A stretch of 53,029 nt of DNA from contig JAQCBZ010000010.1 in NCBI GenBank assembly GCA_027621355.1, positions 1-53,029 on the forward strand, in the 5' to 3' direction. The translations under genes were made by a program, and so were the position numbers. The stretch's first letter is position 1, and every line of letters starts with the position of its first letter. Positions 1 through 53,029 of this stretch are shown here, piece by piece. The DNA comes from Bacteroidota bacterium (GTDB lineage: Bacteria; Bacteroidota; Rhodothermia; Balneolales; Balneolaceae). The notes beneath the pieces were generated by a model, which was not told the DNA's origin, searched no databases, and was given only the letters and a program-made list of their open reading frames with translations.

Positions 1-31
1 ACTCCAAGATCGAGTCAAAAGGCTTGGTGAA

Positions 32-45
32 AGCTCAAATGAGCT
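32..45. terminator. Possible small hairpin downstream of dsbD
   Basis: A perfect inverted repeat (AGCTCA-AA-TGAGCT) lies just past the dsbD stop codon. The loop is very short and only three T follow it on the minus strand, so it is at best a weak transcript end. The rest of positions 1-46 holds nothing I recognise. Confidence 0.25.
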
Positions 46-46
46 G

Positions 47-2062
47 CTACTCTTGGATCCCTTTATCCAAAAACGAAATAAATTCCTCTGCAGGGATATA
101 ACCAGAAACTTGTGCAATTTTTTGAGAGCTAGTCCCATCTAGAAGTACATAGGTTGGAAGAGCAACGGTTCCAGTTAATTCAAATTGCCTTTTTTGGAGC
201 TCTGGGCCCTTGATGCCATCGTCTGTGTAGAGTCTTACTTTGATAAAGTTCTCGAAACGGGACGATACTTCTTCAAGTGGAAACACTTGTGTCTCCATCG
301 CTCGACAATTGGTACATGTATAACCTGTAAAGTCGATAAAAATTGGCTCACCTGTTGCTTGGCCAAGTGCAAGTGCCTCATCCAAGTCATCGAGCCACCC
401 CTCCTCGGCCTCCAAACTCGCCCCAGATTCACCTCGAGGGGCTTGGAGCATGACGGATCTCACCACACTGACATCTGTAGCCTGTTTGGGTGGTAACCAT
501 GCATCCCAAAGCCCTAACGATGCCCCCAAAAGACCAGGTATTAAGTAGATTGAGAACACTAAAAATGGCAAAGATAGCGCAAAACGAGGCATGCTAATGG
601 ACGCTGGACGCTTTTCATGCCCCATTGCGTACAATCCCAAGAAATACCCAGCTGCAAGCAAGCTTAACGCAATCCAAATCGAGATGGCAAACGGACGTGA
701 AATGATCCCCCATTGCCACACTAAGTCGGCATTAGAGATAAATTTCACAGCAGCCGCAAGCTCGATGAATCCCAGGGCAATTTTGACCCAGGTCATCCAA
801 GTGCCACTTTTGGGTAGGGATTCAAGCCACGACGGAAAGATGGCGAGCATCACAAAAGGCGATGCAAAAGCTGTAGAAAAGGCGACCATTCCAATAATAG
901 GGGCAAACCACTGGCCTGTTGCGGTTGCTGCAATCACGGCTCCCACAAAGGGTGCTGTGCAAGAAAATGAGACGGCACTGATCGTTAAGGCCATAAACAG
1001 GAGTCCAATCCAGCCTCCTTTCTCATTGGACTGCGTATTTAACCAGTTGGTAAACTGATAGGGCAACTGAAGCTCAAAGAAGCCAAGAAGACTCAAGCCG
1101 AACAGCAACAAGACGCCACCAATGAACAGATTAACCCAAGGATTGGCAGCAAATTGATTGGCACCAGATACCCCAATTATGAGGGATAATAAGACGCCTA
1201 GAATGGTAAAAGTGGCAACGATGAAGAGGCCAAAAAGTAGTGCGGGGCCTGTTGATCCTCTCGACGTCTTGGTCACGTTCACGGCTGAGGAAGTGGAATC
1301 ACTGCCTGACTTGGCATTGCCCTGTGGAGATTGCTTCGTAAAATAAGATACCGTGAGGGGCACCATGGGAAATACACATGGTGTGAGAAGTGCAGCAAAA
1401 CCTGCTGTAAGGGCAATCCAAATGAAGGCCAACCACCCAGATTCTGCTAGGTCATTGGTGCCAGGGGGTGACAGACGAGGCGTCGTCGAGGCGGAGGATT
1501 CACCCCCCACCAAGACCCCTTCTTCTACTGTAACGGTGATCTCTTGATCCGCTTGGAGGTCTGCAAGTGTGAGCCCATTGACACGTTGAATGGGTAACTC
1601 CAGCGTCTTGGTTTTGGGTGGAAGGCACGATCGGTCGTCGCAAACCTGATATCGAACTGTGATGGCTGCAACAGGGATCGTGGTTTCAGAGAGTTCGCCG
1701 ATAAGGACGGGGACTTCAAAAGAAGCCTTTGAGGTATGCCAAGCTACTTCAGCATCAAAATTGGGGTCAAACGCCAAGTCTGGCTCTGATTCGGTTATGT
1801 CACCTGCCAGTTGTAGAAGGCCGTCCCGCACAACACCAAACTGGGTAGGTATAGGACCCGATTCTGGATCTAGGCTTACCGCATAGAGATGCCACTTCCC
1901 ATCAATGGTCGTCTCCAATAATACATCCAAGGTCTGACCTGATGTGACATCCGTGGGAACAAACCCCACGGTAAACTTTACAGGGTCTAGAAGTTGAGCA
2001 TGCGAGGGTTGAGCACTGAGGACAGCGAGGGTACTAAGCGCCCAAAGAAATGCCCATCGCAT
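47..2062 (-). CDS. dsbD: Thiol:disulfide interchange protein DsbD
   Basis: 671 residues. It passes electrons from cytoplasmic thioredoxin across the inner membrane to periplasmic thiol proteins (disulfide isomerases, cytochrome c maturation). All three DsbD parts are visible. A signal peptide (about 1-22) precedes an N-terminal immunoglobulin-like domain with the CDDRSC cysteine pair (Cys141, Cys146). A multi-helix CcdA-like membrane domain (about 210-540) has one cysteine in a LTPCVFP motif and one in a SFSCTAP motif. A C-terminal thioredoxin domain has YTCTNCR (Cys583, Cys586). The ATG start at 2062 gives a clean signal peptide. The gene begins only 10 nt after the rplI stop, so it is probably the last gene of the rpsF-rpsR-rplI transcript. 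Length and cysteine set are complete, so it should be functional. Confidence 0.93.
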   Translation of the reverse strand: MRWAFLWALSTLAVLSAQPSHAQLLDPVKFTVGFVPTDVTSGQTLDVLLETTIDGKWHLYAVSLDPESGPIPTQFGVVRDGLLQLAGDITESEPDLAFDPNFDAEVAWHTSKASFEVPVLIGELSETTIPVAAITVRYQVCDDRSCLPPKTKTLELPIQRVNGLTLADLQADQEITVTVEEGVLVGGESSASTTPRLSPPGTNDLAESGWLAFIWIALTAGFAALLTPCVFPMVPLTVSYFTKQSPQGNAKSGSDSTSSAVNVTKTSRGSTGPALLFGLFIVATFTILGVLLSLIIGVSGANQFAANPWVNLFIGGVLLLFGLSLLGFFELQLPYQFTNWLNTQSNEKGGWIGLLFMALTISAVSFSCTAPFVGAVIAATATGQWFAPIIGMVAFSTAFASPFVMLAIFPSWLESLPKSGTWMTWVKIALGFIELAAAVKFISNADLVWQWGIISRPFAISIWIALSLLAAGYFLGLYAMGHEKRPASISMPRFALSLPFLVFSIYLIPGLLGASLGLWDAWLPPKQATDVSVVRSVMLQAPRGESGASLEAEEGWLDDLDEALALGQATGEPIFIDFTGYTCTNCRAMETQVFPLEEVSSRFENFIKVRLYTDDGIKGPELQKRQFELTGTVALPTYVLLDGTSSQKIAQVSGYIPAEEFISFLDKGIQE

Positions 2063-2072
2063 AGGTCAAAGG

Positions 2073-2522
2073 TTATTCTTCTGCGGCGACTACGGTGAGT
2101 GGAAGATACGCCTTGAGTTCACCTACAAGGGCGATAACAGCCTTGAATTCACCCGTTGTTTTGATCTCTTCTTCAAAGGTGATGTTCTTGCGATCGATAT
2201 CGAATCCTTTCTCTGTGAGAAGCTCAGCAATTTGACGATTGGTCACACTTCCAAAGAGCTTGTCTTCGTCACCCACATTCACTTCAATCGTGAGTTGTGT
2301 CTTCTCAATCATCTCCTTGAGTTTCTCGGCATCTTGAATGGTCGCTGCAACTCTGCGCTCAATCGCTTCACGCTCATTCTCTAGTGTACGAAGTGCTCCA
2401 GGAGTTGCAAGAACAGCTTTTGCTTGTGGAATAAGGAAGTTCCGTCCATAACCAGGCTTCACATTCACAACATCGCCTTCATTCCCTAGCTTTTCGATCG
2501 ATTCTTTTAAAATAACTTTCAT
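2073..2522 (-). CDS. rplI: 50S ribosomal protein L9
   Basis: 149 residues, the usual L9 length. The N-terminal 23S rRNA-binding domain is evident in the first 50 residues (MKVILKESIEKLGNEGDVV, then GYGRNFLIP). A charged connecting helix (about 45-80) leads to the C-terminal domain. It is the third gene of a classic rpsF-rpsR-rplI cluster on the minus strand: it starts 18 nt after rpsR and ends 10 nt before dsbD. The short spacings predict co-transcription from the promoter upstream of rpsF. Confidence 0.97.
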   Translation of the reverse strand: MKVILKESIEKLGNEGDVVNVKPGYGRNFLIPQAKAVLATPGALRTLENEREAIERRVAATIQDAEKLKEMIEKTQLTIEVNVGDEDKLFGSVTNRQIAELLTEKGFDIDRKNITFEEEIKTTGEFKAVIALVGELKAYLPLTVVAAEE

Positions 2523-2540
2523 GATAGACGTAGGTCAGGT

Positions 2541-2792
2541 TTAGCGGATGTTTTCAGCAACGTATGGAAGCAGGCCAATGAAACGCGCACGCTTGATTGC
2601 CGTTGCAAGTTGGCGTTGATGCTTTGCACTATTTCCAGTCACACGACGTGGGAGGATTTTTCCTTGGTCATTGATGAATTTCTCAAGGGTATCTGTCTGC
2701 TTATAGTCAATGTACTCAATGCCAGCAGCTGTGAACTTGCACTCTTTGGTCTTGAGATCATTCTTTTTGGGATGTGTTGGATTCTTAATCAT
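2541..2792 (-). CDS. rpsR: 30S ribosomal protein S18
   Basis: 83 residues, standard for S18, which pairs with S6 on the small-subunit platform. The diagnostic C-terminal block ([20 protein letters not shown], then ARFIGLLPY) is present. No zinc-binding cysteine set is seen. The start overlaps the rpsF stop by 4 nt (ATGA), which implies translational coupling and fits equimolar production of the S6:S18 heterodimer. Confidence 0.97.
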
Positions 2793-3169
2793 GCCTCGGC
2801 CTCCTCAGATACAGTTTCATCAACTGCAAGAATAGTTGGAAGATCACCCTTTTTGATAAGCTCACGATGGCGCTTCATTTTGGCGTCGTATTTTAGGGCT
2901 AAATGGCGAAGAATATGGTCATGGATGTTAATCTGGCGCTCTAAAACTGGCAACACAGCTCCAGGGCCAGAAAAATACATATTCACATAATAGCCATTCG
3001 TTTTGCCTTCCATTGGAGTGGCAAACTTTTTAAGGCCCCATTCATTTACTTCTTCAATTTTTCCGCCCTCAGCTTCGATCCAGCCGTTCACGGTCTCGAC
3101 CAATTTTTTGGTCTCATCTTCCTCCAAAACGGGAGAAAGGACATAGGTCACTTCGTAGAAATCAGACAT
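2789..3169 (-). CDS. rpsF: 30S ribosomal protein S6
   Basis: 126 residues. S6 fold: an N-terminal strand (YEVTYVLSP) followed by a helix, and a second half with [13 protein letters not shown]. The C-terminal tail is acidic (ETVSEEAEA), as in many S6 proteins. It is the first gene of rpsF-rpsR-rplI-dsbD on the minus strand. An AT-rich promoter-like element and two adjacent hairpins lie in the region upstream of its ATG (3189-3243), giving a plausible site for feedback control by S6:S18. Confidence 0.96.
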
Positions 3170-3188
3170 GTTTTTTGGTTCTGTGGAT

Positions 3189-3229
3189 GTTTTCGGTGAA
3201 AACAGTCATCATATCCCTCGATTGATGAC
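3189..3229 (-). promoter_or_regulatory. Structured leader of rpsF (two tandem hairpins)
   Basis: Reading the minus strand, GTCATCA (3229-3223) pairs with TGATGAC (3211-3205) around an 11-nt loop. After one base, GTTTTC (3203-3198) pairs with GAAAAC (3194-3189) around an ACC loop. The second hairpin therefore exposes ACC followed by G. Known rpsF leaders in several phyla bind the S6:S18 complex through an exposed CCG; matching this leader to that motif is my inference. A TATATT element at 3243-3238 would start the transcript just before the first hairpin. Confidence 0.4.
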
Positions 3230-3311
3230 AGACTTTAAATATACAAGGATTTTGAAAAGGAGACTAATTTATCACCTTATTTCATGTTTGGAGCATGTAA
3301 TAGGGCGTACC

Positions 3312-4760
3312 TCACATTAGTGTCGAAATCCAATCTAGAAGCGATGGCCATGGCATCAGGGCATCTAACCCAAAATGGAGCGTCCCAGCTGCAAGTATGG
3401 AAACAGCGAGCACCAAGCCCCATCCAAGATCTTCTTTGGGTTGCGTCGATTCACCCTCTTCAAAATAAGCCTGCCCGATGACCCGCAGGTAAACAAAAGC
3501 ACCCACGATTGCAGATACGATGGCAATCACAGTCAGGGTGACAAATCCCGCCTCAATGGCCGCAGAAAAGACGAGATATTTACCAAAAAATCCTGCGAGA
3601 GGGGGAAATCCTGCCAGTGAAAGCATAAACAGGGATAACAAAGCCACGCGACGAGGTGCCACACGCCCTACCCCCTTGAGTTGGTCCATAGATGTGTCGG
3701 TCCAGCCAAAGGTTCGCTCAAAGTGGGCAATCATCGCAAATGCGCCCAAATTCATGAGCGTGTATGCCACAAGGTAAAACAGCATCGCTGTGAATGCTTG
3801 AGGTGTCCCAACGACAAACCCGATCAATACATATCCGGCGTGACCGATGCTAGAAAAGCCAAGAATCCGCTTAAGATCCTGCTGTGCAATACTCGTTAGG
3901 TTACCAATGACCATACTTAGTATGGAAATCCAATACAATGCAGATAGCTGAGGCGAACCTGACGTGTAGACATCGGCGCTGGATATGACTGGGCTCAAAA
4001 GCACCCAAAAAGCTCCAAAAGCAGCCACTTTGGATGCTGTCGACATAAAACCCGCCATGGCTGTTGGAGAGCCTTGGTATACATCTGGCGTCCACATATG
4101 AAACGGTACGGCAGACACTTTGAAGAAGAATCCAACCAACATGAGGCCAATTCCTGCACGGAAAAATAAGGTTTGGGTCACTTCAGGCGATGCCAAGGCC
4201 ACTGCCTCAAAACTCAACGATCCCGTGGCGCCATAGATAAAGGATATCCCATACAACAGAAAACCTGATGCAAAGGCGCCCAAAATGAAATATTTGAGCC
4301 CCGCCTCTACCCCATGACGTTCATTTTTGTACAAGCCAGCCAGTACATACAGAGCAATGGACATGGTTTCAAGACCCACGAACAAGAGCAAAAGATGGTT
4401 TGATGCCACAAAGGCAAGCATACCGGTGATCGCGAACAGAAGCATCGCATACACTTCGGGTGAATGAGCGCGACGCCCTTGCATGACCTCCTGATTCACC
4501 AGCGTCGTCACAATTCCTGCAAATAGAATGATTGCCGTCAAGAACGATGTAAATGAACCTGAACGAATCATCTCTGTGAATGCCACGCTTGCCGGCAAAC
4601 TCGACTGCCACAATGCAGCGCCAAAGGCAGCTAGGAGAAAACCTAGGGTCGCCGTCAGCACGACCTGCTTATTGGCTCGAAATGCACCTAGCATCATGAC
4701 GAAAATGCCGCCAACTGCGGTTAAAAGACCCGGTAAAAATGCGAGAAGATCTGTGGTCAT
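3312..4760 (-). CDS. nuoN: NADH-quinone oxidoreductase subunit N (complex I)
   Basis: 482 residues, about 14 membrane helices. It is one of three antiporter-like proton channels in the membrane arm of complex I. The key charged residues are present: Glu131 in FVGLETMS (TM5) and Lys214 in FFFKVSAVPFHMWTPD (TM7), then a helix with STASKVAAF and the central block IAQQDLKRILGFSSIGHAGY. It is the last gene of the minus-strand group nuoL-nuoM-pcd-nuoN and starts 42 nt after pcd. The ATG at 4760 fits the family length. Confidence 0.95.
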   Translation of the reverse strand: MTTDLLAFLPGLLTAVGGIFVMMLGAFRANKQVVLTATLGFLLAAFGAALWQSSLPASVAFTEMIRSGSFTSFLTAIILFAGIVTTLVNQEVMQGRRAHSPEVYAMLLFAITGMLAFVASNHLLLLFVGLETMSIALYVLAGLYKNERHGVEAGLKYFILGAFASGFLLYGISFIYGATGSLSFEAVALASPEVTQTLFFRAGIGLMLVGFFFKVSAVPFHMWTPDVYQGSPTAMAGFMSTASKVAAFGAFWVLLSPVISSADVYTSGSPQLSALYWISILSMVIGNLTSIAQQDLKRILGFSSIGHAGYVLIGFVVGTPQAFTAMLFYLVAYTLMNLGAFAMIAHFERTFGWTDTSMDQLKGVGRVAPRRVALLSLFMLSLAGFPPLAGFFGKYLVFSAAIEAGFVTLTVIAIVSAIVGAFVYLRVIGQAYFEEGESTQPKEDLGWGLVLAVSILAAGTLHFGLDALMPWPSLLDWISTLM

Positions 4761-4802
4761 GGGTTCAAAAATCGACGTGTTTGACAGGTGCGCTGTGGAT
4801 CA

Positions 4803-5096
4803 TTAGGGTGTAAATAGTGCATCTATTGCTTGAGCCAATGCGATATCTAGCGCGGTCACTTTGTCTCCTGCATCGTGTGTGGTTAATCGAATCGATACTC
4901 TATTATAGACATTTGTCAATTCAGGATGGTGCTGCAAAGCCTCTGCCTCAAACCCGATAGCCAAGAGTAATTGCATCGCCTCACGAAAATCCCCTACGGT
5001 AATCGTACGAGTAAGAGCGTCATTCTCAAATTTCCATTCTGGAAGCATCTTGAGTTGTTGAGTGAGTTCGTCGTTCGTTAAGGCTTGGGCTGGCAT
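4803..5096 (-). CDS. pcd: Pterin-4a-carbinolamine dehydratase family protein
   Basis: 97 residues, full length for the family that dehydrates 4a-hydroxytetrahydropterin during pterin cofactor recycling. The active-site block HHPELTNVYNRV, with its histidine pair and the later TTHD segment, is present. The gene is wedged between nuoM and nuoN, about 36 nt and 42 nt from each. I recall the same placement in the Rhodothermus marinus complex I operon, where pcd is co-transcribed with complex I genes. No aromatic amino-acid hydroxylase gene is visible nearby, so a role linked to the respiratory chain, another pterin or molybdopterin, or simple hitchhiking are all possible. Confidence 0.9.
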   Translation of the reverse strand: MPAQALTNDELTQQLKMLPEWKFENDALTRTITVGDFREAMQLLLAIGFEAEALQHHPELTNVYNRVSIRLTTHDAGDKVTALDIALAQAIDALFTP

Positions 5097-5132
5097 AGGA
5101 TGGCGTTATTGGGGGGATTACGATGTGGTTAC

Positions 5133-6710
5133 TCAATTTGAAGGAAGGGATACTGAAGGGCTTACACCAGAAAGACCAGAATCCGAAAGGACCTGTTGGA
5201 CATGCTCTAGCATTACGACTGTCCATTCTTGTGAAAACTGGGTAAACGTGGGTGATTGAAAGCCAATCCACACCATCAAGATTACAAATAACCCAAGGAT
5301 CCACCCTTTTGGTAGAGTCGATGAACTCGTGACCTCTGAATCCAATGCGTGTTGAGGGGTTCCAAAGAGAGTGAATTTCAAGAGTCTTAAGGTGTACATC
5401 GCTGCAAGAATCACTGCAAAGGCAGCAAGAACCGCATAAAGAGTTGAGCCGAGTTGTGCTGAATTAAACGCCCCAGAGAGAATCATAAACTCACCCACAA
5501 ACCCATTGAGTCCTGGCAATCCAATCGACGCCATGGAGGCGATCACGATCATAGTGGTGAGAACTGGGCGTGTCGATGCGACACCACCATGGTCCATAAG
5601 ATTACGACTTGGATTCAAGGCCATGATGTAGCCAAATCCAAGAAAAAGAGCTGCTGTGGTGAGGCCATGGTTTACCATTTGAAGAATGGACCCTTGGATT
5701 GAGGGCTCATTCCATGCAACAAGTCCTAGTACAATGAATCCCATGTGGCTCAAAGAGGAAAATGCAAGGATCTTTTTGATATCGGTCGTGGTGATCGCAA
5801 TCATCGCACCATATAGAATGCTGAGGACCGAAAGCGTGGCTATCCATGGCGTTACGGCTTCAAAGAGTACCGGGAAATAGGGGATCACAAAGCGAACTAT
5901 CGCATAGGAGCCAAATTTCACCATAATGGGTGCCATGAACAGTACGGCTGGGATCGGCGCTTGAGCATAGGCGTTGGCCTGCCAACTATGAAACGGGAAG
6001 AGCGGAATCTTGATGGCAAAAGCGAATAAAAAGGAGCCAAAGACCCAGAATGGCAACTCCTGAAACAATGGAGCAGCTGCCATTAAATCGTCAAAATGAG
6101 TCGAAAATGAGACCCCCTCGATGAGGGTCGCCGAGGTGAATCCAACCGTTAACACACCCACTAGCATTAGCAAGGAACCGACCAAGGTATAGATCACAAA
6201 ACCGTAGGTGGCTGAAGTGCGATCTTCCTCACCCCAAATCCCGATGAGAAACGCCATTGGGATAAGGGCAAGCTCAAAGAAGATGTAGAACAGAAACAGG
6301 TCTTGAGCAGCAAATACGCCCAAAGAAGCCCCCAAAAGGATCAAAAGAAGGCCATAAAACGCATTGTTGGTGCGTGAAAACACCTTCGGTGCCGTGAGGA
6401 TCGCTATCCAGCCAATGAAGGAGGTCATGGCAAATAAGAGCATGCTTGCTCCATCCAGACCCACAACATAGCCAAGACGAAAAGAGTCGGAGAGCGTTGC
6501 CCCAGCTGATGCAAATTGGACCGACGCTCCATAGATCGGCATAAACTGCAGGGCCAAAATAATCGACAGTATCAAGGAGAATGTCGAAAACACGATGGCC
6601 ATCACGCGACCACGTTTGGGGCTTCCACAAAGAAATAACAACACCGATCCTACAAAAGGAATCCACATTGACAGGTTTAGCAACCAAGGAAGGATAAATT
6701 CAGGTACCAT
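5133..6710 (-). CDS. nuoM: NADH-quinone oxidoreductase subunit M (complex I)
   Basis: 525 residues with about 14 membrane helices, an antiporter-like subunit of the complex I membrane arm. The conserved Glu146 (FYIFFELALIPM, TM5) and Lys234 (FAIKIPLFPFHSW, TM7) are present, followed by the ITTTDIKKILAFSSLSHMGF block. The usual WLPDAH motif after TM7 reads HSWQANAY, a divergence of the kind seen in Bacteroidota-type NuoM. The start codon overlaps the nuoL stop by one base, so the two are translationally coupled. Confidence 0.95.
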   Translation of the reverse strand: MVPEFILPWLLNLSMWIPFVGSVLLFLCGSPKRGRVMAIVFSTFSLILSIILALQFMPIYGASVQFASAGATLSDSFRLGYVVGLDGASMLLFAMTSFIGWIAILTAPKVFSRTNNAFYGLLLILLGASLGVFAAQDLFLFYIFFELALIPMAFLIGIWGEEDRTSATYGFVIYTLVGSLLMLVGVLTVGFTSATLIEGVSFSTHFDDLMAAAPLFQELPFWVFGSFLFAFAIKIPLFPFHSWQANAYAQAPIPAVLFMAPIMVKFGSYAIVRFVIPYFPVLFEAVTPWIATLSVLSILYGAMIAITTTDIKKILAFSSLSHMGFIVLGLVAWNEPSIQGSILQMVNHGLTTAALFLGFGYIMALNPSRNLMDHGGVASTRPVLTTMIVIASMASIGLPGLNGFVGEFMILSGAFNSAQLGSTLYAVLAAFAVILAAMYTLRLLKFTLFGTPQHALDSEVTSSSTLPKGWILGLFVILMVWIGFQSPTFTQFSQEWTVVMLEHVQQVLSDSGLSGVSPSVSLPSN

Positions 6711-8767
6711 TATGGGGCCCCTCCTATGGTCGGTCCTAAGATCATGATGGCGAGTACAAATAAGACGCCGAGAAGGATAAAGACGGCATAATTAGTGATC
6801 AGGCCAGCTTGGAGCATCCGAAGAACGCCTCCAGAGACTCTTGTGGTCACACCAAAAAAGGTCACCACACCACCTACGCCAAAACGATCGATGGGCTCAA
6901 GAATGTTCTTGCACACCCACTGGACAGGTTGACCCACCATACGTTGATAAAATTCGTCGAGTAGATACCGTTCACGACAGGTGTTGTAGAATTCACCAAA
7001 TCGCTCTTGAAGCCTTTGATCCGTGGCCTCCCATTGCCCCTTGCCATAGAGACGCCACCCTGTAAACACCCCTGCAAAAGCGACCACAATGGAGCCACCC
7101 ATTAACAACCATTCAGTGAGGTAAGGCAACGTGACTTTAATGTCAGCAGCTTGTGCATAAATCCACTCTTTAAGCAGGTGAATGTGAGCTTCTTGGCCTG
7201 TGATTGATTCAACTACAAAATTTGGCAAACCAATCCACCCAATAATTATCGATCCGATCGCAAGCTTCCACAGGGGGAACGTCATCGTACGTGGTGATTC
7301 ATGAAAGGCTGCGGACGCGCCGGGTAATTTTGATTCTAAGCGACTCTCTCCATGAAATGTGGTCGCTGTAAGGCGGACCATGTAGAACGCCGTCATGAAT
7401 GCTGTGACCATCCCAATAACCCATAACACGATATACAGAGGTCCTGCAAACTCACCCATCCCAGCGTTAAAGGTATGCATCAGGATTTCGTCCTTGGAGA
7501 AGAAACCAGCCAAAGGCGGGATCCCTGCAATGGCAAGGGTACCGATCCAAAAGGTGCGAAATGTGGTTGGCATGGCATGGCGCAATCCACCCATGAGGCG
7601 GATGTCTTGAGGATCCAAATGTTGAGATGACTCGTCTTCATGGGATGATCCTTCCAAACCGCCATGTTTCGTTTCAATGGCATGCTCCATCGTATGAATG
7701 ACCGAGCCACTCCCGAGGAAGAGAAGCGCTTTGAAAAATGCATGGGTAACCACATGAAAAATGGCCGCAACAAATGCGCCTGAACCCAGCGCTAAGAACA
7801 TGAACCCGAGTTGAGACACCGTAGAATAAGCGAGTACTTTTTTGATATCGTACTCCGTAATGGCAATGGTTGCGGCGATGAAGGCCGTGAATGCACCCAC
7901 AACCGCCATGATCATCATCACCTCAGGTGATAGCACAAACATCGGGGATAGACGCGTGACCAAGTAAAGGCCTGAGGTAACCATGGTAGCCGCGTGAATA
8001 AGCGCCGAAACGGGCGTTGGGCCTGCCATGGCGTCTGGAAGCCATACAAACAATGGGAATTGCGCGCTTTTTCCTGTAGCGCCAATGAGCATAAGAAGTC
8101 CAACCCAAAAAAGGGTGTCTTGGGACAGGCCGTCTACACCCTCCAGAATACCTGCAAATTGGAGCGTTCCTACATCCTTGAGCAACAAAAACATGGCCAC
8201 TAGAAATGCAAAATCACCAATGCGGTTAAATATAAAGGCCTTGTTGGCTGCATCTGTGTTGGTTGGTTTTTTAAACCAATATCCAATGAGTAGATAGGAT
8301 GCGAGCCCAACTCCCTCCCATCCAATGAATAAGACAAGAAGATTGTCTGCCATAACCAATTGAAGCATCGCAAAGATGAACAGGTTGAGGTAAGCAAAAA
8401 ACCTCCATGCCCCTGCGTCATGCTTCATATACCCTATAGAATAGATATGAATCAGCGTCCCAATGCCAGTGATCACCAACGCCATGGTGATGGATAATGG
8501 GTCAATCAAATAGGCAAGATCCACCGACCACGGCCCTGCGTCCAAAAACGTACCCAACTGAACGGTATAAGCTCCTGACTGAAGCACGGTCCAGCCTAGA
8601 TAAAGGCTCGCAAGAAATGGGATGTACACTGCGGTAGTGGCCAACACTCCAAAGGGTGTGCGGTGTTGGCGCCACGACTCTTTAGATAGTCCTACCAGGC
8701 CCAAAGCTAGAGCGCCGAGAGCAGGAAGACCCAAAAGAACAAGAGCAAAAAGCGTGGTTAATGACAT
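6710..8767 (-). CDS. nuoL: NADH-quinone oxidoreductase subunit L (complex I)
   Basis: 685 residues. It is the distal antiporter-like subunit of complex I, carrying the long lateral amphipathic helix at its C-terminus. Signatures: Glu151 in FIGWEGVGLASY, Lys233 in GATGKSAQFPLFVWLPDAM, and PTPVSALIHAATMVTSG, all typical of NuoL. The last 150 residues contain an amphipathic stretch (DQRLQERFGEFYNTCRERYL) followed by a terminal membrane helix. It is the first gene of the nuoLM-pcd-nuoN unit. Its upstream region (8768-9008) is shared with the divergent Mrp operon. Confidence 0.96.
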   Translation of the reverse strand: MSLTTLFALVLLGLPALGALALGLVGLSKESWRQHRTPFGVLATTAVYIPFLASLYLGWTVLQSGAYTVQLGTFLDAGPWSVDLAYLIDPLSITMALVITGIGTLIHIYSIGYMKHDAGAWRFFAYLNLFIFAMLQLVMADNLLVLFIGWEGVGLASYLLIGYWFKKPTNTDAANKAFIFNRIGDFAFLVAMFLLLKDVGTLQFAGILEGVDGLSQDTLFWVGLLMLIGATGKSAQFPLFVWLPDAMAGPTPVSALIHAATMVTSGLYLVTRLSPMFVLSPEVMMIMAVVGAFTAFIAATIAITEYDIKKVLAYSTVSQLGFMFLALGSGAFVAAIFHVVTHAFFKALLFLGSGSVIHTMEHAIETKHGGLEGSSHEDESSQHLDPQDIRLMGGLRHAMPTTFRTFWIGTLAIAGIPPLAGFFSKDEILMHTFNAGMGEFAGPLYIVLWVIGMVTAFMTAFYMVRLTATTFHGESRLESKLPGASAAFHESPRTMTFPLWKLAIGSIIIGWIGLPNFVVESITGQEAHIHLLKEWIYAQAADIKVTLPYLTEWLLMGGSIVVAFAGVFTGWRLYGKGQWEATDQRLQERFGEFYNTCRERYLLDEFYQRMVGQPVQWVCKNILEPIDRFGVGGVVTFFGVTTRVSGGVLRMLQAGLITNYAVFILLGVLFVLAIMILGPTIGGAP

Positions 8768-9008
8768 AATGAAGGGGTTCAGCCGGGTGTGGAGATTTGT
8801 TGCCTCATCGCGCGTACAATCTTGCTAGTATTCTTATGCACAAGAGCACCGTCCACATCACGACCCTCAATCAAAGTGGGCTAAAATTAGTGATAAATTA
8901 ACCATTAAACACCCCAAATCTTTTGAAGGAAAGTCTGGGTTTTTCCTATTTTGGAGTTCGCAATCGGTTGATTGAGGCCCGTGTATAGCTCAGAACTTTT
9001 CTTGGGAG
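8768..9008. promoter_or_regulatory. Divergent intergenic region between nuoL and the Mrp operon
   Basis: 241 nt separate the two oppositely transcribed units, so both promoters must lie here. For the plus strand there is a sigma70-like pair, TTGAAG at 8923-8928 and TATTTT at 8947-8952 with an 18-nt spacer. I see no convincing minus-strand promoter and no gene in this stretch. Shared regulation of complex I and the antiporter from this region would be a natural arrangement but is inference. Confidence 0.35.
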
Positions 9009-9632
9009 ATGTGCTTGGCCCGACTCCTTCCACCGCTTCAATGTGAACGTTTTAACCCCTCCATAGTGAACCGAGACACTGCTGTTCGATTTGTCTTTTC
9101 TTTTGTTGCGTTAATGGTATTCTGGGTCGTATTGAGTGGTTTCTTCGACGCGATGCACATTGGATTTGGTGCCGTGAGTGCACTCATTGTGTTGGCTACG
9201 TTCAATTCAATTCGAACCGTCCATTTCTTTGATGATCAACGAGATGCCATTACAGCGGTGCGGTTTCATAAGTTTATAGCGTACGTCCCGTGGCTTATCG
9301 TTAAGATTGTAAAGTCAGCCATTCATGTTGCAAGCATGATTATCCATCCAAAAATGGAGATCGAACCCAGCATGATTACCTTCAGGGTAGACTTGCCGAG
9401 TGCTCATGCCAAGATGGTCTTGGGCAATTCCATTACCCTGACGCCTGGCACATTAACCGTTGACATCAAAGGGGATCGTTTTGTGGTGCACGCTCTCTCT
9501 CCAACAACCTATGCAGGTATTGTGGATGATTCTCTGCCCCGTAAAGTGCTCGGTGTCTTCTCCCCGGAGGATCACCCCGTAGTTCATGATGTAAGCATCA
9601 CTCACTCCAATCGCCACCTTCCAAACGTATAG
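9009..9632 (+). CDS. mrpE: Mrp antiporter subunit E (MnhE/MbhA-like)
   Basis: Up to 207 residues. It is a small membrane subunit of the multisubunit cation/proton antiporter. An N-terminal pair of hydrophobic segments (AVRFVFSFVALMVFWVVLSG and the following stretch) and the later LGNSITLTPGTLTVDI motif are diagnostic of MrpE. The first 19 residues look untypical. An in-frame GTG at 9066 would give 188 residues beginning with NRDTAVRF and may be the true start; neither has a well-placed ribosome-binding site. It is the first gene of the eleven-gene Mrp operon. Confidence 0.88.
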   Translation: MCLARLLPPLQCERFNPSIVNRDTAVRFVFSFVALMVFWVVLSGFFDAMHIGFGAVSALIVLATFNSIRTVHFFDDQRDAITAVRFHKFIAYVPWLIVKIVKSAIHVASMIIHPKMEIEPSMITFRVDLPSAHAKMVLGNSITLTPGTLTVDIKGDRFVVHALSPTTYAGIVDDSLPRKVLGVFSPEDHPVVHDVSITHSNRHLPNV

Positions 9633-9636
9633 ATCT

Positions 9637-9948
9637 ATGCAAACCTTTTTGTTGGTGGCTGCAACCGTTTTGATGGTGGTGATTGTGATTCCGCTTGTAC
9701 GAGTTTGGAAAGGACCTACGGTGTTTGATCGTCTTCTTGGGGCCAACGCAATGGCTACTAAAACAATTGTGCTGATTGCAATGATTGGGTATTTCTATGA
9801 TCGCATCGGGATGTTTATTGATATAACCCTGGCGTATGCAGCACTTGGATTTATCTCATCTCTCGCTTTGGCAAAGTATATGACGGTGGAAGCTCGTCCT
9901 GAGGAAGCTCGTCCTGAGGAAGCTCAAACGGAGGAGAAAGATGAGTGA
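9637..9948 (+). CDS. mrpF: Mrp antiporter subunit F (MnhF/MbhB-like)
   Basis: 103 residues, three membrane helices. The core GPTVFDRLLGANAMATKTIV and the DITLAYAALGFISSLA helix are the MrpF signature. The C-terminal tail is unusual: it is built from an imperfect five-residue repeat (EARPE, EARPE, EAQTE) encoded by a 15-bp tandem repeat at 9889-9933, so it probably arose by slippage. The gene starts 4 nt after mrpE and overlaps mrpG by 8 nt. Confidence 0.92.
   Translation: MQTFLLVAATVLMVVIVIPLVRVWKGPTVFDRLLGANAMATKTIVLIAMIGYFYDRIGMFIDITLAYAALGFISSLALAKYMTVEARPEEARPEEAQTEEKDE
9889..9933 (+). repeat. 15-bp tandem repeat encoding the MrpF tail
   Basis: Two perfect copies of GAAGCTCGTCCTGAG (9889-9903, 9904-9918) are followed by a third, diverged copy (9919-9933). 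The unit is 15 bp, so the reading frame is kept and copy number can change without breaking the gene. Confidence 0.85.
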
Positions 9949-10342
9949 TTTTACCGTTTTAGAGTGGATTTCGGCAGTCTTTATCGTGCTGGGTATTGGA
10001 TTTATGCTCATTGGGAGTATTGGGGTGATTCGATTGCCCGATTTTTACTCACGAACCCACGCTGCGAGTAAAACTGACACCCTGGGGATTTTGCTGGTGA
10101 TTGTCGGGTTAATGATTTTGGAAGGATTTACGATTAATATGGGCAAGCTGGCATTTGTGTTGATCTTTGTGGCTCTGGCTAATCCCATTGGATCCCATGC
10201 GCTGGCACGGGCTGCCATGGAGAGTGGCCTGAAACCGCTGCTATTTCGCAAAGAAGAATGGGATGGGACATCCGTTATTGCGGACTCGAAGAAGCCATCA
10301 ATAGGAAAATCTAAACAGTCACCTTCCGGAGGCTCGGCATGA
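9941..10342 (+). CDS. mrpG: Mrp antiporter subunit G (MnhG/MbhC-like)
   Basis: 133 residues with three membrane helices. The family block IGVIRLPDFYSRTHAASKTD followed by TLGILLVIVG is intact. The C-terminal 30 residues are a polar, lysine-rich extension (KKPSIGKSKQSPSGGSA). The start overlaps the mrpF stop by 8 nt, and the stop overlaps the next gene by 4 nt (ATGA). Confidence 0.93.
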   Translation: MSDFTVLEWISAVFIVLGIGFMLIGSIGVIRLPDFYSRTHAASKTDTLGILLVIVGLMILEGFTINMGKLAFVLIFVALANPIGSHALARAAMESGLKPLLFRKEEWDGTSVIADSKKPSIGKSKQSPSGGSA

Positions 10343-10584
10343 TTTGGGAATTTGAGCTTGTGCTATTTGTCTTTTTGGTCTTTGCCGCCATTGTGGCCTT
10401 GGAGGCTCGAAATCTACTGGTCTCCGTGGTGATGTTGTCAGTGTTTAGTTTTTCGGCAGCACTGCTTTTTGCCTCCATGGGCGCGGTAGATGTGGGATTC
10501 ACAGAGGCAGTCGTTGGAGCTGGTGTCACCGGAATCCTTTTTGTGATTGCCATCCATAAAACCTCTGCCAAAACAAACGATTAA
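10339..10584 (+). CDS. MbhD-like antiporter subunit (DUF4040, MrpA C-terminal segment)
   Basis: 81 residues, three hydrophobic helices. The VDVGFTEAVVGAGVTG segment is the signature of the MbhD/DUF4040 module, which in classical Mrp antiporters is fused to the C-terminus of MrpA. Here it is a separate gene with its own ATG, an upstream GGAGG (10328-10332) and a 4-nt overlap with mrpG. This is the layout of archaeal Mbh-type operons rather than a broken mrpA. It is expected to help form the path between antiporter-like subunits. Confidence 0.85.
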   Translation: MIWEFELVLFVFLVFAAIVALEARNLLVSVVMLSVFSFSAALLFASMGAVDVGFTEAVVGAGVTGILFVIAIHKTSAKTND

Positions 10585-10586
10585 CG

Positions 10587-10916
10587 ATGATGAATCAAGG
10601 GTTAAAATGGATGGTGTTGTTGGGATTTGCTGGGCTAATGGGCTGGGGAATGTGGGGCCTTCCGGATCGGGGTGATTTGGATGCACCGATGAACGAAAAA
10701 ACGACGATTACTGGCACGCCAACTCCGGCTGCTCATTACATTGAGAAAGCATACAAAGAGGCGAAAACGCCAAACATCGTCACGGTGGTTCTTGGGGATT
10801 ATCGAAGTATTGATACCCTTGGTGAAGTTGTGGTGGTCTTTACAGCAGGTCTCATCTTGATCTTGCTACTCACAAACCGGCGGAAGATCTCCGCATTGGA
10901 TGGGGGTGACTCATGA
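10587..10916 (+). CDS. MbhE-like antiporter subunit (MrpA C-terminal segment)
   Basis: 109 residues. An N-terminal helix (MVLLGFAGLMGWGMWGLP) leads to a periplasmic-type stretch and then NIVTVVLGDYRSIDTLGE, which matches the conserved block near the end of MrpA and in MbhE. A final helix (VVVFTAGLILILLL) follows. It starts 2 nt after the MbhD-like gene and overlaps mrpB by 4 nt. With the preceding gene it supplies the two modules normally fused at the end of MrpA. Confidence 0.82.
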   Translation: MMNQGLKWMVLLGFAGLMGWGMWGLPDRGDLDAPMNEKTTITGTPTPAAHYIEKAYKEAKTPNIVTVVLGDYRSIDTLGEVVVVFTAGLILILLLTNRRKISALDGGDS

Positions 10917-11356
10917 AACGATCATTCGAAAGCCCCATTACACTGCTAGGAGCACGTGCCTTGGCTCCTTTCATTATGATGTTTGGTCTATATGTGATTT
11001 TTCATGGCCATTACTCTCCTGGTGGAGGGTTTCAAGGAGGGGCTTTGTTAGCAGCTTCTGTGTTACTCATGCGAGTCGCGAGTGGATCCAAGACCTCCAG
11101 TTTGATTTTGAGCAATGCAGTAACCACACCAATGGGTGTGGTTGGGGTGCTCATCTATTTTGGGACCGGCCTGCTAGCGATGTTTCTGGGAGGTAGTAAT
11201 TTCTTGGATTATGAAGGGCTTCCTATCCCAGGAATGTCCCCCTTTTACCTTCGTTACACGGGTATTTTAATCATCGAGGTCGGCGTGGGGCTCGCTGTCA
11301 TGGCAGCTCTGGTCTTGATTTACGATAAAATGGCCGACGGGGAGGTGAGCCAGTGA
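10913..11356 (+). CDS. mrpB: Mrp antiporter subunit B (MnhB/MbhF-like)
   Basis: 147 residues, four helices. The strongly conserved FHGHYSPGGGFQGGALLA block identifies the MnhB domain. Its start lies in an ATGA overlap with the preceding MbhE-like gene. Its own end carries a strong Shine-Dalgarno GGAGGTGA (11341-11348) that serves mrpC. Confidence 0.94.
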   Translation: MKRSFESPITLLGARALAPFIMMFGLYVIFHGHYSPGGGFQGGALLAASVLLMRVASGSKTSSLILSNAVTTPMGVVGVLIYFGTGLLAMFLGGSNFLDYEGLPIPGMSPFYLRYTGILIIEVGVGLAVMAALVLIYDKMADGEVSQ

Positions 11357-11736
11357 TGGAGATGTTTCTTGCCAACTATGCCTATGCGTTTACCCTATTG
11401 ATCCTTTGCATTGGACTCTATGGGATGTTTTTTAAACGGAATCTAGTCAAAAAGGTCATTGGGTTGTCCATTTTCCAAGCGGCTGTGATTATGTTTTTTG
11501 TGAGTTTGGCGTCAAAAATGGGTGGAACTGTGCCTGTTAAGTGGGATGAGATTCCTGTAGAGATGATCGACGGGTACATGAATCCACTTCCTCATACCCT
11601 AATGCTCACCGCGATCGTGGTGGGTGTGGCAACGCAAGGCGTCGCGTTTGGGTTGCTTGTGAATATCTGGAACCGATTCAAAACTCTTGAGGAGGATGCG
11701 CTAAACGAAGCCATCCTGGAGGATTCCCGTGATTGA
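11353..11736 (+). CDS. mrpC: Mrp antiporter subunit C (NuoK homologue)
   Basis: Up to 127 residues, three helices, the NuoK-like subunit. Motifs LCIGLYGMFFKRNLVKKVIG and NPLPHTLMLTAIVVGVATQG are typical of MrpC. The start is either GTG at 11353 (GTGA overlap with mrpB, 7 nt from GGAGG) or ATG at 11356; the difference is one residue. The C-terminal tail is acidic and overlaps mrpD by 8 nt. Confidence 0.94.
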   Translation: MMEMFLANYAYAFTLLILCIGLYGMFFKRNLVKKVIGLSIFQAAVIMFFVSLASKMGGTVPVKWDEIPVEMIDGYMNPLPHTLMLTAIVVGVATQGVAFGLLVNIWNRFKTLEEDALNEAILEDSRD

Positions 11737-13219
11737 AGCGAATCTGCCAGCCATGTTTGTGGTCAGCTACATCAGCATCTCCTTGCTGATCGTGCTCGCG
11801 GGTGTTCGTTTTAAGGAGAGCGCTCAACCTTTGGCAACGTTTGGTGCAGGGGTAACGGCGGTGTTATCGCTGGTGGGTTGGATTGTTGTTAAAGCCAACA
11901 CGGAGGCAGGATTTCCTGCCATTCGATATGGATTTGGTGGATGGGCACCACCTATTGGGATCGAATTTGTGCTGGATGGATTGAGTGCTTTTTTCCTGAT
12001 GGTCGTGAATGGGGTTGCCGCTGTGGTGTTGTGGCATTCGGCGGGTAATCTTGACAAACACCTCGATGCACATCCTCCCACCTTTTATGCCTTGGCATCG
12101 TTATTTCTGTTGGGGCTCAACGGGATGATTCTCACGGGTGATCTCTTTAACCTTTACGTCTTTTTAGAGATCTCATCGCTCTCATCCTATGCACTCATCG
12201 CCATTGGCTCCCGTCAAGCGCCACTGGCCGCCTTCCGATATCTCATCTTAGGAACCGTTGGAGGAACTCTCTACTTGATCGGTGTCGGCTTTATGTATGC
12301 CATGACCGGTACACTCAATATGATCGATATGATGGCCATCATCCCGTTGATTGCCGAAGAGCCCGCCGTGTTGGTGGCCTTGCTTCTTATGATTGTCGGC
12401 ATTGGGGTGAAGGCAGCCTTGTTCCCCCTCTATGGATGGCTCCCTGAGTCGTATACCCAAACCAATTCCATAAGCTCCGCGCTAATTGCCCCCATTGGGA
12501 CCAAGGTCGCTGCCTACGTGATGATTCGGGTGTTGTTGTTCGTCTTTGGCGCTTCTGGGCTGAATGCAGTCTGGCCATTATCGGAGGTGATTGCGTACCT
12601 GGCTGGGGCCGGTATTCTTTTTGGTTCCATTATGGCCATTCTACAAAAAAACCTGAAGCGGATGCTAGCCTTTAGCTCCGTGTCTCAAATTGGGTACATC
12701 CTGATGGGCGTTGCCTTGATGAATCCTCTTGCCTTCGCCGGCGCACTCTTTCATGTACTCAACCATGCCATCATGAAGGCCACCTTATTCATGGTCTCGA
12801 GTCATTTGGAAAGACAAGAAGAGTCGGTAGATATTCGTGATTTTAATGATAGTTATCGTGTGAAATACCCCTGGACTATGGCGACCTTTACACTCGCGGC
12901 GATTTCGATGATAGGCCTCCCTCCCATGGCTGGGTTTTTTAGCAAATGGATGTTGGCGCTTGGGACGATAGAAGCGGATCACTGGGTATTGCTAGGGGTG
13001 ATCTTAACAAGTTCCCTTCTCAATGCGGTCTACTTTTTTGGGATCCTAGAAAAAGTGTATTTACGACGATCGGGGCAAAAGGAAGCGAGCCAAGCCTCGA
13101 TGAATGAGGTGAGTTGGGGCATGAGGTTGCCAGCGTTGATTCTTGCACTTGCACTGCTCGGTTTTGGGTTTTTTAATGTGCCTCTTCTTGACATCCTTCA
13201 AACCCTGTTTCCTGTCTAA
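11729..13219 (+). CDS. mrpD: Mrp antiporter subunit D, first copy (NuoM/NuoN homologue)
   Basis: 496 residues, about 14 helices, a cation/proton-conducting subunit. Glu147 in LYVFLEISSLSSY (TM5) and Lys228 in GIGVKAALFPLYGWLPESY (TM7), both needed for antiport in studied MrpD proteins, are present, as is LQKNLKRMLAFSSVSQIGY. The start is GTG at 11729, supported by GGAGG at 11718-11722. The order after mrpC makes this the equivalent of MrpD/MbhH. Confidence 0.94.
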   Translation: MIEANLPAMFVVSYISISLLIVLAGVRFKESAQPLATFGAGVTAVLSLVGWIVVKANTEAGFPAIRYGFGGWAPPIGIEFVLDGLSAFFLMVVNGVAAVVLWHSAGNLDKHLDAHPPTFYALASLFLLGLNGMILTGDLFNLYVFLEISSLSSYALIAIGSRQAPLAAFRYLILGTVGGTLYLIGVGFMYAMTGTLNMIDMMAIIPLIAEEPAVLVALLLMIVGIGVKAALFPLYGWLPESYTQTNSISSALIAPIGTKVAAYVMIRVLLFVFGASGLNAVWPLSEVIAYLAGAGILFGSIMAILQKNLKRMLAFSSVSQIGYILMGVALMNPLAFAGALFHVLNHAIMKATLFMVSSHLERQEESVDIRDFNDSYRVKYPWTMATFTLAAISMIGLPPMAGFFSKWMLALGTIEADHWVLLGVILTSSLLNAVYFFGILEKVYLRRSGQKEASQASMNEVSWGMRLPALILALALLGFGFFNVPLLDILQTLFPV

Positions 13220-14724
13220 TGGGCCTTCAATCAGATCTCATACCGCTTTTGGCTGTTTTGGTGTCGCTTTTTGCGATTCCGTTGATTGCGTTGTCATCGC
13301 GGCGACCCAATCTACGTGAGTCCTGGACGTTTTTGGCGGCTTTGATCAAGTTTGGCTTGGTTCTTAGTCTCATCCCCGGCGCATTACGTGGGGAGACGGT
13401 GGGCGGTGCGCTGTTTGACATTGCCCCAGGGCTTCCTTTTGAGCTCGAAGCCGATCCATTGGGGGTCTTCTTTGCGTTGATAGCCTCTGGACTTTGGATT
13501 TTTACCAGCGCCTATAGTATTGGCTATATGCGAGGTAATGGGGAGGTAAAACAAACACGATTTTTTGCAGCCTTTGCCATGAGCCTCTCCTCGACGATTG
13601 GGGTCGCTTTTGCAGGTAATTTGTTCACATTCATCGTTTTCTACGAGATTCTCACCCTCTCCACCTATCCTTTGGTCGTTCACAAGGAGAGTGATGCAGC
13701 GATTCAAGCTGCCCGAAAATACCTTACCTATACCCTAACCGCTGGGCTCCTGCTGGTCGCAGGGGCAGGCTTGCTCTACATGGAAACTGGGACGCTTGAT
13801 TTCGAAGCAGGTGGATTGAGCGCTCTCATCGACAGCGATATAGCTTCTGGCAAACTTTGGGTGATCTTCATACTCATGTTTATTGGTGTGGGCGTCAAAG
13901 CGGGCGTCATGCCATTACACAGTTGGCTCCCCTCAGCGATGGCGGCACCTACACCTGTGAGTTCACTATTGCATGCTGTGGCTGTGGTAAAATCGGGCGT
14001 CTTTGGCGTCCTACGTGTAAGTGGATTCATCTTTGGCTTTGGTGTGCTACAACAGATGGGTGCCGATGTTCTGATGATGATTCTCTCTGCATTTACGCTG
14101 ACGGTTGCTTCTTTTCTTGCGTTTAAACAGGATAATCTAAAGCGCCGCCTTGCGTATTCCACGGTTGGGCATCTTTCTTACATCGTCTTAGGCGTGTCAT
14201 TAATGACCATGTCGGGTGTGCTTGGATCCGTATTACACATCGCTGCACATGCCACTATGAAAATCACCCTATTCTTCTGTGCTGGAGCTATTTATGTGAA
14301 CCTACATAAAGATTCTATTTCACAACTTGATGGTGCGGCGAAAGTGATGCCCTGGACCTTTGCAGCATTCACAATTGGAGCGATGGGGTTAACGGGGATT
14401 CCCCCGATCAACGGATTTTTTAGCAAATGGACGCTAGCCCTTGGAACCATCGAAGCTGGGCAGTGGATTCCTCTGGGGTTGCTCATTCTGAGTGGGTTAA
14501 TGAATGCTGGATACTTCTTCCCCATCGTTGCCAGAGCCTATTTTAAACCTGGAGGTAAGGATCTTGAGGGACATGGTGAGGCCAATCCATGGATGGTAGT
14601 GCCCCTTGTCTCGACAGCGATGTTGTCGGTGATTTTTGGGCTCTTCCCCAACGCGTTTGTCCACATTTTAGATCTAGCTACTGTGATTATGGAACAGCTT
14701 TTTAACGTAGGAGGTGACCTATGA
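13219..14724 (+). CDS. Second MrpD/MrpA-like antiporter subunit
   Basis: 501 residues, about 14 helices, in the same proton-conducting transporter family. Glu143 (FIVFYEILTLSTYPLV) and Lys227 (GVGVKAGVMPLHSWLPSAM) are conserved. The following PTPVSSLLHAVAVVKSG block resembles NuoL/MrpA more than MrpD, so this may be the functional stand-in for the missing MrpA N-terminal part. It starts in a one-base overlap with mrpD (TAATG) and ends with GGAGGTGA just before the next start. Confidence 0.9.
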   Translation: MGLQSDLIPLLAVLVSLFAIPLIALSSRRPNLRESWTFLAALIKFGLVLSLIPGALRGETVGGALFDIAPGLPFELEADPLGVFFALIASGLWIFTSAYSIGYMRGNGEVKQTRFFAAFAMSLSSTIGVAFAGNLFTFIVFYEILTLSTYPLVVHKESDAAIQAARKYLTYTLTAGLLLVAGAGLLYMETGTLDFEAGGLSALIDSDIASGKLWVIFILMFIGVGVKAGVMPLHSWLPSAMAAPTPVSSLLHAVAVVKSGVFGVLRVSGFIFGFGVLQQMGADVLMMILSAFTLTVASFLAFKQDNLKRRLAYSTVGHLSYIVLGVSLMTMSGVLGSVLHIAAHATMKITLFFCAGAIYVNLHKDSISQLDGAAKVMPWTFAAFTIGAMGLTGIPPINGFFSKWTLALGTIEAGQWIPLGLLILSGLMNAGYFFPIVARAYFKPGGKDLEGHGEANPWMVVPLVSTAMLSVIFGLFPNAFVHILDLATVIMEQLFNVGGDL

Positions 14725-15038
14725 GTCGTTCACAGTCTACTGGGCAGTTTGAGACTGGGCAGTCGGGCACCGGGCAACATAGGGCTGGGCAGTCAGGCAT
14801 GAAGCCCCCATGGAGGCACTGGTTTGTCGTGGTACCGGTGGTATTCGCACTCCTAGGCGGCGCTGCAGGGGTGATTATCGAGGTTGTCTATCTAGCAGAT
14901 TATGCGAGTCATTGGTGGAACGAGATTCCTGTTTTTTATCTCCTTTTTGGGCTAATAAGTGCGGTTTTGACCCTGGCTGTGGTAATATTATTACAACGGG
15001 TACTGCTCCGAAAGCATCATGGAGGTAGCGAGGCATGA
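14721..15038 (+). CDS. Small membrane protein of the Mrp operon, unknown
   Basis: 105 residues, not recognised. The N-terminal 35 residues are hydrophilic and consist of a five-residue repeat (TGQFE, TGQSG, TGQHR, AGQSG). Two membrane helices follow (about 37-58 and 72-95), separated by an aromatic loop with HWWNEIP, and the C-terminus is basic. It is locked into the operon by ATGA overlaps on both sides between the second and third D-like genes, with GGAGGTGA upstream. The likely role is an accessory or assembly subunit for the extra antiporter-like proteins, by context only. Confidence 0.75.
   Translation: MSRSQSTGQFETGQSGTGQHRAGQSGMKPPWRHWFVVVPVVFALLGGAAGVIIEVVYLADYASHWWNEIPVFYLLFGLISAVLTLAVVILLQRVLLRKHHGGSEA
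14739..14798 (+). repeat. 15-bp tandem repeat at the N-terminus of the small Mrp-operon protein
   Basis: Four copies at a 15-bp period, with the shared core CTGGGCAGT at 14740, 14755 and 14785 and a variant CCGGGCAAC at 14770. Each copy encodes a five-residue unit with central Gly-Gln. The period is the same as that of the repeat in the mrpF tail. Confidence 0.75.
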
Positions 15039-16951
15039 CGATGGATTCGATGGCAACGTCCTTGGTAAGCCTACCACCTTCAGTTCTCTTAGCTGGGGGT
15101 GCCTTGCTAATTCCACTGCTTCCAAGATATTTCCGAGCGGCATGGATGATCTTGTTGAGCATTCTAGGCCTCGCGTTTTTATGGAGTTTACCCGTATTAC
15201 AGGCTTCTGAGTTTTGTGTTGTGAGTGCTACTTATGGTAACTATAGTCTCATGCCTTACGTCTCGGATCCACTTGGACGGTTGTTTGCGACCATTTTTCT
15301 GTTGGTTTTAATCACAGGGTCACTCTATGCCTGGTCATTAGATGATCGAGGCGAAAGTATTGGCACCATGCTTTATGGTGCAGGAGCGGTAGGTGTGGTG
15401 CTTGCAGGCGACTACTTGACGCTCTTTGTATTCTGGGAGCTTATGGCAATTGCCTCCACATGGCTTATTTGGTCACGCCGTGAAGTGGGCTCTACAGCAG
15501 TTGGCGTGCGATACTTGATCTACCACCTACTGGGAGGTGGATTCTTGCTGATGGGCATATTGTTTCAAATTCACTCCACAGGATCTATCCAATTACAACC
15601 CTTTACTGAAGGGATCTCTTGGGGAACCTTGGGACAGGACTTGGTGAGCAATCCATCGGGCACGTTAGGTCCCCTGTTTTTGCTTCTAGGTGTTGCTGTG
15701 AATGCAGCGGTTGTCCCACTTCATGCGTGGCTGCCAGATGCGTATGCGAAAGCCTCTTGGACAGGGTCAGTCTTTATGAGTGCGTTGACGACCAAGTCTG
15801 CCATCTATGTCATGATTCGGTTATTCCCAGGTCTAGACATTCTGCTAGTTGCAGGACTTGTCATGGCTGTGTTTGGCACGATCTATGGGTTATTAAGTAA
15901 TAACGTGCGTCAGATCCTATCCTATTCCATTATCGCACAACTGGGCTACATGATTGCGGCTGTCGGTGTTGGCTCTGAGATGGCTCTGAATGGAGCCGCA
16001 GCCCATGCGTTTAGTCATATTTTATATAAGTCATTGTTGTTTATGTGTGCAGGGGCCATGGCTGTCTACGCTGGGCGCGCCACACTGGTCGAATGGACAG
16101 ATTCACAGGATGACAGTATGGATCGTGGTGCTAGCAGTCATACACAGCAGTGGAAACAACCGGATCACCCCTTGCCATGGGGCCTTTTTGCTCTATACAT
16201 GATAGGGGCGCTGTCGATATCGGGGGTTCCTCTTTTGAGCGGGTTTATTTCCAAACCGATGATTCTCGAATCACTTGGCAAGGCTCATCATGAAGCAGGG
16301 TTGTTGATTTTGATTGCAGCTTCCATTGGTACGTTTTTGCATACCGGTCTCAAAATTCCCTATGCTATGTGGATCAAACCACGATTGGATAGTGCATCTG
16401 GTCTGGTGGATGTTGCTTCACAAAACCACGACGTGGATGACCAAGCATCACCTGAAACTGATGCTACCCTGACGCACAAACTCCCTTTAAGCCAATGGTT
16501 AGCCATGAGTCTAGGTGCAGGTTTGTGCCTACTATTTGGATTGGCACCAGACCTGCTCTATGGATGGCTCCCTTACCCTGTTAAATTTTCACCTTTTGAG
16601 GCTTACCCTATCTCAGAGTCCTTGATGACGCTCTCGGGTGGGTTTTTTGCCTTTGTGCTCTTGCGCAAGTGGCTCTATCGCCCAGGCAGGGTACTTGACC
16701 TTGATTGGATCTATCAAAAAGGTGGAGAACCGCTACGAAAAGTTGTGGTGGACACGTCTTGGGCGGTGTTTGGTGCCGTGGATATTGTGGTGCAACGCAT
16801 GGCCAGCTCCATGACACAGTGGTTCCGTGGAGAAAAAGGGACAGGACCCACTCCTGCTCAACGATTTAACCTTGCTCAGCCGTCCATTGAATCTGCCATT
16901 GCATGGATTGTGGGTACCATGCTGGTAATCGGTCTTGCGTTGTTTTTGTAG
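15035..16951 (+). CDS. Third MrpD-like antiporter subunit, extended
   Basis: 638 residues, over 130 longer than the other two, with extra C-terminal helices. Glu135 in FVFWELMAIASTW (TM5) is kept, but the TM7 position that carries lysine in the other copies is Asn223 (GVAVNAAVVPLHAWLPDAY). A lysine appears later in SALTTKSAIY. The NNVRQILSYSIIAQLGYM block is present. It starts in an ATGA overlap behind GGAGG (15021-15025) and closes the operon. I believe the VNA variant is a known subfamily, so the change need not mean loss of function, but its proton path must differ. Confidence 0.9.
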   Translation: MTMDSMATSLVSLPPSVLLAGGALLIPLLPRYFRAAWMILLSILGLAFLWSLPVLQASEFCVVSATYGNYSLMPYVSDPLGRLFATIFLLVLITGSLYAWSLDDRGESIGTMLYGAGAVGVVLAGDYLTLFVFWELMAIASTWLIWSRREVGSTAVGVRYLIYHLLGGGFLLMGILFQIHSTGSIQLQPFTEGISWGTLGQDLVSNPSGTLGPLFLLLGVAVNAAVVPLHAWLPDAYAKASWTGSVFMSALTTKSAIYVMIRLFPGLDILLVAGLVMAVFGTIYGLLSNNVRQILSYSIIAQLGYMIAAVGVGSEMALNGAAAHAFSHILYKSLLFMCAGAMAVYAGRATLVEWTDSQDDSMDRGASSHTQQWKQPDHPLPWGLFALYMIGALSISGVPLLSGFISKPMILESLGKAHHEAGLLILIAASIGTFLHTGLKIPYAMWIKPRLDSASGLVDVASQNHDVDDQASPETDATLTHKLPLSQWLAMSLGAGLCLLFGLAPDLLYGWLPYPVKFSPFEAYPISESLMTLSGGFFAFVLLRKWLYRPGRVLDLDWIYQKGGEPLRKVVVDTSWAVFGAVDIVVQRMASSMTQWFRGEKGTGPTPAQRFNLAQPSIESAIAWIVGTMLVIGLALFL

Positions 16952-16964
16952 AACGTCTGCTTTA

Positions 16965-16984
16965 AGCTCTAATGCTGTAGAGCT
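16965..16984. terminator. Hairpin between convergent Mrp operon and nuoK
   Basis: Perfect 7-bp stem (AGCTCTA and TAGAGCT) around a 6-nt loop, in the 35-nt gap between two converging genes. CTTTA before and CTAAAAG after give short A/T tracts on each strand, so it could end transcription in both directions. Confidence 0.45.
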
Positions 16985-16986
16985 GG

Positions 16987-17289
16987 CTAAAAGCGCATTA
17001 AGGTCAAATTTCGGATATCAACCGAGAGCGTATTACGGAATAACGCAATAATCAATGCGAGCCCAACCACAGCCTCAGCTGCAGCGACCGATAAAGAAAA
17101 TAGCACCAACATATGGCCTTCTACGTTGCCATGATAGGAGCTGAACGCGACCAACGAAATATTCACAGCATTCAGCATCAATTCGATACACATAAATAGT
17201 ACTATGGCATTACGACGAACCATGACCCCAATGGCACCGATCGTAAACAAGACAGCACTCAATGCGATATACCACTCAATCGATATCAT
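16987..17289 (-). CDS. nuoK: NADH-quinone oxidoreductase subunit K (complex I)
   Basis: 100 residues, three helices. Glu36 (FMCIELMLNAVN) and Glu72 (AAAEAVVGLA) are both present at the standard NuoK positions and form part of the proton route. The start overlaps the nuoJ stop by 4 nt. Downstream, where nuoL would be expected, the opposite-strand Mrp operon intervenes, and nuoL resumes 8.2 kb further on. Confidence 0.96.
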   Translation of the reverse strand: MISIEWYIALSAVLFTIGAIGVMVRRNAIVLFMCIELMLNAVNISLVAFSSYHGNVEGHMLVLFSLSVAAAEAVVGLALIIALFRNTLSVDIRNLTLMRF

Positions 17290-17852
17290 GATGTCCCCTC
17301 TTCCACTTGATCCTCAGGTGCGTGCTCAATCACGTCTTGGTGTGTACCATCGGCATGGGTAAACTCAGCAATCATCATGGCTCCCACGACGGCAGAGGTT
17401 AATAGAATGGCGGTCACCTGTAATGGCATTAAGTAGACCGTAAACATCACATCTCCAATGGCCTCCACCGTACCTATAGCCTCCGCTTGACCCGATAATT
17501 CTGGTAAGATCCCAGCCAGCCCAAGTAGGGAATAGACCACTTGACCAAGCAGAAGTGCACCCACCATAAATGCGCCGATAAACCCAAATCGAGTGTTTTT
17601 GATGATGTTTTCTTCCTCTTCAACATTCAGCAACATGATCACAAACAAAAAGAGCACCATGATAGCACCAGCATAGACGATCACTTGAATAATGGCCAGA
17701 AATTGAGCCCGAAGTAGCAGGTAAAGTCCTGCAAGAGTAAGCAGGTGAAGCACCATGAATAGGGCACTATTGACAGCACTTCGGTTTAAAACCGTGCCGA
17801 TCGACGTGGCGATGGCAAGCAGAGAGAGAAGGATGAAAGCGTATATTTCCAT
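17286..17852 (-). CDS. nuoJ: NADH-quinone oxidoreductase subunit J (complex I)
   Basis: 188 residues from the ATG at 17852; an in-frame TTG at 17864 would add four residues. Five hydrophobic helices are visible, with the conserved IQVIVYAGAIMVLFLFVIML segment that holds the pi-bulge helix of NuoJ. The tail after residue 170 is acidic (APEDQVEEG). It overlaps nuoK by 4 nt and starts 36 nt after the uppP stop. nuoI and the peripheral-arm genes are not upstream, so complex I genes are split between loci. Confidence 0.94.
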   Translation of the reverse strand: MEIYAFILLSLLAIATSIGTVLNRSAVNSALFMVLHLLTLAGLYLLLRAQFLAIIQVIVYAGAIMVLFLFVIMLLNVEEEENIIKNTRFGFIGAFMVGALLLGQVVYSLLGLAGILPELSGQAEAIGTVEAIGDVMFTVYLMPLQVTAILLTSAVVGAMMIAEFTHADGTHQDVIEHAPEDQVEEGTS

Positions 17853-17888
17853 GGCAAGTGTCAAAGGTACCTATTCTACAACATCTAC

Positions 17889-18695
17889 TCAACGAATAAA
17901 CCATCCAATTGCGGCAGCTCCAATTGCGAGGCAGTACCATCCAAAATGGTGAAAGCTGTTTTGCTTGAGTAGTTTGACTAGCAACGAGAGCGAGGCCAAT
18001 CCAACGATGAGTGAGGTGAGAAATCCAATCGATAGTGTCCCTATTTGTTCACTTAATACTAGTCCCCCGTCTTGCTGAAGCAAGTCAAGTAGCTCTAGCA
18101 GGGTGGCTCCTCCAATAACGGGGATGACCATCAAAAATGAGAATCGTGCCGCTTCTTCCCTTGGCAATCCTACGAGTAAACCCGCCGTGATTGTGCTCCC
18201 CGCGCGACTAATTCCAGGCAAAATGGCCAAGGCTTGAAACAATCCCATGATCAATGCTTTGCGCCACGTCAAGGTGGAGCGACCTACTCTGATCCAGCGT
18301 GTAGATAAAAGCATCAGACCCGTTGCCATCAAAAATCCTCCTACCCACACAGGATTCTCAAACAATTCTTCCAGCGGTTCACGCAATCCCACCCCAACAA
18401 ACATGGCAGGGAGCATCGAAAGTAGGATCCACCCTACCCAATGCCATGAAGACTCCCGAGCATGCAGGGTATGTCTAGGTCTAAAAAAACCCGTCGCAAT
18501 ATTTGTGATGTCTTTTGCGTAGTACCACAGAATACTTCCAAGTGTCCCTGCATGCACCATAATCTCAAAGGTGACGCCGGGAGAGGAAATACCCAATAAT
18601 TCTTGGGCAAGGACCAAGTGACCAGAACTACTTATTGGCAGGAATTCTGCGATCCCTTGTAAAATGCCCAACAGAACTGCATCAAGAATGCTCAT
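17889..18695 (-). CDS. uppP: Undecaprenyl-diphosphatase (BacA/UppP family)
   Basis: 268 residues. This integral membrane phosphatase recycles the undecaprenyl carrier of peptidoglycan synthesis. The two active-site blocks are intact: EFLPISSSGHLVL from Glu17, and PGISRAGSTITAGL. About eight helices are visible. I chose the ATG at 18695 over an upstream in-frame TTG (18704). It runs in the same direction as nuoJ-nuoK with a 36-nt gap, so it may be co-transcribed with complex I genes, an unusual partnership. Confidence 0.95.
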   Translation of the reverse strand: MSILDAVLLGILQGIAEFLPISSSGHLVLAQELLGISSPGVTFEIMVHAGTLGSILWYYAKDITNIATGFFRPRHTLHARESSWHWVGWILLSMLPAMFVGVGLREPLEELFENPVWVGGFLMATGLMLLSTRWIRVGRSTLTWRKALIMGLFQALAILPGISRAGSTITAGLLVGLPREEAARFSFLMVIPVIGGATLLELLDLLQQDGGLVLSEQIGTLSIGFLTSLIVGLASLSLLVKLLKQNSFHHFGWYCLAIGAAAIGWFIR

Positions 18696-18758
18696 CGCAC
18701 ACAAAAACTCTTATCTTTTATCGTCCTAAAAGTACCAAACAACCAGTAGAATCAACGT

Positions 18759-19754
18759 ATGAATTCAGAACTCGACCAATTAGAAGCAAAAATCAGGGAT
18801 AAAAGTGCCTTTATCGATGAGATTTACACTGAATTGAACAAAGTCATCGTTGGCCAGCGCTACATGATCGATCGTCTGCTGATTGGACTTTTAGCCGATG
18901 GACACGTCCTTCTAGAGGGGGTTCCTGGTCTTGCCAAGACATTAACGGTGTCATCTTTGGCACAAGTGCTTCGCACGAAATTCCAACGTATTCAGTTTAC
19001 GCCCGATTTGTTACCCGCTGATTTAATTGGAACCTTGATTTACAATCAAAAATCAGGTGAATTTACGGTGAAAAAAGGGCCTGTTTTCTCAAATATCATT
19101 TTGGCGGATGAGATTAACCGGTCTCCTGCAAAGGTTCAAAGTGCCTTGCTAGAGGCGATGCAGGAATTACAGGTCACGATTGGCGAGGAAACCTTCCCCC
19201 TTGATGAGCCTTTTTTGGTGCTTGCGACGCAAAATCCTGTGGAACAAGAGGGAACCTATCCCCTGCCTGAGGCCCAAGTAGATCGATTCATGATGAAGCT
19301 CCATATTGGGTATCCTAGCCAGCAAGAAGAGCTAGAAATCATGCGTCGCATGTCCAAGACTGGCAAAAAGGAAGCACTCAAGCCTGTAACCAATGTGAAA
19401 CAAATCATGGAAGCGCGTGCACTAATTAATGAAATCTACATGGATGAACGTGTAGAGAAATACATCATCGATCTCATTTTTGCTACAAGGGAGCCCGAAA
19501 CCTATCCTGAGTTAGCAGAACTCAAACCATGGATTCAATTTGGAGCCTCTCCAAGAGCAAGTATTAATCTGAATCTTGCAGCTAAAGCACACGCTTTCAT
19601 GAATCATAAACCGTTTGCTGACCCATCGGATGTTCGAGAAATTGCCATGGATGTTCTTCGACACAGAATCATACCTTCTTTTGAAGCAGAAGCCGAAGAG
19701 ATTACATCAGAAATCATCGTTGATAAAATCCTTCACGCTGTTCCTGTACCCTAA
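18759..19754 (+). CDS. MoxR-family AAA+ ATPase
   Basis: 331 residues. MoxR ATPases act as chaperones that help activate or assemble partner complexes, often with DUF58 and von Willebrand A proteins. Walker A (GVPGLAKT, 54-61), Walker B with IILADEINR (113-121) and the sensor-1 region LATQNPVEQEGTYPLPEAQ are clear; the C-terminal lid domain follows. The usual DUF58 partner is not next to it here. Instead a small orphan gene follows after 69 nt with its own promoter-like element. Confidence 0.93.
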   Translation: MNSELDQLEAKIRDKSAFIDEIYTELNKVIVGQRYMIDRLLIGLLADGHVLLEGVPGLAKTLTVSSLAQVLRTKFQRIQFTPDLLPADLIGTLIYNQKSGEFTVKKGPVFSNIILADEINRSPAKVQSALLEAMQELQVTIGEETFPLDEPFLVLATQNPVEQEGTYPLPEAQVDRFMMKLHIGYPSQQEELEIMRRMSKTGKKEALKPVTNVKQIMEARALINEIYMDERVEKYIIDLIFATREPETYPELAELKPWIQFGASPRASINLNLAAKAHAFMNHKPFADPSDVREIAMDVLRHRIIPSFEAEAEEITSEIIVDKILHAVPVP

Positions 19755-19756
19755 TC

Positions 19757-19802
19757 TTTACTTTTAGATTGAATGTAGTATATTTGACTTTACAATAAGT
19801 CA
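19757..19802 (+). promoter_or_regulatory. Promoter-like element with inverted repeat before the 85-residue gene
   Basis: TTTACT (19757-19762) and TATATT (19779-19784) are 16 nt apart. The latter also reads TATATTTG, matching the TAnnTTTG element of Bacteroidota promoters. Immediately downstream, TGACTT (19785-19790) and AAGTCA (19797-19802) form a perfect 6-bp dyad that could be an operator or a leader hairpin. Confidence 0.4.
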
Positions 19803-19823
19803 TGTCACTCAATCTATATCCAT

Positions 19824-20081
19824 ATGCAGGTTAGAACTGTAAAAAGGAAAGATATCCTTGCCAAACGTTCCTCCAGATCGAAATACAGCAAAGTTTATGA
19901 GTATCTAGATAAACTTGTGGAAGATGGAGAAGCGGTTCAGGTGATCTATGATGCTAAGAAAGAGCTGAATTCTATACGTAACCTTGTGTACAACTACAAT
20001 GCTAAGTATGGAACCAAGGTGAAGAGCTTCAGTAATCCTGATGAAAAAACGATTTACTTCTATAAAGGATCGATGCAATAA
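19824..20081 (+). CDS. Small basic protein of unknown function
   Basis: 85 residues, not recognised. No signal peptide or membrane helix is seen; lysine and arginine are rich in the first 25 residues (RTVKRKDILAKRSSRSKYSK), followed by an acidic/hydrophobic alternation and a tyrosine-rich C-terminal half (NLVYNYNAKYG, IYFYKG). It could bind nucleic acid, but there is no motif to prove it. It stands alone between a promoter-like element and a strong terminator, which argues that it is a real, independently expressed gene. Confidence 0.7.
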   Translation: MQVRTVKRKDILAKRSSRSKYSKVYEYLDKLVEDGEAVQVIYDAKKELNSIRNLVYNYNAKYGTKVKSFSNPDEKTIYFYKGSMQ

Positions 20082-20116
20082 AAAAAGGCATCCCACTATA
20101 TGTGAGACGCCTTTTT
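20082..20116. terminator. Bidirectional intrinsic terminator
   Basis: An 8-bp stem AAAAAGGC (20082-20089) and GCCTTTTT (20109-20116) continues inward through a mostly paired stretch to a TATAT loop. It lies directly after the small gene's stop codon and 21 nt from the convergent rpsA stop, with A and T tracts on the correct sides for both strands. Confidence 0.8.
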
Positions 20117-20137
20117 AAACTCGGAGATGAAGTCGAT

Positions 20138-22576
20138 CTATGCGTCTTTTTCTTCTTCTGACGCCGTTGAACTATCCGCCTCAGCCGTACTTTCTGAAGC
20201 CTCTGCCTCAGGAGCCTCTTCTGCTTTGGCACCCTCCTCTTTCGTTTCTGTCTTCTTGGCAGCAGCTTTCTTAGCAGGGGCTTTTTTCGCCTTTGCAGCA
20301 GGCTTGGATTCTTTCTCTTCCTTGTCCTCTTCAGCCTTTTTTGCCTTAGCGTCTGCTTTTTCTGCCTCTTGAAGCTCTGCAAGTTTATCCGCTAAACCAG
20401 ACATTTCACCTAATGTGGCTGCCTCAACCTGATTATTGACCGCACGGGTAGAAGGTGATTTCTCTTTTTTCGGCTTAGGCTTGGGCTTAGACTTATCAAA
20501 GTCTTTGTCCAATTGCGATAACTCGAGTGTTTTAGAGCTTCCATCAAATTCGAAGATCTTGGCTGTCAATTCTGAGCCTTCTTTAAATGCATTTGGAAGG
20601 TTCTCAAACTGTTCCGCCAATCGATTCTTTCCAATAAAGGCCTCGATGCCAATAGGAAGATTCAAGAACAAGCCATTATCGGTAACTTTGTAGATGGTTC
20701 CAGTAATCTCAGCACCTACATTGAGCTCGTCTAAGGCTTTATTCCATGGATTCTCGAGTGTCTCCTTGTGCGAGAGTGAGATTTGACGTTTCTCGACATC
20801 AATTCGAGAGACGACCACTTCTAACTCCTGCCCTTTGGATACAACTTCACTCGGGTGATCGATCTTCTTGGTCCAGCTTAAGTCTGTGACGTGGACAAGT
20901 CCATCAATCCCTGACTCAAGCTCCACAAAGGCACCAAAGTTGGTGAGGTTGCGAACCACTCCATTGTGCTTGGATCCAATCGGAAACCGATGATGTAGAT
21001 CTTCCCATGGATCAGAGACCAGCTGCTTGATACCAAGAGAGATCTTGCGACCATCATCATCCACATTCAAGACAATACACTCGACAATCTGCCCCTTCTC
21101 TACCAACTGTGATGGGTGCTTAATGTGCTGTGTCCAAGACATTTCAGAGATGTGAATCAATCCCTCAACCCCTTTTTCAAGCTCTACGAAGGCTCCATAG
21201 TCTGCGATAGAGACCACGCGCCCTTGTACCTTGGACTCCTCAGGGTATTTCACATGAATTTCATCCCATGGATGCGGTTGGAGTTGCTTCAGTCCAAGAG
21301 AAACCCGCTTGGACTTAGAATCGAAATCGATCACAACCACATTGAGCTTTTGATCGAGTGAAAGAATCTCACTTGGATGATCTACACGCCCATGTGATAG
21401 GTCTGTGATGTGTAGAAGACCATCCACGCCACCTAGATCGATGAAGACTCCAAAGTCGGTGATGTTCTTAACGGCACCTTCTAGCACCTGACCTTTCTCA
21501 ATCGTTTCGAGAATTTCTTGACGTTTGTCCTCAAGATCAGATTCGATTAGCGAGCGGTGAGATACGACTACGTTCTCTGCTTGCATGTTGAGTTTCACAA
21601 CCTGAAGCTCCATGGTTTTCTCAACATACGCATCAAAATCGCGAACAGGTCTTACGTCAATTTGAGATCCAGGCAAGAAAGCGTCGATACCATAAAGATC
21701 CACAACCATTCCACCTTTAATGCGTCGCTTGATAAATCCTTCAACAATCTCACCCGTCTCGTGAGCTGATTCGATTTTCTCCCATGCAAGAAGGATATCC
21801 GCTTTCTTACGTGACAAGATGAGCTGACCTTCACGATCCTCAACTTTGTCCAGGAAGACTTCAACTTCATCGCCCGGGGCAAGGGTCTCAAGGAGACTTG
21901 CAGGGAATTCATTGATAGGGACGATACCCTCAGATTTGAATCCGATATCAACTATGACATACTTCGGATCCACAGCAAGAACCACACCTTTTACAATCTC
22001 CTTCTCCTCAATTCGGCTGAGCGTATTTTCATACATCGTTACGAGCTCACCAAATTCCTCCTCGGTGTAATCATCAGAGCTCGCCTGGAGCTGCTCAAAC
22101 GTGTAGACAACATCACTTCTCGTTCCTGAGAAGTCTGGTAATTTAAATTCTGGTTGAGCGTCTGTAGGCTCTGTCGCGGCTTTAGGTGCTTCTTCCGCTG
22201 CAGGCTTTTCGTGCTCAGGCTTTTTGTCCGTCTCAGCTTTGGAATCCGATACTGGCTCGGCTTTAGGAGTTTCCTCTACAGCAGATTCGGCTTTAACCTC
22301 CTCTTTGGAGTCGGTTTTTGCTTCTTCCGTCGCTTCTGAAGACTCAGTGTTGTCTTTTTTGGATTCTGCTTTTTTGGTCGTGGCTTTATTGGTTGCCTTT
22401 TTAGCAGATGACGCTTTTTTGGCTTTCTTTTCAGCCTCTTTCTTTTCTTCGGCTGTTGTTGCGTCTACAGATTCAGTGCTCCTTTCTTTGTTTTCTGTGT
22501 CTTTACTTACTGTTGCACTGTCTTTTGGAGCTTCTGTTTCGTTGGACGCGGTTACGTCCTTCTCAGATGATGTCAT
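20138..22576 (-). CDS. rpsA: 30S ribosomal protein S1 with extended charged tails
   Basis: 812 residues from the ATG at 22576 (an upstream in-frame start at 22597 adds seven). Six S1 RNA-binding domains occupy about residues 185-635, including VLEGAVKNITDFGVFIDLGG and VQGRVVSIADYGAFVELEKG. It brings mRNA to the 30S subunit. Unlike ordinary S1, roughly 150 N-terminal residues form a Lys/Ala/Glu-rich disordered region (KKAKKASSAKKATNK), and the last 110 residues repeat that chemistry (KAKKAPAKKAAAKK) before an acidic end. It follows cmk, the classical cmk-rpsA pairing, at a distance of 102 nt. Confidence 0.93.
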   Translation of the reverse strand: MTSSEKDVTASNETEAPKDSATVSKDTENKERSTESVDATTAEEKKEAEKKAKKASSAKKATNKATTKKAESKKDNTESSEATEEAKTDSKEEVKAESAVEETPKAEPVSDSKAETDKKPEHEKPAAEEAPKAATEPTDAQPEFKLPDFSGTRSDVVYTFEQLQASSDDYTEEEFGELVTMYENTLSRIEEKEIVKGVVLAVDPKYVIVDIGFKSEGIVPINEFPASLLETLAPGDEVEVFLDKVEDREGQLILSRKKADILLAWEKIESAHETGEIVEGFIKRRIKGGMVVDLYGIDAFLPGSQIDVRPVRDFDAYVEKTMELQVVKLNMQAENVVVSHRSLIESDLEDKRQEILETIEKGQVLEGAVKNITDFGVFIDLGGVDGLLHITDLSHGRVDHPSEILSLDQKLNVVVIDFDSKSKRVSLGLKQLQPHPWDEIHVKYPEESKVQGRVVSIADYGAFVELEKGVEGLIHISEMSWTQHIKHPSQLVEKGQIVECIVLNVDDDGRKISLGIKQLVSDPWEDLHHRFPIGSKHNGVVRNLTNFGAFVELESGIDGLVHVTDLSWTKKIDHPSEVVSKGQELEVVVSRIDVEKRQISLSHKETLENPWNKALDELNVGAEITGTIYKVTDNGLFLNLPIGIEAFIGKNRLAEQFENLPNAFKEGSELTAKIFEFDGSSKTLELSQLDKDFDKSKPKPKPKKEKSPSTRAVNNQVEAATLGEMSGLADKLAELQEAEKADAKAKKAEEDKEEKESKPAAKAKKAPAKKAAAKKTETKEEGAKAEEAPEAEASESTAEADSSTASEEEKDA

Positions 22577-22678
22577 GAAGTGAATGTTACATACCACATC
22601 TAGGCACTCGCCTACGATGGGATAAAGGTTAATGGTTACATGTTGGTACTTCTTTGCTACATGGGTACTACTGCTTGA

Positions 22679-23341
22679 TTACTCTATTGTTAAAGATGTT
22701 TTGGACAAAATGTGCTCTACGCAAAAGGCAACCTGTTCGTCAAACGTCATTTGGTCTGTTTGCACCACAATGGCATCTTCCGCCTTTCGCAATGGGTCGT
22801 GCTCTCGAGTAGAATCTAGTCTGTCTCGCTCCTTAATATTTTGCAATATCTCTTCGTAGAAAGCGTTTTGACCCGATTCAAGTACCTCTTTCGTTCGACG
22901 TTGGGCTCGAACCTCTGCAGAGGCTTGTAAGAAAAACTTCACCTCTGCATCTGGAAACACCACTGTTCCAAGATCACGGCCATCCGCAATGGATGGGTGT
23001 GCATGGGCATGTTGTCTCATGAGTAGGTTGACAAACGCACGAACTGTTGGATTTGCAGCCACCTTACTGACACTACCCGATACTTGTTTTGATCTTATGG
23101 CTGCCGTGCAATCCTCTTCTCCGATAAAAACCCTGAATTCTCCGGAGTCATACGTAAAAGTGAGAGGCATTTCGTCCAAATTATCAAATAACGATAGATC
23201 TTTTCCTGTCTTGATCCATTGGTAAGAGATGGCGCGGTACAAAGCACCCGAATCGAGGTACTGAAGGGATAACTTAGAGGCTAACGCCTTCGCTGTAGAG
23301 CTTTTTCCGGATCCAGCCGGGCCGTCTAATACAATTATCAT
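22679..23341 (-). CDS. cmk: Cytidylate kinase
   Basis: 220 residues, normal length. It phosphorylates CMP and dCMP with ATP. The P-loop GPAGSGKSS (7-15), the YLDSGALYRAI segment and the DGRDLGTVVFPDAEVKFFL block that binds the nucleotide are present. It is divergent from rpsT with 113 nt between them, and upstream of rpsA in the same direction. Confidence 0.96.
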   Translation of the reverse strand: MIIVLDGPAGSGKSSTAKALASKLSLQYLDSGALYRAISYQWIKTGKDLSLFDNLDEMPLTFTYDSGEFRVFIGEEDCTAAIRSKQVSGSVSKVAANPTVRAFVNLLMRQHAHAHPSIADGRDLGTVVFPDAEVKFFLQASAEVRAQRRTKEVLESGQNAFYEEILQNIKERDRLDSTREHDPLRKAEDAIVVQTDQMTFDEQVAFCVEHILSKTSLTIE

Positions 23342-23454
23342 GACAGAATTATAATGGTAAGAACCTTTCGTGTTTTTTCAAAGATTTGGTTTGCAAGTGA
23401 GTCAAACTACTCCTAATTTACTTTACTCTAATAAAACCGTGTCAGAAACCAATT

Positions 23455-23709
23455 ATGCCACAACATAAGTCCGCGATAAAGAGATTAAGACAAAGCGAAA
23501 AGCGTATGGCGCACAATCGCTCTCGTCGTTCGAAGCTACGTACACTCATCAAAAAAGTGCTTGAGTCTTCAAGTAAGAAAGAGGGTGAAGCGGCTTTATT
23601 ACCAGCGGTTGCATATCTGGATCGTATGGGTGTGAAGAATTTACTTCACAAGAATAATGTGGCACGTAAGAAATCCCGCCTCACGAAGTATGTGAATGGC
23701 CTGAAATAA
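23455..23709 (+). CDS. rpsT: 30S ribosomal protein S20
   Basis: 84 residues, highly basic and helical as expected for S20. The N-terminal MPQHKSAIKRLRQSEKRMAH and C-terminal LLHKNNVARKKSRLTKYV are typical. The stop codon is only 3 nt before the gpmI start, so a ribosomal protein and a glycolytic enzyme appear to share a transcript. Confidence 0.96.
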   Translation: MPQHKSAIKRLRQSEKRMAHNRSRRSKLRTLIKKVLESSSKKEGEAALLPAVAYLDRMGVKNLLHKNNVARKKSRLTKYVNGLK

Positions 23710-23712
23710 GGC

Positions 23713-25380
23713 ATGACTGACGATACTACCACGTCCGTCACACACCAAAAAGCTTTTCTCATTATCCTGGATGGCTGGGGCATTACCCAAAATCCAGCTG
23801 TAAGTGCGATAGCGCAGGCCCAAACCCCTGTAATGGATCGTCTGCTGCGGACCTGTCCACATGCAAAGGGATCAGCTAGCGGTCCCGACGTAGGATTACC
23901 CGATGGACAATTCGGTAATTCTGAAGTAGGACATCTCAATATTGGTGCGGGGCGCATTGTATGGCAGGAATTATCTCGGATTGATCAATCCATAGCCGAT
24001 GGGGACTTTAAAAGTAATCCTGCGATCAAAAAGGCCTTGAGCGTCGCAAAGACTACAGGGCGACTGCATGTATTTGGCTTGCTAGGCGATGGTGGGGTTC
24101 ATGCTCATATCCACCACCTAAAATCGATGCTTACTCTTGCCCATGAGCACGGTGTTCCGCATGTCTATGTTCACGCATTTACGGATGGACGAGACACTTC
24201 ACCTTCTTCAGGGGCAGGGTTTATCCGTGACCTTCAGAGCTTTATCTCAGACAAACCAAACGTAAAAATCGCGACTATTATCGGTAGATACTACGCTATG
24301 GATCGAGATAAACGGTGGGAGCGAACAGAACGAGCTTATCGCGCTTTGGTGGACGGCGATGGAGACGGAAATGGAGAGGTAGTAACAAATAATGCGCTCC
24401 AATCAACTTTGCAAAAACGTTACGAGGACGGTGAAACCGATGAGTTCCTCTCCCCTATTCTTGTTGGAGACCACGCAACGGAGATCACTCAGAGCCGTAT
24501 TCAATCTGGAGACCCTTTGGTGTGTATCAATTTTAGAGGTGATCGAGTTCGTCAACTACTCAAGTCGTTCCTAGCTTTTGAAGAAGTAGGCTTTGCGGGG
24601 GCGCAACCACTCAAGCACACAGGTCCAATCGCAACATTCACCGCCTATGACGAAACCTTTGATTCATTTGTATATGTTGCATATCCACCTCAGCGACTAG
24701 CCAATACGCTCGGTCAAGTTATTGCAGCCCGAGGATTGCAGCAGCTTCGGGTCGCTGAAACGGAAAAATATGCCCATGTGACCTATTTTTTGAATGGAGG
24801 CGTTGAAGAGCCAAACCGAGGAGAAGAAAGATTGTTGATTCCAAGCCCGAAGGTTGCCACGTATGACCTGCAGCCTGAGATGTCAGCCATAGAATTAACT
24901 GATACCCTTGTGCCAAAAATTGAGTCCGGCGCGTTCGATTTGGTGGTTCTGAATTATGCCAATCCTGATATGGTAGGCCACACAGGGAATTTTGATGCAG
25001 CGGTCAAAGCCATAGAAACGGTGGATACTCAGTTGGGTCGATGTTTAGACGCCGCGTCTGTGGGAGGTTATCTAACATTGATTATCGCAGATCATGGCAA
25101 TGCAGATGTGATGATTAAGCCTGATGGAAGCCCTCATACGGCGCACACCACGGCAAAGGTTCCCATTATTTTGGTAGAACCGAGCATAGATGGGGCATAC
25201 ACAGCTGAGGTGAGCGCTGAAGGATCAAATCAGCCCAAGTCGAACACATCTGAATGGACTCTTCGTGATGGCAAATTAGCGGATATTGCCCCAACCCTGC
25301 TCGACCTAATGGGATTGGACCAGCCGCCTGAAATGACGGGGCACTCCTTGCTTGGTCCACTGCAGGAATCGGAAGAATAA
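23713..25380 (+). CDS. gpmI: 2,3-bisphosphoglycerate-independent phosphoglycerate mutase
   Basis: 555 residues, some 40 longer than typical. It interconverts 3- and 2-phosphoglycerate using two metal ions. The metal aspartate (LIILDGWG, Asp20), the catalytic serine in FGNSEVGHLNIGAGR (Ser70), the DGRDTSPSSG block and the C-terminal IADHGNADVM, with its metal ligands, are all present. The extra length is partly a loop after DGAYTAEVSAEG. It is coupled to rpsT. Confidence 0.95.
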   Translation: MTDDTTTSVTHQKAFLIILDGWGITQNPAVSAIAQAQTPVMDRLLRTCPHAKGSASGPDVGLPDGQFGNSEVGHLNIGAGRIVWQELSRIDQSIADGDFKSNPAIKKALSVAKTTGRLHVFGLLGDGGVHAHIHHLKSMLTLAHEHGVPHVYVHAFTDGRDTSPSSGAGFIRDLQSFISDKPNVKIATIIGRYYAMDRDKRWERTERAYRALVDGDGDGNGEVVTNNALQSTLQKRYEDGETDEFLSPILVGDHATEITQSRIQSGDPLVCINFRGDRVRQLLKSFLAFEEVGFAGAQPLKHTGPIATFTAYDETFDSFVYVAYPPQRLANTLGQVIAARGLQQLRVAETEKYAHVTYFLNGGVEEPNRGEERLLIPSPKVATYDLQPEMSAIELTDTLVPKIESGAFDLVVLNYANPDMVGHTGNFDAAVKAIETVDTQLGRCLDAASVGGYLTLIIADHGNADVMIKPDGSPHTAHTTAKVPIILVEPSIDGAYTAEVSAEGSNQPKSNTSEWTLRDGKLADIAPTLLDLMGLDQPPEMTGHSLLGPLQESEE

Positions 25381-25494
25381 AATTCGGACGAAATAGTGTT
25401 GGATTTACATTCGGCACACCCTACTTTGGAATCAAACGAAAGCCACAAGGTTGTGTGTTAGGTAAGCGTAAATAGATTAACATCGAAGTCAGTA

Positions 25495-28158
25495 ATGGAA
25501 GGCAATTTTTCAAGCAAAGTTAGAGACGTTATTCAGTTTAGCCGCGAGGAAGCCCTTCGGCTAGGTCATGATTACATCGGTACAGAACACCTTCTGCTCG
25601 GCATTGTACGCCTTGGAGATGGGGTGGCGGTCAAAATCCTTAAGAATCTCGATTGTGATCTTGCATCCTTGAAGCGCACAGTGGAAGAAACGGTACGTGG
25701 CACGGGTGGATCTGTAACTGTTGGCAATATTCCATTGACTAAACAGGCTGAAAAAGTACTTCGAATCACCTATCTCGAAGCCAAACTATACAAAAGCGAC
25801 ACGATTGGCACAGAGCACCTTTTGCTTTCTTTGTTACGTGATGAAGAAAATATTGCAGCCCAAATTTTGTTGCAGTTCGACGTGACGTATGATGGAGTTC
25901 GTGAAGAGCTTGACATGATCATTACGGGTAAAGCACGAGAGGATAGCGCCTCCGATGATCAAGATGATTCAGACATCGGAAGTGGCTCAAGCCGTTCTGG
26001 GCGTGAAAAGAAGGATAAGTCCAAAACCCCAGTGTTGGATAACTTTGGTAAGGACCTTACATCTGCAGCGCAGGAAGGCCGCCTCGATCCAATTATTGGT
26101 CGCGAAAAAGAGATCGAGCGTGTGGCTCAAGTATTGAGTCGTCGTAAGAAAAATAACCCTGTCTTGATCGGTGAGCCTGGGGTTGGGAAAACAGCCATTG
26201 CTGAGGGATTGGCCACTCGAATTATTGAGAAAAAGGTGTCCCGTGTTTTGTTCGATAAGCGTGTTGTTGCACTCGATTTAACGGCCCTTGTAGCGGGAAC
26301 AAAGTACCGTGGACAGTTTGAAGAGCGGATGAAGGCGGTGATGACAGAGCTCGAAAAGCATCCAAATATTATCCTCTTTATTGATGAACTCCATACACTT
26401 GTAGGCGCAGGTGGAGCCTCTGGATCGTTGGATGCCTCAAACATGTTGAAGCCTGCCCTCGCTCGAGGTGATATTCAGGCAATTGGGGCGACTACACTGA
26501 ACGAATATCGTCAGTACATCGAAAAGGATGGTGCGCTTGAGCGTCGTTTTCAGAAAATCATGGTGGAACCGACGACCGTTGAGCAAACGCATCAAATCTT
26601 GAAGCAAATCAAGACAAAATATGAGCGCCATCACTTGGTTCAGTATACCGATGCTGCATTGGATACTTGTGTTGCGCTTACCGAGCGATATGTTACAGAT
26701 CACTTCTTACCGGATAAAGCTATTGATGCCCTAGATGAGGCGGGCGCTAGAGTTCACTTATCGAATATTCATATCCCTGAGGAGATTCTTGACCTAGAGG
26801 AGCAACTCGAAAAAGTGGGCCACGAGAAAAACGAGATGGTCAAAAACCAACAGTTTGAAGAAGCTGCCAGATTCCGAGACAAGGAGAAAAAGCTTCTCGA
26901 TTCGCTTGACGCGGCCAAAGCTCGATGGGAACAAGATGCTCAGAATATTATTCATGAAGTGAATGAAGAAGATGTTGCCAGTGTGGTCGCGATGATGAGT
27001 GGGATTCCTGTGAATCGCATCTCACAAAATGAGAGTACACGCCTGCTTGGAATGCGCGAAGAGCTATCCAAACATGTGATTGGCCAGCAGGAAGCCATCG
27101 AAAAGCTCACTAAGGCCATTCAGCGCACCCGTGCTGGACTCAAAGACCCAAATCGACCCATTGGCTCGTTTATTTTCCTAGGCCCTACGGGCGTGGGGAA
27201 AACGGAGATGGCTAAAGTACTCTCGAAATTTTTGTTTGATAAAGATGATTCACTCATTCGCATTGACATGAGTGAATACATGGAGAAATTTAGTGTCTCT
27301 CGACTCGTGGGTGCCCCTCCAGGCTATGTTGGCTATGAAGAAGGTGGGATTCTCACAGAGAAAGTGCGTCGCAAGCCTTATAGCGTCGTATTACTTGACG
27401 AAATAGAAAAGGCTCATCCAGATGTGTTTAATATTTTGTTGCAGTTGCTCGATGATGGTGTGCTGACCGATTCCCTTGGTCGTCGTGTCGATTTTAGGAA
27501 CACGATTATTATCATGACCTCTAATATTGGAGCTCGTGACATCAAAAACATGGGTAAAGGGATTGGGTTTAGTGACTCTGCAGATGCTTTTGATTATGCC
27601 AAAATGAAGGCTATGATCCAGGATGCTCTCAAAAATGTCTTTAATCCAGAGTTTCTGAATCGAATTGACGACGTGATCACCTTCAAACCGCTTGAGAAAC
27701 CAGACCTTGGAAAAATTATCCTGAACCTTGTAGGAGAGCTCAATGCTCGTGTAGAAAGCCTCGGATATCAGTTGGATCTCACCGATGCAGCGCGTGATTT
27801 TGTGGCGGACAAGGGATATGATCCCAAATTTGGTGCTCGACCGCTGAAGAGAGCAATCCAACGATTTATAGAGGAGCCTTTGGCTGAAACGTTGCTTGAA
27901 AAAGAGCGTGCAGCAGGATCGACAATCAAGATTAAGCTAAACAAAGCCAAAGATGGATTGGTCTTTAGCTGGGTTGCTCCGAAAAAGGGTTCGAAAATGA
28001 CGGCTGCGGCTGCCAAAAATGACGATTCTTCGAATCAACCAGATGAGCGTGTAATCGCATCAACTCACAAAGGCAGTGACTCAAATCGTGGGAAAGATGC
28101 CACGGTCGAGGATCCCACGAGTTCAACATCGTCAGCAAGCAACTCTAGCAAAAGCTAA
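25495..28158 (+). CDS. clpC: ATP-dependent Clp protease ATP-binding subunit ClpC
   Basis: 887 residues. This Hsp100 unfoldase feeds substrates to ClpP. Order: a double Clp-N domain (1-145), an acidic/serine linker (150-175), a first AAA+ module with Walker A GEPGVGKT (226-233), a middle domain with a UVR-like segment ([20 protein letters not shown]), a second AAA+ module with GPTGVGKT (563-570), and a C-terminal D2-small domain. The last 40 residues or so form a polar Ser/Asp/Lys tail not seen in standard ClpC. A 114-nt gap from gpmI suggests its own promoter. Confidence 0.95.
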
Positions 28159-28231
28159 AAAAGTGTATATTGGACTTGAGCCAACCAAGTATATTTTTTT
28201 ACTATTTAAATTCTTTATTCCAATAACACGC

Positions 28232-28750
28232 ATGAAAAAACTGCTCTTTCTACTTACAACACTACTACTAACCTCTTGCTCCAATAATGTTGAGACAAAC
28301 GCCACGGTTGGCGAGTGGTATCGCGGCGACTTGATGGGTAAGTCCTTCAAGCTTGGTGAACAAAAAAATATTGAGTTGATAAAAAAGGCAGGGCAATACT
28401 ACAATGACATGGACGCCGAAAATCTAGTGTCTTTTTTTGAGGAGGATGCTAAAATATACTCCTATCAAGGCGCTGAGTTGACAGCAGACCTGGAGCTTTA
28501 TGAATCCTACTTTGCCTCCTTAGACTCCTTAGTGTGGACGCCACACGGAATGTCAACACAAACTTTGGAAGACAATTCGATTGCCGTAGTATCTGTTCCA
28601 TCAACCATTCAACTTTATCCTAAAGATTCAGAAACCGAAGAGTCTTATCTATTTGAACGCTTTTGGATAGTGGACGGTAAGATTAGCACTATTGTTCAGT
28701 ATAGAAGAGAGTTTCCCACGAATTATGACGAAATCCTTTTGTTGGATTAA
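28232..28750 (+). CDS. NTF2-like/SnoaL-like lipoprotein, first copy
   Basis: 172 residues from the ATG at 28232; an upstream in-frame start is unlikely because it would hide the lipoprotein signal. The signal ends in LLTSC (lipid-modified Cys16). The mature part has the alpha+beta pattern of the NTF2 fold (YYNDMDAENLVSFFEEDAKI, then a FERFWIVDGKISTIVQYRRE end). It is clearly related to the lipoprotein at 30572: the position of the GKI..QY.R ending and the FF.ED helix match. No catalytic residues can be assigned; the fold often binds small ligands. It follows clpC by 73 nt. Confidence 0.75.
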   Translation: MKKLLFLLTTLLLTSCSNNVETNATVGEWYRGDLMGKSFKLGEQKNIELIKKAGQYYNDMDAENLVSFFEEDAKIYSYQGAELTADLELYESYFASLDSLVWTPHGMSTQTLEDNSIAVVSVPSTIQLYPKDSETEESYLFERFWIVDGKISTIVQYRREFPTNYDEILLLD

Positions 28751-29233
28751 CCGTATTGGGCGTGCACCACAAAGGATTACTATACAAGTATTCATGTTCT
28801 ATACACAACCCGTGACTACGAGTGCTGTGTAGGGGCGTTCACCTACGTTTAAGAGGGTACCCCCTACCATTGCATTAAAAACAGCGATAATGTACGTTAG
28901 AGTAACTGTTCATTGACGTAATGGCACCACGTTTTTAATAGCATAATTATAGCAGTAGATGGCTCCACCCAGTGGAGGATATGGGACTGGGTGTGGGGCG
29001 TTCATATCATGGACTGGGTAGAGAGAGACCATATAGATAACATTTTTTTTGAAGGTATTCTCCATTCTTGCCCTGGTCACATCACTTTCAGGGGTGATTC
29101 TCTTTATCCGAAAGTAACTATCAAGCTCATTAACTGAGCTGGCACGTGTAAATCATTCTTCTTTGATATGGCGGAATCTAGCCTTATTTTTGAAGTCTGT
29201 CTGCATGGGGAACTCACTCCCCAGGAATGCATT
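28751..29233. other. 483-nt non-coding stretch before the tRNA gene
   Basis: No convincing gene. It holds several small structures: GTAGG/CCTAC (28829-28833, 28842-28846), CTCCAC-CCA-GTGGAG (28963-28977), direct repeats of GGGGCGTTCA (28832-28841 and 28995-29004) and of GGACTGGGT (28984-28992 and 29011-29019), an 8-T run near 29043, and TGGGGA/TCCCCA (29206-29223) just upstream of the tRNA. A 42-codon reading frame (29009-29137) has no recognisable features. It could encode a structured RNA or be decayed sequence. Confidence 0.4.
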
Positions 29234-29307
29234 CGGGGAGTAGCTCAGCCCGGTAGAGCACACGCTTTGGGAGCGTGGGGCCGCAGGTTCGAATCCTGTC
29301 TCCCCGA
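29234..29307 (+). tRNA. tRNA-Pro (anticodon UGG)
   Basis: 74-nt cloverleaf. Acceptor arms CGGGGAG and CTCCCCG pair perfectly. The D arm is GCTC/GAGC, the anticodon arm CACGC-TTTGGGA-GCGTG (anticodon TGG), and the T arm GCAGG-TTCGAAT-CCTGT. The discriminator is A. The 3' CCA is not encoded and must be added by nucleotidyltransferase. Confidence 0.97.
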
Positions 29308-29341
29308 CTTATATTCTTTGTAAGTCATTGAGTTATTTATT

Positions 29342-29710
29342 CTACTCACTTTCAACATGAAATAGTTTGTTGTAGATCTTCCACCCACTCTCATTTTTTA
29401 TGAGTGATAGAGTGTCAAAGAAACTTATCCCTAAATACTTATCTCTGACTTTTACAGAGGCTGTTTCACCAGCTATCTCACATGAAAGAAGTTCAAAGAT
29501 TACTTGCTCACCTTTCTCTTTGGGTGACGGTTGTTGAGATGCTACAAAACCAGCAAAGTCATCTACGGACATTTCCATAAAATCACCGTGAAGGTACCCA
29601 GCGACCTTTGCGCCTGAATGGAATGCTTGTTTTACTTTTTCAGGACTAGAGTCGTCCATGCTGTCAATGTATAGTTGAACTACTTATTCAATTTGCTGAG
29701 TATCATTCAT
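29342..29710 (-). pseudogene. NTF2-like (lumazine-binding type) protein with in-frame stop
   Basis: Reading from the ATG at 29710, preceded by a purine-rich AGAGAAAG, the frame gives MNDTQQIE, then TAA at 29686-29684, then VVQLYIDSMDDSSPEKVKQA and onward to a stop at 29342. The residues on both sides of the stop fit a typical start of this NTF2-like family, so the TAA most likely replaced a sense codon. An open frame remains from the internal ATG at 29659 (105 residues) but would lack the first helix. The C-terminal half (DKYLGISFFDTLSLI, GWKIYNKLFHVE) is intact. Pseudogene, sequencing error or restart are all possible. Confidence 0.65.
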
Positions 29711-29874
29711 TTCTTTCTCTCTTAGTTTTTTAACAACTGCATTGGTTTAGATTTTCGCATCATGTAAATAATGTTCACTATTACATATAGTACTAATTAA
29801 GAGCTTAAGCCCCTTCATGATGCATGGGGCAAATACTGATTGAAAGAATAACTGTAACAAAAAAATTTAATATC

Positions 29875-29890
29875 TGTAACTAAAGTTACA
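29875..29890. promoter_or_regulatory. CRP/FNR-type dyad upstream of the outer-membrane barrel
   Basis: TGTAACTAAAGTTACA is a perfect 7-bp inverted repeat around AA and has the TGTRA-N6-TNACA layout of CRP-family sites. It lies 97 nt before the ATG at 29988. A single half-site (TGTAACA) occurs 16 nt upstream. Confidence 0.5.
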
Positions 29891-29987
29891 TAGTCATGGA
29901 ATTTGAGTATTTAATTTCACAAATATTATTACTGTCTAGTGACTAAGTAGCATATACAAAGTACCTATTAAACATACATTTACTATT

Positions 29988-30542
29988 ATGAAAGCCTACT
30001 TTTCTCTCGCATTCTTTGTGTTGTTATTTACCCATACATTACAGGCCCAAACGTCTCCCTTTTCATCCAATCAAGAAGCTTCCTACTTCACAAATATCCA
30101 GTATTCTGAAAGTGATTATGTCGGCTACTTAGGTGGTGGGATCGACCTTTACACCGCACCCAAAATGCTAGGCAGCTTACAAACCAGATTCATGGTTGGT
30201 GGATTTGCTGAATTCGGCGGAGAGGATGAGAGTGGCAACGAATATGGAGATGGATTTAGTTATGAGCTTAAATCTAGAGTTGCAATCCTCGGAATTCGAG
30301 CGGGTCTTACTCTACGTGATGTTGTAGTCTATGCAAGTCTTGGAAACGCGTTTTACTCTTTTCAGGGAGAGTATGGATTTGAGGGAGAGTATGAAAGTGA
30401 AGATGAGTCTGATAGCGAGATTGATTTTGGTATTGGGGCAAGAGTTCACCTTGGTCCACAAAAAAAATTATTTCTTGGAACGGAACTTTCTGACCAAAGA
30501 GATATCACATTTTCAGTAGGATTCAACATTTTTAATCGATAA
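29988..30542 (+). CDS. Outer-membrane beta-barrel protein, unknown
   Basis: 184 residues. A signal peptide is cleaved near LQA-QT (residue 20). The mature part alternates hydrophobic and polar residues in strands typical of small outer-membrane barrels and ends in an aromatic-rich strand (ITFSVGFNIFNR). One predicted loop is strikingly acidic (EGEYESEDESDSEIDFG, about residues 132-148) and could bind cations. It precedes a lipoprotein gene by 29 nt and may form a unit with it. Function unknown. Confidence 0.7.
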   Translation: MKAYFSLAFFVLLFTHTLQAQTSPFSSNQEASYFTNIQYSESDYVGYLGGGIDLYTAPKMLGSLQTRFMVGGFAEFGGEDESGNEYGDGFSYELKSRVAILGIRAGLTLRDVVVYASLGNAFYSFQGEYGFEGEYESEDESDSEIDFGIGARVHLGPQKKLFLGTELSDQRDITFSVGFNIFNR

Positions 30543-30571
30543 TTCAACTCAATACTAATTAACTACCTGCT

Positions 30572-31069
30572 ATGAGAAATATTTCACTTCTGGCCTTCCT
30601 TATACTGTCTGCAACTCTAGTTAGTTGTACATCAGAAAAGAATCCTTCTGTTGGCTTTGTAAGTGCAGAACAATTTGAAGGGTTTGAATGGCATATTGGG
30701 ACAGATGAGTTCGTGAAATTAGTAACAGACTTGGATGAGGCTTGGAAAGTCTATGATTTTGAGGAAATGTCCCCATTCTTTTCAGATACTGTGAATATTA
30801 TCACCTACGACGGACTAGAGTTTGACTCATTTGAAGCTTTTGCTGAAAACATAGAGCAGGATCCAAACGAGTATAAGTGGGAATTAACATCGGTTTACAG
30901 CGTTGATCTGAATCCAGAAGCTGGCGGGGAGCATGTTCATGCCAATTTTGCGATCGAATCCACGGATCCATCTGGCGACGTGGACTCATACTTTTTTCAT
31001 GAGCACTATTATATTATTGAGGGTAAAATAATTTGGCTCCATCAGTACAAAAGAGATAATCTAGACTGA
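30572..31069 (+). CDS. NTF2-like/SnoaL-like lipoprotein, second copy
   Basis: 165 residues. The lipoprotein signal ends in TLVSC (Cys19). The mature domain follows the same plan as the lipoprotein at 28232: a helix with DLDEAWKVYDFEEMSPFF, a strand pair around ITYDGLEFDS, and an ending HYYIIEGKIIWLHQYKRD. The two are paralogues in one neighbourhood. It lies 29 nt after the barrel gene in the same direction, suggesting a barrel-lipoprotein pair at the outer membrane. The ligand is unknown. Confidence 0.75.
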   Translation: MRNISLLAFLILSATLVSCTSEKNPSVGFVSAEQFEGFEWHIGTDEFVKLVTDLDEAWKVYDFEEMSPFFSDTVNIITYDGLEFDSFEAFAENIEQDPNEYKWELTSVYSVDLNPEAGGEHVHANFAIESTDPSGDVDSYFFHEHYYIIEGKIIWLHQYKRDNLD

Positions 31070-31101
31070 CTAGTTTGATGCGTCATACGTCGATTAGTGC
31101 C

Positions 31102-32175
31102 TCATAATTCTACAGTTTTTCCTTCCCTAAAGGACTGGTCAGCAGCCAAAACAACTATAGTGGCTCTAATGGCACTTTCTTGATGCTCAGTTAGATCTAT
31201 CTCCCCTTTTATTGCTTGTAGGAAGAACTCCTGCTCTCTACGACACAGTTCGTCATGATCTGGTTCATCCTCTAGCTCTAGGAGTACATCATCTTGTTCT
31301 AAATCACCAGCTTCATTCACGCGGCTTCGATGGACCAAGAGTTGCTCGGTTTTTGTGTGCGCATCAACAGAAGATGATTGCCCACGAGATGCAGCCTCTG
31401 TTGCTACAATAGACACACTTCCTTTGGGGCCAATCACGTCTTTGACAAAGAACGCGGTTTCACTCATCATGGGCCCCCATCCTGCTTCATACCACCCAAC
31501 ACTGCCGTCTTCAAAGGTTACCTGCAAATGGCTATAATTGATGTTTTCAGGGGGTAGCTCATCTGAGAGTTGAGCTCCTACGCCAGAAACCTTCACAGGT
31601 CGTGAACCTGTCATTTGACACATCACATCAATATAATGCACGCCGCAGTCTACAATCGGTGACACGGAAGACAGTAACTGTTTATGGGTGTCCCATTGTT
31701 GGCCATAGGACTGTTGATTCAAATTCATCCGCATAACCAGTGGTCTGCCTAGAGATTTCGCAATTTCAACAAATTTTATCCAACTAGGGTGTTGGCGCAA
31801 TATATACCCAACAACAAGTGCCTTACCTTTAGACTTGGCTAGATCAACAAGCTCGCGACATTGATCCACAGTTTCAGCAAGAGGTTTCTCCGTAAAAACA
31901 TGACAGCCCGTTTCTAGGGCGAGCTTTGCATACGGAAAGTGTGTGTCAGGATAACTTGCAATGCACACGGCATCCGGAGTCAACCCTGTGAGCGCCTCGT
32001 CAAAATCGTTATACTGAGCTACCCCCTCAGGTAGCTCAGACATAAGTTGATCTCTAGATTCGGGTGTACGCGTGCACACTCCAATAATCTCAAATCCTGG
32101 ATTAGCATCGTATGCATACGCGTGAGCCCTCCCCATGTTACCAGCTCCAACGATAAGGATTCGAATAGGATTCAT
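31102..32175 (-). CDS. Gfo/Idh/MocA-family NAD(P)-dependent oxidoreductase
   Basis: 357 residues from the ATG at 32175. The Rossmann start IRILIVGAGNMGRAHAYAY (Gly10, 12, 15) binds NAD(P), and the EKP motif (TEKPLAE, 96-98) is the family's catalytic lysine site. The second domain includes DCGVHYIDVMCQMTG with the likely active-site histidine. Such enzymes oxidise sugars, inositols or sugar acids; the substrate cannot be read here. A perfect 10-bp inverted repeat lies 16 nt upstream of its start, a likely control site. It converges on the lipoprotein gene at 30572. Confidence 0.9.
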   Translation of the reverse strand: MNPIRILIVGAGNMGRAHAYAYDANPGFEIIGVCTRTPESRDQLMSELPEGVAQYNDFDEALTGLTPDAVCIASYPDTHFPYAKLALETGCHVFTEKPLAETVDQCRELVDLAKSKGKALVVGYILRQHPSWIKFVEIAKSLGRPLVMRMNLNQQSYGQQWDTHKQLLSSVSPIVDCGVHYIDVMCQMTGSRPVKVSGVGAQLSDELPPENINYSHLQVTFEDGSVGWYEAGWGPMMSETAFFVKDVIGPKGSVSIVATEAASRGQSSSVDAHTKTEQLLVHRSRVNEAGDLEQDDVLLELEDEPDHDELCRREQEFFLQAIKGEIDLTEHQESAIRATIVVLAADQSFREGKTVEL

Positions 32176-32190
32176 GACACAAATATAGAC

Positions 32191-32220
32191 ATATTGATGG
32201 GCACAGGAATCCATCAATAT
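32191..32220. promoter_or_regulatory. Perfect 10-bp inverted repeat before the oxidoreductase gene
   Basis: ATATTGATGG (32191-32200) and CCATCAATAT (32211-32220) are exact inverted copies around a 10-nt spacer, between the DUF2892 gene and the oxidoreductase start. On the minus strand it is followed by TATATTTG (32187-32180), which matches TAnnTTTG. It may be an operator overlapping that promoter, or a terminator of the upstream gene. Confidence 0.5.
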
Positions 32221-32276
32221 CAATCATAGATACCTATAATCGTATCCCCGAAATAAAAATGGCGTATTGTAGGGCT

Positions 32277-32504
32277 TTACTTTCCGTTCTGGATGGGATC
32301 CGACTTCGGCATAAGTAGATTAAGCACCGTGTAAACTGGGCAAAACTTTGTCATTGGACTAATGACCTGCAGTACCCCTGTTCCAATAGCAATCCATAGA
32401 AAAGCTAGATTTCCTGTGTAGAATGTCAGCCCCGCACTGATCAGATATAGCACACCTACAATTGCATCATGAGCCCTGATTTTTAAAATATTTGATTTCT
32501 CCAT
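32277..32504 (-). CDS. DUF2892 small membrane protein
   Basis: 75 residues from the ATG at 32504; a longer in-frame start at 32558 would overlap the upstream control region. Two membrane helices, ending in ISPMTKFCPVYTVLNL, whose CPVY is the hallmark of the DUF2892 (YgaP membrane-domain) family, often linked with rhodanese and redox or oxygen-responsive regulation. A CRP-type dyad is centred 63 nt upstream of the ATG, consistent with activation by a CRP/FNR protein. Exact role unknown. Confidence 0.8.
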   Translation of the reverse strand: MEKSNILKIRAHDAIVGVLYLISAGLTFYTGNLAFLWIAIGTGVLQVISPMTKFCPVYTVLNLLMPKSDPIQNGK

Positions 32505-32559
32505 AGCCGAGTTTGAGTTATGAGTTTTGTGAAAAATAGTTGAAAAGCTGGCCACCATT

Positions 32560-32575
32560 TGTGACTTAAGTTACA
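32560..32575. promoter_or_regulatory. CRP/FNR-type dyad between DUF2892 and DUF6090-like genes
   Basis: TGTGACTTAAGTTACA: 7-bp arms with one mismatch around TA, differing from the CRP consensus TGTGA-N6-TCACA at one base. It lies between divergent genes, 55 nt from the DUF2892 ATG and 57 nt from the ATG at 32633, so it could serve either. Confidence 0.55.
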
Positions 32576-32632
32576 TATCAAAGATGGGTTCATGTAGTAG
32601 ATTATCACAACCGAAAACTCCCTATCCTTAAC

Positions 32633-33331
32633 ATGAATTACTACTTAAAAGTCTCGATTGAAGGAATTGTCATATTCAGTAGTGTCTTAGCCTCTTTCTT
32701 CTTAAACAATCAAAATGAGGTCTCAAAGGACATTGATGTTAAAAATCAGTATATGGGTGACCTTGTGATGATTCTTGAGGAGGATATCAATCAAATGGAG
32801 TCACTTATGTCCATTCTATTTGAATCTGAAGAGTTGATTAATGAAATCCAGAATGATATTGATGCAGGACATATATTACTCTCAGATAGAGAAGCTGTTG
32901 ATAAACTTCTTGGCATCGAAGTGGGAACCTCTTTTTTTACTAATGACGGAGTGTTTACACAATTGATTGCCACTGGGTCACTCGACCTCGTATCAAATAA
33001 GACCCTTGTTGAGAATCTTCTAGAGATGTACAATCACAATAAAGATCGAAATACTGCAATGTCAGTAGAAATAGATCAATTCAACAGAGAGTTTATGTAC
33101 AGTGTCCTCTCAAAATTTCGAATTCGTTTTGAGTATAACCTTCTTGAAGGAGAATTTTACGGGAGGCGTAAACTCACAAGCTATAATTTTGATGAGTCAT
33201 ACTATTTGTCCAATGAGTTTTATGGCCTACTCTCTCAAGCCAAAACGTATTCCAATATGTATAAAAGACAACTTAGCGACATTAAGGCGTTGTACGGTGA
33301 ATCTAAGCTATTGGCTGAGAACGAAATTTAA
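32633..33331 (+). CDS. DUF6090-like single-pass membrane protein
   Basis: 232 residues. One N-terminal helix (SIEGIVIFSSVLASFFLNNQ) followed by a largely helical soluble part. The sequence plan (helix, NEV, then DLVMILEEDINQ, FTQLIATGSLDLVSNKTLVENLLEMY) follows DUF6090-type proteins common in Bacteroidota, whose role is unknown. It is divergent from the DUF2892 gene across a CRP-type dyad. Confidence 0.65.
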   Translation: MNYYLKVSIEGIVIFSSVLASFFLNNQNEVSKDIDVKNQYMGDLVMILEEDINQMESLMSILFESEELINEIQNDIDAGHILLSDREAVDKLLGIEVGTSFFTNDGVFTQLIATGSLDLVSNKTLVENLLEMYNHNKDRNTAMSVEIDQFNREFMYSVLSKFRIRFEYNLLEGEFYGRRKLTSYNFDESYYLSNEFYGLLSQAKTYSNMYKRQLSDIKALYGESKLLAENEI

Positions 33332-33342
33332 TCCTTTTACTC

Positions 33343-33358
33343 TGTGACTTCTGTAACA
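33343..33358. promoter_or_regulatory. Degenerate CRP/FNR-type site before the secreted unknown
   Basis: TGTGACTTCTGTAACA keeps TGTGA-N6-TNACA and shares its first eight bases with the site at 32560, but the symmetry is only 5 of 7. It lies 66 nt before the ATG at 33425. Confidence 0.35.
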
Positions 33359-33424
33359 AAAAAAAGTGCACAATTAAATCTAACTTTCTTTCTACTTCAA
33401 TCACTTATATATCCAATCATCATT

Positions 33425-34120
33425 ATGAAATCACTACTCTCTCTACTTACTTTCTTCGTTTTAGGTCTACCAATCTATGGACAAGGTGCTTACAAAGCCT
33501 GGGAATTTGAGGCCAAAGAAGGCGGAGAAGCAGCCATTGCAATGATTTTTGACGATATGTTTGAATCCACAGATATCAGTTATAATTCTGGTGGGTTTGT
33601 TGTTACAAGATTTGATTTTAATGGGACAAGCCCTTCTACCCACCGAATCGTTGTTTATGGAGATTTGTCAAGCTGGGGGTATGATGGTCGACCCGACCCG
33701 GATTATGAGGTTGCCCTAGCATTGGAACGGGCTGGTAGCCATGTGGAACGCTGGACAAAAAGCGAGACTGGCCTCATTCTTTATACAGGAGACAAGGATT
33801 TTGAGGAATATCCATACAGAGTTATGTATCAAATGAAGGTGAGTGATGCAGATCTTTATGTTGAAGCATACACTGAAATGATGGAAGCCCTTGAGCCTTT
33901 ACGGGGCGATCGTCCAGCTCATCTAGGGTCATTTAACGGGGGGATTGAAAATGGTGAAACTCACTGGGCTTATATGGGGTATAAAAGCTGGAACGACTAT
34001 TTAACCATTGGAGCTCAAATTCGTGCTTCTGAAGCCTATGAGATTTTTTCTGAAAAGGTTGATGGGATTCGAACTGTATCAAAAATCTCCACTGAGATTA
34101 GACTCAAAGAGTATAATTAA
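33425..34120 (+). CDS. Secreted protein of unknown function
   Basis: 231 residues from the ATG at 33425, which gives a standard signal peptide (cleavage near IYG-QG, residue 19); in-frame codons upstream back to 33344 are unlikely to be translated. The mature part is rich in aromatic residues and mixed alpha/beta (AIAMIFDDMFE, YRVMYQMKVSDADLYVEAYT, HWAYMGYKSWNDYL). Two roughly similar halves, each with a short helix after a strand, could be tandem ferredoxin-like units, but I do not recognise the family. It precedes the DinB gene by 6 nt. Confidence 0.65.
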   Translation: MKSLLSLLTFFVLGLPIYGQGAYKAWEFEAKEGGEAAIAMIFDDMFESTDISYNSGGFVVTRFDFNGTSPSTHRIVVYGDLSSWGYDGRPDPDYEVALALERAGSHVERWTKSETGLILYTGDKDFEEYPYRVMYQMKVSDADLYVEAYTEMMEALEPLRGDRPAHLGSFNGGIENGETHWAYMGYKSWNDYLTIGAQIRASEAYEIFSEKVDGIRTVSKISTEIRLKEYN

Positions 34121-34126
34121 GTTTAT

Positions 34127-34657
34127 ATGAGTTGCTTAGAAGCTCAGATTGAAAGACTGGATGAGGCCCGCAGTGAGTATTTTGAACTACTAAATACCTT
34201 TAGTCACTCTGAAGGGCTTTGGAAGCCTAGTAGTGACGGGTGGAGTGCAGCCGAGATCACTGAACATCTCTATTGGGCTGAACTTGGGGTTTCTAATCAT
34301 ATGTGGAAGCAGTTTTCTGAGATGAGAGAAGGAGTGGCACCAGTGTATGAACCCTCTGCAAATCATGGGTTATCATTCTCAGAGATCGTAGCCCGTCATG
34401 GTAATTGTATTGTGGATGCACCTAGGCAAACATTGCCTAGAGTCAAAGGCCCTTTAGTCTTTTGGAAATCCGTGCTTGGTGGATTGCGCTCGGCATATCA
34501 TCGTCTTGAGATTGAAATAACTCAAGATGAGGCTAGCTGTTTTGCCTTTGATCACGTGATTTTTGGGAGGCTAGACTTCTATCAGACACTAGATTTCCTA
34601 TCTAGCCATATCACGAGACATAAGGGGCAAGTTCATCGCTTACTTGATAAAATGTAA
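34127..34657 (+). CDS. DinB-family four-helix protein
   Basis: 176 residues. DinB/YfiT proteins are metal-binding four-helix bundles, many acting as thiol transferases. The N-terminal helix with WSAAEITEHLYWAE supplies the first histidine and the C-terminal FLSSHITRHKGQVHRLL gives the histidine pair of the metal site. No signal peptide, so it is cytoplasmic. It follows the secreted unknown by 6 nt and is probably co-transcribed. Confidence 0.82.
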   Translation: MSCLEAQIERLDEARSEYFELLNTFSHSEGLWKPSSDGWSAAEITEHLYWAELGVSNHMWKQFSEMREGVAPVYEPSANHGLSFSEIVARHGNCIVDAPRQTLPRVKGPLVFWKSVLGGLRSAYHRLEIEITQDEASCFAFDHVIFGRLDFYQTLDFLSSHITRHKGQVHRLLDKM

Positions 34658-34676
34658 TCTTGATTGATTCAAGATT
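34656..34676 (+). terminator. Hairpin at the DinB gene stop codon
   Basis: AATCTTGA (34656-34663) and TCAAGATT (34669-34676) form a perfect 8-bp stem with a 5-nt loop, beginning within the stop codon. No T tract follows, so termination may be inefficient. The remaining gap to 34831 shows nothing else. Confidence 0.4.
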
Positions 34677-34831
34677 GACCAGGTGCTACTCTTCCTTGGT
34701 GGATTGTAATAATTGTTTAACCTGAAGATCTCCCATTCCGTAGATACCCTCCCTCCTGCTAAACTCTTGGAATATCTCGCCAAAGGTCATTGTCTACTTA
34801 GTCAAATCGGCTTTATTCTTTACCTTGCTTT

Positions 34832-36712
34832 ATGGCAAAAAAACCCCGACATCTTAAAATTAAAAAGCACCAACCAGTACAAGATTCAGTCCAATTACCT
34901 TTGGTAAAACAGATTATATTTTGGGTCATTGCGTCCCTGATACCTTTTCTATGTATAGCAGCTGTAGAGATTTCTTTGCGAATTAGTGGATATGAGAAGG
35001 AGAAACAAAGCCTTTTTGTTGAAGCGCCTAATTCTCCTGATTACCTTCTTGCAAATGCAAAATTTATAGAGCGGTACTTCCCATCCTTTGTTCCAGAAAT
35101 AGCACCAAATGCATTTCTCAAAGAAAAGAAGCCCAACACTTTTAGAGTTTTTGTGTTTGGAGGATCAAGTGCAGAAGGCTTTCCCTACAATTTTTACAAT
35201 AGTTTTTCAGATCAACTCGAACAACAGCTTCTGCTAAATACACAGGGGTTGGATATTGAGATCATAAACCTAGGCATGACGGCTGTCAACAGCTTCGTTA
35301 TACGTGACCTATCGCCTCGTATTCTAGCCTATGAACCCGATGCGGTCATTATCTATGCTGGTCACAATGAATATTATGGGTCATTTGGAGCTGCAACAAC
35401 GCAATTTGGATTTACTGATTCCATTCGACTTAAGCACACAATCCTTTGGTTAAAAAATTTACGCGTGTATCAGGTGCTCGAGCAATTGTTGAGCTGGGAA
35501 TCAGAAACGAATGGAATGACAGGTGTGCCGAACCAAGATGATGGCATTGGCGAGCAACGAACGATGATGGCTAAAGTGATTCAAGATTCGAATATTCCTG
35601 TTGGAGGTGATGTATATAATTTGGGAATCCGTCAATTTGAGGTCAACATCAATGATGTTCTAACCACCTTCAAAAAGCAAGAGATCCCTATCTATCTTGG
35701 CACAATCGCTTCTAATCTCAAAGACCAAAAACCACTCACGGATGACTCACTTGCTATGTCTGTATTTGAAGAGGCTCAAATGTTTTATAAAAGTGGGGAT
35801 TTCACCCGTGCCTTTCAAGAATTTGAAAGAGCAAAAGAACTCGATGGCATAAGATTTAGAGCTCCATCAAAAATTAATGAACTGTTACGCACCTTTTCTG
35901 AATCAGAGGGAATAGAGTTGGTCGAAACCCAAGAAGTTTTACGACAAGCGTCTAATAGTGGGCTTGAGGATAGCACACTTTTTATCGATCATCTACATCC
36001 CAATGATCGTGGACACAAACTGATGGCGGCTTTATTTTTTGATGCTCTACGCACACACCCGACAATCGAACGCGCCTTTCACCCAAATCCTATCCAGCCT
36101 CCCCAATCCATTAGTACCTTTGAGAAAGCCTATGCAGAGGTGAGTATCGGCCGGCTACTCGTTGGTTACCCTTTCCAAAAAGGGATAAGTCTTGAAGAGG
36201 AATTGGATGCTTTTGAGCACATATATCAATCTTATCTACAAAAAAGTTACATCGATTCGATTGCTGCTGTTGCTTCAAAGGAGCAAGTTTTTGTACCTGA
36301 AGCTCTTTCCAAAGTAGTAGTCTTAGCACGACAGCGAGGAGATACAATGGCGGCAGTCACACACTCCTATGACCTTCTTAAGTGGCAATTACAGTCTATT
36401 AACTTGATCGAAACCACAATCGAATTCACGTTGAATAGTGGTGAAAATGAGGGTTATTTGATCAACATCTTACATCAAGTCATAAACGATGGAAATGAAG
36501 ACCCCAGATATGTTGACCTTATTTCCTCACTATATTTACTCAATGAACAGCTCGATCAGGCGGAATTTTGGTTAAAAGAAACTGAGCGTTTGGCACCAAA
36601 TTCACCTCGTTTATTGTACAACTATTCAAGATTTTATCTCTTGAATGGCGATAGTTTAAAGGCACGAACGTATTATCAACAGTTTTTGGAAACTCAAAAC
36701 AACCGCCCCTAA
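34832..36712 (+). CDS. Membrane-anchored SGNH/GDSL hydrolase with TPR segments
   Basis: 626 residues. After a basic N-terminus, one membrane helix (about 25-50) anchors a periplasmic SGNH domain. Block I is VFVFGGSSAEG (likely nucleophile Ser112, with Gly in place of the usual Asp), block III is IIYAGHNEYYG and block V is DHLHPNDRGH with the catalytic Asp-His. A TPR-like insert (MFYKSGDFTRAFQEFERAKE) lies between blocks III and V, and more TPRs close the protein (EQLDQAEFWLKETERLAPNS). Such proteins are esterases or acyltransferases, often acting on cell-surface glycans; the substrate is unknown. The ATG at 34832 gives a good anchor. Confidence 0.82.
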   Translation: MAKKPRHLKIKKHQPVQDSVQLPLVKQIIFWVIASLIPFLCIAAVEISLRISGYEKEKQSLFVEAPNSPDYLLANAKFIERYFPSFVPEIAPNAFLKEKKPNTFRVFVFGGSSAEGFPYNFYNSFSDQLEQQLLLNTQGLDIEIINLGMTAVNSFVIRDLSPRILAYEPDAVIIYAGHNEYYGSFGAATTQFGFTDSIRLKHTILWLKNLRVYQVLEQLLSWESETNGMTGVPNQDDGIGEQRTMMAKVIQDSNIPVGGDVYNLGIRQFEVNINDVLTTFKKQEIPIYLGTIASNLKDQKPLTDDSLAMSVFEEAQMFYKSGDFTRAFQEFERAKELDGIRFRAPSKINELLRTFSESEGIELVETQEVLRQASNSGLEDSTLFIDHLHPNDRGHKLMAALFFDALRTHPTIERAFHPNPIQPPQSISTFEKAYAEVSIGRLLVGYPFQKGISLEEELDAFEHIYQSYLQKSYIDSIAAVASKEQVFVPEALSKVVVLARQRGDTMAAVTHSYDLLKWQLQSINLIETTIEFTLNSGENEGYLINILHQVINDGNEDPRYVDLISSLYLLNEQLDQAEFWLKETERLAPNSPRLLYNYSRFYLLNGDSLKARTYYQQFLETQNNRP

Positions 36713-36765
36713 TCTGCAGGAGACTATCCAAACGAAAGACCTACATCACTTCACGATTTAACGAC

Positions 36766-38556
36766 TCATGCACCGCTTTTTTGTGTTGGTGACCACACTT
36801 CGTATATCTCTCGGAACAGCTCCATATTGATTTCGATGTCAGCTTCCCTTCTTAGTGAATCGACTTCACCTCGGATAGCTTGGTAGACTTTATATGAACG
36901 TTCCAGATCTGACACATTAGTCGAGATGCCCACCTCCTCTATACTACGCTGCTCTACATTCAATACAAAGTACCCTTGATCTGCTGTATAGGAAACCGTA
37001 GGAGTTTGAGGCACACTCTTCAAAACAAGGTTGTAATCAGACTCGTTTTTATCCATGACACCTGACGCAGGTGATGTATAACCATCCATTGTGGCAGGAT
37101 CTGCGCCTTCAGAAAGGCGCTGCACAATCTTCTGTGCTTCATCTAAACTACCCGCATTCACTTTCCAATACGCTGCCTTCAGTACAATGTCTTTAGAGGA
37201 TGTCAAGCGTTCACGAAAGGTTTCTGGAACCTGCACCGCTTGTGTATCAAGTACAGCCTCCATTGTGAGTTGATACTGCTGAAGTTGTGAAAGAATGTCT
37301 GTAGCACGTAATTCTAATGCTTTTTTTACTCGTTGATCTTGAGCATAATCCTCACTCAAAGCCTTATCTAATAATACTTGATTTCTCATACCCCTTCCTA
37401 CCGATGCACCTATGCGAATTTTCGACTCTTGGAAAGACAGGTAAGGAAGCCAGTCTATATATTGTCCAAACGTAAAGACGCTTGGAGATTCATCAATGGT
37501 ATAGGTCGCCAACACTAGGTCTTGGTCTAATTGATTTGCTAATGAACTCACTCGACTATCTGTCCAATTACGCTCCTCAGATTCTAATAAAGGCTCTTCA
37601 TTGATCATCGCATCACTGTCAAGATCATTAATCGCATTTTGAAGTTGCAAGAGATTCTCACGATTAACCTCAACATCAAGTTGATTCATTAGATTATATA
37701 CAAACTCGCTCGATACTAGCCTCTGTCTTCTTAGTCTAAGCTGACTCTCTACTCCTTGTTTGCGGTATTGAAAATCATCCTCTGTAAGCAAGGCAGGGAA
37801 TTCTACTCGTTCGGCAAAAAGAATATGGTATCCTAGTCGACTACGTATAAGTTCAGTATAAGTACCCTGGGGGATAGAATATGCAGCCTCAGCCACATTA
37901 TCATCCACTCCGAAGTAACTAATTGGACCCAGATAACCTGCTAGTGAATCATAGGAGGTTGTCTCATAGAATTGATTGGCGACGTCCACAAATGACTCCC
38001 CAGTCTCCAACGCCTGCATTGCACTGTCAAGATCAGCTGGATCCCGTGAAAACAACTGCCTTATGTAAACTTTACGCTGTCTTTTTGCATAAGCAAGACG
38101 AATTTCATCCTCCGTAAGAGGGTCAATTTCTTGCTCCATCTGATCTATAAAATATACATCAATGATGGATTTTCGCTCTTGATGCTCTACTGCTGAGCGA
38201 TATATTTCATGGTCTAGCAAGCCATTTGCTTCAGCTGATTGTGATAAAAGGATATCATCAATCATTTTATTTAGATGAGCATTCCTTTCGGACTTACTAT
38301 CATGTCGACCTGTTGCAATGAGGTGTTCTACGTATGATTTCTCAAAATCATACACAGTCCGCTCAATCCTATTCACCTCAAAAAGGACTTGATAGTCCCT
38401 ACTTTCTGTTTCCTCTTTGAGTGCGCATCCACCCAAAGCAAATAGCATGACACCCAGTAGTAAAGGTTGGACGATTCTGCCTGATTTAATGGATTGGCGG
38501 TTGATAACTCTAACTTCTTTGAATAAAGCTACCTGCTTTCGCAGAAAGACACTCAT
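36766..38556 (-). CDS. Lipoprotein PpiC/SurA-type peptidyl-prolyl isomerase
   Basis: 596 residues from the ATG at 38556, which overlaps the PorV-like stop by one base (TGATG). A long basic N-region leads to a lipobox (FALGGC, Cys44). A parvulin domain sits near residues 165-265: KVYIRQLFSRDP, SFVDVANQFYE, GYLGPISYFG and LGYHILFAERVEF. A second, poorly conserved half may be a degenerate repeat. It probably chaperones outer-membrane or exported proteins, and the coupling to the barrel gene suggests those clients. It is last in the minus-strand operon. Confidence 0.85.
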   Translation of the reverse strand: MSVFLRKQVALFKEVRVINRQSIKSGRIVQPLLLGVMLFALGGCALKEETESRDYQVLFEVNRIERTVYDFEKSYVEHLIATGRHDSKSERNAHLNKMIDDILLSQSAEANGLLDHEIYRSAVEHQERKSIIDVYFIDQMEQEIDPLTEDEIRLAYAKRQRKVYIRQLFSRDPADLDSAMQALETGESFVDVANQFYETTSYDSLAGYLGPISYFGVDDNVAEAAYSIPQGTYTELIRSRLGYHILFAERVEFPALLTEDDFQYRKQGVESQLRLRRQRLVSSEFVYNLMNQLDVEVNRENLLQLQNAINDLDSDAMINEEPLLESEERNWTDSRVSSLANQLDQDLVLATYTIDESPSVFTFGQYIDWLPYLSFQESKIRIGASVGRGMRNQVLLDKALSEDYAQDQRVKKALELRATDILSQLQQYQLTMEAVLDTQAVQVPETFRERLTSSKDIVLKAAYWKVNAGSLDEAQKIVQRLSEGADPATMDGYTSPASGVMDKNESDYNLVLKSVPQTPTVSYTADQGYFVLNVEQRSIEEVGISTNVSDLERSYKVYQAIRGEVDSLRREADIEINMELFREIYEVWSPTQKSGA

Positions 38557-39614
38557 CAATAATAGAGTTTGATATCAATAGTAGAGGTTTGACCCAGGTA
38601 TTGAAAGGGAACATGAGAGAAGTCTACTCCAATGGCAATTCCCGAAGAAGAGCGTAGAGTAAAACCAGCACCATAGGTTAAATGGGAATCTACGTTATCC
38701 CCCAAAAAAAGATCTCGGTATCCACCTCGCAAATGCAACTCGACCGTATTCGTCAAATAGCTAAGTTGTGTGCCAGAGTCAAGATTAATCAGATTGTCAT
38801 TGGTCTGCTGGACCTCACTAAGGAGAAGAAACTCAAAATTATCCCTTTTAATTGCTGGTAACATAAATCCAAATCTGAATGAAAGGGGCAATTCCCAACT
38901 ATTCACTTTGACATTACTAATAATACCGTCATTATTCCCCTCACTAGTCGGATCCAAATCTACATAGGCTTCTGTATTTATACCTCGCATGGTCATATCC
39001 TGTCCAAAATTGGTAATAGAAGCTCCAAGTGTAAGGCCATTTAAATACTCAGTCTTGAGAAGGAAACCCATGTCAATAGCAACAGCTTCTGCTACCATAT
39101 CATAGATCTTTTGCTGAACATACTTCACTGTAGTCCCAAAATGGAATGATTCTGTGAGGTTTTGTGCGTATGTGAGACCCAAGCTCAGGTCATGTGAACC
39201 AAATGTGGCCCCTGTCCCTTCTTGCATTTCTACCGTACGTACATCCATGCGTCCGTAATCGATATAGTTAAGACCTATACCAATACTTTGACCCTCTTTC
39301 TTACCTACTGGAATAACGATACCGGTCCCATAAATATTCACATCTACGAAATACTCACTTATGCTTATAAATGTAGATGCATATGAATCACCCTCATTAC
39401 GAACGGATATTCCAGCAGGATTCCAGAATAGGGCTTCAGCACCAGATACGTATACAGTATTGGCATGACCTAAGGATGTTCCCTTAGCACCAACTCCCAA
39501 TGTCAAAAAGGGAGCCGCCGTTGTAGCCACCCTACTCTCTTGTCCCAACTGTGCTTTTAGAGAGCTTGTAGAGACTAGTAGCACTACAAGTGTGAAAATG
39601 ATTTTGAGTTGCAT
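38556..39614 (-). CDS. PorV/PorQ-family outer-membrane protein
   Basis: 352 residues. Signal peptide (cleavage near LKA-Q, residue 21), then the PorV/PorQ start AAPFLTLGVGAKGTSLGHAN and GAEALFWNPAGIS, and a FadL-like barrel ending in IDIKLYY. PorV shuttles cargo in the type IX secretion system, and family members also serve as partners of secreted proteins. This one sits between a large secreted protein and a lipoprotein isomerase and may be dedicated to them, which is inference. It starts 37 nt after the preceding gene. Confidence 0.85.
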   Translation of the reverse strand: MQLKIIFTLVVLLVSTSSLKAQLGQESRVATTAAPFLTLGVGAKGTSLGHANTVYVSGAEALFWNPAGISVRNEGDSYASTFISISEYFVDVNIYGTGIVIPVGKKEGQSIGIGLNYIDYGRMDVRTVEMQEGTGATFGSHDLSLGLTYAQNLTESFHFGTTVKYVQQKIYDMVAEAVAIDMGFLLKTEYLNGLTLGASITNFGQDMTMRGINTEAYVDLDPTSEGNNDGIISNVKVNSWELPLSFRFGFMLPAIKRDNFEFLLLSEVQQTNDNLINLDSGTQLSYLTNTVELHLRGGYRDLFLGDNVDSHLTYGAGFTLRSSSGIAIGVDFSHVPFQYLGQTSTIDIKLYY

Positions 39615-39651
39615 ATTCGATTGTTTGAAAGTTATTCCCTAACAGACACAG

Positions 39652-42600
39652 CTACTTGATGATTGCAAATTTATCCATGTACTCTCCCACTCCCGGCGCT
39701 TTTACATGGTAGAAATAGATTCCATATGCGACATCTTCACTATCATCGGAACGAAGATCCCAAGATGCTGATCCATCATCGAATCCACCCTCGTGTTCTA
39801 TCGTTCGGACTAGCTCTCCACGCACATTAAAAATTCTAATTGTACAAGATTTAGGTAGGTTAAAAAATTCGATGCGTCTTTCACCTCGTCCTATAGATCC
39901 ACTCTGACGTTCCCAAGATGCTGCTCCTAGATATGGGTTTGGAGCTACATAAATATCTTCCAAGGAACCTGCAGCCACGTTATCATCAATAACCTGCTTA
40001 CGCATGGTGAACTGGAAAATATCATCGCGGCCAAAGGGTCTTGTTGTTGATATTCTAAATTTATCACCTGCTGACGGATTAATGTCTTGTGTGCTTCCAT
40101 TATCCAAAATATTAATCATGAAACGGTACTTAACTCGATTCCTTTCATCACGCTCGGCAAGAAATAGTGCATCTCCAGAATTCAATGCATCATTGTCATC
40201 TCTGTCTAGAATGAACAGATCTGCCTGCTCTCCAGTGATTAGATTTCGAGCAAATATCGGGATCGGAAATCGACTAAATCCGCTTCCAAAAATCAACGGT
40301 GGTCGGTATGTACTATCTGCAGCATTTACGAAGTATACTTCGTAGTCGTGATCAGTTCTAATAAAGTTCGTCGGATCTCCATCTCTATCTGGGGTGACTG
40401 CTAGTCTCCAATTCGTGGAGTATCCATCCAATTGTGATGGGTCTAGATCAAATAACTCATTTACTTCGCCTTCGTTAGACACCCATCCTGTTTTGTTGAG
40501 AATAATATTTCCAGGATCATCATTCATGAAATTGACAATGAAGCCGTCCACGATTTTTGAAGACCTTTCGAATACATCAGACTCAGCAAGGACGTCCCCA
40601 CCAGACTCACGAATGATATAACCCGTTGTTTGACGCTGTACACCAATGGAAGAAGCTGAGTCTGTAAACGCAACTTCATATAGTTTAGATTCATCTACCA
40701 TATCCTCCACTGCAATTGATATCGTGGCATACCCTGTCCCAGTTCCTTGTGTAACCTTCGTCAAATCTGATGTGCTAGCACCTCCGATATAACCCGCAGG
40801 TTTGGTCGTTGGAATCACTACAGCTGCATTTTGAGAGGTTCCCACTACTGCTCCTGCCCCATCTACACTGATTCTAAATGTATTTTCTTGTGGATCTATC
40901 CCAGGATCATCTCCACCACTAGACGGGATTCCTCTGTCATATGCAACCAATGCGTAATAGTAAAGCTTCCCATTTGTGACATCATTATCCACATAGTAAA
41001 ACTCTAGACCAGAGTCATTTCCAAGATTGTATACTGCCTCTCCACCCAGCACTGGAATTGGACCTTTGAGACCATTATTTAAATCCCACTGGGCTAGTGG
41101 CTTGTAGAACGTAGGTGTGCCATTGACGTCTGAGATTGTGCGTGCATCACTTAACAGATTATCAGTTCCTTTGTAGAGTCTGTATCCCTCGAAATCAAAA
41201 TCTTGCAAAAATCGGTCAAAGCTATCCAGTGACAAATTATCCCATGATAGTACGACTTGGCCATCACCTGGAACAGCCGTGAGAGTAGGCATTATTGGAG
41301 GCTGCGCAAAATTGTAGTCTGAGTTATATATATTTTGAACCGTTCTTCGATTTTTGAAGAAATCCTGTTCATCGTTTCCAAATATCCAAGCAGTGGAGAA
41401 GAAATCTGTCGATTTGGCATCCTTCTTGTCCTCAGAAAACAGTTCCACTTCTCCTGACGTAAATAGAACAAATGGTTCATTAGCAACGACCGTAGGAGGC
41501 TCAACATAATCGGGATTTGAGAATAGCGTAGTCTCAATTCTTTCAAACATCCAATTATCATCGCGTAGATTGTCACCACTTTCATAAAATGGACGAGTAT
41601 TCAGATCAAATCCTGTTAAACCAATTTGATCAGATTCATCGACATCAAGTTCATTGTAGTTTGGCTCCCCGTTTGTGGGCATGCCATCTCCTTCCCCTTT
41701 GTCAGGTCCAGGATAGTTAAGATCAAATGGGCTCAGTCCATCCGCTCCAACATCGTTATTGAGTGCTTCACCAACATCCCAAATTCCATTTTCATTGGTA
41801 TCGGAAAAGCCAATCCAGTCCATATTTTCATCTGTTGTGAACCAAATTCCGGCTTTGTAAGCAGGGCGCTGCTCAATAGATTCTCCATAAAATAGCTCAA
41901 ACTGGTCTGCATCGTAGTTTGCTACGACATATGATTCAATTTGCGCTGGAGATGTAAGAACTTGGTAATCCTCACGAAATCGGGATTCGTCCGTAATTCC
42001 ATCTTGGTCATCGTCTAGTTCATTTACGTCATTTGCAGGCGATTCCAGAAATGCAAACCCTGCATAACCTAGTTCATATCGTGACTCCCCTGCATTGGTT
42101 GGATCTCCAAGACCATCAGAATCCCAGCCATATACCACATCCAAAAAGGGATCATATGAAGCATTATCATCTTGCTCATCCTGCCCCAAACCATAGTCGA
42201 CAATCTGCGAGAAAAATAGTCGGGTTTGATCTTGTTCACTTTTATTCGTAATTCGGTAGATAATAAACATTGCATCTTCGGCTAAGACATTGGCCCACTG
42301 GAACAACCGAATCTGTGTCTGCATCCCCAGTCCGCCCATCGTTGGATCTTTTAAAGGGCTAGGATAATACACTCCAAGATTAGAATGAGGGCCCTCTGTT
42401 TCAATGCCCACCGCATATTCGAGGTCTGAAAAATCATCCATAACATAATAGGATTCCTGATCCGAACTTGGAAAACGGCCATCACGACCATTCCATGTCC
42501 CCGGCCAACCACTATCATCTTCTTCTAGTCGGTCTGGCCAAAAATTAGGCCAACTTTCCTCATCATTTGAAAGAGCAGGTACTGGAGCAGAGCCTAGTGT

Positions 42601-43086
42601 AATAGGGTCGATGCGATTGGGATTGTTAAAACCTGGAAGTGGAAGCCAGCCCCATAGATTACCTGAGTAAGGGCTTGTCCTTGCACCCGCCTCTCTATAA
42701 TTGATGATCACGGGATTGAGTGTAACGTCTGGCCTAAAATTTGGATCACTAATGATCGAAACATAGTCTTCGAAGGTCGCTACTCGATCCGGTGATACTC
42801 CATCCACATACGCTGAGACAAGAACACCGATACCATCAATATGACGACCACCTACACCACGAGGCCAAACCCCCCAAGGGAGGTCATTCCATCTTGATAG
42901 TTCACCATGATTTCGAAAATTAGTTTCTATCAGATTACCACTAATCACACCTCTGGCGATATTATCAAATTCACCTCTATAAACAACTCCATCAAGAGAA
43001 TCAGGAATAGTCTGTTGACCAAAAACAGACCCATGTGGTGCAAGTACAAGTAGGAAAAGTACTGGCGTAAATAATTGCTTAATCAT
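39652..43086 (-). CDS. Large secreted protein with Fn3-like and C-terminal sorting domain
   Basis: 1144 residues. Signal peptide (cleavage near VFG-QQ). The first 550 residues are an unassigned, Asp/Asn-rich region with many calcium-binding-like DxDxDG stretches (ELDDDQDGITDES, SDTNENGIWDVGE). An Fn3-like segment follows (about 605-760: LTAVPGDGQVVLSWD, YYYALVAYDRG), then more beta-rich sequence, and a C-terminal Ig-like sorting domain (YVAPNPYLG, IRIFNVRGELVRTIEH, YGIYFYHVK). It lies 14 nt after the TonB receptor, where SusD is found in Bacteroidota, and may be the surface partner of that receptor, but it has no SusD features. Confidence 0.82.
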   Translation of the reverse strand: MIKQLFTPVLFLLVLAPHGSVFGQQTIPDSLDGVVYRGEFDNIARGVISGNLIETNFRNHGELSRWNDLPWGVWPRGVGGRHIDGIGVLVSAYVDGVSPDRVATFEDYVSIISDPNFRPDVTLNPVIINYREAGARTSPYSGNLWGWLPLPGFNNPNRIDPITLGSAPVPALSNDEESWPNFWPDRLEEDDSGWPGTWNGRDGRFPSSDQESYYVMDDFSDLEYAVGIETEGPHSNLGVYYPSPLKDPTMGGLGMQTQIRLFQWANVLAEDAMFIIYRITNKSEQDQTRLFFSQIVDYGLGQDEQDDNASYDPFLDVVYGWDSDGLGDPTNAGESRYELGYAGFAFLESPANDVNELDDDQDGITDESRFREDYQVLTSPAQIESYVVANYDADQFELFYGESIEQRPAYKAGIWFTTDENMDWIGFSDTNENGIWDVGEALNNDVGADGLSPFDLNYPGPDKGEGDGMPTNGEPNYNELDVDESDQIGLTGFDLNTRPFYESGDNLRDDNWMFERIETTLFSNPDYVEPPTVVANEPFVLFTSGEVELFSEDKKDAKSTDFFSTAWIFGNDEQDFFKNRRTVQNIYNSDYNFAQPPIMPTLTAVPGDGQVVLSWDNLSLDSFDRFLQDFDFEGYRLYKGTDNLLSDARTISDVNGTPTFYKPLAQWDLNNGLKGPIPVLGGEAVYNLGNDSGLEFYYVDNDVTNGKLYYYALVAYDRGIPSSGGDDPGIDPQENTFRISVDGAGAVVGTSQNAAVVIPTTKPAGYIGGASTSDLTKVTQGTGTGYATISIAVEDMVDESKLYEVAFTDSASSIGVQRQTTGYIIRESGGDVLAESDVFERSSKIVDGFIVNFMNDDPGNIILNKTGWVSNEGEVNELFDLDPSQLDGYSTNWRLAVTPDRDGDPTNFIRTDHDYEVYFVNAADSTYRPPLIFGSGFSRFPIPIFARNLITGEQADLFILDRDDNDALNSGDALFLAERDERNRVKYRFMINILDNGSTQDINPSAGDKFRISTTRPFGRDDIFQFTMRKQVIDDNVAAGSLEDIYVAPNPYLGAASWERQSGSIGRGERRIEFFNLPKSCTIRIFNVRGELVRTIEHEGGFDDGSASWDLRSDDSEDVAYGIYFYHVKAPGVGEYMDKFAIIK

Positions 43087-43100
43087 TCGTTCAGCCGATA

Positions 43101-45872
43101 TTAGAATTTATAGCTCAAGCCAACCTTAATATTACGAGGAGCACCTCTTCGACTAGGATCAAGGAAAGATTCCTGTAATGTGTTTAGTCCGCCAGGAGTT
43201 GTTCCATTATTCAATAGTCGTTGCAGATCAGTTGACTCATCAGCCAGTCCTGTATCTACATAAATTCCAAAGTGAGGAGCAGTATCAAAGACATTATTGA
43301 CTTGCAAGAACAGCTCAAGATCCATGTCAAGTTTTGGCGGCTTGTAATAAGCGCGCATGTCTGAATTAAACCATGTTGGTGTATCTAGGTTGTTGGGCGT
43401 AAGTGATGTGATATTATCCCGTTCAGATGTATATGGGGTACCTGACTGTAAGCTATTGATTGTTGATAACGTTAATCCAAAATCGCTGTTCCATGTCAGC
43501 GTATTATTAAGAACATTTCTACGATCCCAATTAAGGCGATTTATGCTGATGATTTCCTCTGAGTTTGTAACAAATCGATTAAATCTCTCTTGTGGATTGG
43601 ATGCAGAACCACTGGCAAATTGGAGTGTGTAATCCACAGTCCATGAAAATGGCCCTTGTCCACGCTCAAATAGGGAAAGGGTAAACCCTTTAACCGTGCC
43701 GTAATCGATATTATCGAGCCGTCCAACTGGCACGCCAATGCTTCCTCTAACCGCAGTCTGGCCAGAAAGCTCACGGATATCCTTCGAAAAGATGGTTAAA
43801 TCAATGCCCATACTCTCGGATAGACCTTGTTGGAGCCCCACTTCGAAGTGTAGTGTGCGTTCAGGTTCTAGGTTAGCATTCCCAATGGTATAGCTTCCAG
43901 CACCTTGAGGTCTATCAAATTCATTATTTGTGTATAATAGATTTAGTTGAGGTGTTTGGAAGAACAAACCCGCCGAAAAGCGCATAACGCCTGTCTCTGA
44001 AATTGGAAATGCCACACCTAACCGAGGACTCATTTGAAATGTAGGGTCTGCATCAGCACGATTGGTAACCATTTGACCGGTTTCCGGATCCAGTATTGTT
44101 TCTTCGTTGAATTGAGATAAATCAATCGGTACCACAAAATCGGGCTCAAAATAATCAAAACGTATCCCCGCATTCACGATAAGATTGTCAAACTCTAACT
44201 TCACTTGAGAATATCCCGCTGCCTCCCAAGGGTTGACTTCCAAGCTATAGTTTGCAGCAGGATCGGTTGAACGAAATGCTCTTTGTGTAGCCTGATTCAC
44301 ACTTATCCCGTAATTCTCATTATCAAGGCCATGAAATCGAGCACTAACACCTGTTTTCCACAAAACAGTATTATTGAGTTGATTGGTGTAATCCGCGACA
44401 ATGGTATGTGATTTGGTGATATCCTGACCGGAAAAAAGGTCGTTTCCACCCATTGCAAATGCATAAGCCCCTTGTTGGCTACTTTGAGAGGGTGCTACAT
44501 ATCGCTCATCCAAATCTCCTTGTGCAGAGACGTCATCGTAGAGATAACTTTCACCTTGATCATGAAAGTAGCTGTAAGATATATTGGCATAGGCATTGTC
44601 ACCCATCGTATATCGCAGGCCTAGAATATGGGTTTGATTGGAAAAGTAGTAATTGTTTAGCCCTGCAGGGTTGTACTTGAATTGCTGGTTATAATTGCGA
44701 CCCTCCCCAAACTGATAAAAAAGATTGTAGTCCAATTTAAGTCGGCCACTAAATTCGTAAACAATGGAACTGTTTAGAGAAAGGCGATCTTGTCTATTCA
44801 AAGATTCGAACTCACCCGTACCTGATGCTTGGATTAACCAAGAATCACGATTAGCACCACTTCGGATATTCGTACTCTGCCGATCACTAGGTCTGAAGAG
44901 ATCTCGTCCAATCAGGTGGCCTTCAAATGTCACATAGCGTAATGTACTTTGAATACTCAGTTTATCCTTAATGATTGGGCCGCCAATGGACAATTGATAA
45001 TCTTGGTCCCCAATCAACGGAGAAGCTTCAGTGTAAGTGTAGGTATCATTAGAAAAATCACTTGCACCTAAAAATGTTTTTTGGTCTGTTTCACGAGTTA
45101 CAAACTCGAGTTCGCGCCCACTAACGATACTTCCAGCATACCCAAGAAAGCTTCCAGTCCACTCATTACTTACGCCTTTAGTGACGATATTTACTACTCC
45201 ACTAAGGGCTTGTCCATATTCGGCATTGAAGACTCCACTAATTACCTCTAGTGATGAGACCATGTTTTGCTCAACATCGAATGATGCAGTGTTACTGAAA
45301 GCATTATTTATAGGCACCCCATTCACGAGATAAGCCACTTCGCCAATACGTCCACCTCGAAAGTGACCATCCACTACTCCGGCCTGCTTATTGATGGCTT
45401 CATTGATACTAACGAGGGGTAAAGCTTCAAGTTGTGATGAGGAAATGAACGATGTAGTCGTTGTTCTATCCTTCTCTACAATCGGGCGCTGGGCTGTAAC
45501 AACGACTTCTTGCCCTTCCAGCACAGCTGGTTCAAGCTCTACATCAACAGTCGTGGTTTTATCGACAATCACCTCGACATTCTTTACAATCACTGTTGCG
45601 TAACCAAGATACCGAACTGTGACTGTGTAGATTCCAGGTTCTAAATTGATAATGGAATACTTTCCATCGACATCAGTGACCGCCCCCTTTTCAATACTCT
45701 CTATATAGATTTGGACGCCCGGCATAGTCTGGCCAGTTTCATCGACTACAGTACCTGCTATTTTTCCTTTAGTTCCTGCATATGATGTAGTAATAACATT
45801 TCCAGCATGTGCTGTAGTGACGAACAAAAAAAGTAAAAAGACACTACAAACACTCGAAATTCTATTATCCAT
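43101..45872 (-). CDS. TonB-dependent receptor with carboxypeptidase-regulatory-like domain
   Basis: 923 residues. Signal peptide (about 1-23), an N-terminal carboxypeptidase-regulatory-like beta domain (KIAGTVVDETGQTMPGVQIY, VRYLGYATVIV), a plug with EVVVTAQRPIVEKD and VAYLVNGVPINNAFSN, then a 22-strand barrel ending IKVGLSYKF. It imports a substrate across the outer membrane using TonB energy; the neighbourhood suggests glycan fragments. It is not a canonical SusC by its plug signatures. It lies 77 nt downstream of the CBM protein gene, with a terminator-like hairpin between. Confidence 0.93.
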   Translation of the reverse strand: MDNRISSVCSVFLLFLFVTTAHAGNVITTSYAGTKGKIAGTVVDETGQTMPGVQIYIESIEKGAVTDVDGKYSIINLEPGIYTVTVRYLGYATVIVKNVEVIVDKTTTVDVELEPAVLEGQEVVVTAQRPIVEKDRTTTTSFISSSQLEALPLVSINEAINKQAGVVDGHFRGGRIGEVAYLVNGVPINNAFSNTASFDVEQNMVSSLEVISGVFNAEYGQALSGVVNIVTKGVSNEWTGSFLGYAGSIVSGRELEFVTRETDQKTFLGASDFSNDTYTYTEASPLIGDQDYQLSIGGPIIKDKLSIQSTLRYVTFEGHLIGRDLFRPSDRQSTNIRSGANRDSWLIQASGTGEFESLNRQDRLSLNSSIVYEFSGRLKLDYNLFYQFGEGRNYNQQFKYNPAGLNNYYFSNQTHILGLRYTMGDNAYANISYSYFHDQGESYLYDDVSAQGDLDERYVAPSQSSQQGAYAFAMGGNDLFSGQDITKSHTIVADYTNQLNNTVLWKTGVSARFHGLDNENYGISVNQATQRAFRSTDPAANYSLEVNPWEAAGYSQVKLEFDNLIVNAGIRFDYFEPDFVVPIDLSQFNEETILDPETGQMVTNRADADPTFQMSPRLGVAFPISETGVMRFSAGLFFQTPQLNLLYTNNEFDRPQGAGSYTIGNANLEPERTLHFEVGLQQGLSESMGIDLTIFSKDIRELSGQTAVRGSIGVPVGRLDNIDYGTVKGFTLSLFERGQGPFSWTVDYTLQFASGSASNPQERFNRFVTNSEEIISINRLNWDRRNVLNNTLTWNSDFGLTLSTINSLQSGTPYTSERDNITSLTPNNLDTPTWFNSDMRAYYKPPKLDMDLELFLQVNNVFDTAPHFGIYVDTGLADESTDLQRLLNNGTTPGGLNTLQESFLDPSRRGAPRNIKVGLSYKF

Positions 45873-45888
45873 GGGGTATATATGTTAA

Positions 45889-45924
45889 AATAGGTGTGAC
45901 TTGGATCCACAAGCCACACCTATT
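45889..45924 (-). terminator. Strong hairpin between the CBM protein and TonB receptor genes
   Basis: AATAGGTGTG (45889-45898) and CACACCTATT (45915-45924) form a perfect 10-bp stem, extended inward by CTTG/CAAG after one mismatch. On the minus strand it ends in CTATTTTAA, a short T tract. It lies 25 nt after the CBM protein stop and 16 nt before the receptor start, so it can terminate or stabilise the upstream message and make the two genes unequal. Confidence 0.7.
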
Positions 45925-45949
45925 CAATTTATTCTACAGTACTAAGGAC

Positions 45950-48340
45950 TTACTTGATTAACATCATCCGTCGCGATTGAGAGAATTCAGGAGTATACAG
46001 CTTATAAATGTACATTCCAGACGCCAAGGCAGATGCATCAAATGACTGAGTATGTATACCAGCGGTCATCGGTTGATTTTGAACAAGAGTGGCAACTTTC
46101 TGACCAAGCATGTTGTAAACCTCTAATGTAACATTTTGAGCTGTTGCTAAACTAAATTGAATCGTTGTCGTTGGGTTAAATGGATTCGGATAGTTCTGCT
46201 TTAGCTCGAAACTTGATGGCATTGGTGTCGGTTCATTGGATGTATATGTAGCTTCTGATCCCACCATAGCAACAACTTCCCACTCAGATGGAGTGTTCCA
46301 CCACTGAGATGTGCTCTTGGAAGACCATGCGTACTGCGCATCTCGACTGGTTCCATCATTATCATTGACAGCTAACTGAAAAGGTATGGTTGTTACTTCA
46401 CTTCCAGTCGGGAAATCAAAGTTCTTAGCTGATGCGTTAACACCACTGAATTCGATCGTACTGAGTATCGTCAGAAGGCGGTACATGCCTGCTTGACTAC
46501 TATCGCCTACTGTCGCTGAATTACCAACAAATTGGTTATATCCAGGATCACCTGCATCACCATCCCAGGCATGAATGTATGGATCAGCACCTACCATATA
46601 GCCAGCACGAAGCTGATAATCAGGCTCATCACCAGACTCAAAACTTCCATGATCTGAGCCAGTTATTATGGATTGGGGTGAATATGAACCAATTCCGCCT
46701 TCCCATGAATCAAAGTTCCAACCACCACCACCATTTGTTGCATTATTGGCAGGTACAATTATGTCATCCATAATCTCAGCATAGAATATCATGAGATCAG
46801 ATCCGGTCGTGTTCTCAATACCAACCCAAAATTTTGCAGATAAATCCTGATTTGAGTCTACGGGGTCTCCACCTTCGACCTGTACGCTCTGAGTATTGAT
46901 TTCAAATGGCGTGTAGTCAGCGGGGAAGAATGATGCTAGAACAGAAGCCTCGGGAACCACTCCATCCTCGACCGCTGAGGCAACGGCATCAACGGCTTCC
47001 GCACTCAACTCAACGATATAGTTTTCACGCACAGTCATGGATGTGTTGATCATTCCCGTTGTCATATCACTTGGTGAACCAATATCAGATCGCGCCAAAA
47101 CACCATAGTATGCATCAAAATTTTCTACCAAACTTGGATGTGGTGCTTGTATCGAATGAGTAGCTGTGAGTCCCACTGCTGGATCAATTGAAGCTACACG
47201 AGCCCCTCCTGCAACTGTAGAAAATGCTGAGTCAGCAAAATAGACATCGTAAGATGCTGCACCATTGTCAGTTACAGAAATGGTTACAACTCCATTCTCT
47301 GTACTCCACTGAACTTCAGGTGCGTCTGGGACAACGTCAGTTATTCTTGATAGGATAATGTTGTCAACGTAAAAATCCCCAGGTGCGTAATTCACCTCGA
47401 ATCCAAGTTGCATCGCGGGATATGTTTCTTCAATGTTGGTCTCGAATACATAATTTGTCATCTCTGTATCAACCGTCACACGGCCAGTAGATGATTCAGG
47501 GAAGTAACGAGCCCATCCACCGCCGATCTCTCCAAAGAAGAGATGAACCAATTGGCTACCCTCAGATGTTCGTGCGTCAAAAGAGACTCTGTAAGGTCCA
47601 GCGTATATTGAATCCAGACTCTCTTCACTAAAGACATGCATAGCTTGAACATCATAGGTATTGCCTACACCTGGAATATTGGTAAATGCAAGTTCTCCTT
47701 CCGTAACCGCAATATTAGCTGCACCAGGCGATAGAGACCAAGCAGAATCACCCAAGGCAAAATCACCGTTTATTACGATGTTACTAGATGCTTTTCTAAG
47801 CTGGATATTGTCGATGTACAAATCAGAATCATCGCCAGCCACTTCAAATCCAAGCTTCATGGATTCCCATGTTTCAGTGATGTCAGTTGTAAGCGTGTAA
47901 GTCTTCATTTCACCATCAACCTGAACATCGCCAGTGCCAGATCCGCTAGCGGTATTCCAGTAGCGCTCCCATCCACCACCATTGTGCCCTAAGAAGACGT
48001 GAAAGTTTTTGGAATCATCAGGCGTCATCGCGTCAAATGATAGTTCCCACGTTCCACCTTCTGCAAGAGCTGCAATTTGTTCGGCAGTAAGGACTTGGTA
48101 GCTTTGTAATTCCCACGCGTTTCCTGCAGTATTGACAACGAATTTGAGCGTATCATCATGCGTTACAGTTCCATTAGACCCCTCGATTGTCCATAATGAA
48201 TCTCCGAGTGAAAAATCACCATTTACGATAACATTGTCACCATAATTTGTGTATTGAGCGAAAGCAGTAGTGCTAGCAAGTAAAACAACTGCAACAGTAA
48301 GAGAAGTTTTTAGTAACAGTTTGTATATAGCTTTATTCAT
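45950..48340 (-). CDS. Secreted multi-CBM protein with type IX secretion sorting domain
   Basis: 796 residues. Signal peptide (cleavage near AFA-Q, residue 28). Two successive carbohydrate-binding-like modules (about 33-182 and 185-335) start alike: VIVNGDFSLGDSLWT and IVINGDFALGDSAWS. A beta-sandwich linker follows, then a CBM9-like segment (FQLAVNDNDGTSRDAQYAWS, about 665-690). The end is a textbook type-A sorting domain (QNYPNPFNPTTTIQF, LEVYNMLGQKVATL, ASGMYIYKLYT). No catalytic domain is visible, so it is probably a glycan-binding surface protein. First gene of the operon, divergent from the GH5 gene. Confidence 0.85.
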   Translation of the reverse strand: MNKAIYKLLLKTSLTVAVVLLASTTAFAQYTNYGDNVIVNGDFSLGDSLWTIEGSNGTVTHDDTLKFVVNTAGNAWELQSYQVLTAEQIAALAEGGTWELSFDAMTPDDSKNFHVFLGHNGGGWERYWNTASGSGTGDVQVDGEMKTYTLTTDITETWESMKLGFEVAGDDSDLYIDNIQLRKASSNIVINGDFALGDSAWSLSPGAANIAVTEGELAFTNIPGVGNTYDVQAMHVFSEESLDSIYAGPYRVSFDARTSEGSQLVHLFFGEIGGGWARYFPESSTGRVTVDTEMTNYVFETNIEETYPAMQLGFEVNYAPGDFYVDNIILSRITDVVPDAPEVQWSTENGVVTISVTDNGAASYDVYFADSAFSTVAGGARVASIDPAVGLTATHSIQAPHPSLVENFDAYYGVLARSDIGSPSDMTTGMINTSMTVRENYIVELSAEAVDAVASAVEDGVVPEASVLASFFPADYTPFEINTQSVQVEGGDPVDSNQDLSAKFWVGIENTTGSDLMIFYAEIMDDIIVPANNATNGGGGWNFDSWEGGIGSYSPQSIITGSDHGSFESGDEPDYQLRAGYMVGADPYIHAWDGDAGDPGYNQFVGNSATVGDSSQAGMYRLLTILSTIEFSGVNASAKNFDFPTGSEVTTIPFQLAVNDNDGTSRDAQYAWSSKSTSQWWNTPSEWEVVAMVGSEATYTSNEPTPMPSSFELKQNYPNPFNPTTTIQFSLATAQNVTLEVYNMLGQKVATLVQNQPMTAGIHTQSFDASALASGMYIYKLYTPEFSQSRRMMLIK

Positions 48341-48487
48341 AGTTAATCTGTTTATGTTAATTGAGAAATCTAGAGTTTTTAATGCGACCTATTCCCGCAT
48401 TTCTTTTGTTGAATTGTTCCCGTTCTGGCATTATGAGTTCGATACTAATGCGTAAGAGCTTTTCAACGTAACAATAAGTTAATATGT
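48341..48487. promoter_or_regulatory. Divergent promoter region of the glycan locus
   Basis: 147 nt between the CBM protein and GH5 genes. TATGTTTG (48483-48490) matches the TAnnTTTG element but overlaps the first possible GH5 start codon, so if it is used translation must begin further in. No clear partner element is seen upstream, and nothing convincing is seen for the minus strand. Confidence 0.3.
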
Positions 48488-50266
48488 TTGCAATACCAAC
48501 TACCTAAAACTTCATTCCCTTTGAGAACGATACCAAGCTTACTCGAAAACACCTATCTAAATCTGATAATCATGTCAGTTGTTTTGGGTTGCGAAAGCCC
48601 TACAAGCACAGATCAACCAAAAAACGAAGGGGTGAATGGTTACGCCGATGAGACCTTCTTTCGCGTGGATGGAAAAGACATTTTAAATAGACAGGGTGAC
48701 CCTGTTGTGATCAAGGGCTTTGGTCTAGGCGGCTGGCTACTGCCAGAGGGGTATATGTTCAACATGCCAGGAGGATTTGGCGCAACGGATGTGCGTAATG
48801 AAATTACTGATCTAATAGGAGCAGCAAAAGCAGAGCAGTGGTTTAAGGAGTTTCGAGACAACTATGTGACAGAAGAAGACATTATTGCAATGAAGGAGTG
48901 GGGTGTCGATCATATACGTGTCCCCTTTCATTATGATATTTTCTATGACTTGCAGTCAGGGGCCTTCAAGGAGTCTGGGTTTGAACGGATGGATAATCTT
49001 CTACTATGGTGCAAAAGACATCGGATTGATGTAATCTTTGATATGCACGCTGCCCCTGGAGCTCAGAGCCAAAGTGAGATTTCAGATAGTGATGGGGTTG
49101 CAAGGTTTTGGACCGAAAGTGAAACTTATTGGCCCATAACAATCAAGATATGGGAAGAAATTGCCCGTCGTTACAAAGACGAGACCATCGTAATTGGGTA
49201 TGATATTATCAATGAACCCGTAACGCCCGATGGATACGACGGCAGAGACTTGTTAGAGTTTTACAGTCAAATTGTGCCAGCGATCCGCGAAATTGATCAA
49301 AATCATATTCTATTCATCGAAGGCAATTATTATGCAACCACATTTGATTATTTATATCCTCCTTTCGATGATAATATGGTCTACGCCTTCCATAAATACT
49401 GGAACGAAACCGATCAAGGGACTATCCAGTACCTTTTAAATCTCCGTGATACGTACAATACCCCCCTGTGGCTAGGCGAAACTGGGGAAAACTCCAATGT
49501 TTGGTTCTTTGAAACCAAAGAGCTAGTGGAAAGTTTAGACATTGGATGGAATAAATGGACCCATAAGAAGCTCGAGACTATCACGTCACCCCTTTCTTCA
49601 CCCACTAATCCAAACTATGACAAAGTCGTAAACTATTGGAAGGGTAATGGACCTAGACCGTCTGCTCAAGAAGCTGAACAAGGATTGTTTCAGATGGCCA
49701 GAGATTTAGCCATTGAGAAAACCACACTTAGACCTGATGTGCTTGCCGCATGGTTTTCTCCAACATACAACTCCACCAATGAAGCCTTTACAGAGATCGA
49801 GATTCCTGGAAATATTTTTGCTGTGCATTATGATATTGGAAACCAGGGTGTCTCCTATTATGATACTGAGTACAAACAAGTGAGTAGTGACGACGATCAA
49901 AATGTTTGGAATCGTGGATGGTCCTTTCGCAATGATGGAGTCGATATCGAAGAGTGTAGCGACCCCGCTGTAGACTATAATGTAGGATGGATCGAGACTG
50001 GAGAATGGCTAGAGTATACAGTTCAAGTCACGCAGACAGGCACCTATAATGTTCGTGCACGTGTTGCTTCAAATGGCAGTGGCCGCATGCGGATTAAGGT
50101 GAATAACAAACCTATCGGGAGTGACCAAGACATTCCCAACACCGGTGGATATCAAAGCTGGGCCCAAGTTAATTTTGGTAATGAATCTTTTACTCAAGGT
50201 GAAGCACTTATTCGGGTGGAGATACTGGAAGGTGACTTCAATTTTAGCATGATCACCATAGAGTAA
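48488..50266 (+). CDS. GH5-family glycoside hydrolase lipoprotein with CBM6
   Basis: 592 residues from the first possible start (TTG 48488). A second TTG at 48521 would give a tidier lipoprotein signal; the first ATG (48572) would leave only six residues before Cys. The lipobox is VVLGC (Cys35). The GH5 barrel spans about 55-440 with the acid/base Glu243 (YDIINEP) and nucleophile Glu331 (LWLGETGEN). GFGLGGWLLPEGYM recalls GH5 beta-1,3-glucanases, so laminarin-like substrates are plausible. A CBM6 module (about 455-592: GWIETGEWLEYTVQV, YNVRARVAS) ends the protein. It lies 39 nt before the ThuA-type gene. Confidence 0.87.
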   Translation: MQYQLPKTSFPLRTIPSLLENTYLNLIIMSVVLGCESPTSTDQPKNEGVNGYADETFFRVDGKDILNRQGDPVVIKGFGLGGWLLPEGYMFNMPGGFGATDVRNEITDLIGAAKAEQWFKEFRDNYVTEEDIIAMKEWGVDHIRVPFHYDIFYDLQSGAFKESGFERMDNLLLWCKRHRIDVIFDMHAAPGAQSQSEISDSDGVARFWTESETYWPITIKIWEEIARRYKDETIVIGYDIINEPVTPDGYDGRDLLEFYSQIVPAIREIDQNHILFIEGNYYATTFDYLYPPFDDNMVYAFHKYWNETDQGTIQYLLNLRDTYNTPLWLGETGENSNVWFFETKELVESLDIGWNKWTHKKLETITSPLSSPTNPNYDKVVNYWKGNGPRPSAQEAEQGLFQMARDLAIEKTTLRPDVLAAWFSPTYNSTNEAFTEIEIPGNIFAVHYDIGNQGVSYYDTEYKQVSSDDDQNVWNRGWSFRNDGVDIEECSDPAVDYNVGWIETGEWLEYTVQVTQTGTYNVRARVASNGSGRMRIKVNNKPIGSDQDIPNTGGYQSWAQVNFGNESFTQGEALIRVEILEGDFNFSMITIE

Positions 50267-50305
50267 ATGACCCATTAAGGTCGATTAAATCTTAAAGTTT
50301 AGTTT

Positions 50306-53029
50306 ATGAGAGTCTATACAAACCTGGGGGTTCTTTGCATACTTTTTGCTACAGCCGTCTGCGCACACGCACAAACGCCCGTATTGTCTCGTCAAGTCCA
50401 TTCATTCGATGTCCTCGTTTTTTCCAAGACTGCAGGGTATCGTCATGCATCCATTGAAGAAGGGATTGAGGCGATTCGACAACTTGGACTAGACAATGGA
50501 TTTAATGTCGATGCAACCGAGGACGCATCTGCATTTACGGCTGAAAACCTTCAGAATTATGCAGCGGTAATATTTCTGAGTACAACTGGAGACGTACTAA
50601 ACCTTGAACAACAATCTGCTTTTGAAGCCTATATCCAGCAAGGTGGTGGATTTGTAGGAATTCACGCAGCTTCCGATACAGAATATAGTTGGCCTTGGTA
50701 CGGGGAGTTGGTAGGGGCATATTTTGACAGCCATCCCGAAATTCAGCAAGCAACGATAGAAGTGGCTGATCGTGTGCATCCATCTACTTCTCACTTACCA
50801 GAGTATTGGATTCGTACAGATGAGTGGTACAATTATAATGAAAACCCCAGGGGTGATGTTCATGTATTAGCTACACTTGACGAATCAACGTATTCTGGCG
50901 GCTCCATGGGGCACGATCACCCTATTGCTTGGATGCATGAATTTGAAGGGGGACGATCATGGTATACAGGTGGTGGTCATACCGAAGAGTCTTTTAGTGA
51001 ACCTGATTTCTTGCAGCACGTTCTTGGCGGCATTTTTTATGCGTCTGGAGATGTAAAAGGAGAGTTTGACGCAACGAGTGAACAGCAATATCAAGTTACT
51101 GTCATTAAGGAGAATCCAGCCTACCCTATGGCCTTGGCTGTACTCCCCTCCTACAATGTATTATACATCGAGCGGCAAGGTAAGATGCATCTTTGGAATT
51201 CCTCGACTGGTCTTATCTCCACTGCAGCCGAATTTGATGTCGATAGTGGACGTGAAGATGGGTTATTAGGTATTGTATTGGATCCGAATTTTGAGATCAA
51301 CTCCTATATCTATGTTTTCTATTCGCCTCGAACGGTAGAGGAGCAAAGAGTCTCTAGATTTACTTTTGATGGTATTCGTCTAGACATGGACTCAGAAAAT
51401 ATCCTTCTTCAGATTCCTGTTCAGCGATCGCAATGTTGCCACTCAGGCGGTGACCTTGAGTTTGGTCCCAATGGTGACCTATACATCACTACAGGGGATA
51501 ATGTGAATCCCTTTGAATCTGATGGATTTTCCCCCATTGACGAGCGCCCTGGTAGAGAGTATTACGATGCTCAGGGTACGTCAGGAAACACCATGGATTT
51601 GCGGGGGAAAATTCTACGTATTCGACCCGAAGAAGATGGCACCTACTCTATACCTGAGGGAAATCTATTTACTAATTCGGACGAAGGGCTTCCTGAAGTT
51701 TATGTAATGGGTACTCGAAATCCTTTCCGAATGGCAGTGGACAAACGGAATGGTGAGCTTTACTGGGGAGATGTGGGACCCGATGCTGGAGGCGATAATG
51801 TGGCTAGAGGACCCAAAGGTTACGATGAATTTAATCGGACGACTCAGGCTGGTAATTTTGGTTGGCCTATGTGCATAGCCGAAAATCTTCCATACCGACA
51901 ATATGATTTTGCAACGGGCACGACAGGAGCCGCATTTAATTGCGATTCACCTGTAAACTCATCACCTAATAACACAGGTGCTGACTCTCTTCCACCTGCT
52001 ATTCCAGCATGGATAGCCTATACCTATGGGGTGACAGAAAAATGGCCGCAACTGGGTGCTGGACAGAGAACTGCAATCGCTGGGGATATCTTTTACTATG
52101 ATGATACCTTAGAAGAGACTGGAAGTCTTCCAGAATATTTTGATGGGTCACTTTTTATTCTAGAATGGACACGTAATTGGATCAAAGAGGTTCGCTTCAA
52201 TGAAGATGGAGAGCTTTTACAGATTAATTCATTCCTAGAGGATCTAACTCTTAATCGACCCATTGACATGCAAATTGGCCCTGATGGAGCAATTTATATC
52301 ATAGAATGGGGTACAGGGTTTTTTGAGGAAAACGCTGATGATCGAATTATTAAAATTGAGTTTGCTCAAAATCTAGCGAATCGCGTGCCCACCGCTCGCG
52401 CTACAGCCGATATCCAAAGTGGAAACGCTCCGTTGAACGTAACGTTTAGTGGCGAGACTTCCTCTGATCCTGACGTTGGAGATGTATTACGATATTCATG
52501 GGATCTCGATGGAGATGAGGTTGAAGATGCAAATACTGCGACCGTGCAATATACCTATACAACAAATGGTGTCTACCCTGTCACACTTAAAGTCACAGAC
52601 CAAGATGGTGCCATTTCAGTAGATCAGATAGAAATTGTAGTTGGGAATACTACTCCTGAGGTAACGATTCTAGAGCCTGTCAATGGTGGTTTTTATGAAG
52701 ATTTCGATGAAATTGAATACAACGTGGATGTAAAGGATGCCGAACAAGGTAGTATTGGCAATGGGATAGATTGTCAAGATGTCGTGGTAGAACCCTCCAT
52801 AGGACATGATGACCACGCTCACGGAACAGGGCCACGTAATGGTTGTAGAGGCATCTTTACCACAGAAACACATGGAGAAGGTCCAGATAACGTTTTTTAT
52901 GTGTTGGCAGCCACATATGATGATGATGGAGCGGGAGTAGGCGCCTCGCTGCGTGGGAGTGATGGCATCGTGCTGAATATGAAGCGAAAACAAGCCCAAC
53001 ATGCTGTTGAATTGATTGATTTGCAAACT
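50306..53029 (+). CDS. ThuA-sugar dehydrogenase-PKD secreted protein (3' end outside window)
   Basis: 908 codons without a stop, running off the end. Signal peptide (cleavage near AHA-Q). Then a ThuA-like glutamine-amidotransferase-fold domain (about 30-255: DVLVFSKTAGYRHASIEEGI, GGGFVGIHAASDTEY) implicated in disaccharide use, a PQQ-dependent sugar dehydrogenase-type beta-propeller (about 260-690: CCHSGGDLEFGPNGDLYIT, VMGTRNPFRMAVD, GNFGWPMC), and a PKD domain (about 692-778: VTFSGETSSDPD, YSWDLDGD). The following stretch with DDHAHG and cysteines is unassigned. It probably oxidises sugars released nearby. Co-directional with the GH5 gene. Confidence 0.88.
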   Translation, partial: MRVYTNLGVLCILFATAVCAHAQTPVLSRQVHSFDVLVFSKTAGYRHASIEEGIEAIRQLGLDNGFNVDATEDASAFTAENLQNYAAVIFLSTTGDVLNLEQQSAFEAYIQQGGGFVGIHAASDTEYSWPWYGELVGAYFDSHPEIQQATIEVADRVHPSTSHLPEYWIRTDEWYNYNENPRGDVHVLATLDESTYSGGSMGHDHPIAWMHEFEGGRSWYTGGGHTEESFSEPDFLQHVLGGIFYASGDVKGEFDATSEQQYQVTVIKENPAYPMALAVLPSYNVLYIERQGKMHLWNSSTGLISTAAEFDVDSGREDGLLGIVLDPNFEINSYIYVFYSPRTVEEQRVSRFTFDGIRLDMDSENILLQIPVQRSQCCHSGGDLEFGPNGDLYITTGDNVNPFESDGFSPIDERPGREYYDAQGTSGNTMDLRGKILRIRPEEDGTYSIPEGNLFTNSDEGLPEVYVMGTRNPFRMAVDKRNGELYWGDVGPDAGGDNVARGPKGYDEFNRTTQAGNFGWPMCIAENLPYRQYDFATGTTGAAFNCDSPVNSSPNNTGADSLPPAIPAWIAYTYGVTEKWPQLGAGQRTAIAGDIFYYDDTLEETGSLPEYFDGSLFILEWTRNWIKEVRFNEDGELLQINSFLEDLTLNRPIDMQIGPDGAIYIIEWGTGFFEENADDRIIKIEFAQNLANRVPTARATADIQSGNAPLNVTFSGETSSDPDVGDVLRYSWDLDGDEVEDANTATVQYTYTTNGVYPVTLKVTDQDGAISVDQIEIVVGNTTPEVTILEPVNGGFYEDFDEIEYNVDVKDAEQGSIGNGIDCQDVVVEPSIGHDDHAHGTGPRNGCRGIFTTETHGEGPDNVFYVLAATYDDDGAGVGASLRGSDGIVLNMKRKQAQHAVELIDLQT

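Follow-up and report, generated by a model that had tools for sequence, protein, structure and literature searches.

In type IX secretion (T9SS), PorU is kept on PorV and PorZ on PorQ by C-terminal sorting domains (CTDs) that stay uncleaved, the CTD of the SprB-SprF type is thought to be uncleaved as well, and a review has raised the idea that cognate PorV-like barrels shield CTDs from cleavage (PMC10202324). In Rhodothermus marinus, the published alginate PUL comprises tonB, hypA (annotated as 'T9SS type A sorting domain'), hypB ('PorV/PorQ family'), hypC and alginate lyases (PMC9530828), and the xylan PUL Rmar_1067-1081 is tabulated as LacI and RmXyn10A, then a TonB receptor, a hypothetical protein with a CTD and a second hypothetical protein, followed by a separate SusCD pair (PMC6987092). 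Both papers describe the enzymes and label the genes considered here as hypothetical (PMC9530828, PMC6987092). Our search of the open-access literature, with subscription papers and preprints outside its scope, yielded no account of a SusD-free, PorV-linked uptake system; the parts described below belong to known families, and their architecture is without description in the literature searched.

We analysed a stretch of 53,029 nucleotides (the window), contig C53 of a Balneolaceae-like MAG with a genome of 1.51 Mb in 59 contigs (90% complete), and found all seven ORFs of the original prediction at the place and in the orientation given there (Table 1). On the minus strand, the gene of a 796-aa T9SS cargo protein is followed by those of a TonB receptor, a 1144-aa protein, a PorV-like barrel and a parvulin lipoprotein, with operon-like gaps of 77, 14, 37 and -4 bp in this order, the last being a 4-bp overlap between the PorV-like and the parvulin gene, while the GH5-CBM6/35 and ThuA-GSDH-PKD genes are divergent from this operon. 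Profile matches agreed with the families guessed beforehand for the parvulin lipoprotein, the PorV/PorQ barrel, the TonB receptor, the T9SS tail and the GH5-CBM6/35 and ThuA-GSDH-PKD proteins. The parvulin ORF matches PF00639 with 6.4e-7 and carries the lipobox 'LFALGGC', and the GH5-CBM6/35 ORF carries the lipobox 'VVLGC'. A 626-aa protein (window 34832-36712) adjoins the operon on the opposite strand, and its homologues are neighbours of the module in many genomes of Balneolaceae and in some of Rhodothermales.

Table 1 Features of the window with their positions, strand and main supporting evidence.
Feature	Position	Strand	Evidence
PpiC/parvulin-type peptidyl-prolyl isomerase lipoprotein	36766..38559	-	PF00639; PrsA 6e-6
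PorV/PorQ-family (FadL-type) outer-membrane barrel, trio core	38556..39614	-	NF033709 135 bits; PorV 6h3i_F 2e-25
Distinct-subtype C-terminal T9SS sorting domain of the 1144-aa protein, about residues 1045-1144	39652..39954	-	PorV-like gene in operon 95/95
1144-aa secreted surface protein, trio core	39652..43086	-	phylum-wide full-length homologues; SPI signal without lipobox; C-terminus 'DKFAIIK'
N-terminal globular domain of the 1144-aa protein, residues 25-600	41287..43014	-	model pLDDT 91.6, pTM 0.91
TonB-dependent receptor, 923 aa, CarboxypepD_reg + plug + barrel, trio core, not SusC	43101..45872	-	PF00593 1.1e-24
T9SS type A cargo (796 aa), CBM4/9-like N-terminal domains	45950..48340	-	TIGR04183 2.9e-13
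GH5-CBM6/35 lipoprotein, local accessory	48488..50266	+	exo-beta-1,3-glucanases 2e-15 to 2e-18
ThuA-GSDH-PKD protein, cut by window end, local accessory	50306..53029	+	family match

The receptor scored 67.6 bits with the SusC/RagA model TIGR04056, against a cut-off of 368, and lacks the TIGR04057 signature, which places it outside SusC/RagA; its sole match in the PDB by sequence is FepA. No SusD match was obtained among the seven proteins or in any locus with the same receptor, large protein and barrel (hereafter the trio), so that a SusD/RagB lipoprotein is missing there, as had been stated for the locus. SusCD membership was thus ruled out for the receptor, by the SusC model, as well as for its partner, which has neither a SusD match nor a lipobox. 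The label 'SusD-less' holds for the locus and does not mean that SusD is replaced in the organism: the genome has three SusD genes at other places, two of them adjoining full-scoring SusC genes (935 and 715 bits, with the signature) and one a fragmentary SusC. The 796-aa protein, which had been called a multi-CBM cargo, gave a CBM9_1 match of 0.02 that is sub-threshold in the window copy, whereas homologues at the same position among the scanned neighbours match CBM_4_9, down to 4e-20; searched against the PDB, it had no matches. Such a CBM cargo is the conserved upstream gene in the clade of the window and may have a SusE/F-like role.

The recurrence of the gene set across genomes, which had been proposed as a check, was evident at several levels. 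By sequence search, the 1144-aa protein was matched in 70 of 98 relatives, and the contigs with homologues, where named, were mostly Balneolaceae and Rhodothermales MAGs; a profile search matched it in 165 of 296 genomes from across the phylum, about 108 of which gave matches of full-length quality (E < 1e-100), including 53 from outside the class. About 115 stretches were taken around homologues of the large protein and around PorV-like genes, and adjacency was counted for those 78 distinct homologues of the 1144-aa protein that have flanking sequence at either end. In 74 of these, a receptor gene immediately precedes and a PorV-like gene immediately follows, all on one strand, and the gaps have medians of 7 and 8 bp. 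Reading of the exceptions revealed an overlapping PorV ORF overlooked in the first count (L213), a parvulin gene inserted between receptor and cargo (L072) and the order receptor-barrel-cargo-parvulin (L225), so that all three trio genes are kept in 77 of 78 loci, the remaining one (L035) being frameshifted. Given this recurrence in 77 of 78 homologous loci, which are statistically non-independent, the trio is not a chance arrangement; it was found in Balneolaceae as well as in families that belong to other classes within the phylum, and is not unusual for its lineage. In L035 (JAGYJQ010000004.1), the receptor, the CBM cargo and the large protein are broken by frameshifts and the G023 match has many stops, by decay or assembly error.

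The parvulin gene is present in the operon in 39 of 78 loci; in the starch clade it precedes the receptor gene, and in the window clade, as in some families from other classes, it follows the barrel gene. The GH5 and ThuA genes, which had been counted as parts of the locus, had to be dropped as parts of the module, because they stand beside it in the closest relatives only (GH5 in L035, L043 and L050, ThuA in L043 and L050, which belong to one genome). Tree distances of 76 trios correlated with 0.94 for receptor and barrel, 0.93 for receptor and cargo and 0.86 for cargo and barrel, values that are inflated by shared species history. Since this history is removed within a genome, we also took 20 within-genome paralogue pairs, which gave 0.90, 0.74 and 0.74, respectively; these values are indicative only, as the pairs of six genomes overlap. 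The genes of receptor, cargo and barrel have mostly descended as sets.

The 1144-aa protein, which occupies the SusD position directly after the receptor gene, has an SPI-type signal without lipobox, as have 73 of 76 homologues, the motif in the three flagged ones being ambiguous or lying inside the signal. With this Sec signal, an end of the '[GD]KFAIIK' type and a genome that encodes SprA (SprA_N 2.8e-86, contig C8), it has the features of a T9SS substrate and is probably exported by the T9SS. Its sorting domain is weak in Pfam and NCBIfam (CHU_C 0.0012, PorZ and PorU tails 0.003 and 0.017), with no match to the type A models TIGR04183/PF18962, and is strongly conserved among homologues. It scores 147 bits with a profile of this special CTD against 32 bits with the generic one, and hence is a subtype of its own, formed by the last ~95 residues with the consensus 'NPYv...E...GRGERRI.F.NLP..CTIRIF...GELV.TL.H....dG...WDL...d...AYGVY.YHV.APGIGE..GKFA.IK'. 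In some trios, a short cargo (about 675-780 aa) shares this CTD with the long cargo and scores little elsewhere on the long-cargo profile.

The full-chain model of the 1144-aa protein has a mean pLDDT of 82.8 and a pTM of 0.69. Because Foldseek with the whole chain against the PDB gave FnIII arrays and PorZ only, we folded the N-domain alone (residues 25-600, 75 sequences), which yielded a model with few helices, a pLDDT of 91.6 and a pTM of 0.91. Its Foldseek matches are weak and partial, with dextran dextrinase at the top (E 3e-4, probability 1.0, TM 0.28), followed by GH94 phosphorylases, GH116 and copper amine oxidases, and no SusD fold was among the matches listed for either the whole chain or the N-domain. 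These matches presumably share a supersandwich (mutarotase-like) beta domain. In sugar enzymes this domain sits beside a catalytic helical (alpha/alpha)6 barrel, and no helical catalytic barrel was seen in the N-domain model. Taken together, the model hints at a carbohydrate-related fold.

The barrel encoded directly downstream belongs to the PorV/PorQ family (NF033709, 135.3 bits against a cut-off of 90), its profile matching the PorV structure 6h3i_F with 2e-25, and is not PorV in the strict sense (NF033710, 59.9 bits against 250); the canonical PorV of this genome is encoded on contig C28, where it adjoins PorU. The same holds more generally, in that the genomes encode one SprA but 6 to 14 PorV-family genes, with the canonical PorV beside PorU and many of the others in trios. 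To compare CTDs and barrels, loci were sampled via the cargo or via the barrel, and for the cargo-chosen loci the presence of a barrel was not built in. A PorV-like gene was present in the same operon for all 95 distinct proteins with the special CTD and enough flank, those with other N-domains included, the barrel gene being adjacent in 91 and separated by the receptor gene and other genes in four. Generic type A tails had no PorV-like gene in 87 of 117 cases, and the rest mainly lie on the far side of the same trio, in addition to PorU. The large protein is therefore always accompanied by its own PorV-like gene, as the original prediction had it; the barrel, called a shuttle there, is more likely a permanent anchor than a shuttle only.

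Stand-alone copies of the N-domain (671-688 aa) were found in two genomes (L086:6964-11047 in G006 and L087:7947-9965 in G033), where they carry a generic type A tail ('NYPNPFNPTT') and lack both a receptor gene and a PorV-like gene in their surroundings; the two genomes share this neighbourhood, with a TamB-like gene close by. This natural domain swap supports the pairing of the special CTD with the barrel. Besides the trios, other CTD proteins are encoded next to barrels of this family. A CTD protein of 392-566 aa is followed by two tandem PorV-family barrels (L130:8466-10103, L154:8448-10025, L149:9370-10548 and L156, the latter on contig C7 of the window's own genome); it has a PorZ-like tail and an F510_1955 glycosylhydrolase-like stretch, is conserved in Balneolaceae, and together with its barrels is possibly the counterpart of PorZ-PorQ. 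Furthermore, a 2382-aa CTD protein with an S-layer glycoprotein match (Kustd1514, E 2.7e-25) lies directly upstream of its own PorV-like barrel in G033 (L132:3873-11021) and may be a T9SS-exported S-layer-like protein.

The genomic context of the module gives a hint to its substrates. Among 65 scanned neighbours of orthologous loci, we found genes for LacI regulators (12-14), GH16 (10), GH3 (4), GH5 (2), GH81 (1), CBM4/9 (6) and T9SS tails (29). One neighbouring GH16 is closest to laminarinases (3azx, 1e-49), the GH81 is closest to endo-beta-1,3-glucanases (1e-129 to 1e-153), and the GH5 of the window matches, among others, exo-beta-1,3-glucanases (2e-15 to 2e-18). The earlier guess at beta-1,3-glucan, made from GH5 motifs, gains strength from these laminarinase-like GH16, GH81 and GH3 enzymes and from the similarity of the GH5, and laminarin or another beta-1,3-glucan is the most likely substrate at the window locus. 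Paralogous trios stand beside GH13 (alpha-amylase), CBM48, CBM20 and LacI genes (starch clade) or beside GH10 (xylan). The sampled neighbourhoods of short-cargo trios had no CAZymes, indicating that not every trio is for glycans and that the module may serve other nutrients.

Genes of the trio can also be traced in the published R. marinus loci. In genome G104, gene lengths match those of the alginate PUL (hypA 2181, hypB 1056 and hypC 1398 nt, among others), a PL6-type lyase is present, hypA carries the special CTD with a score of 48 bits, and hypB reaches 195 bits as a barrel; by these matches the alginate PUL contains a trio whose cargo is of the short type. The hypC product (465 aa; L233:8849-10246, L234:8060-9457), encoded next to the PorV-like gene, has a weak barrel-profile match of 20 bits. 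The gene set of L062 (LacI, receptor, cargo, barrel, CBM protein and GH10) resembles the R. marinus xylan PUL, and its cargo is 52-54% identical to that of the window. A trio and a SusCD pair thus apparently occur in one xylan PUL, suggesting that both types of uptake can operate in parallel. Their coexistence in genomes, and apparently in one PUL, calls for caution against describing the trio as a replacement.

The gene set, its recurrence, the pairing of CTD and barrel, the glycan-related neighbourhoods and the absence of SusD and of a lipobox are, in our judgement, best explained by a SusCD-like uptake complex whose outer partner is delivered by the T9SS and held by its own barrel, like PorU-PorV or PorZ-PorQ, a reading to which we give slightly less than an even chance. 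The module, an outer-membrane one, would combine three products: a TonB-dependent receptor other than SusC, a large protein secreted with an SPI signal, and a PorV-family barrel dedicated to that protein. After export of the large protein through the single T9SS of the cell, the barrel would take over the special CTD at or after the SprA translocon and keep it uncleaved, such that the protein would be held at the surface without a lipid anchor; this retention is suggested by the genomic pairing. The N-domain of ~575 residues would then act as the outer partner of the receptor, as a lid and/or in glycan capture, the job of SusD in SusCD; a contact between the two would be in line with gene position and phylogeny. 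The parvulin lipoprotein might aid the periplasmic folding of large secreted or barrel proteins. Several points speak against this explanation: the module coexists with SusCD and so need not do the job of SusD, PorU could still cleave the special CTD, the N-domain has weak and partial fold matches, the tree correlations are in part due to shared species history, and the short-cargo trios sampled had no CAZymes around them.

Other readings of the same genes have to be weighed. If the PorV-like barrel were a shuttle only, PorU would cut the large protein, which would then be LPS-attached or released, bind glycan and pass it on by proximity, without contact to the receptor. Cleavage is indeed the fate of most type A CTDs and PorV has been described as a shuttle (PMC10202324), and the generic T9SS CBM proteins in the same operons manage without a barrel of their own. 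However, each genome already has a general PorV, so that a dedicated barrel per special CTD suggests retention rather than transit, and gene order binds the large protein to the receptor in 77 of 78 loci; we therefore regard this course as unlikely, albeit with a probability that still counts. The barrel, the surface protein and the parvulin might instead be biogenesis helpers of the receptor. The model for this is the BAM complex of Bacteroidota, in which the surface protein BamH is held by the FadL-family barrel BamG and the lipoprotein BamM adopts a PPI fold (PMC12611786, PMC12578637), resembling the trio with its parvulin lipoprotein, which is encoded in about half of the operons. Yet the other half has no parvulin, and modules grow in number with the types of substrate (starch, xylan, beta-glucan, alginate), in keeping with specific uptake more than with assembly in general. 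Moreover, BamG, BamH and BamM work with BamA in barrel assembly, are not in an operon with a TonB receptor and have lipoproteins as surface subunits, unlike the large protein. This makes a role in receptor assembly improbable.

The large protein could also be a surface enzyme that cleaves or modifies glycans, the trio then being an operon for degradation plus import. Although the weak resemblance of the N-domain fold to supersandwich domains in carbohydrate-active enzymes such as GH94 phosphorylases and GH116 and the FnIII-like stretches, which are common in enzymes, would suit this view, the model gives no sign of an (alpha/alpha)6 barrel, the protein has no CAZyme-like Pfam match, and catalytic enzymes are separately encoded in the same neighbourhoods, leaving little probability for an enzyme. 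Nor do we give much weight to an import of something other than polysaccharides (e.g., protein- or metal-derived nutrients), with the glycoside hydrolases as chance neighbours. Several short-cargo trios without CAZymes nearby and the match of the receptor to FepA, the only one by sequence in the PDB, are in line with it, but the repeated and clade-consistent neighbourhoods with CAZymes and LacI, and the alginate locus, are not.

Returning to the reading that we prefer, of an uptake complex with a barrel-held outer partner, we consider it possible, more tentatively and at less than even probability, that the trio is a second, SusD-independent architecture for TonB-dependent polysaccharide uptake, composed of two barrels and three proteins in all, with a T9SS-secreted partner on a PorV-family barrel, and that it has multiplied and varied according to substrate (laminarin, starch, xylan, alginate) in Balneolota/Rhodothermota as well as in other classes of the phylum. 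In Bacteroidota genomes, glycan uptake is recognised through SusCD: PUL annotation seeks the SusC-SusD pair, and if the trio does the same work, many uptake loci of Balneolota/Rhodothermota and related classes are invisible to it. Type IX secretion would furthermore be tied directly to nutrient import, and many unexplained PorV-family paralogues would gain a role as permanent anchors of CTD proteins. The question is testable in R. marinus, whose alginate locus, and apparently the xylan locus too, carries these genes as 'hypothetical'.

Compared with known systems, the module resembles SusCD in that the gene of a TonB receptor directly precedes that of a surface partner, and in that glycan-binding proteins, glycoside hydrolases and a regulator that responds to sugar are encoded close by. 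It differs in its partner, which is beta-rich, T9SS-tailed, about 1000-1370 aa long and equipped with an SPI signal, whereas SusD is a lipoprotein, in its receptor, which falls short of the SusC model and lacks the signature, and in the additional PorV-family barrel. With SprB-SprF (type B CTD and PorP/SprF barrel) it shares a secreted protein co-encoded with its own barrel; here, in contrast, a PorV/PorQ-family barrel goes with a type A-like CTD, and no link to gliding was seen. As in PorU-PorV and PorZ-PorQ, a CTD-bearing surface protein goes with a FadL-type barrel, its retention being suggested here by genomic pairing. Unlike these pairs, the trio has no sortase or A-LPS function, is present in many paralogous copies per genome, every one of them linked to a TonB receptor, and carries another CTD subtype. 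PorU, in turn, lies directly upstream of the canonical PorV in these genomes, the same order as that of the cargo and the PorV-like gene.
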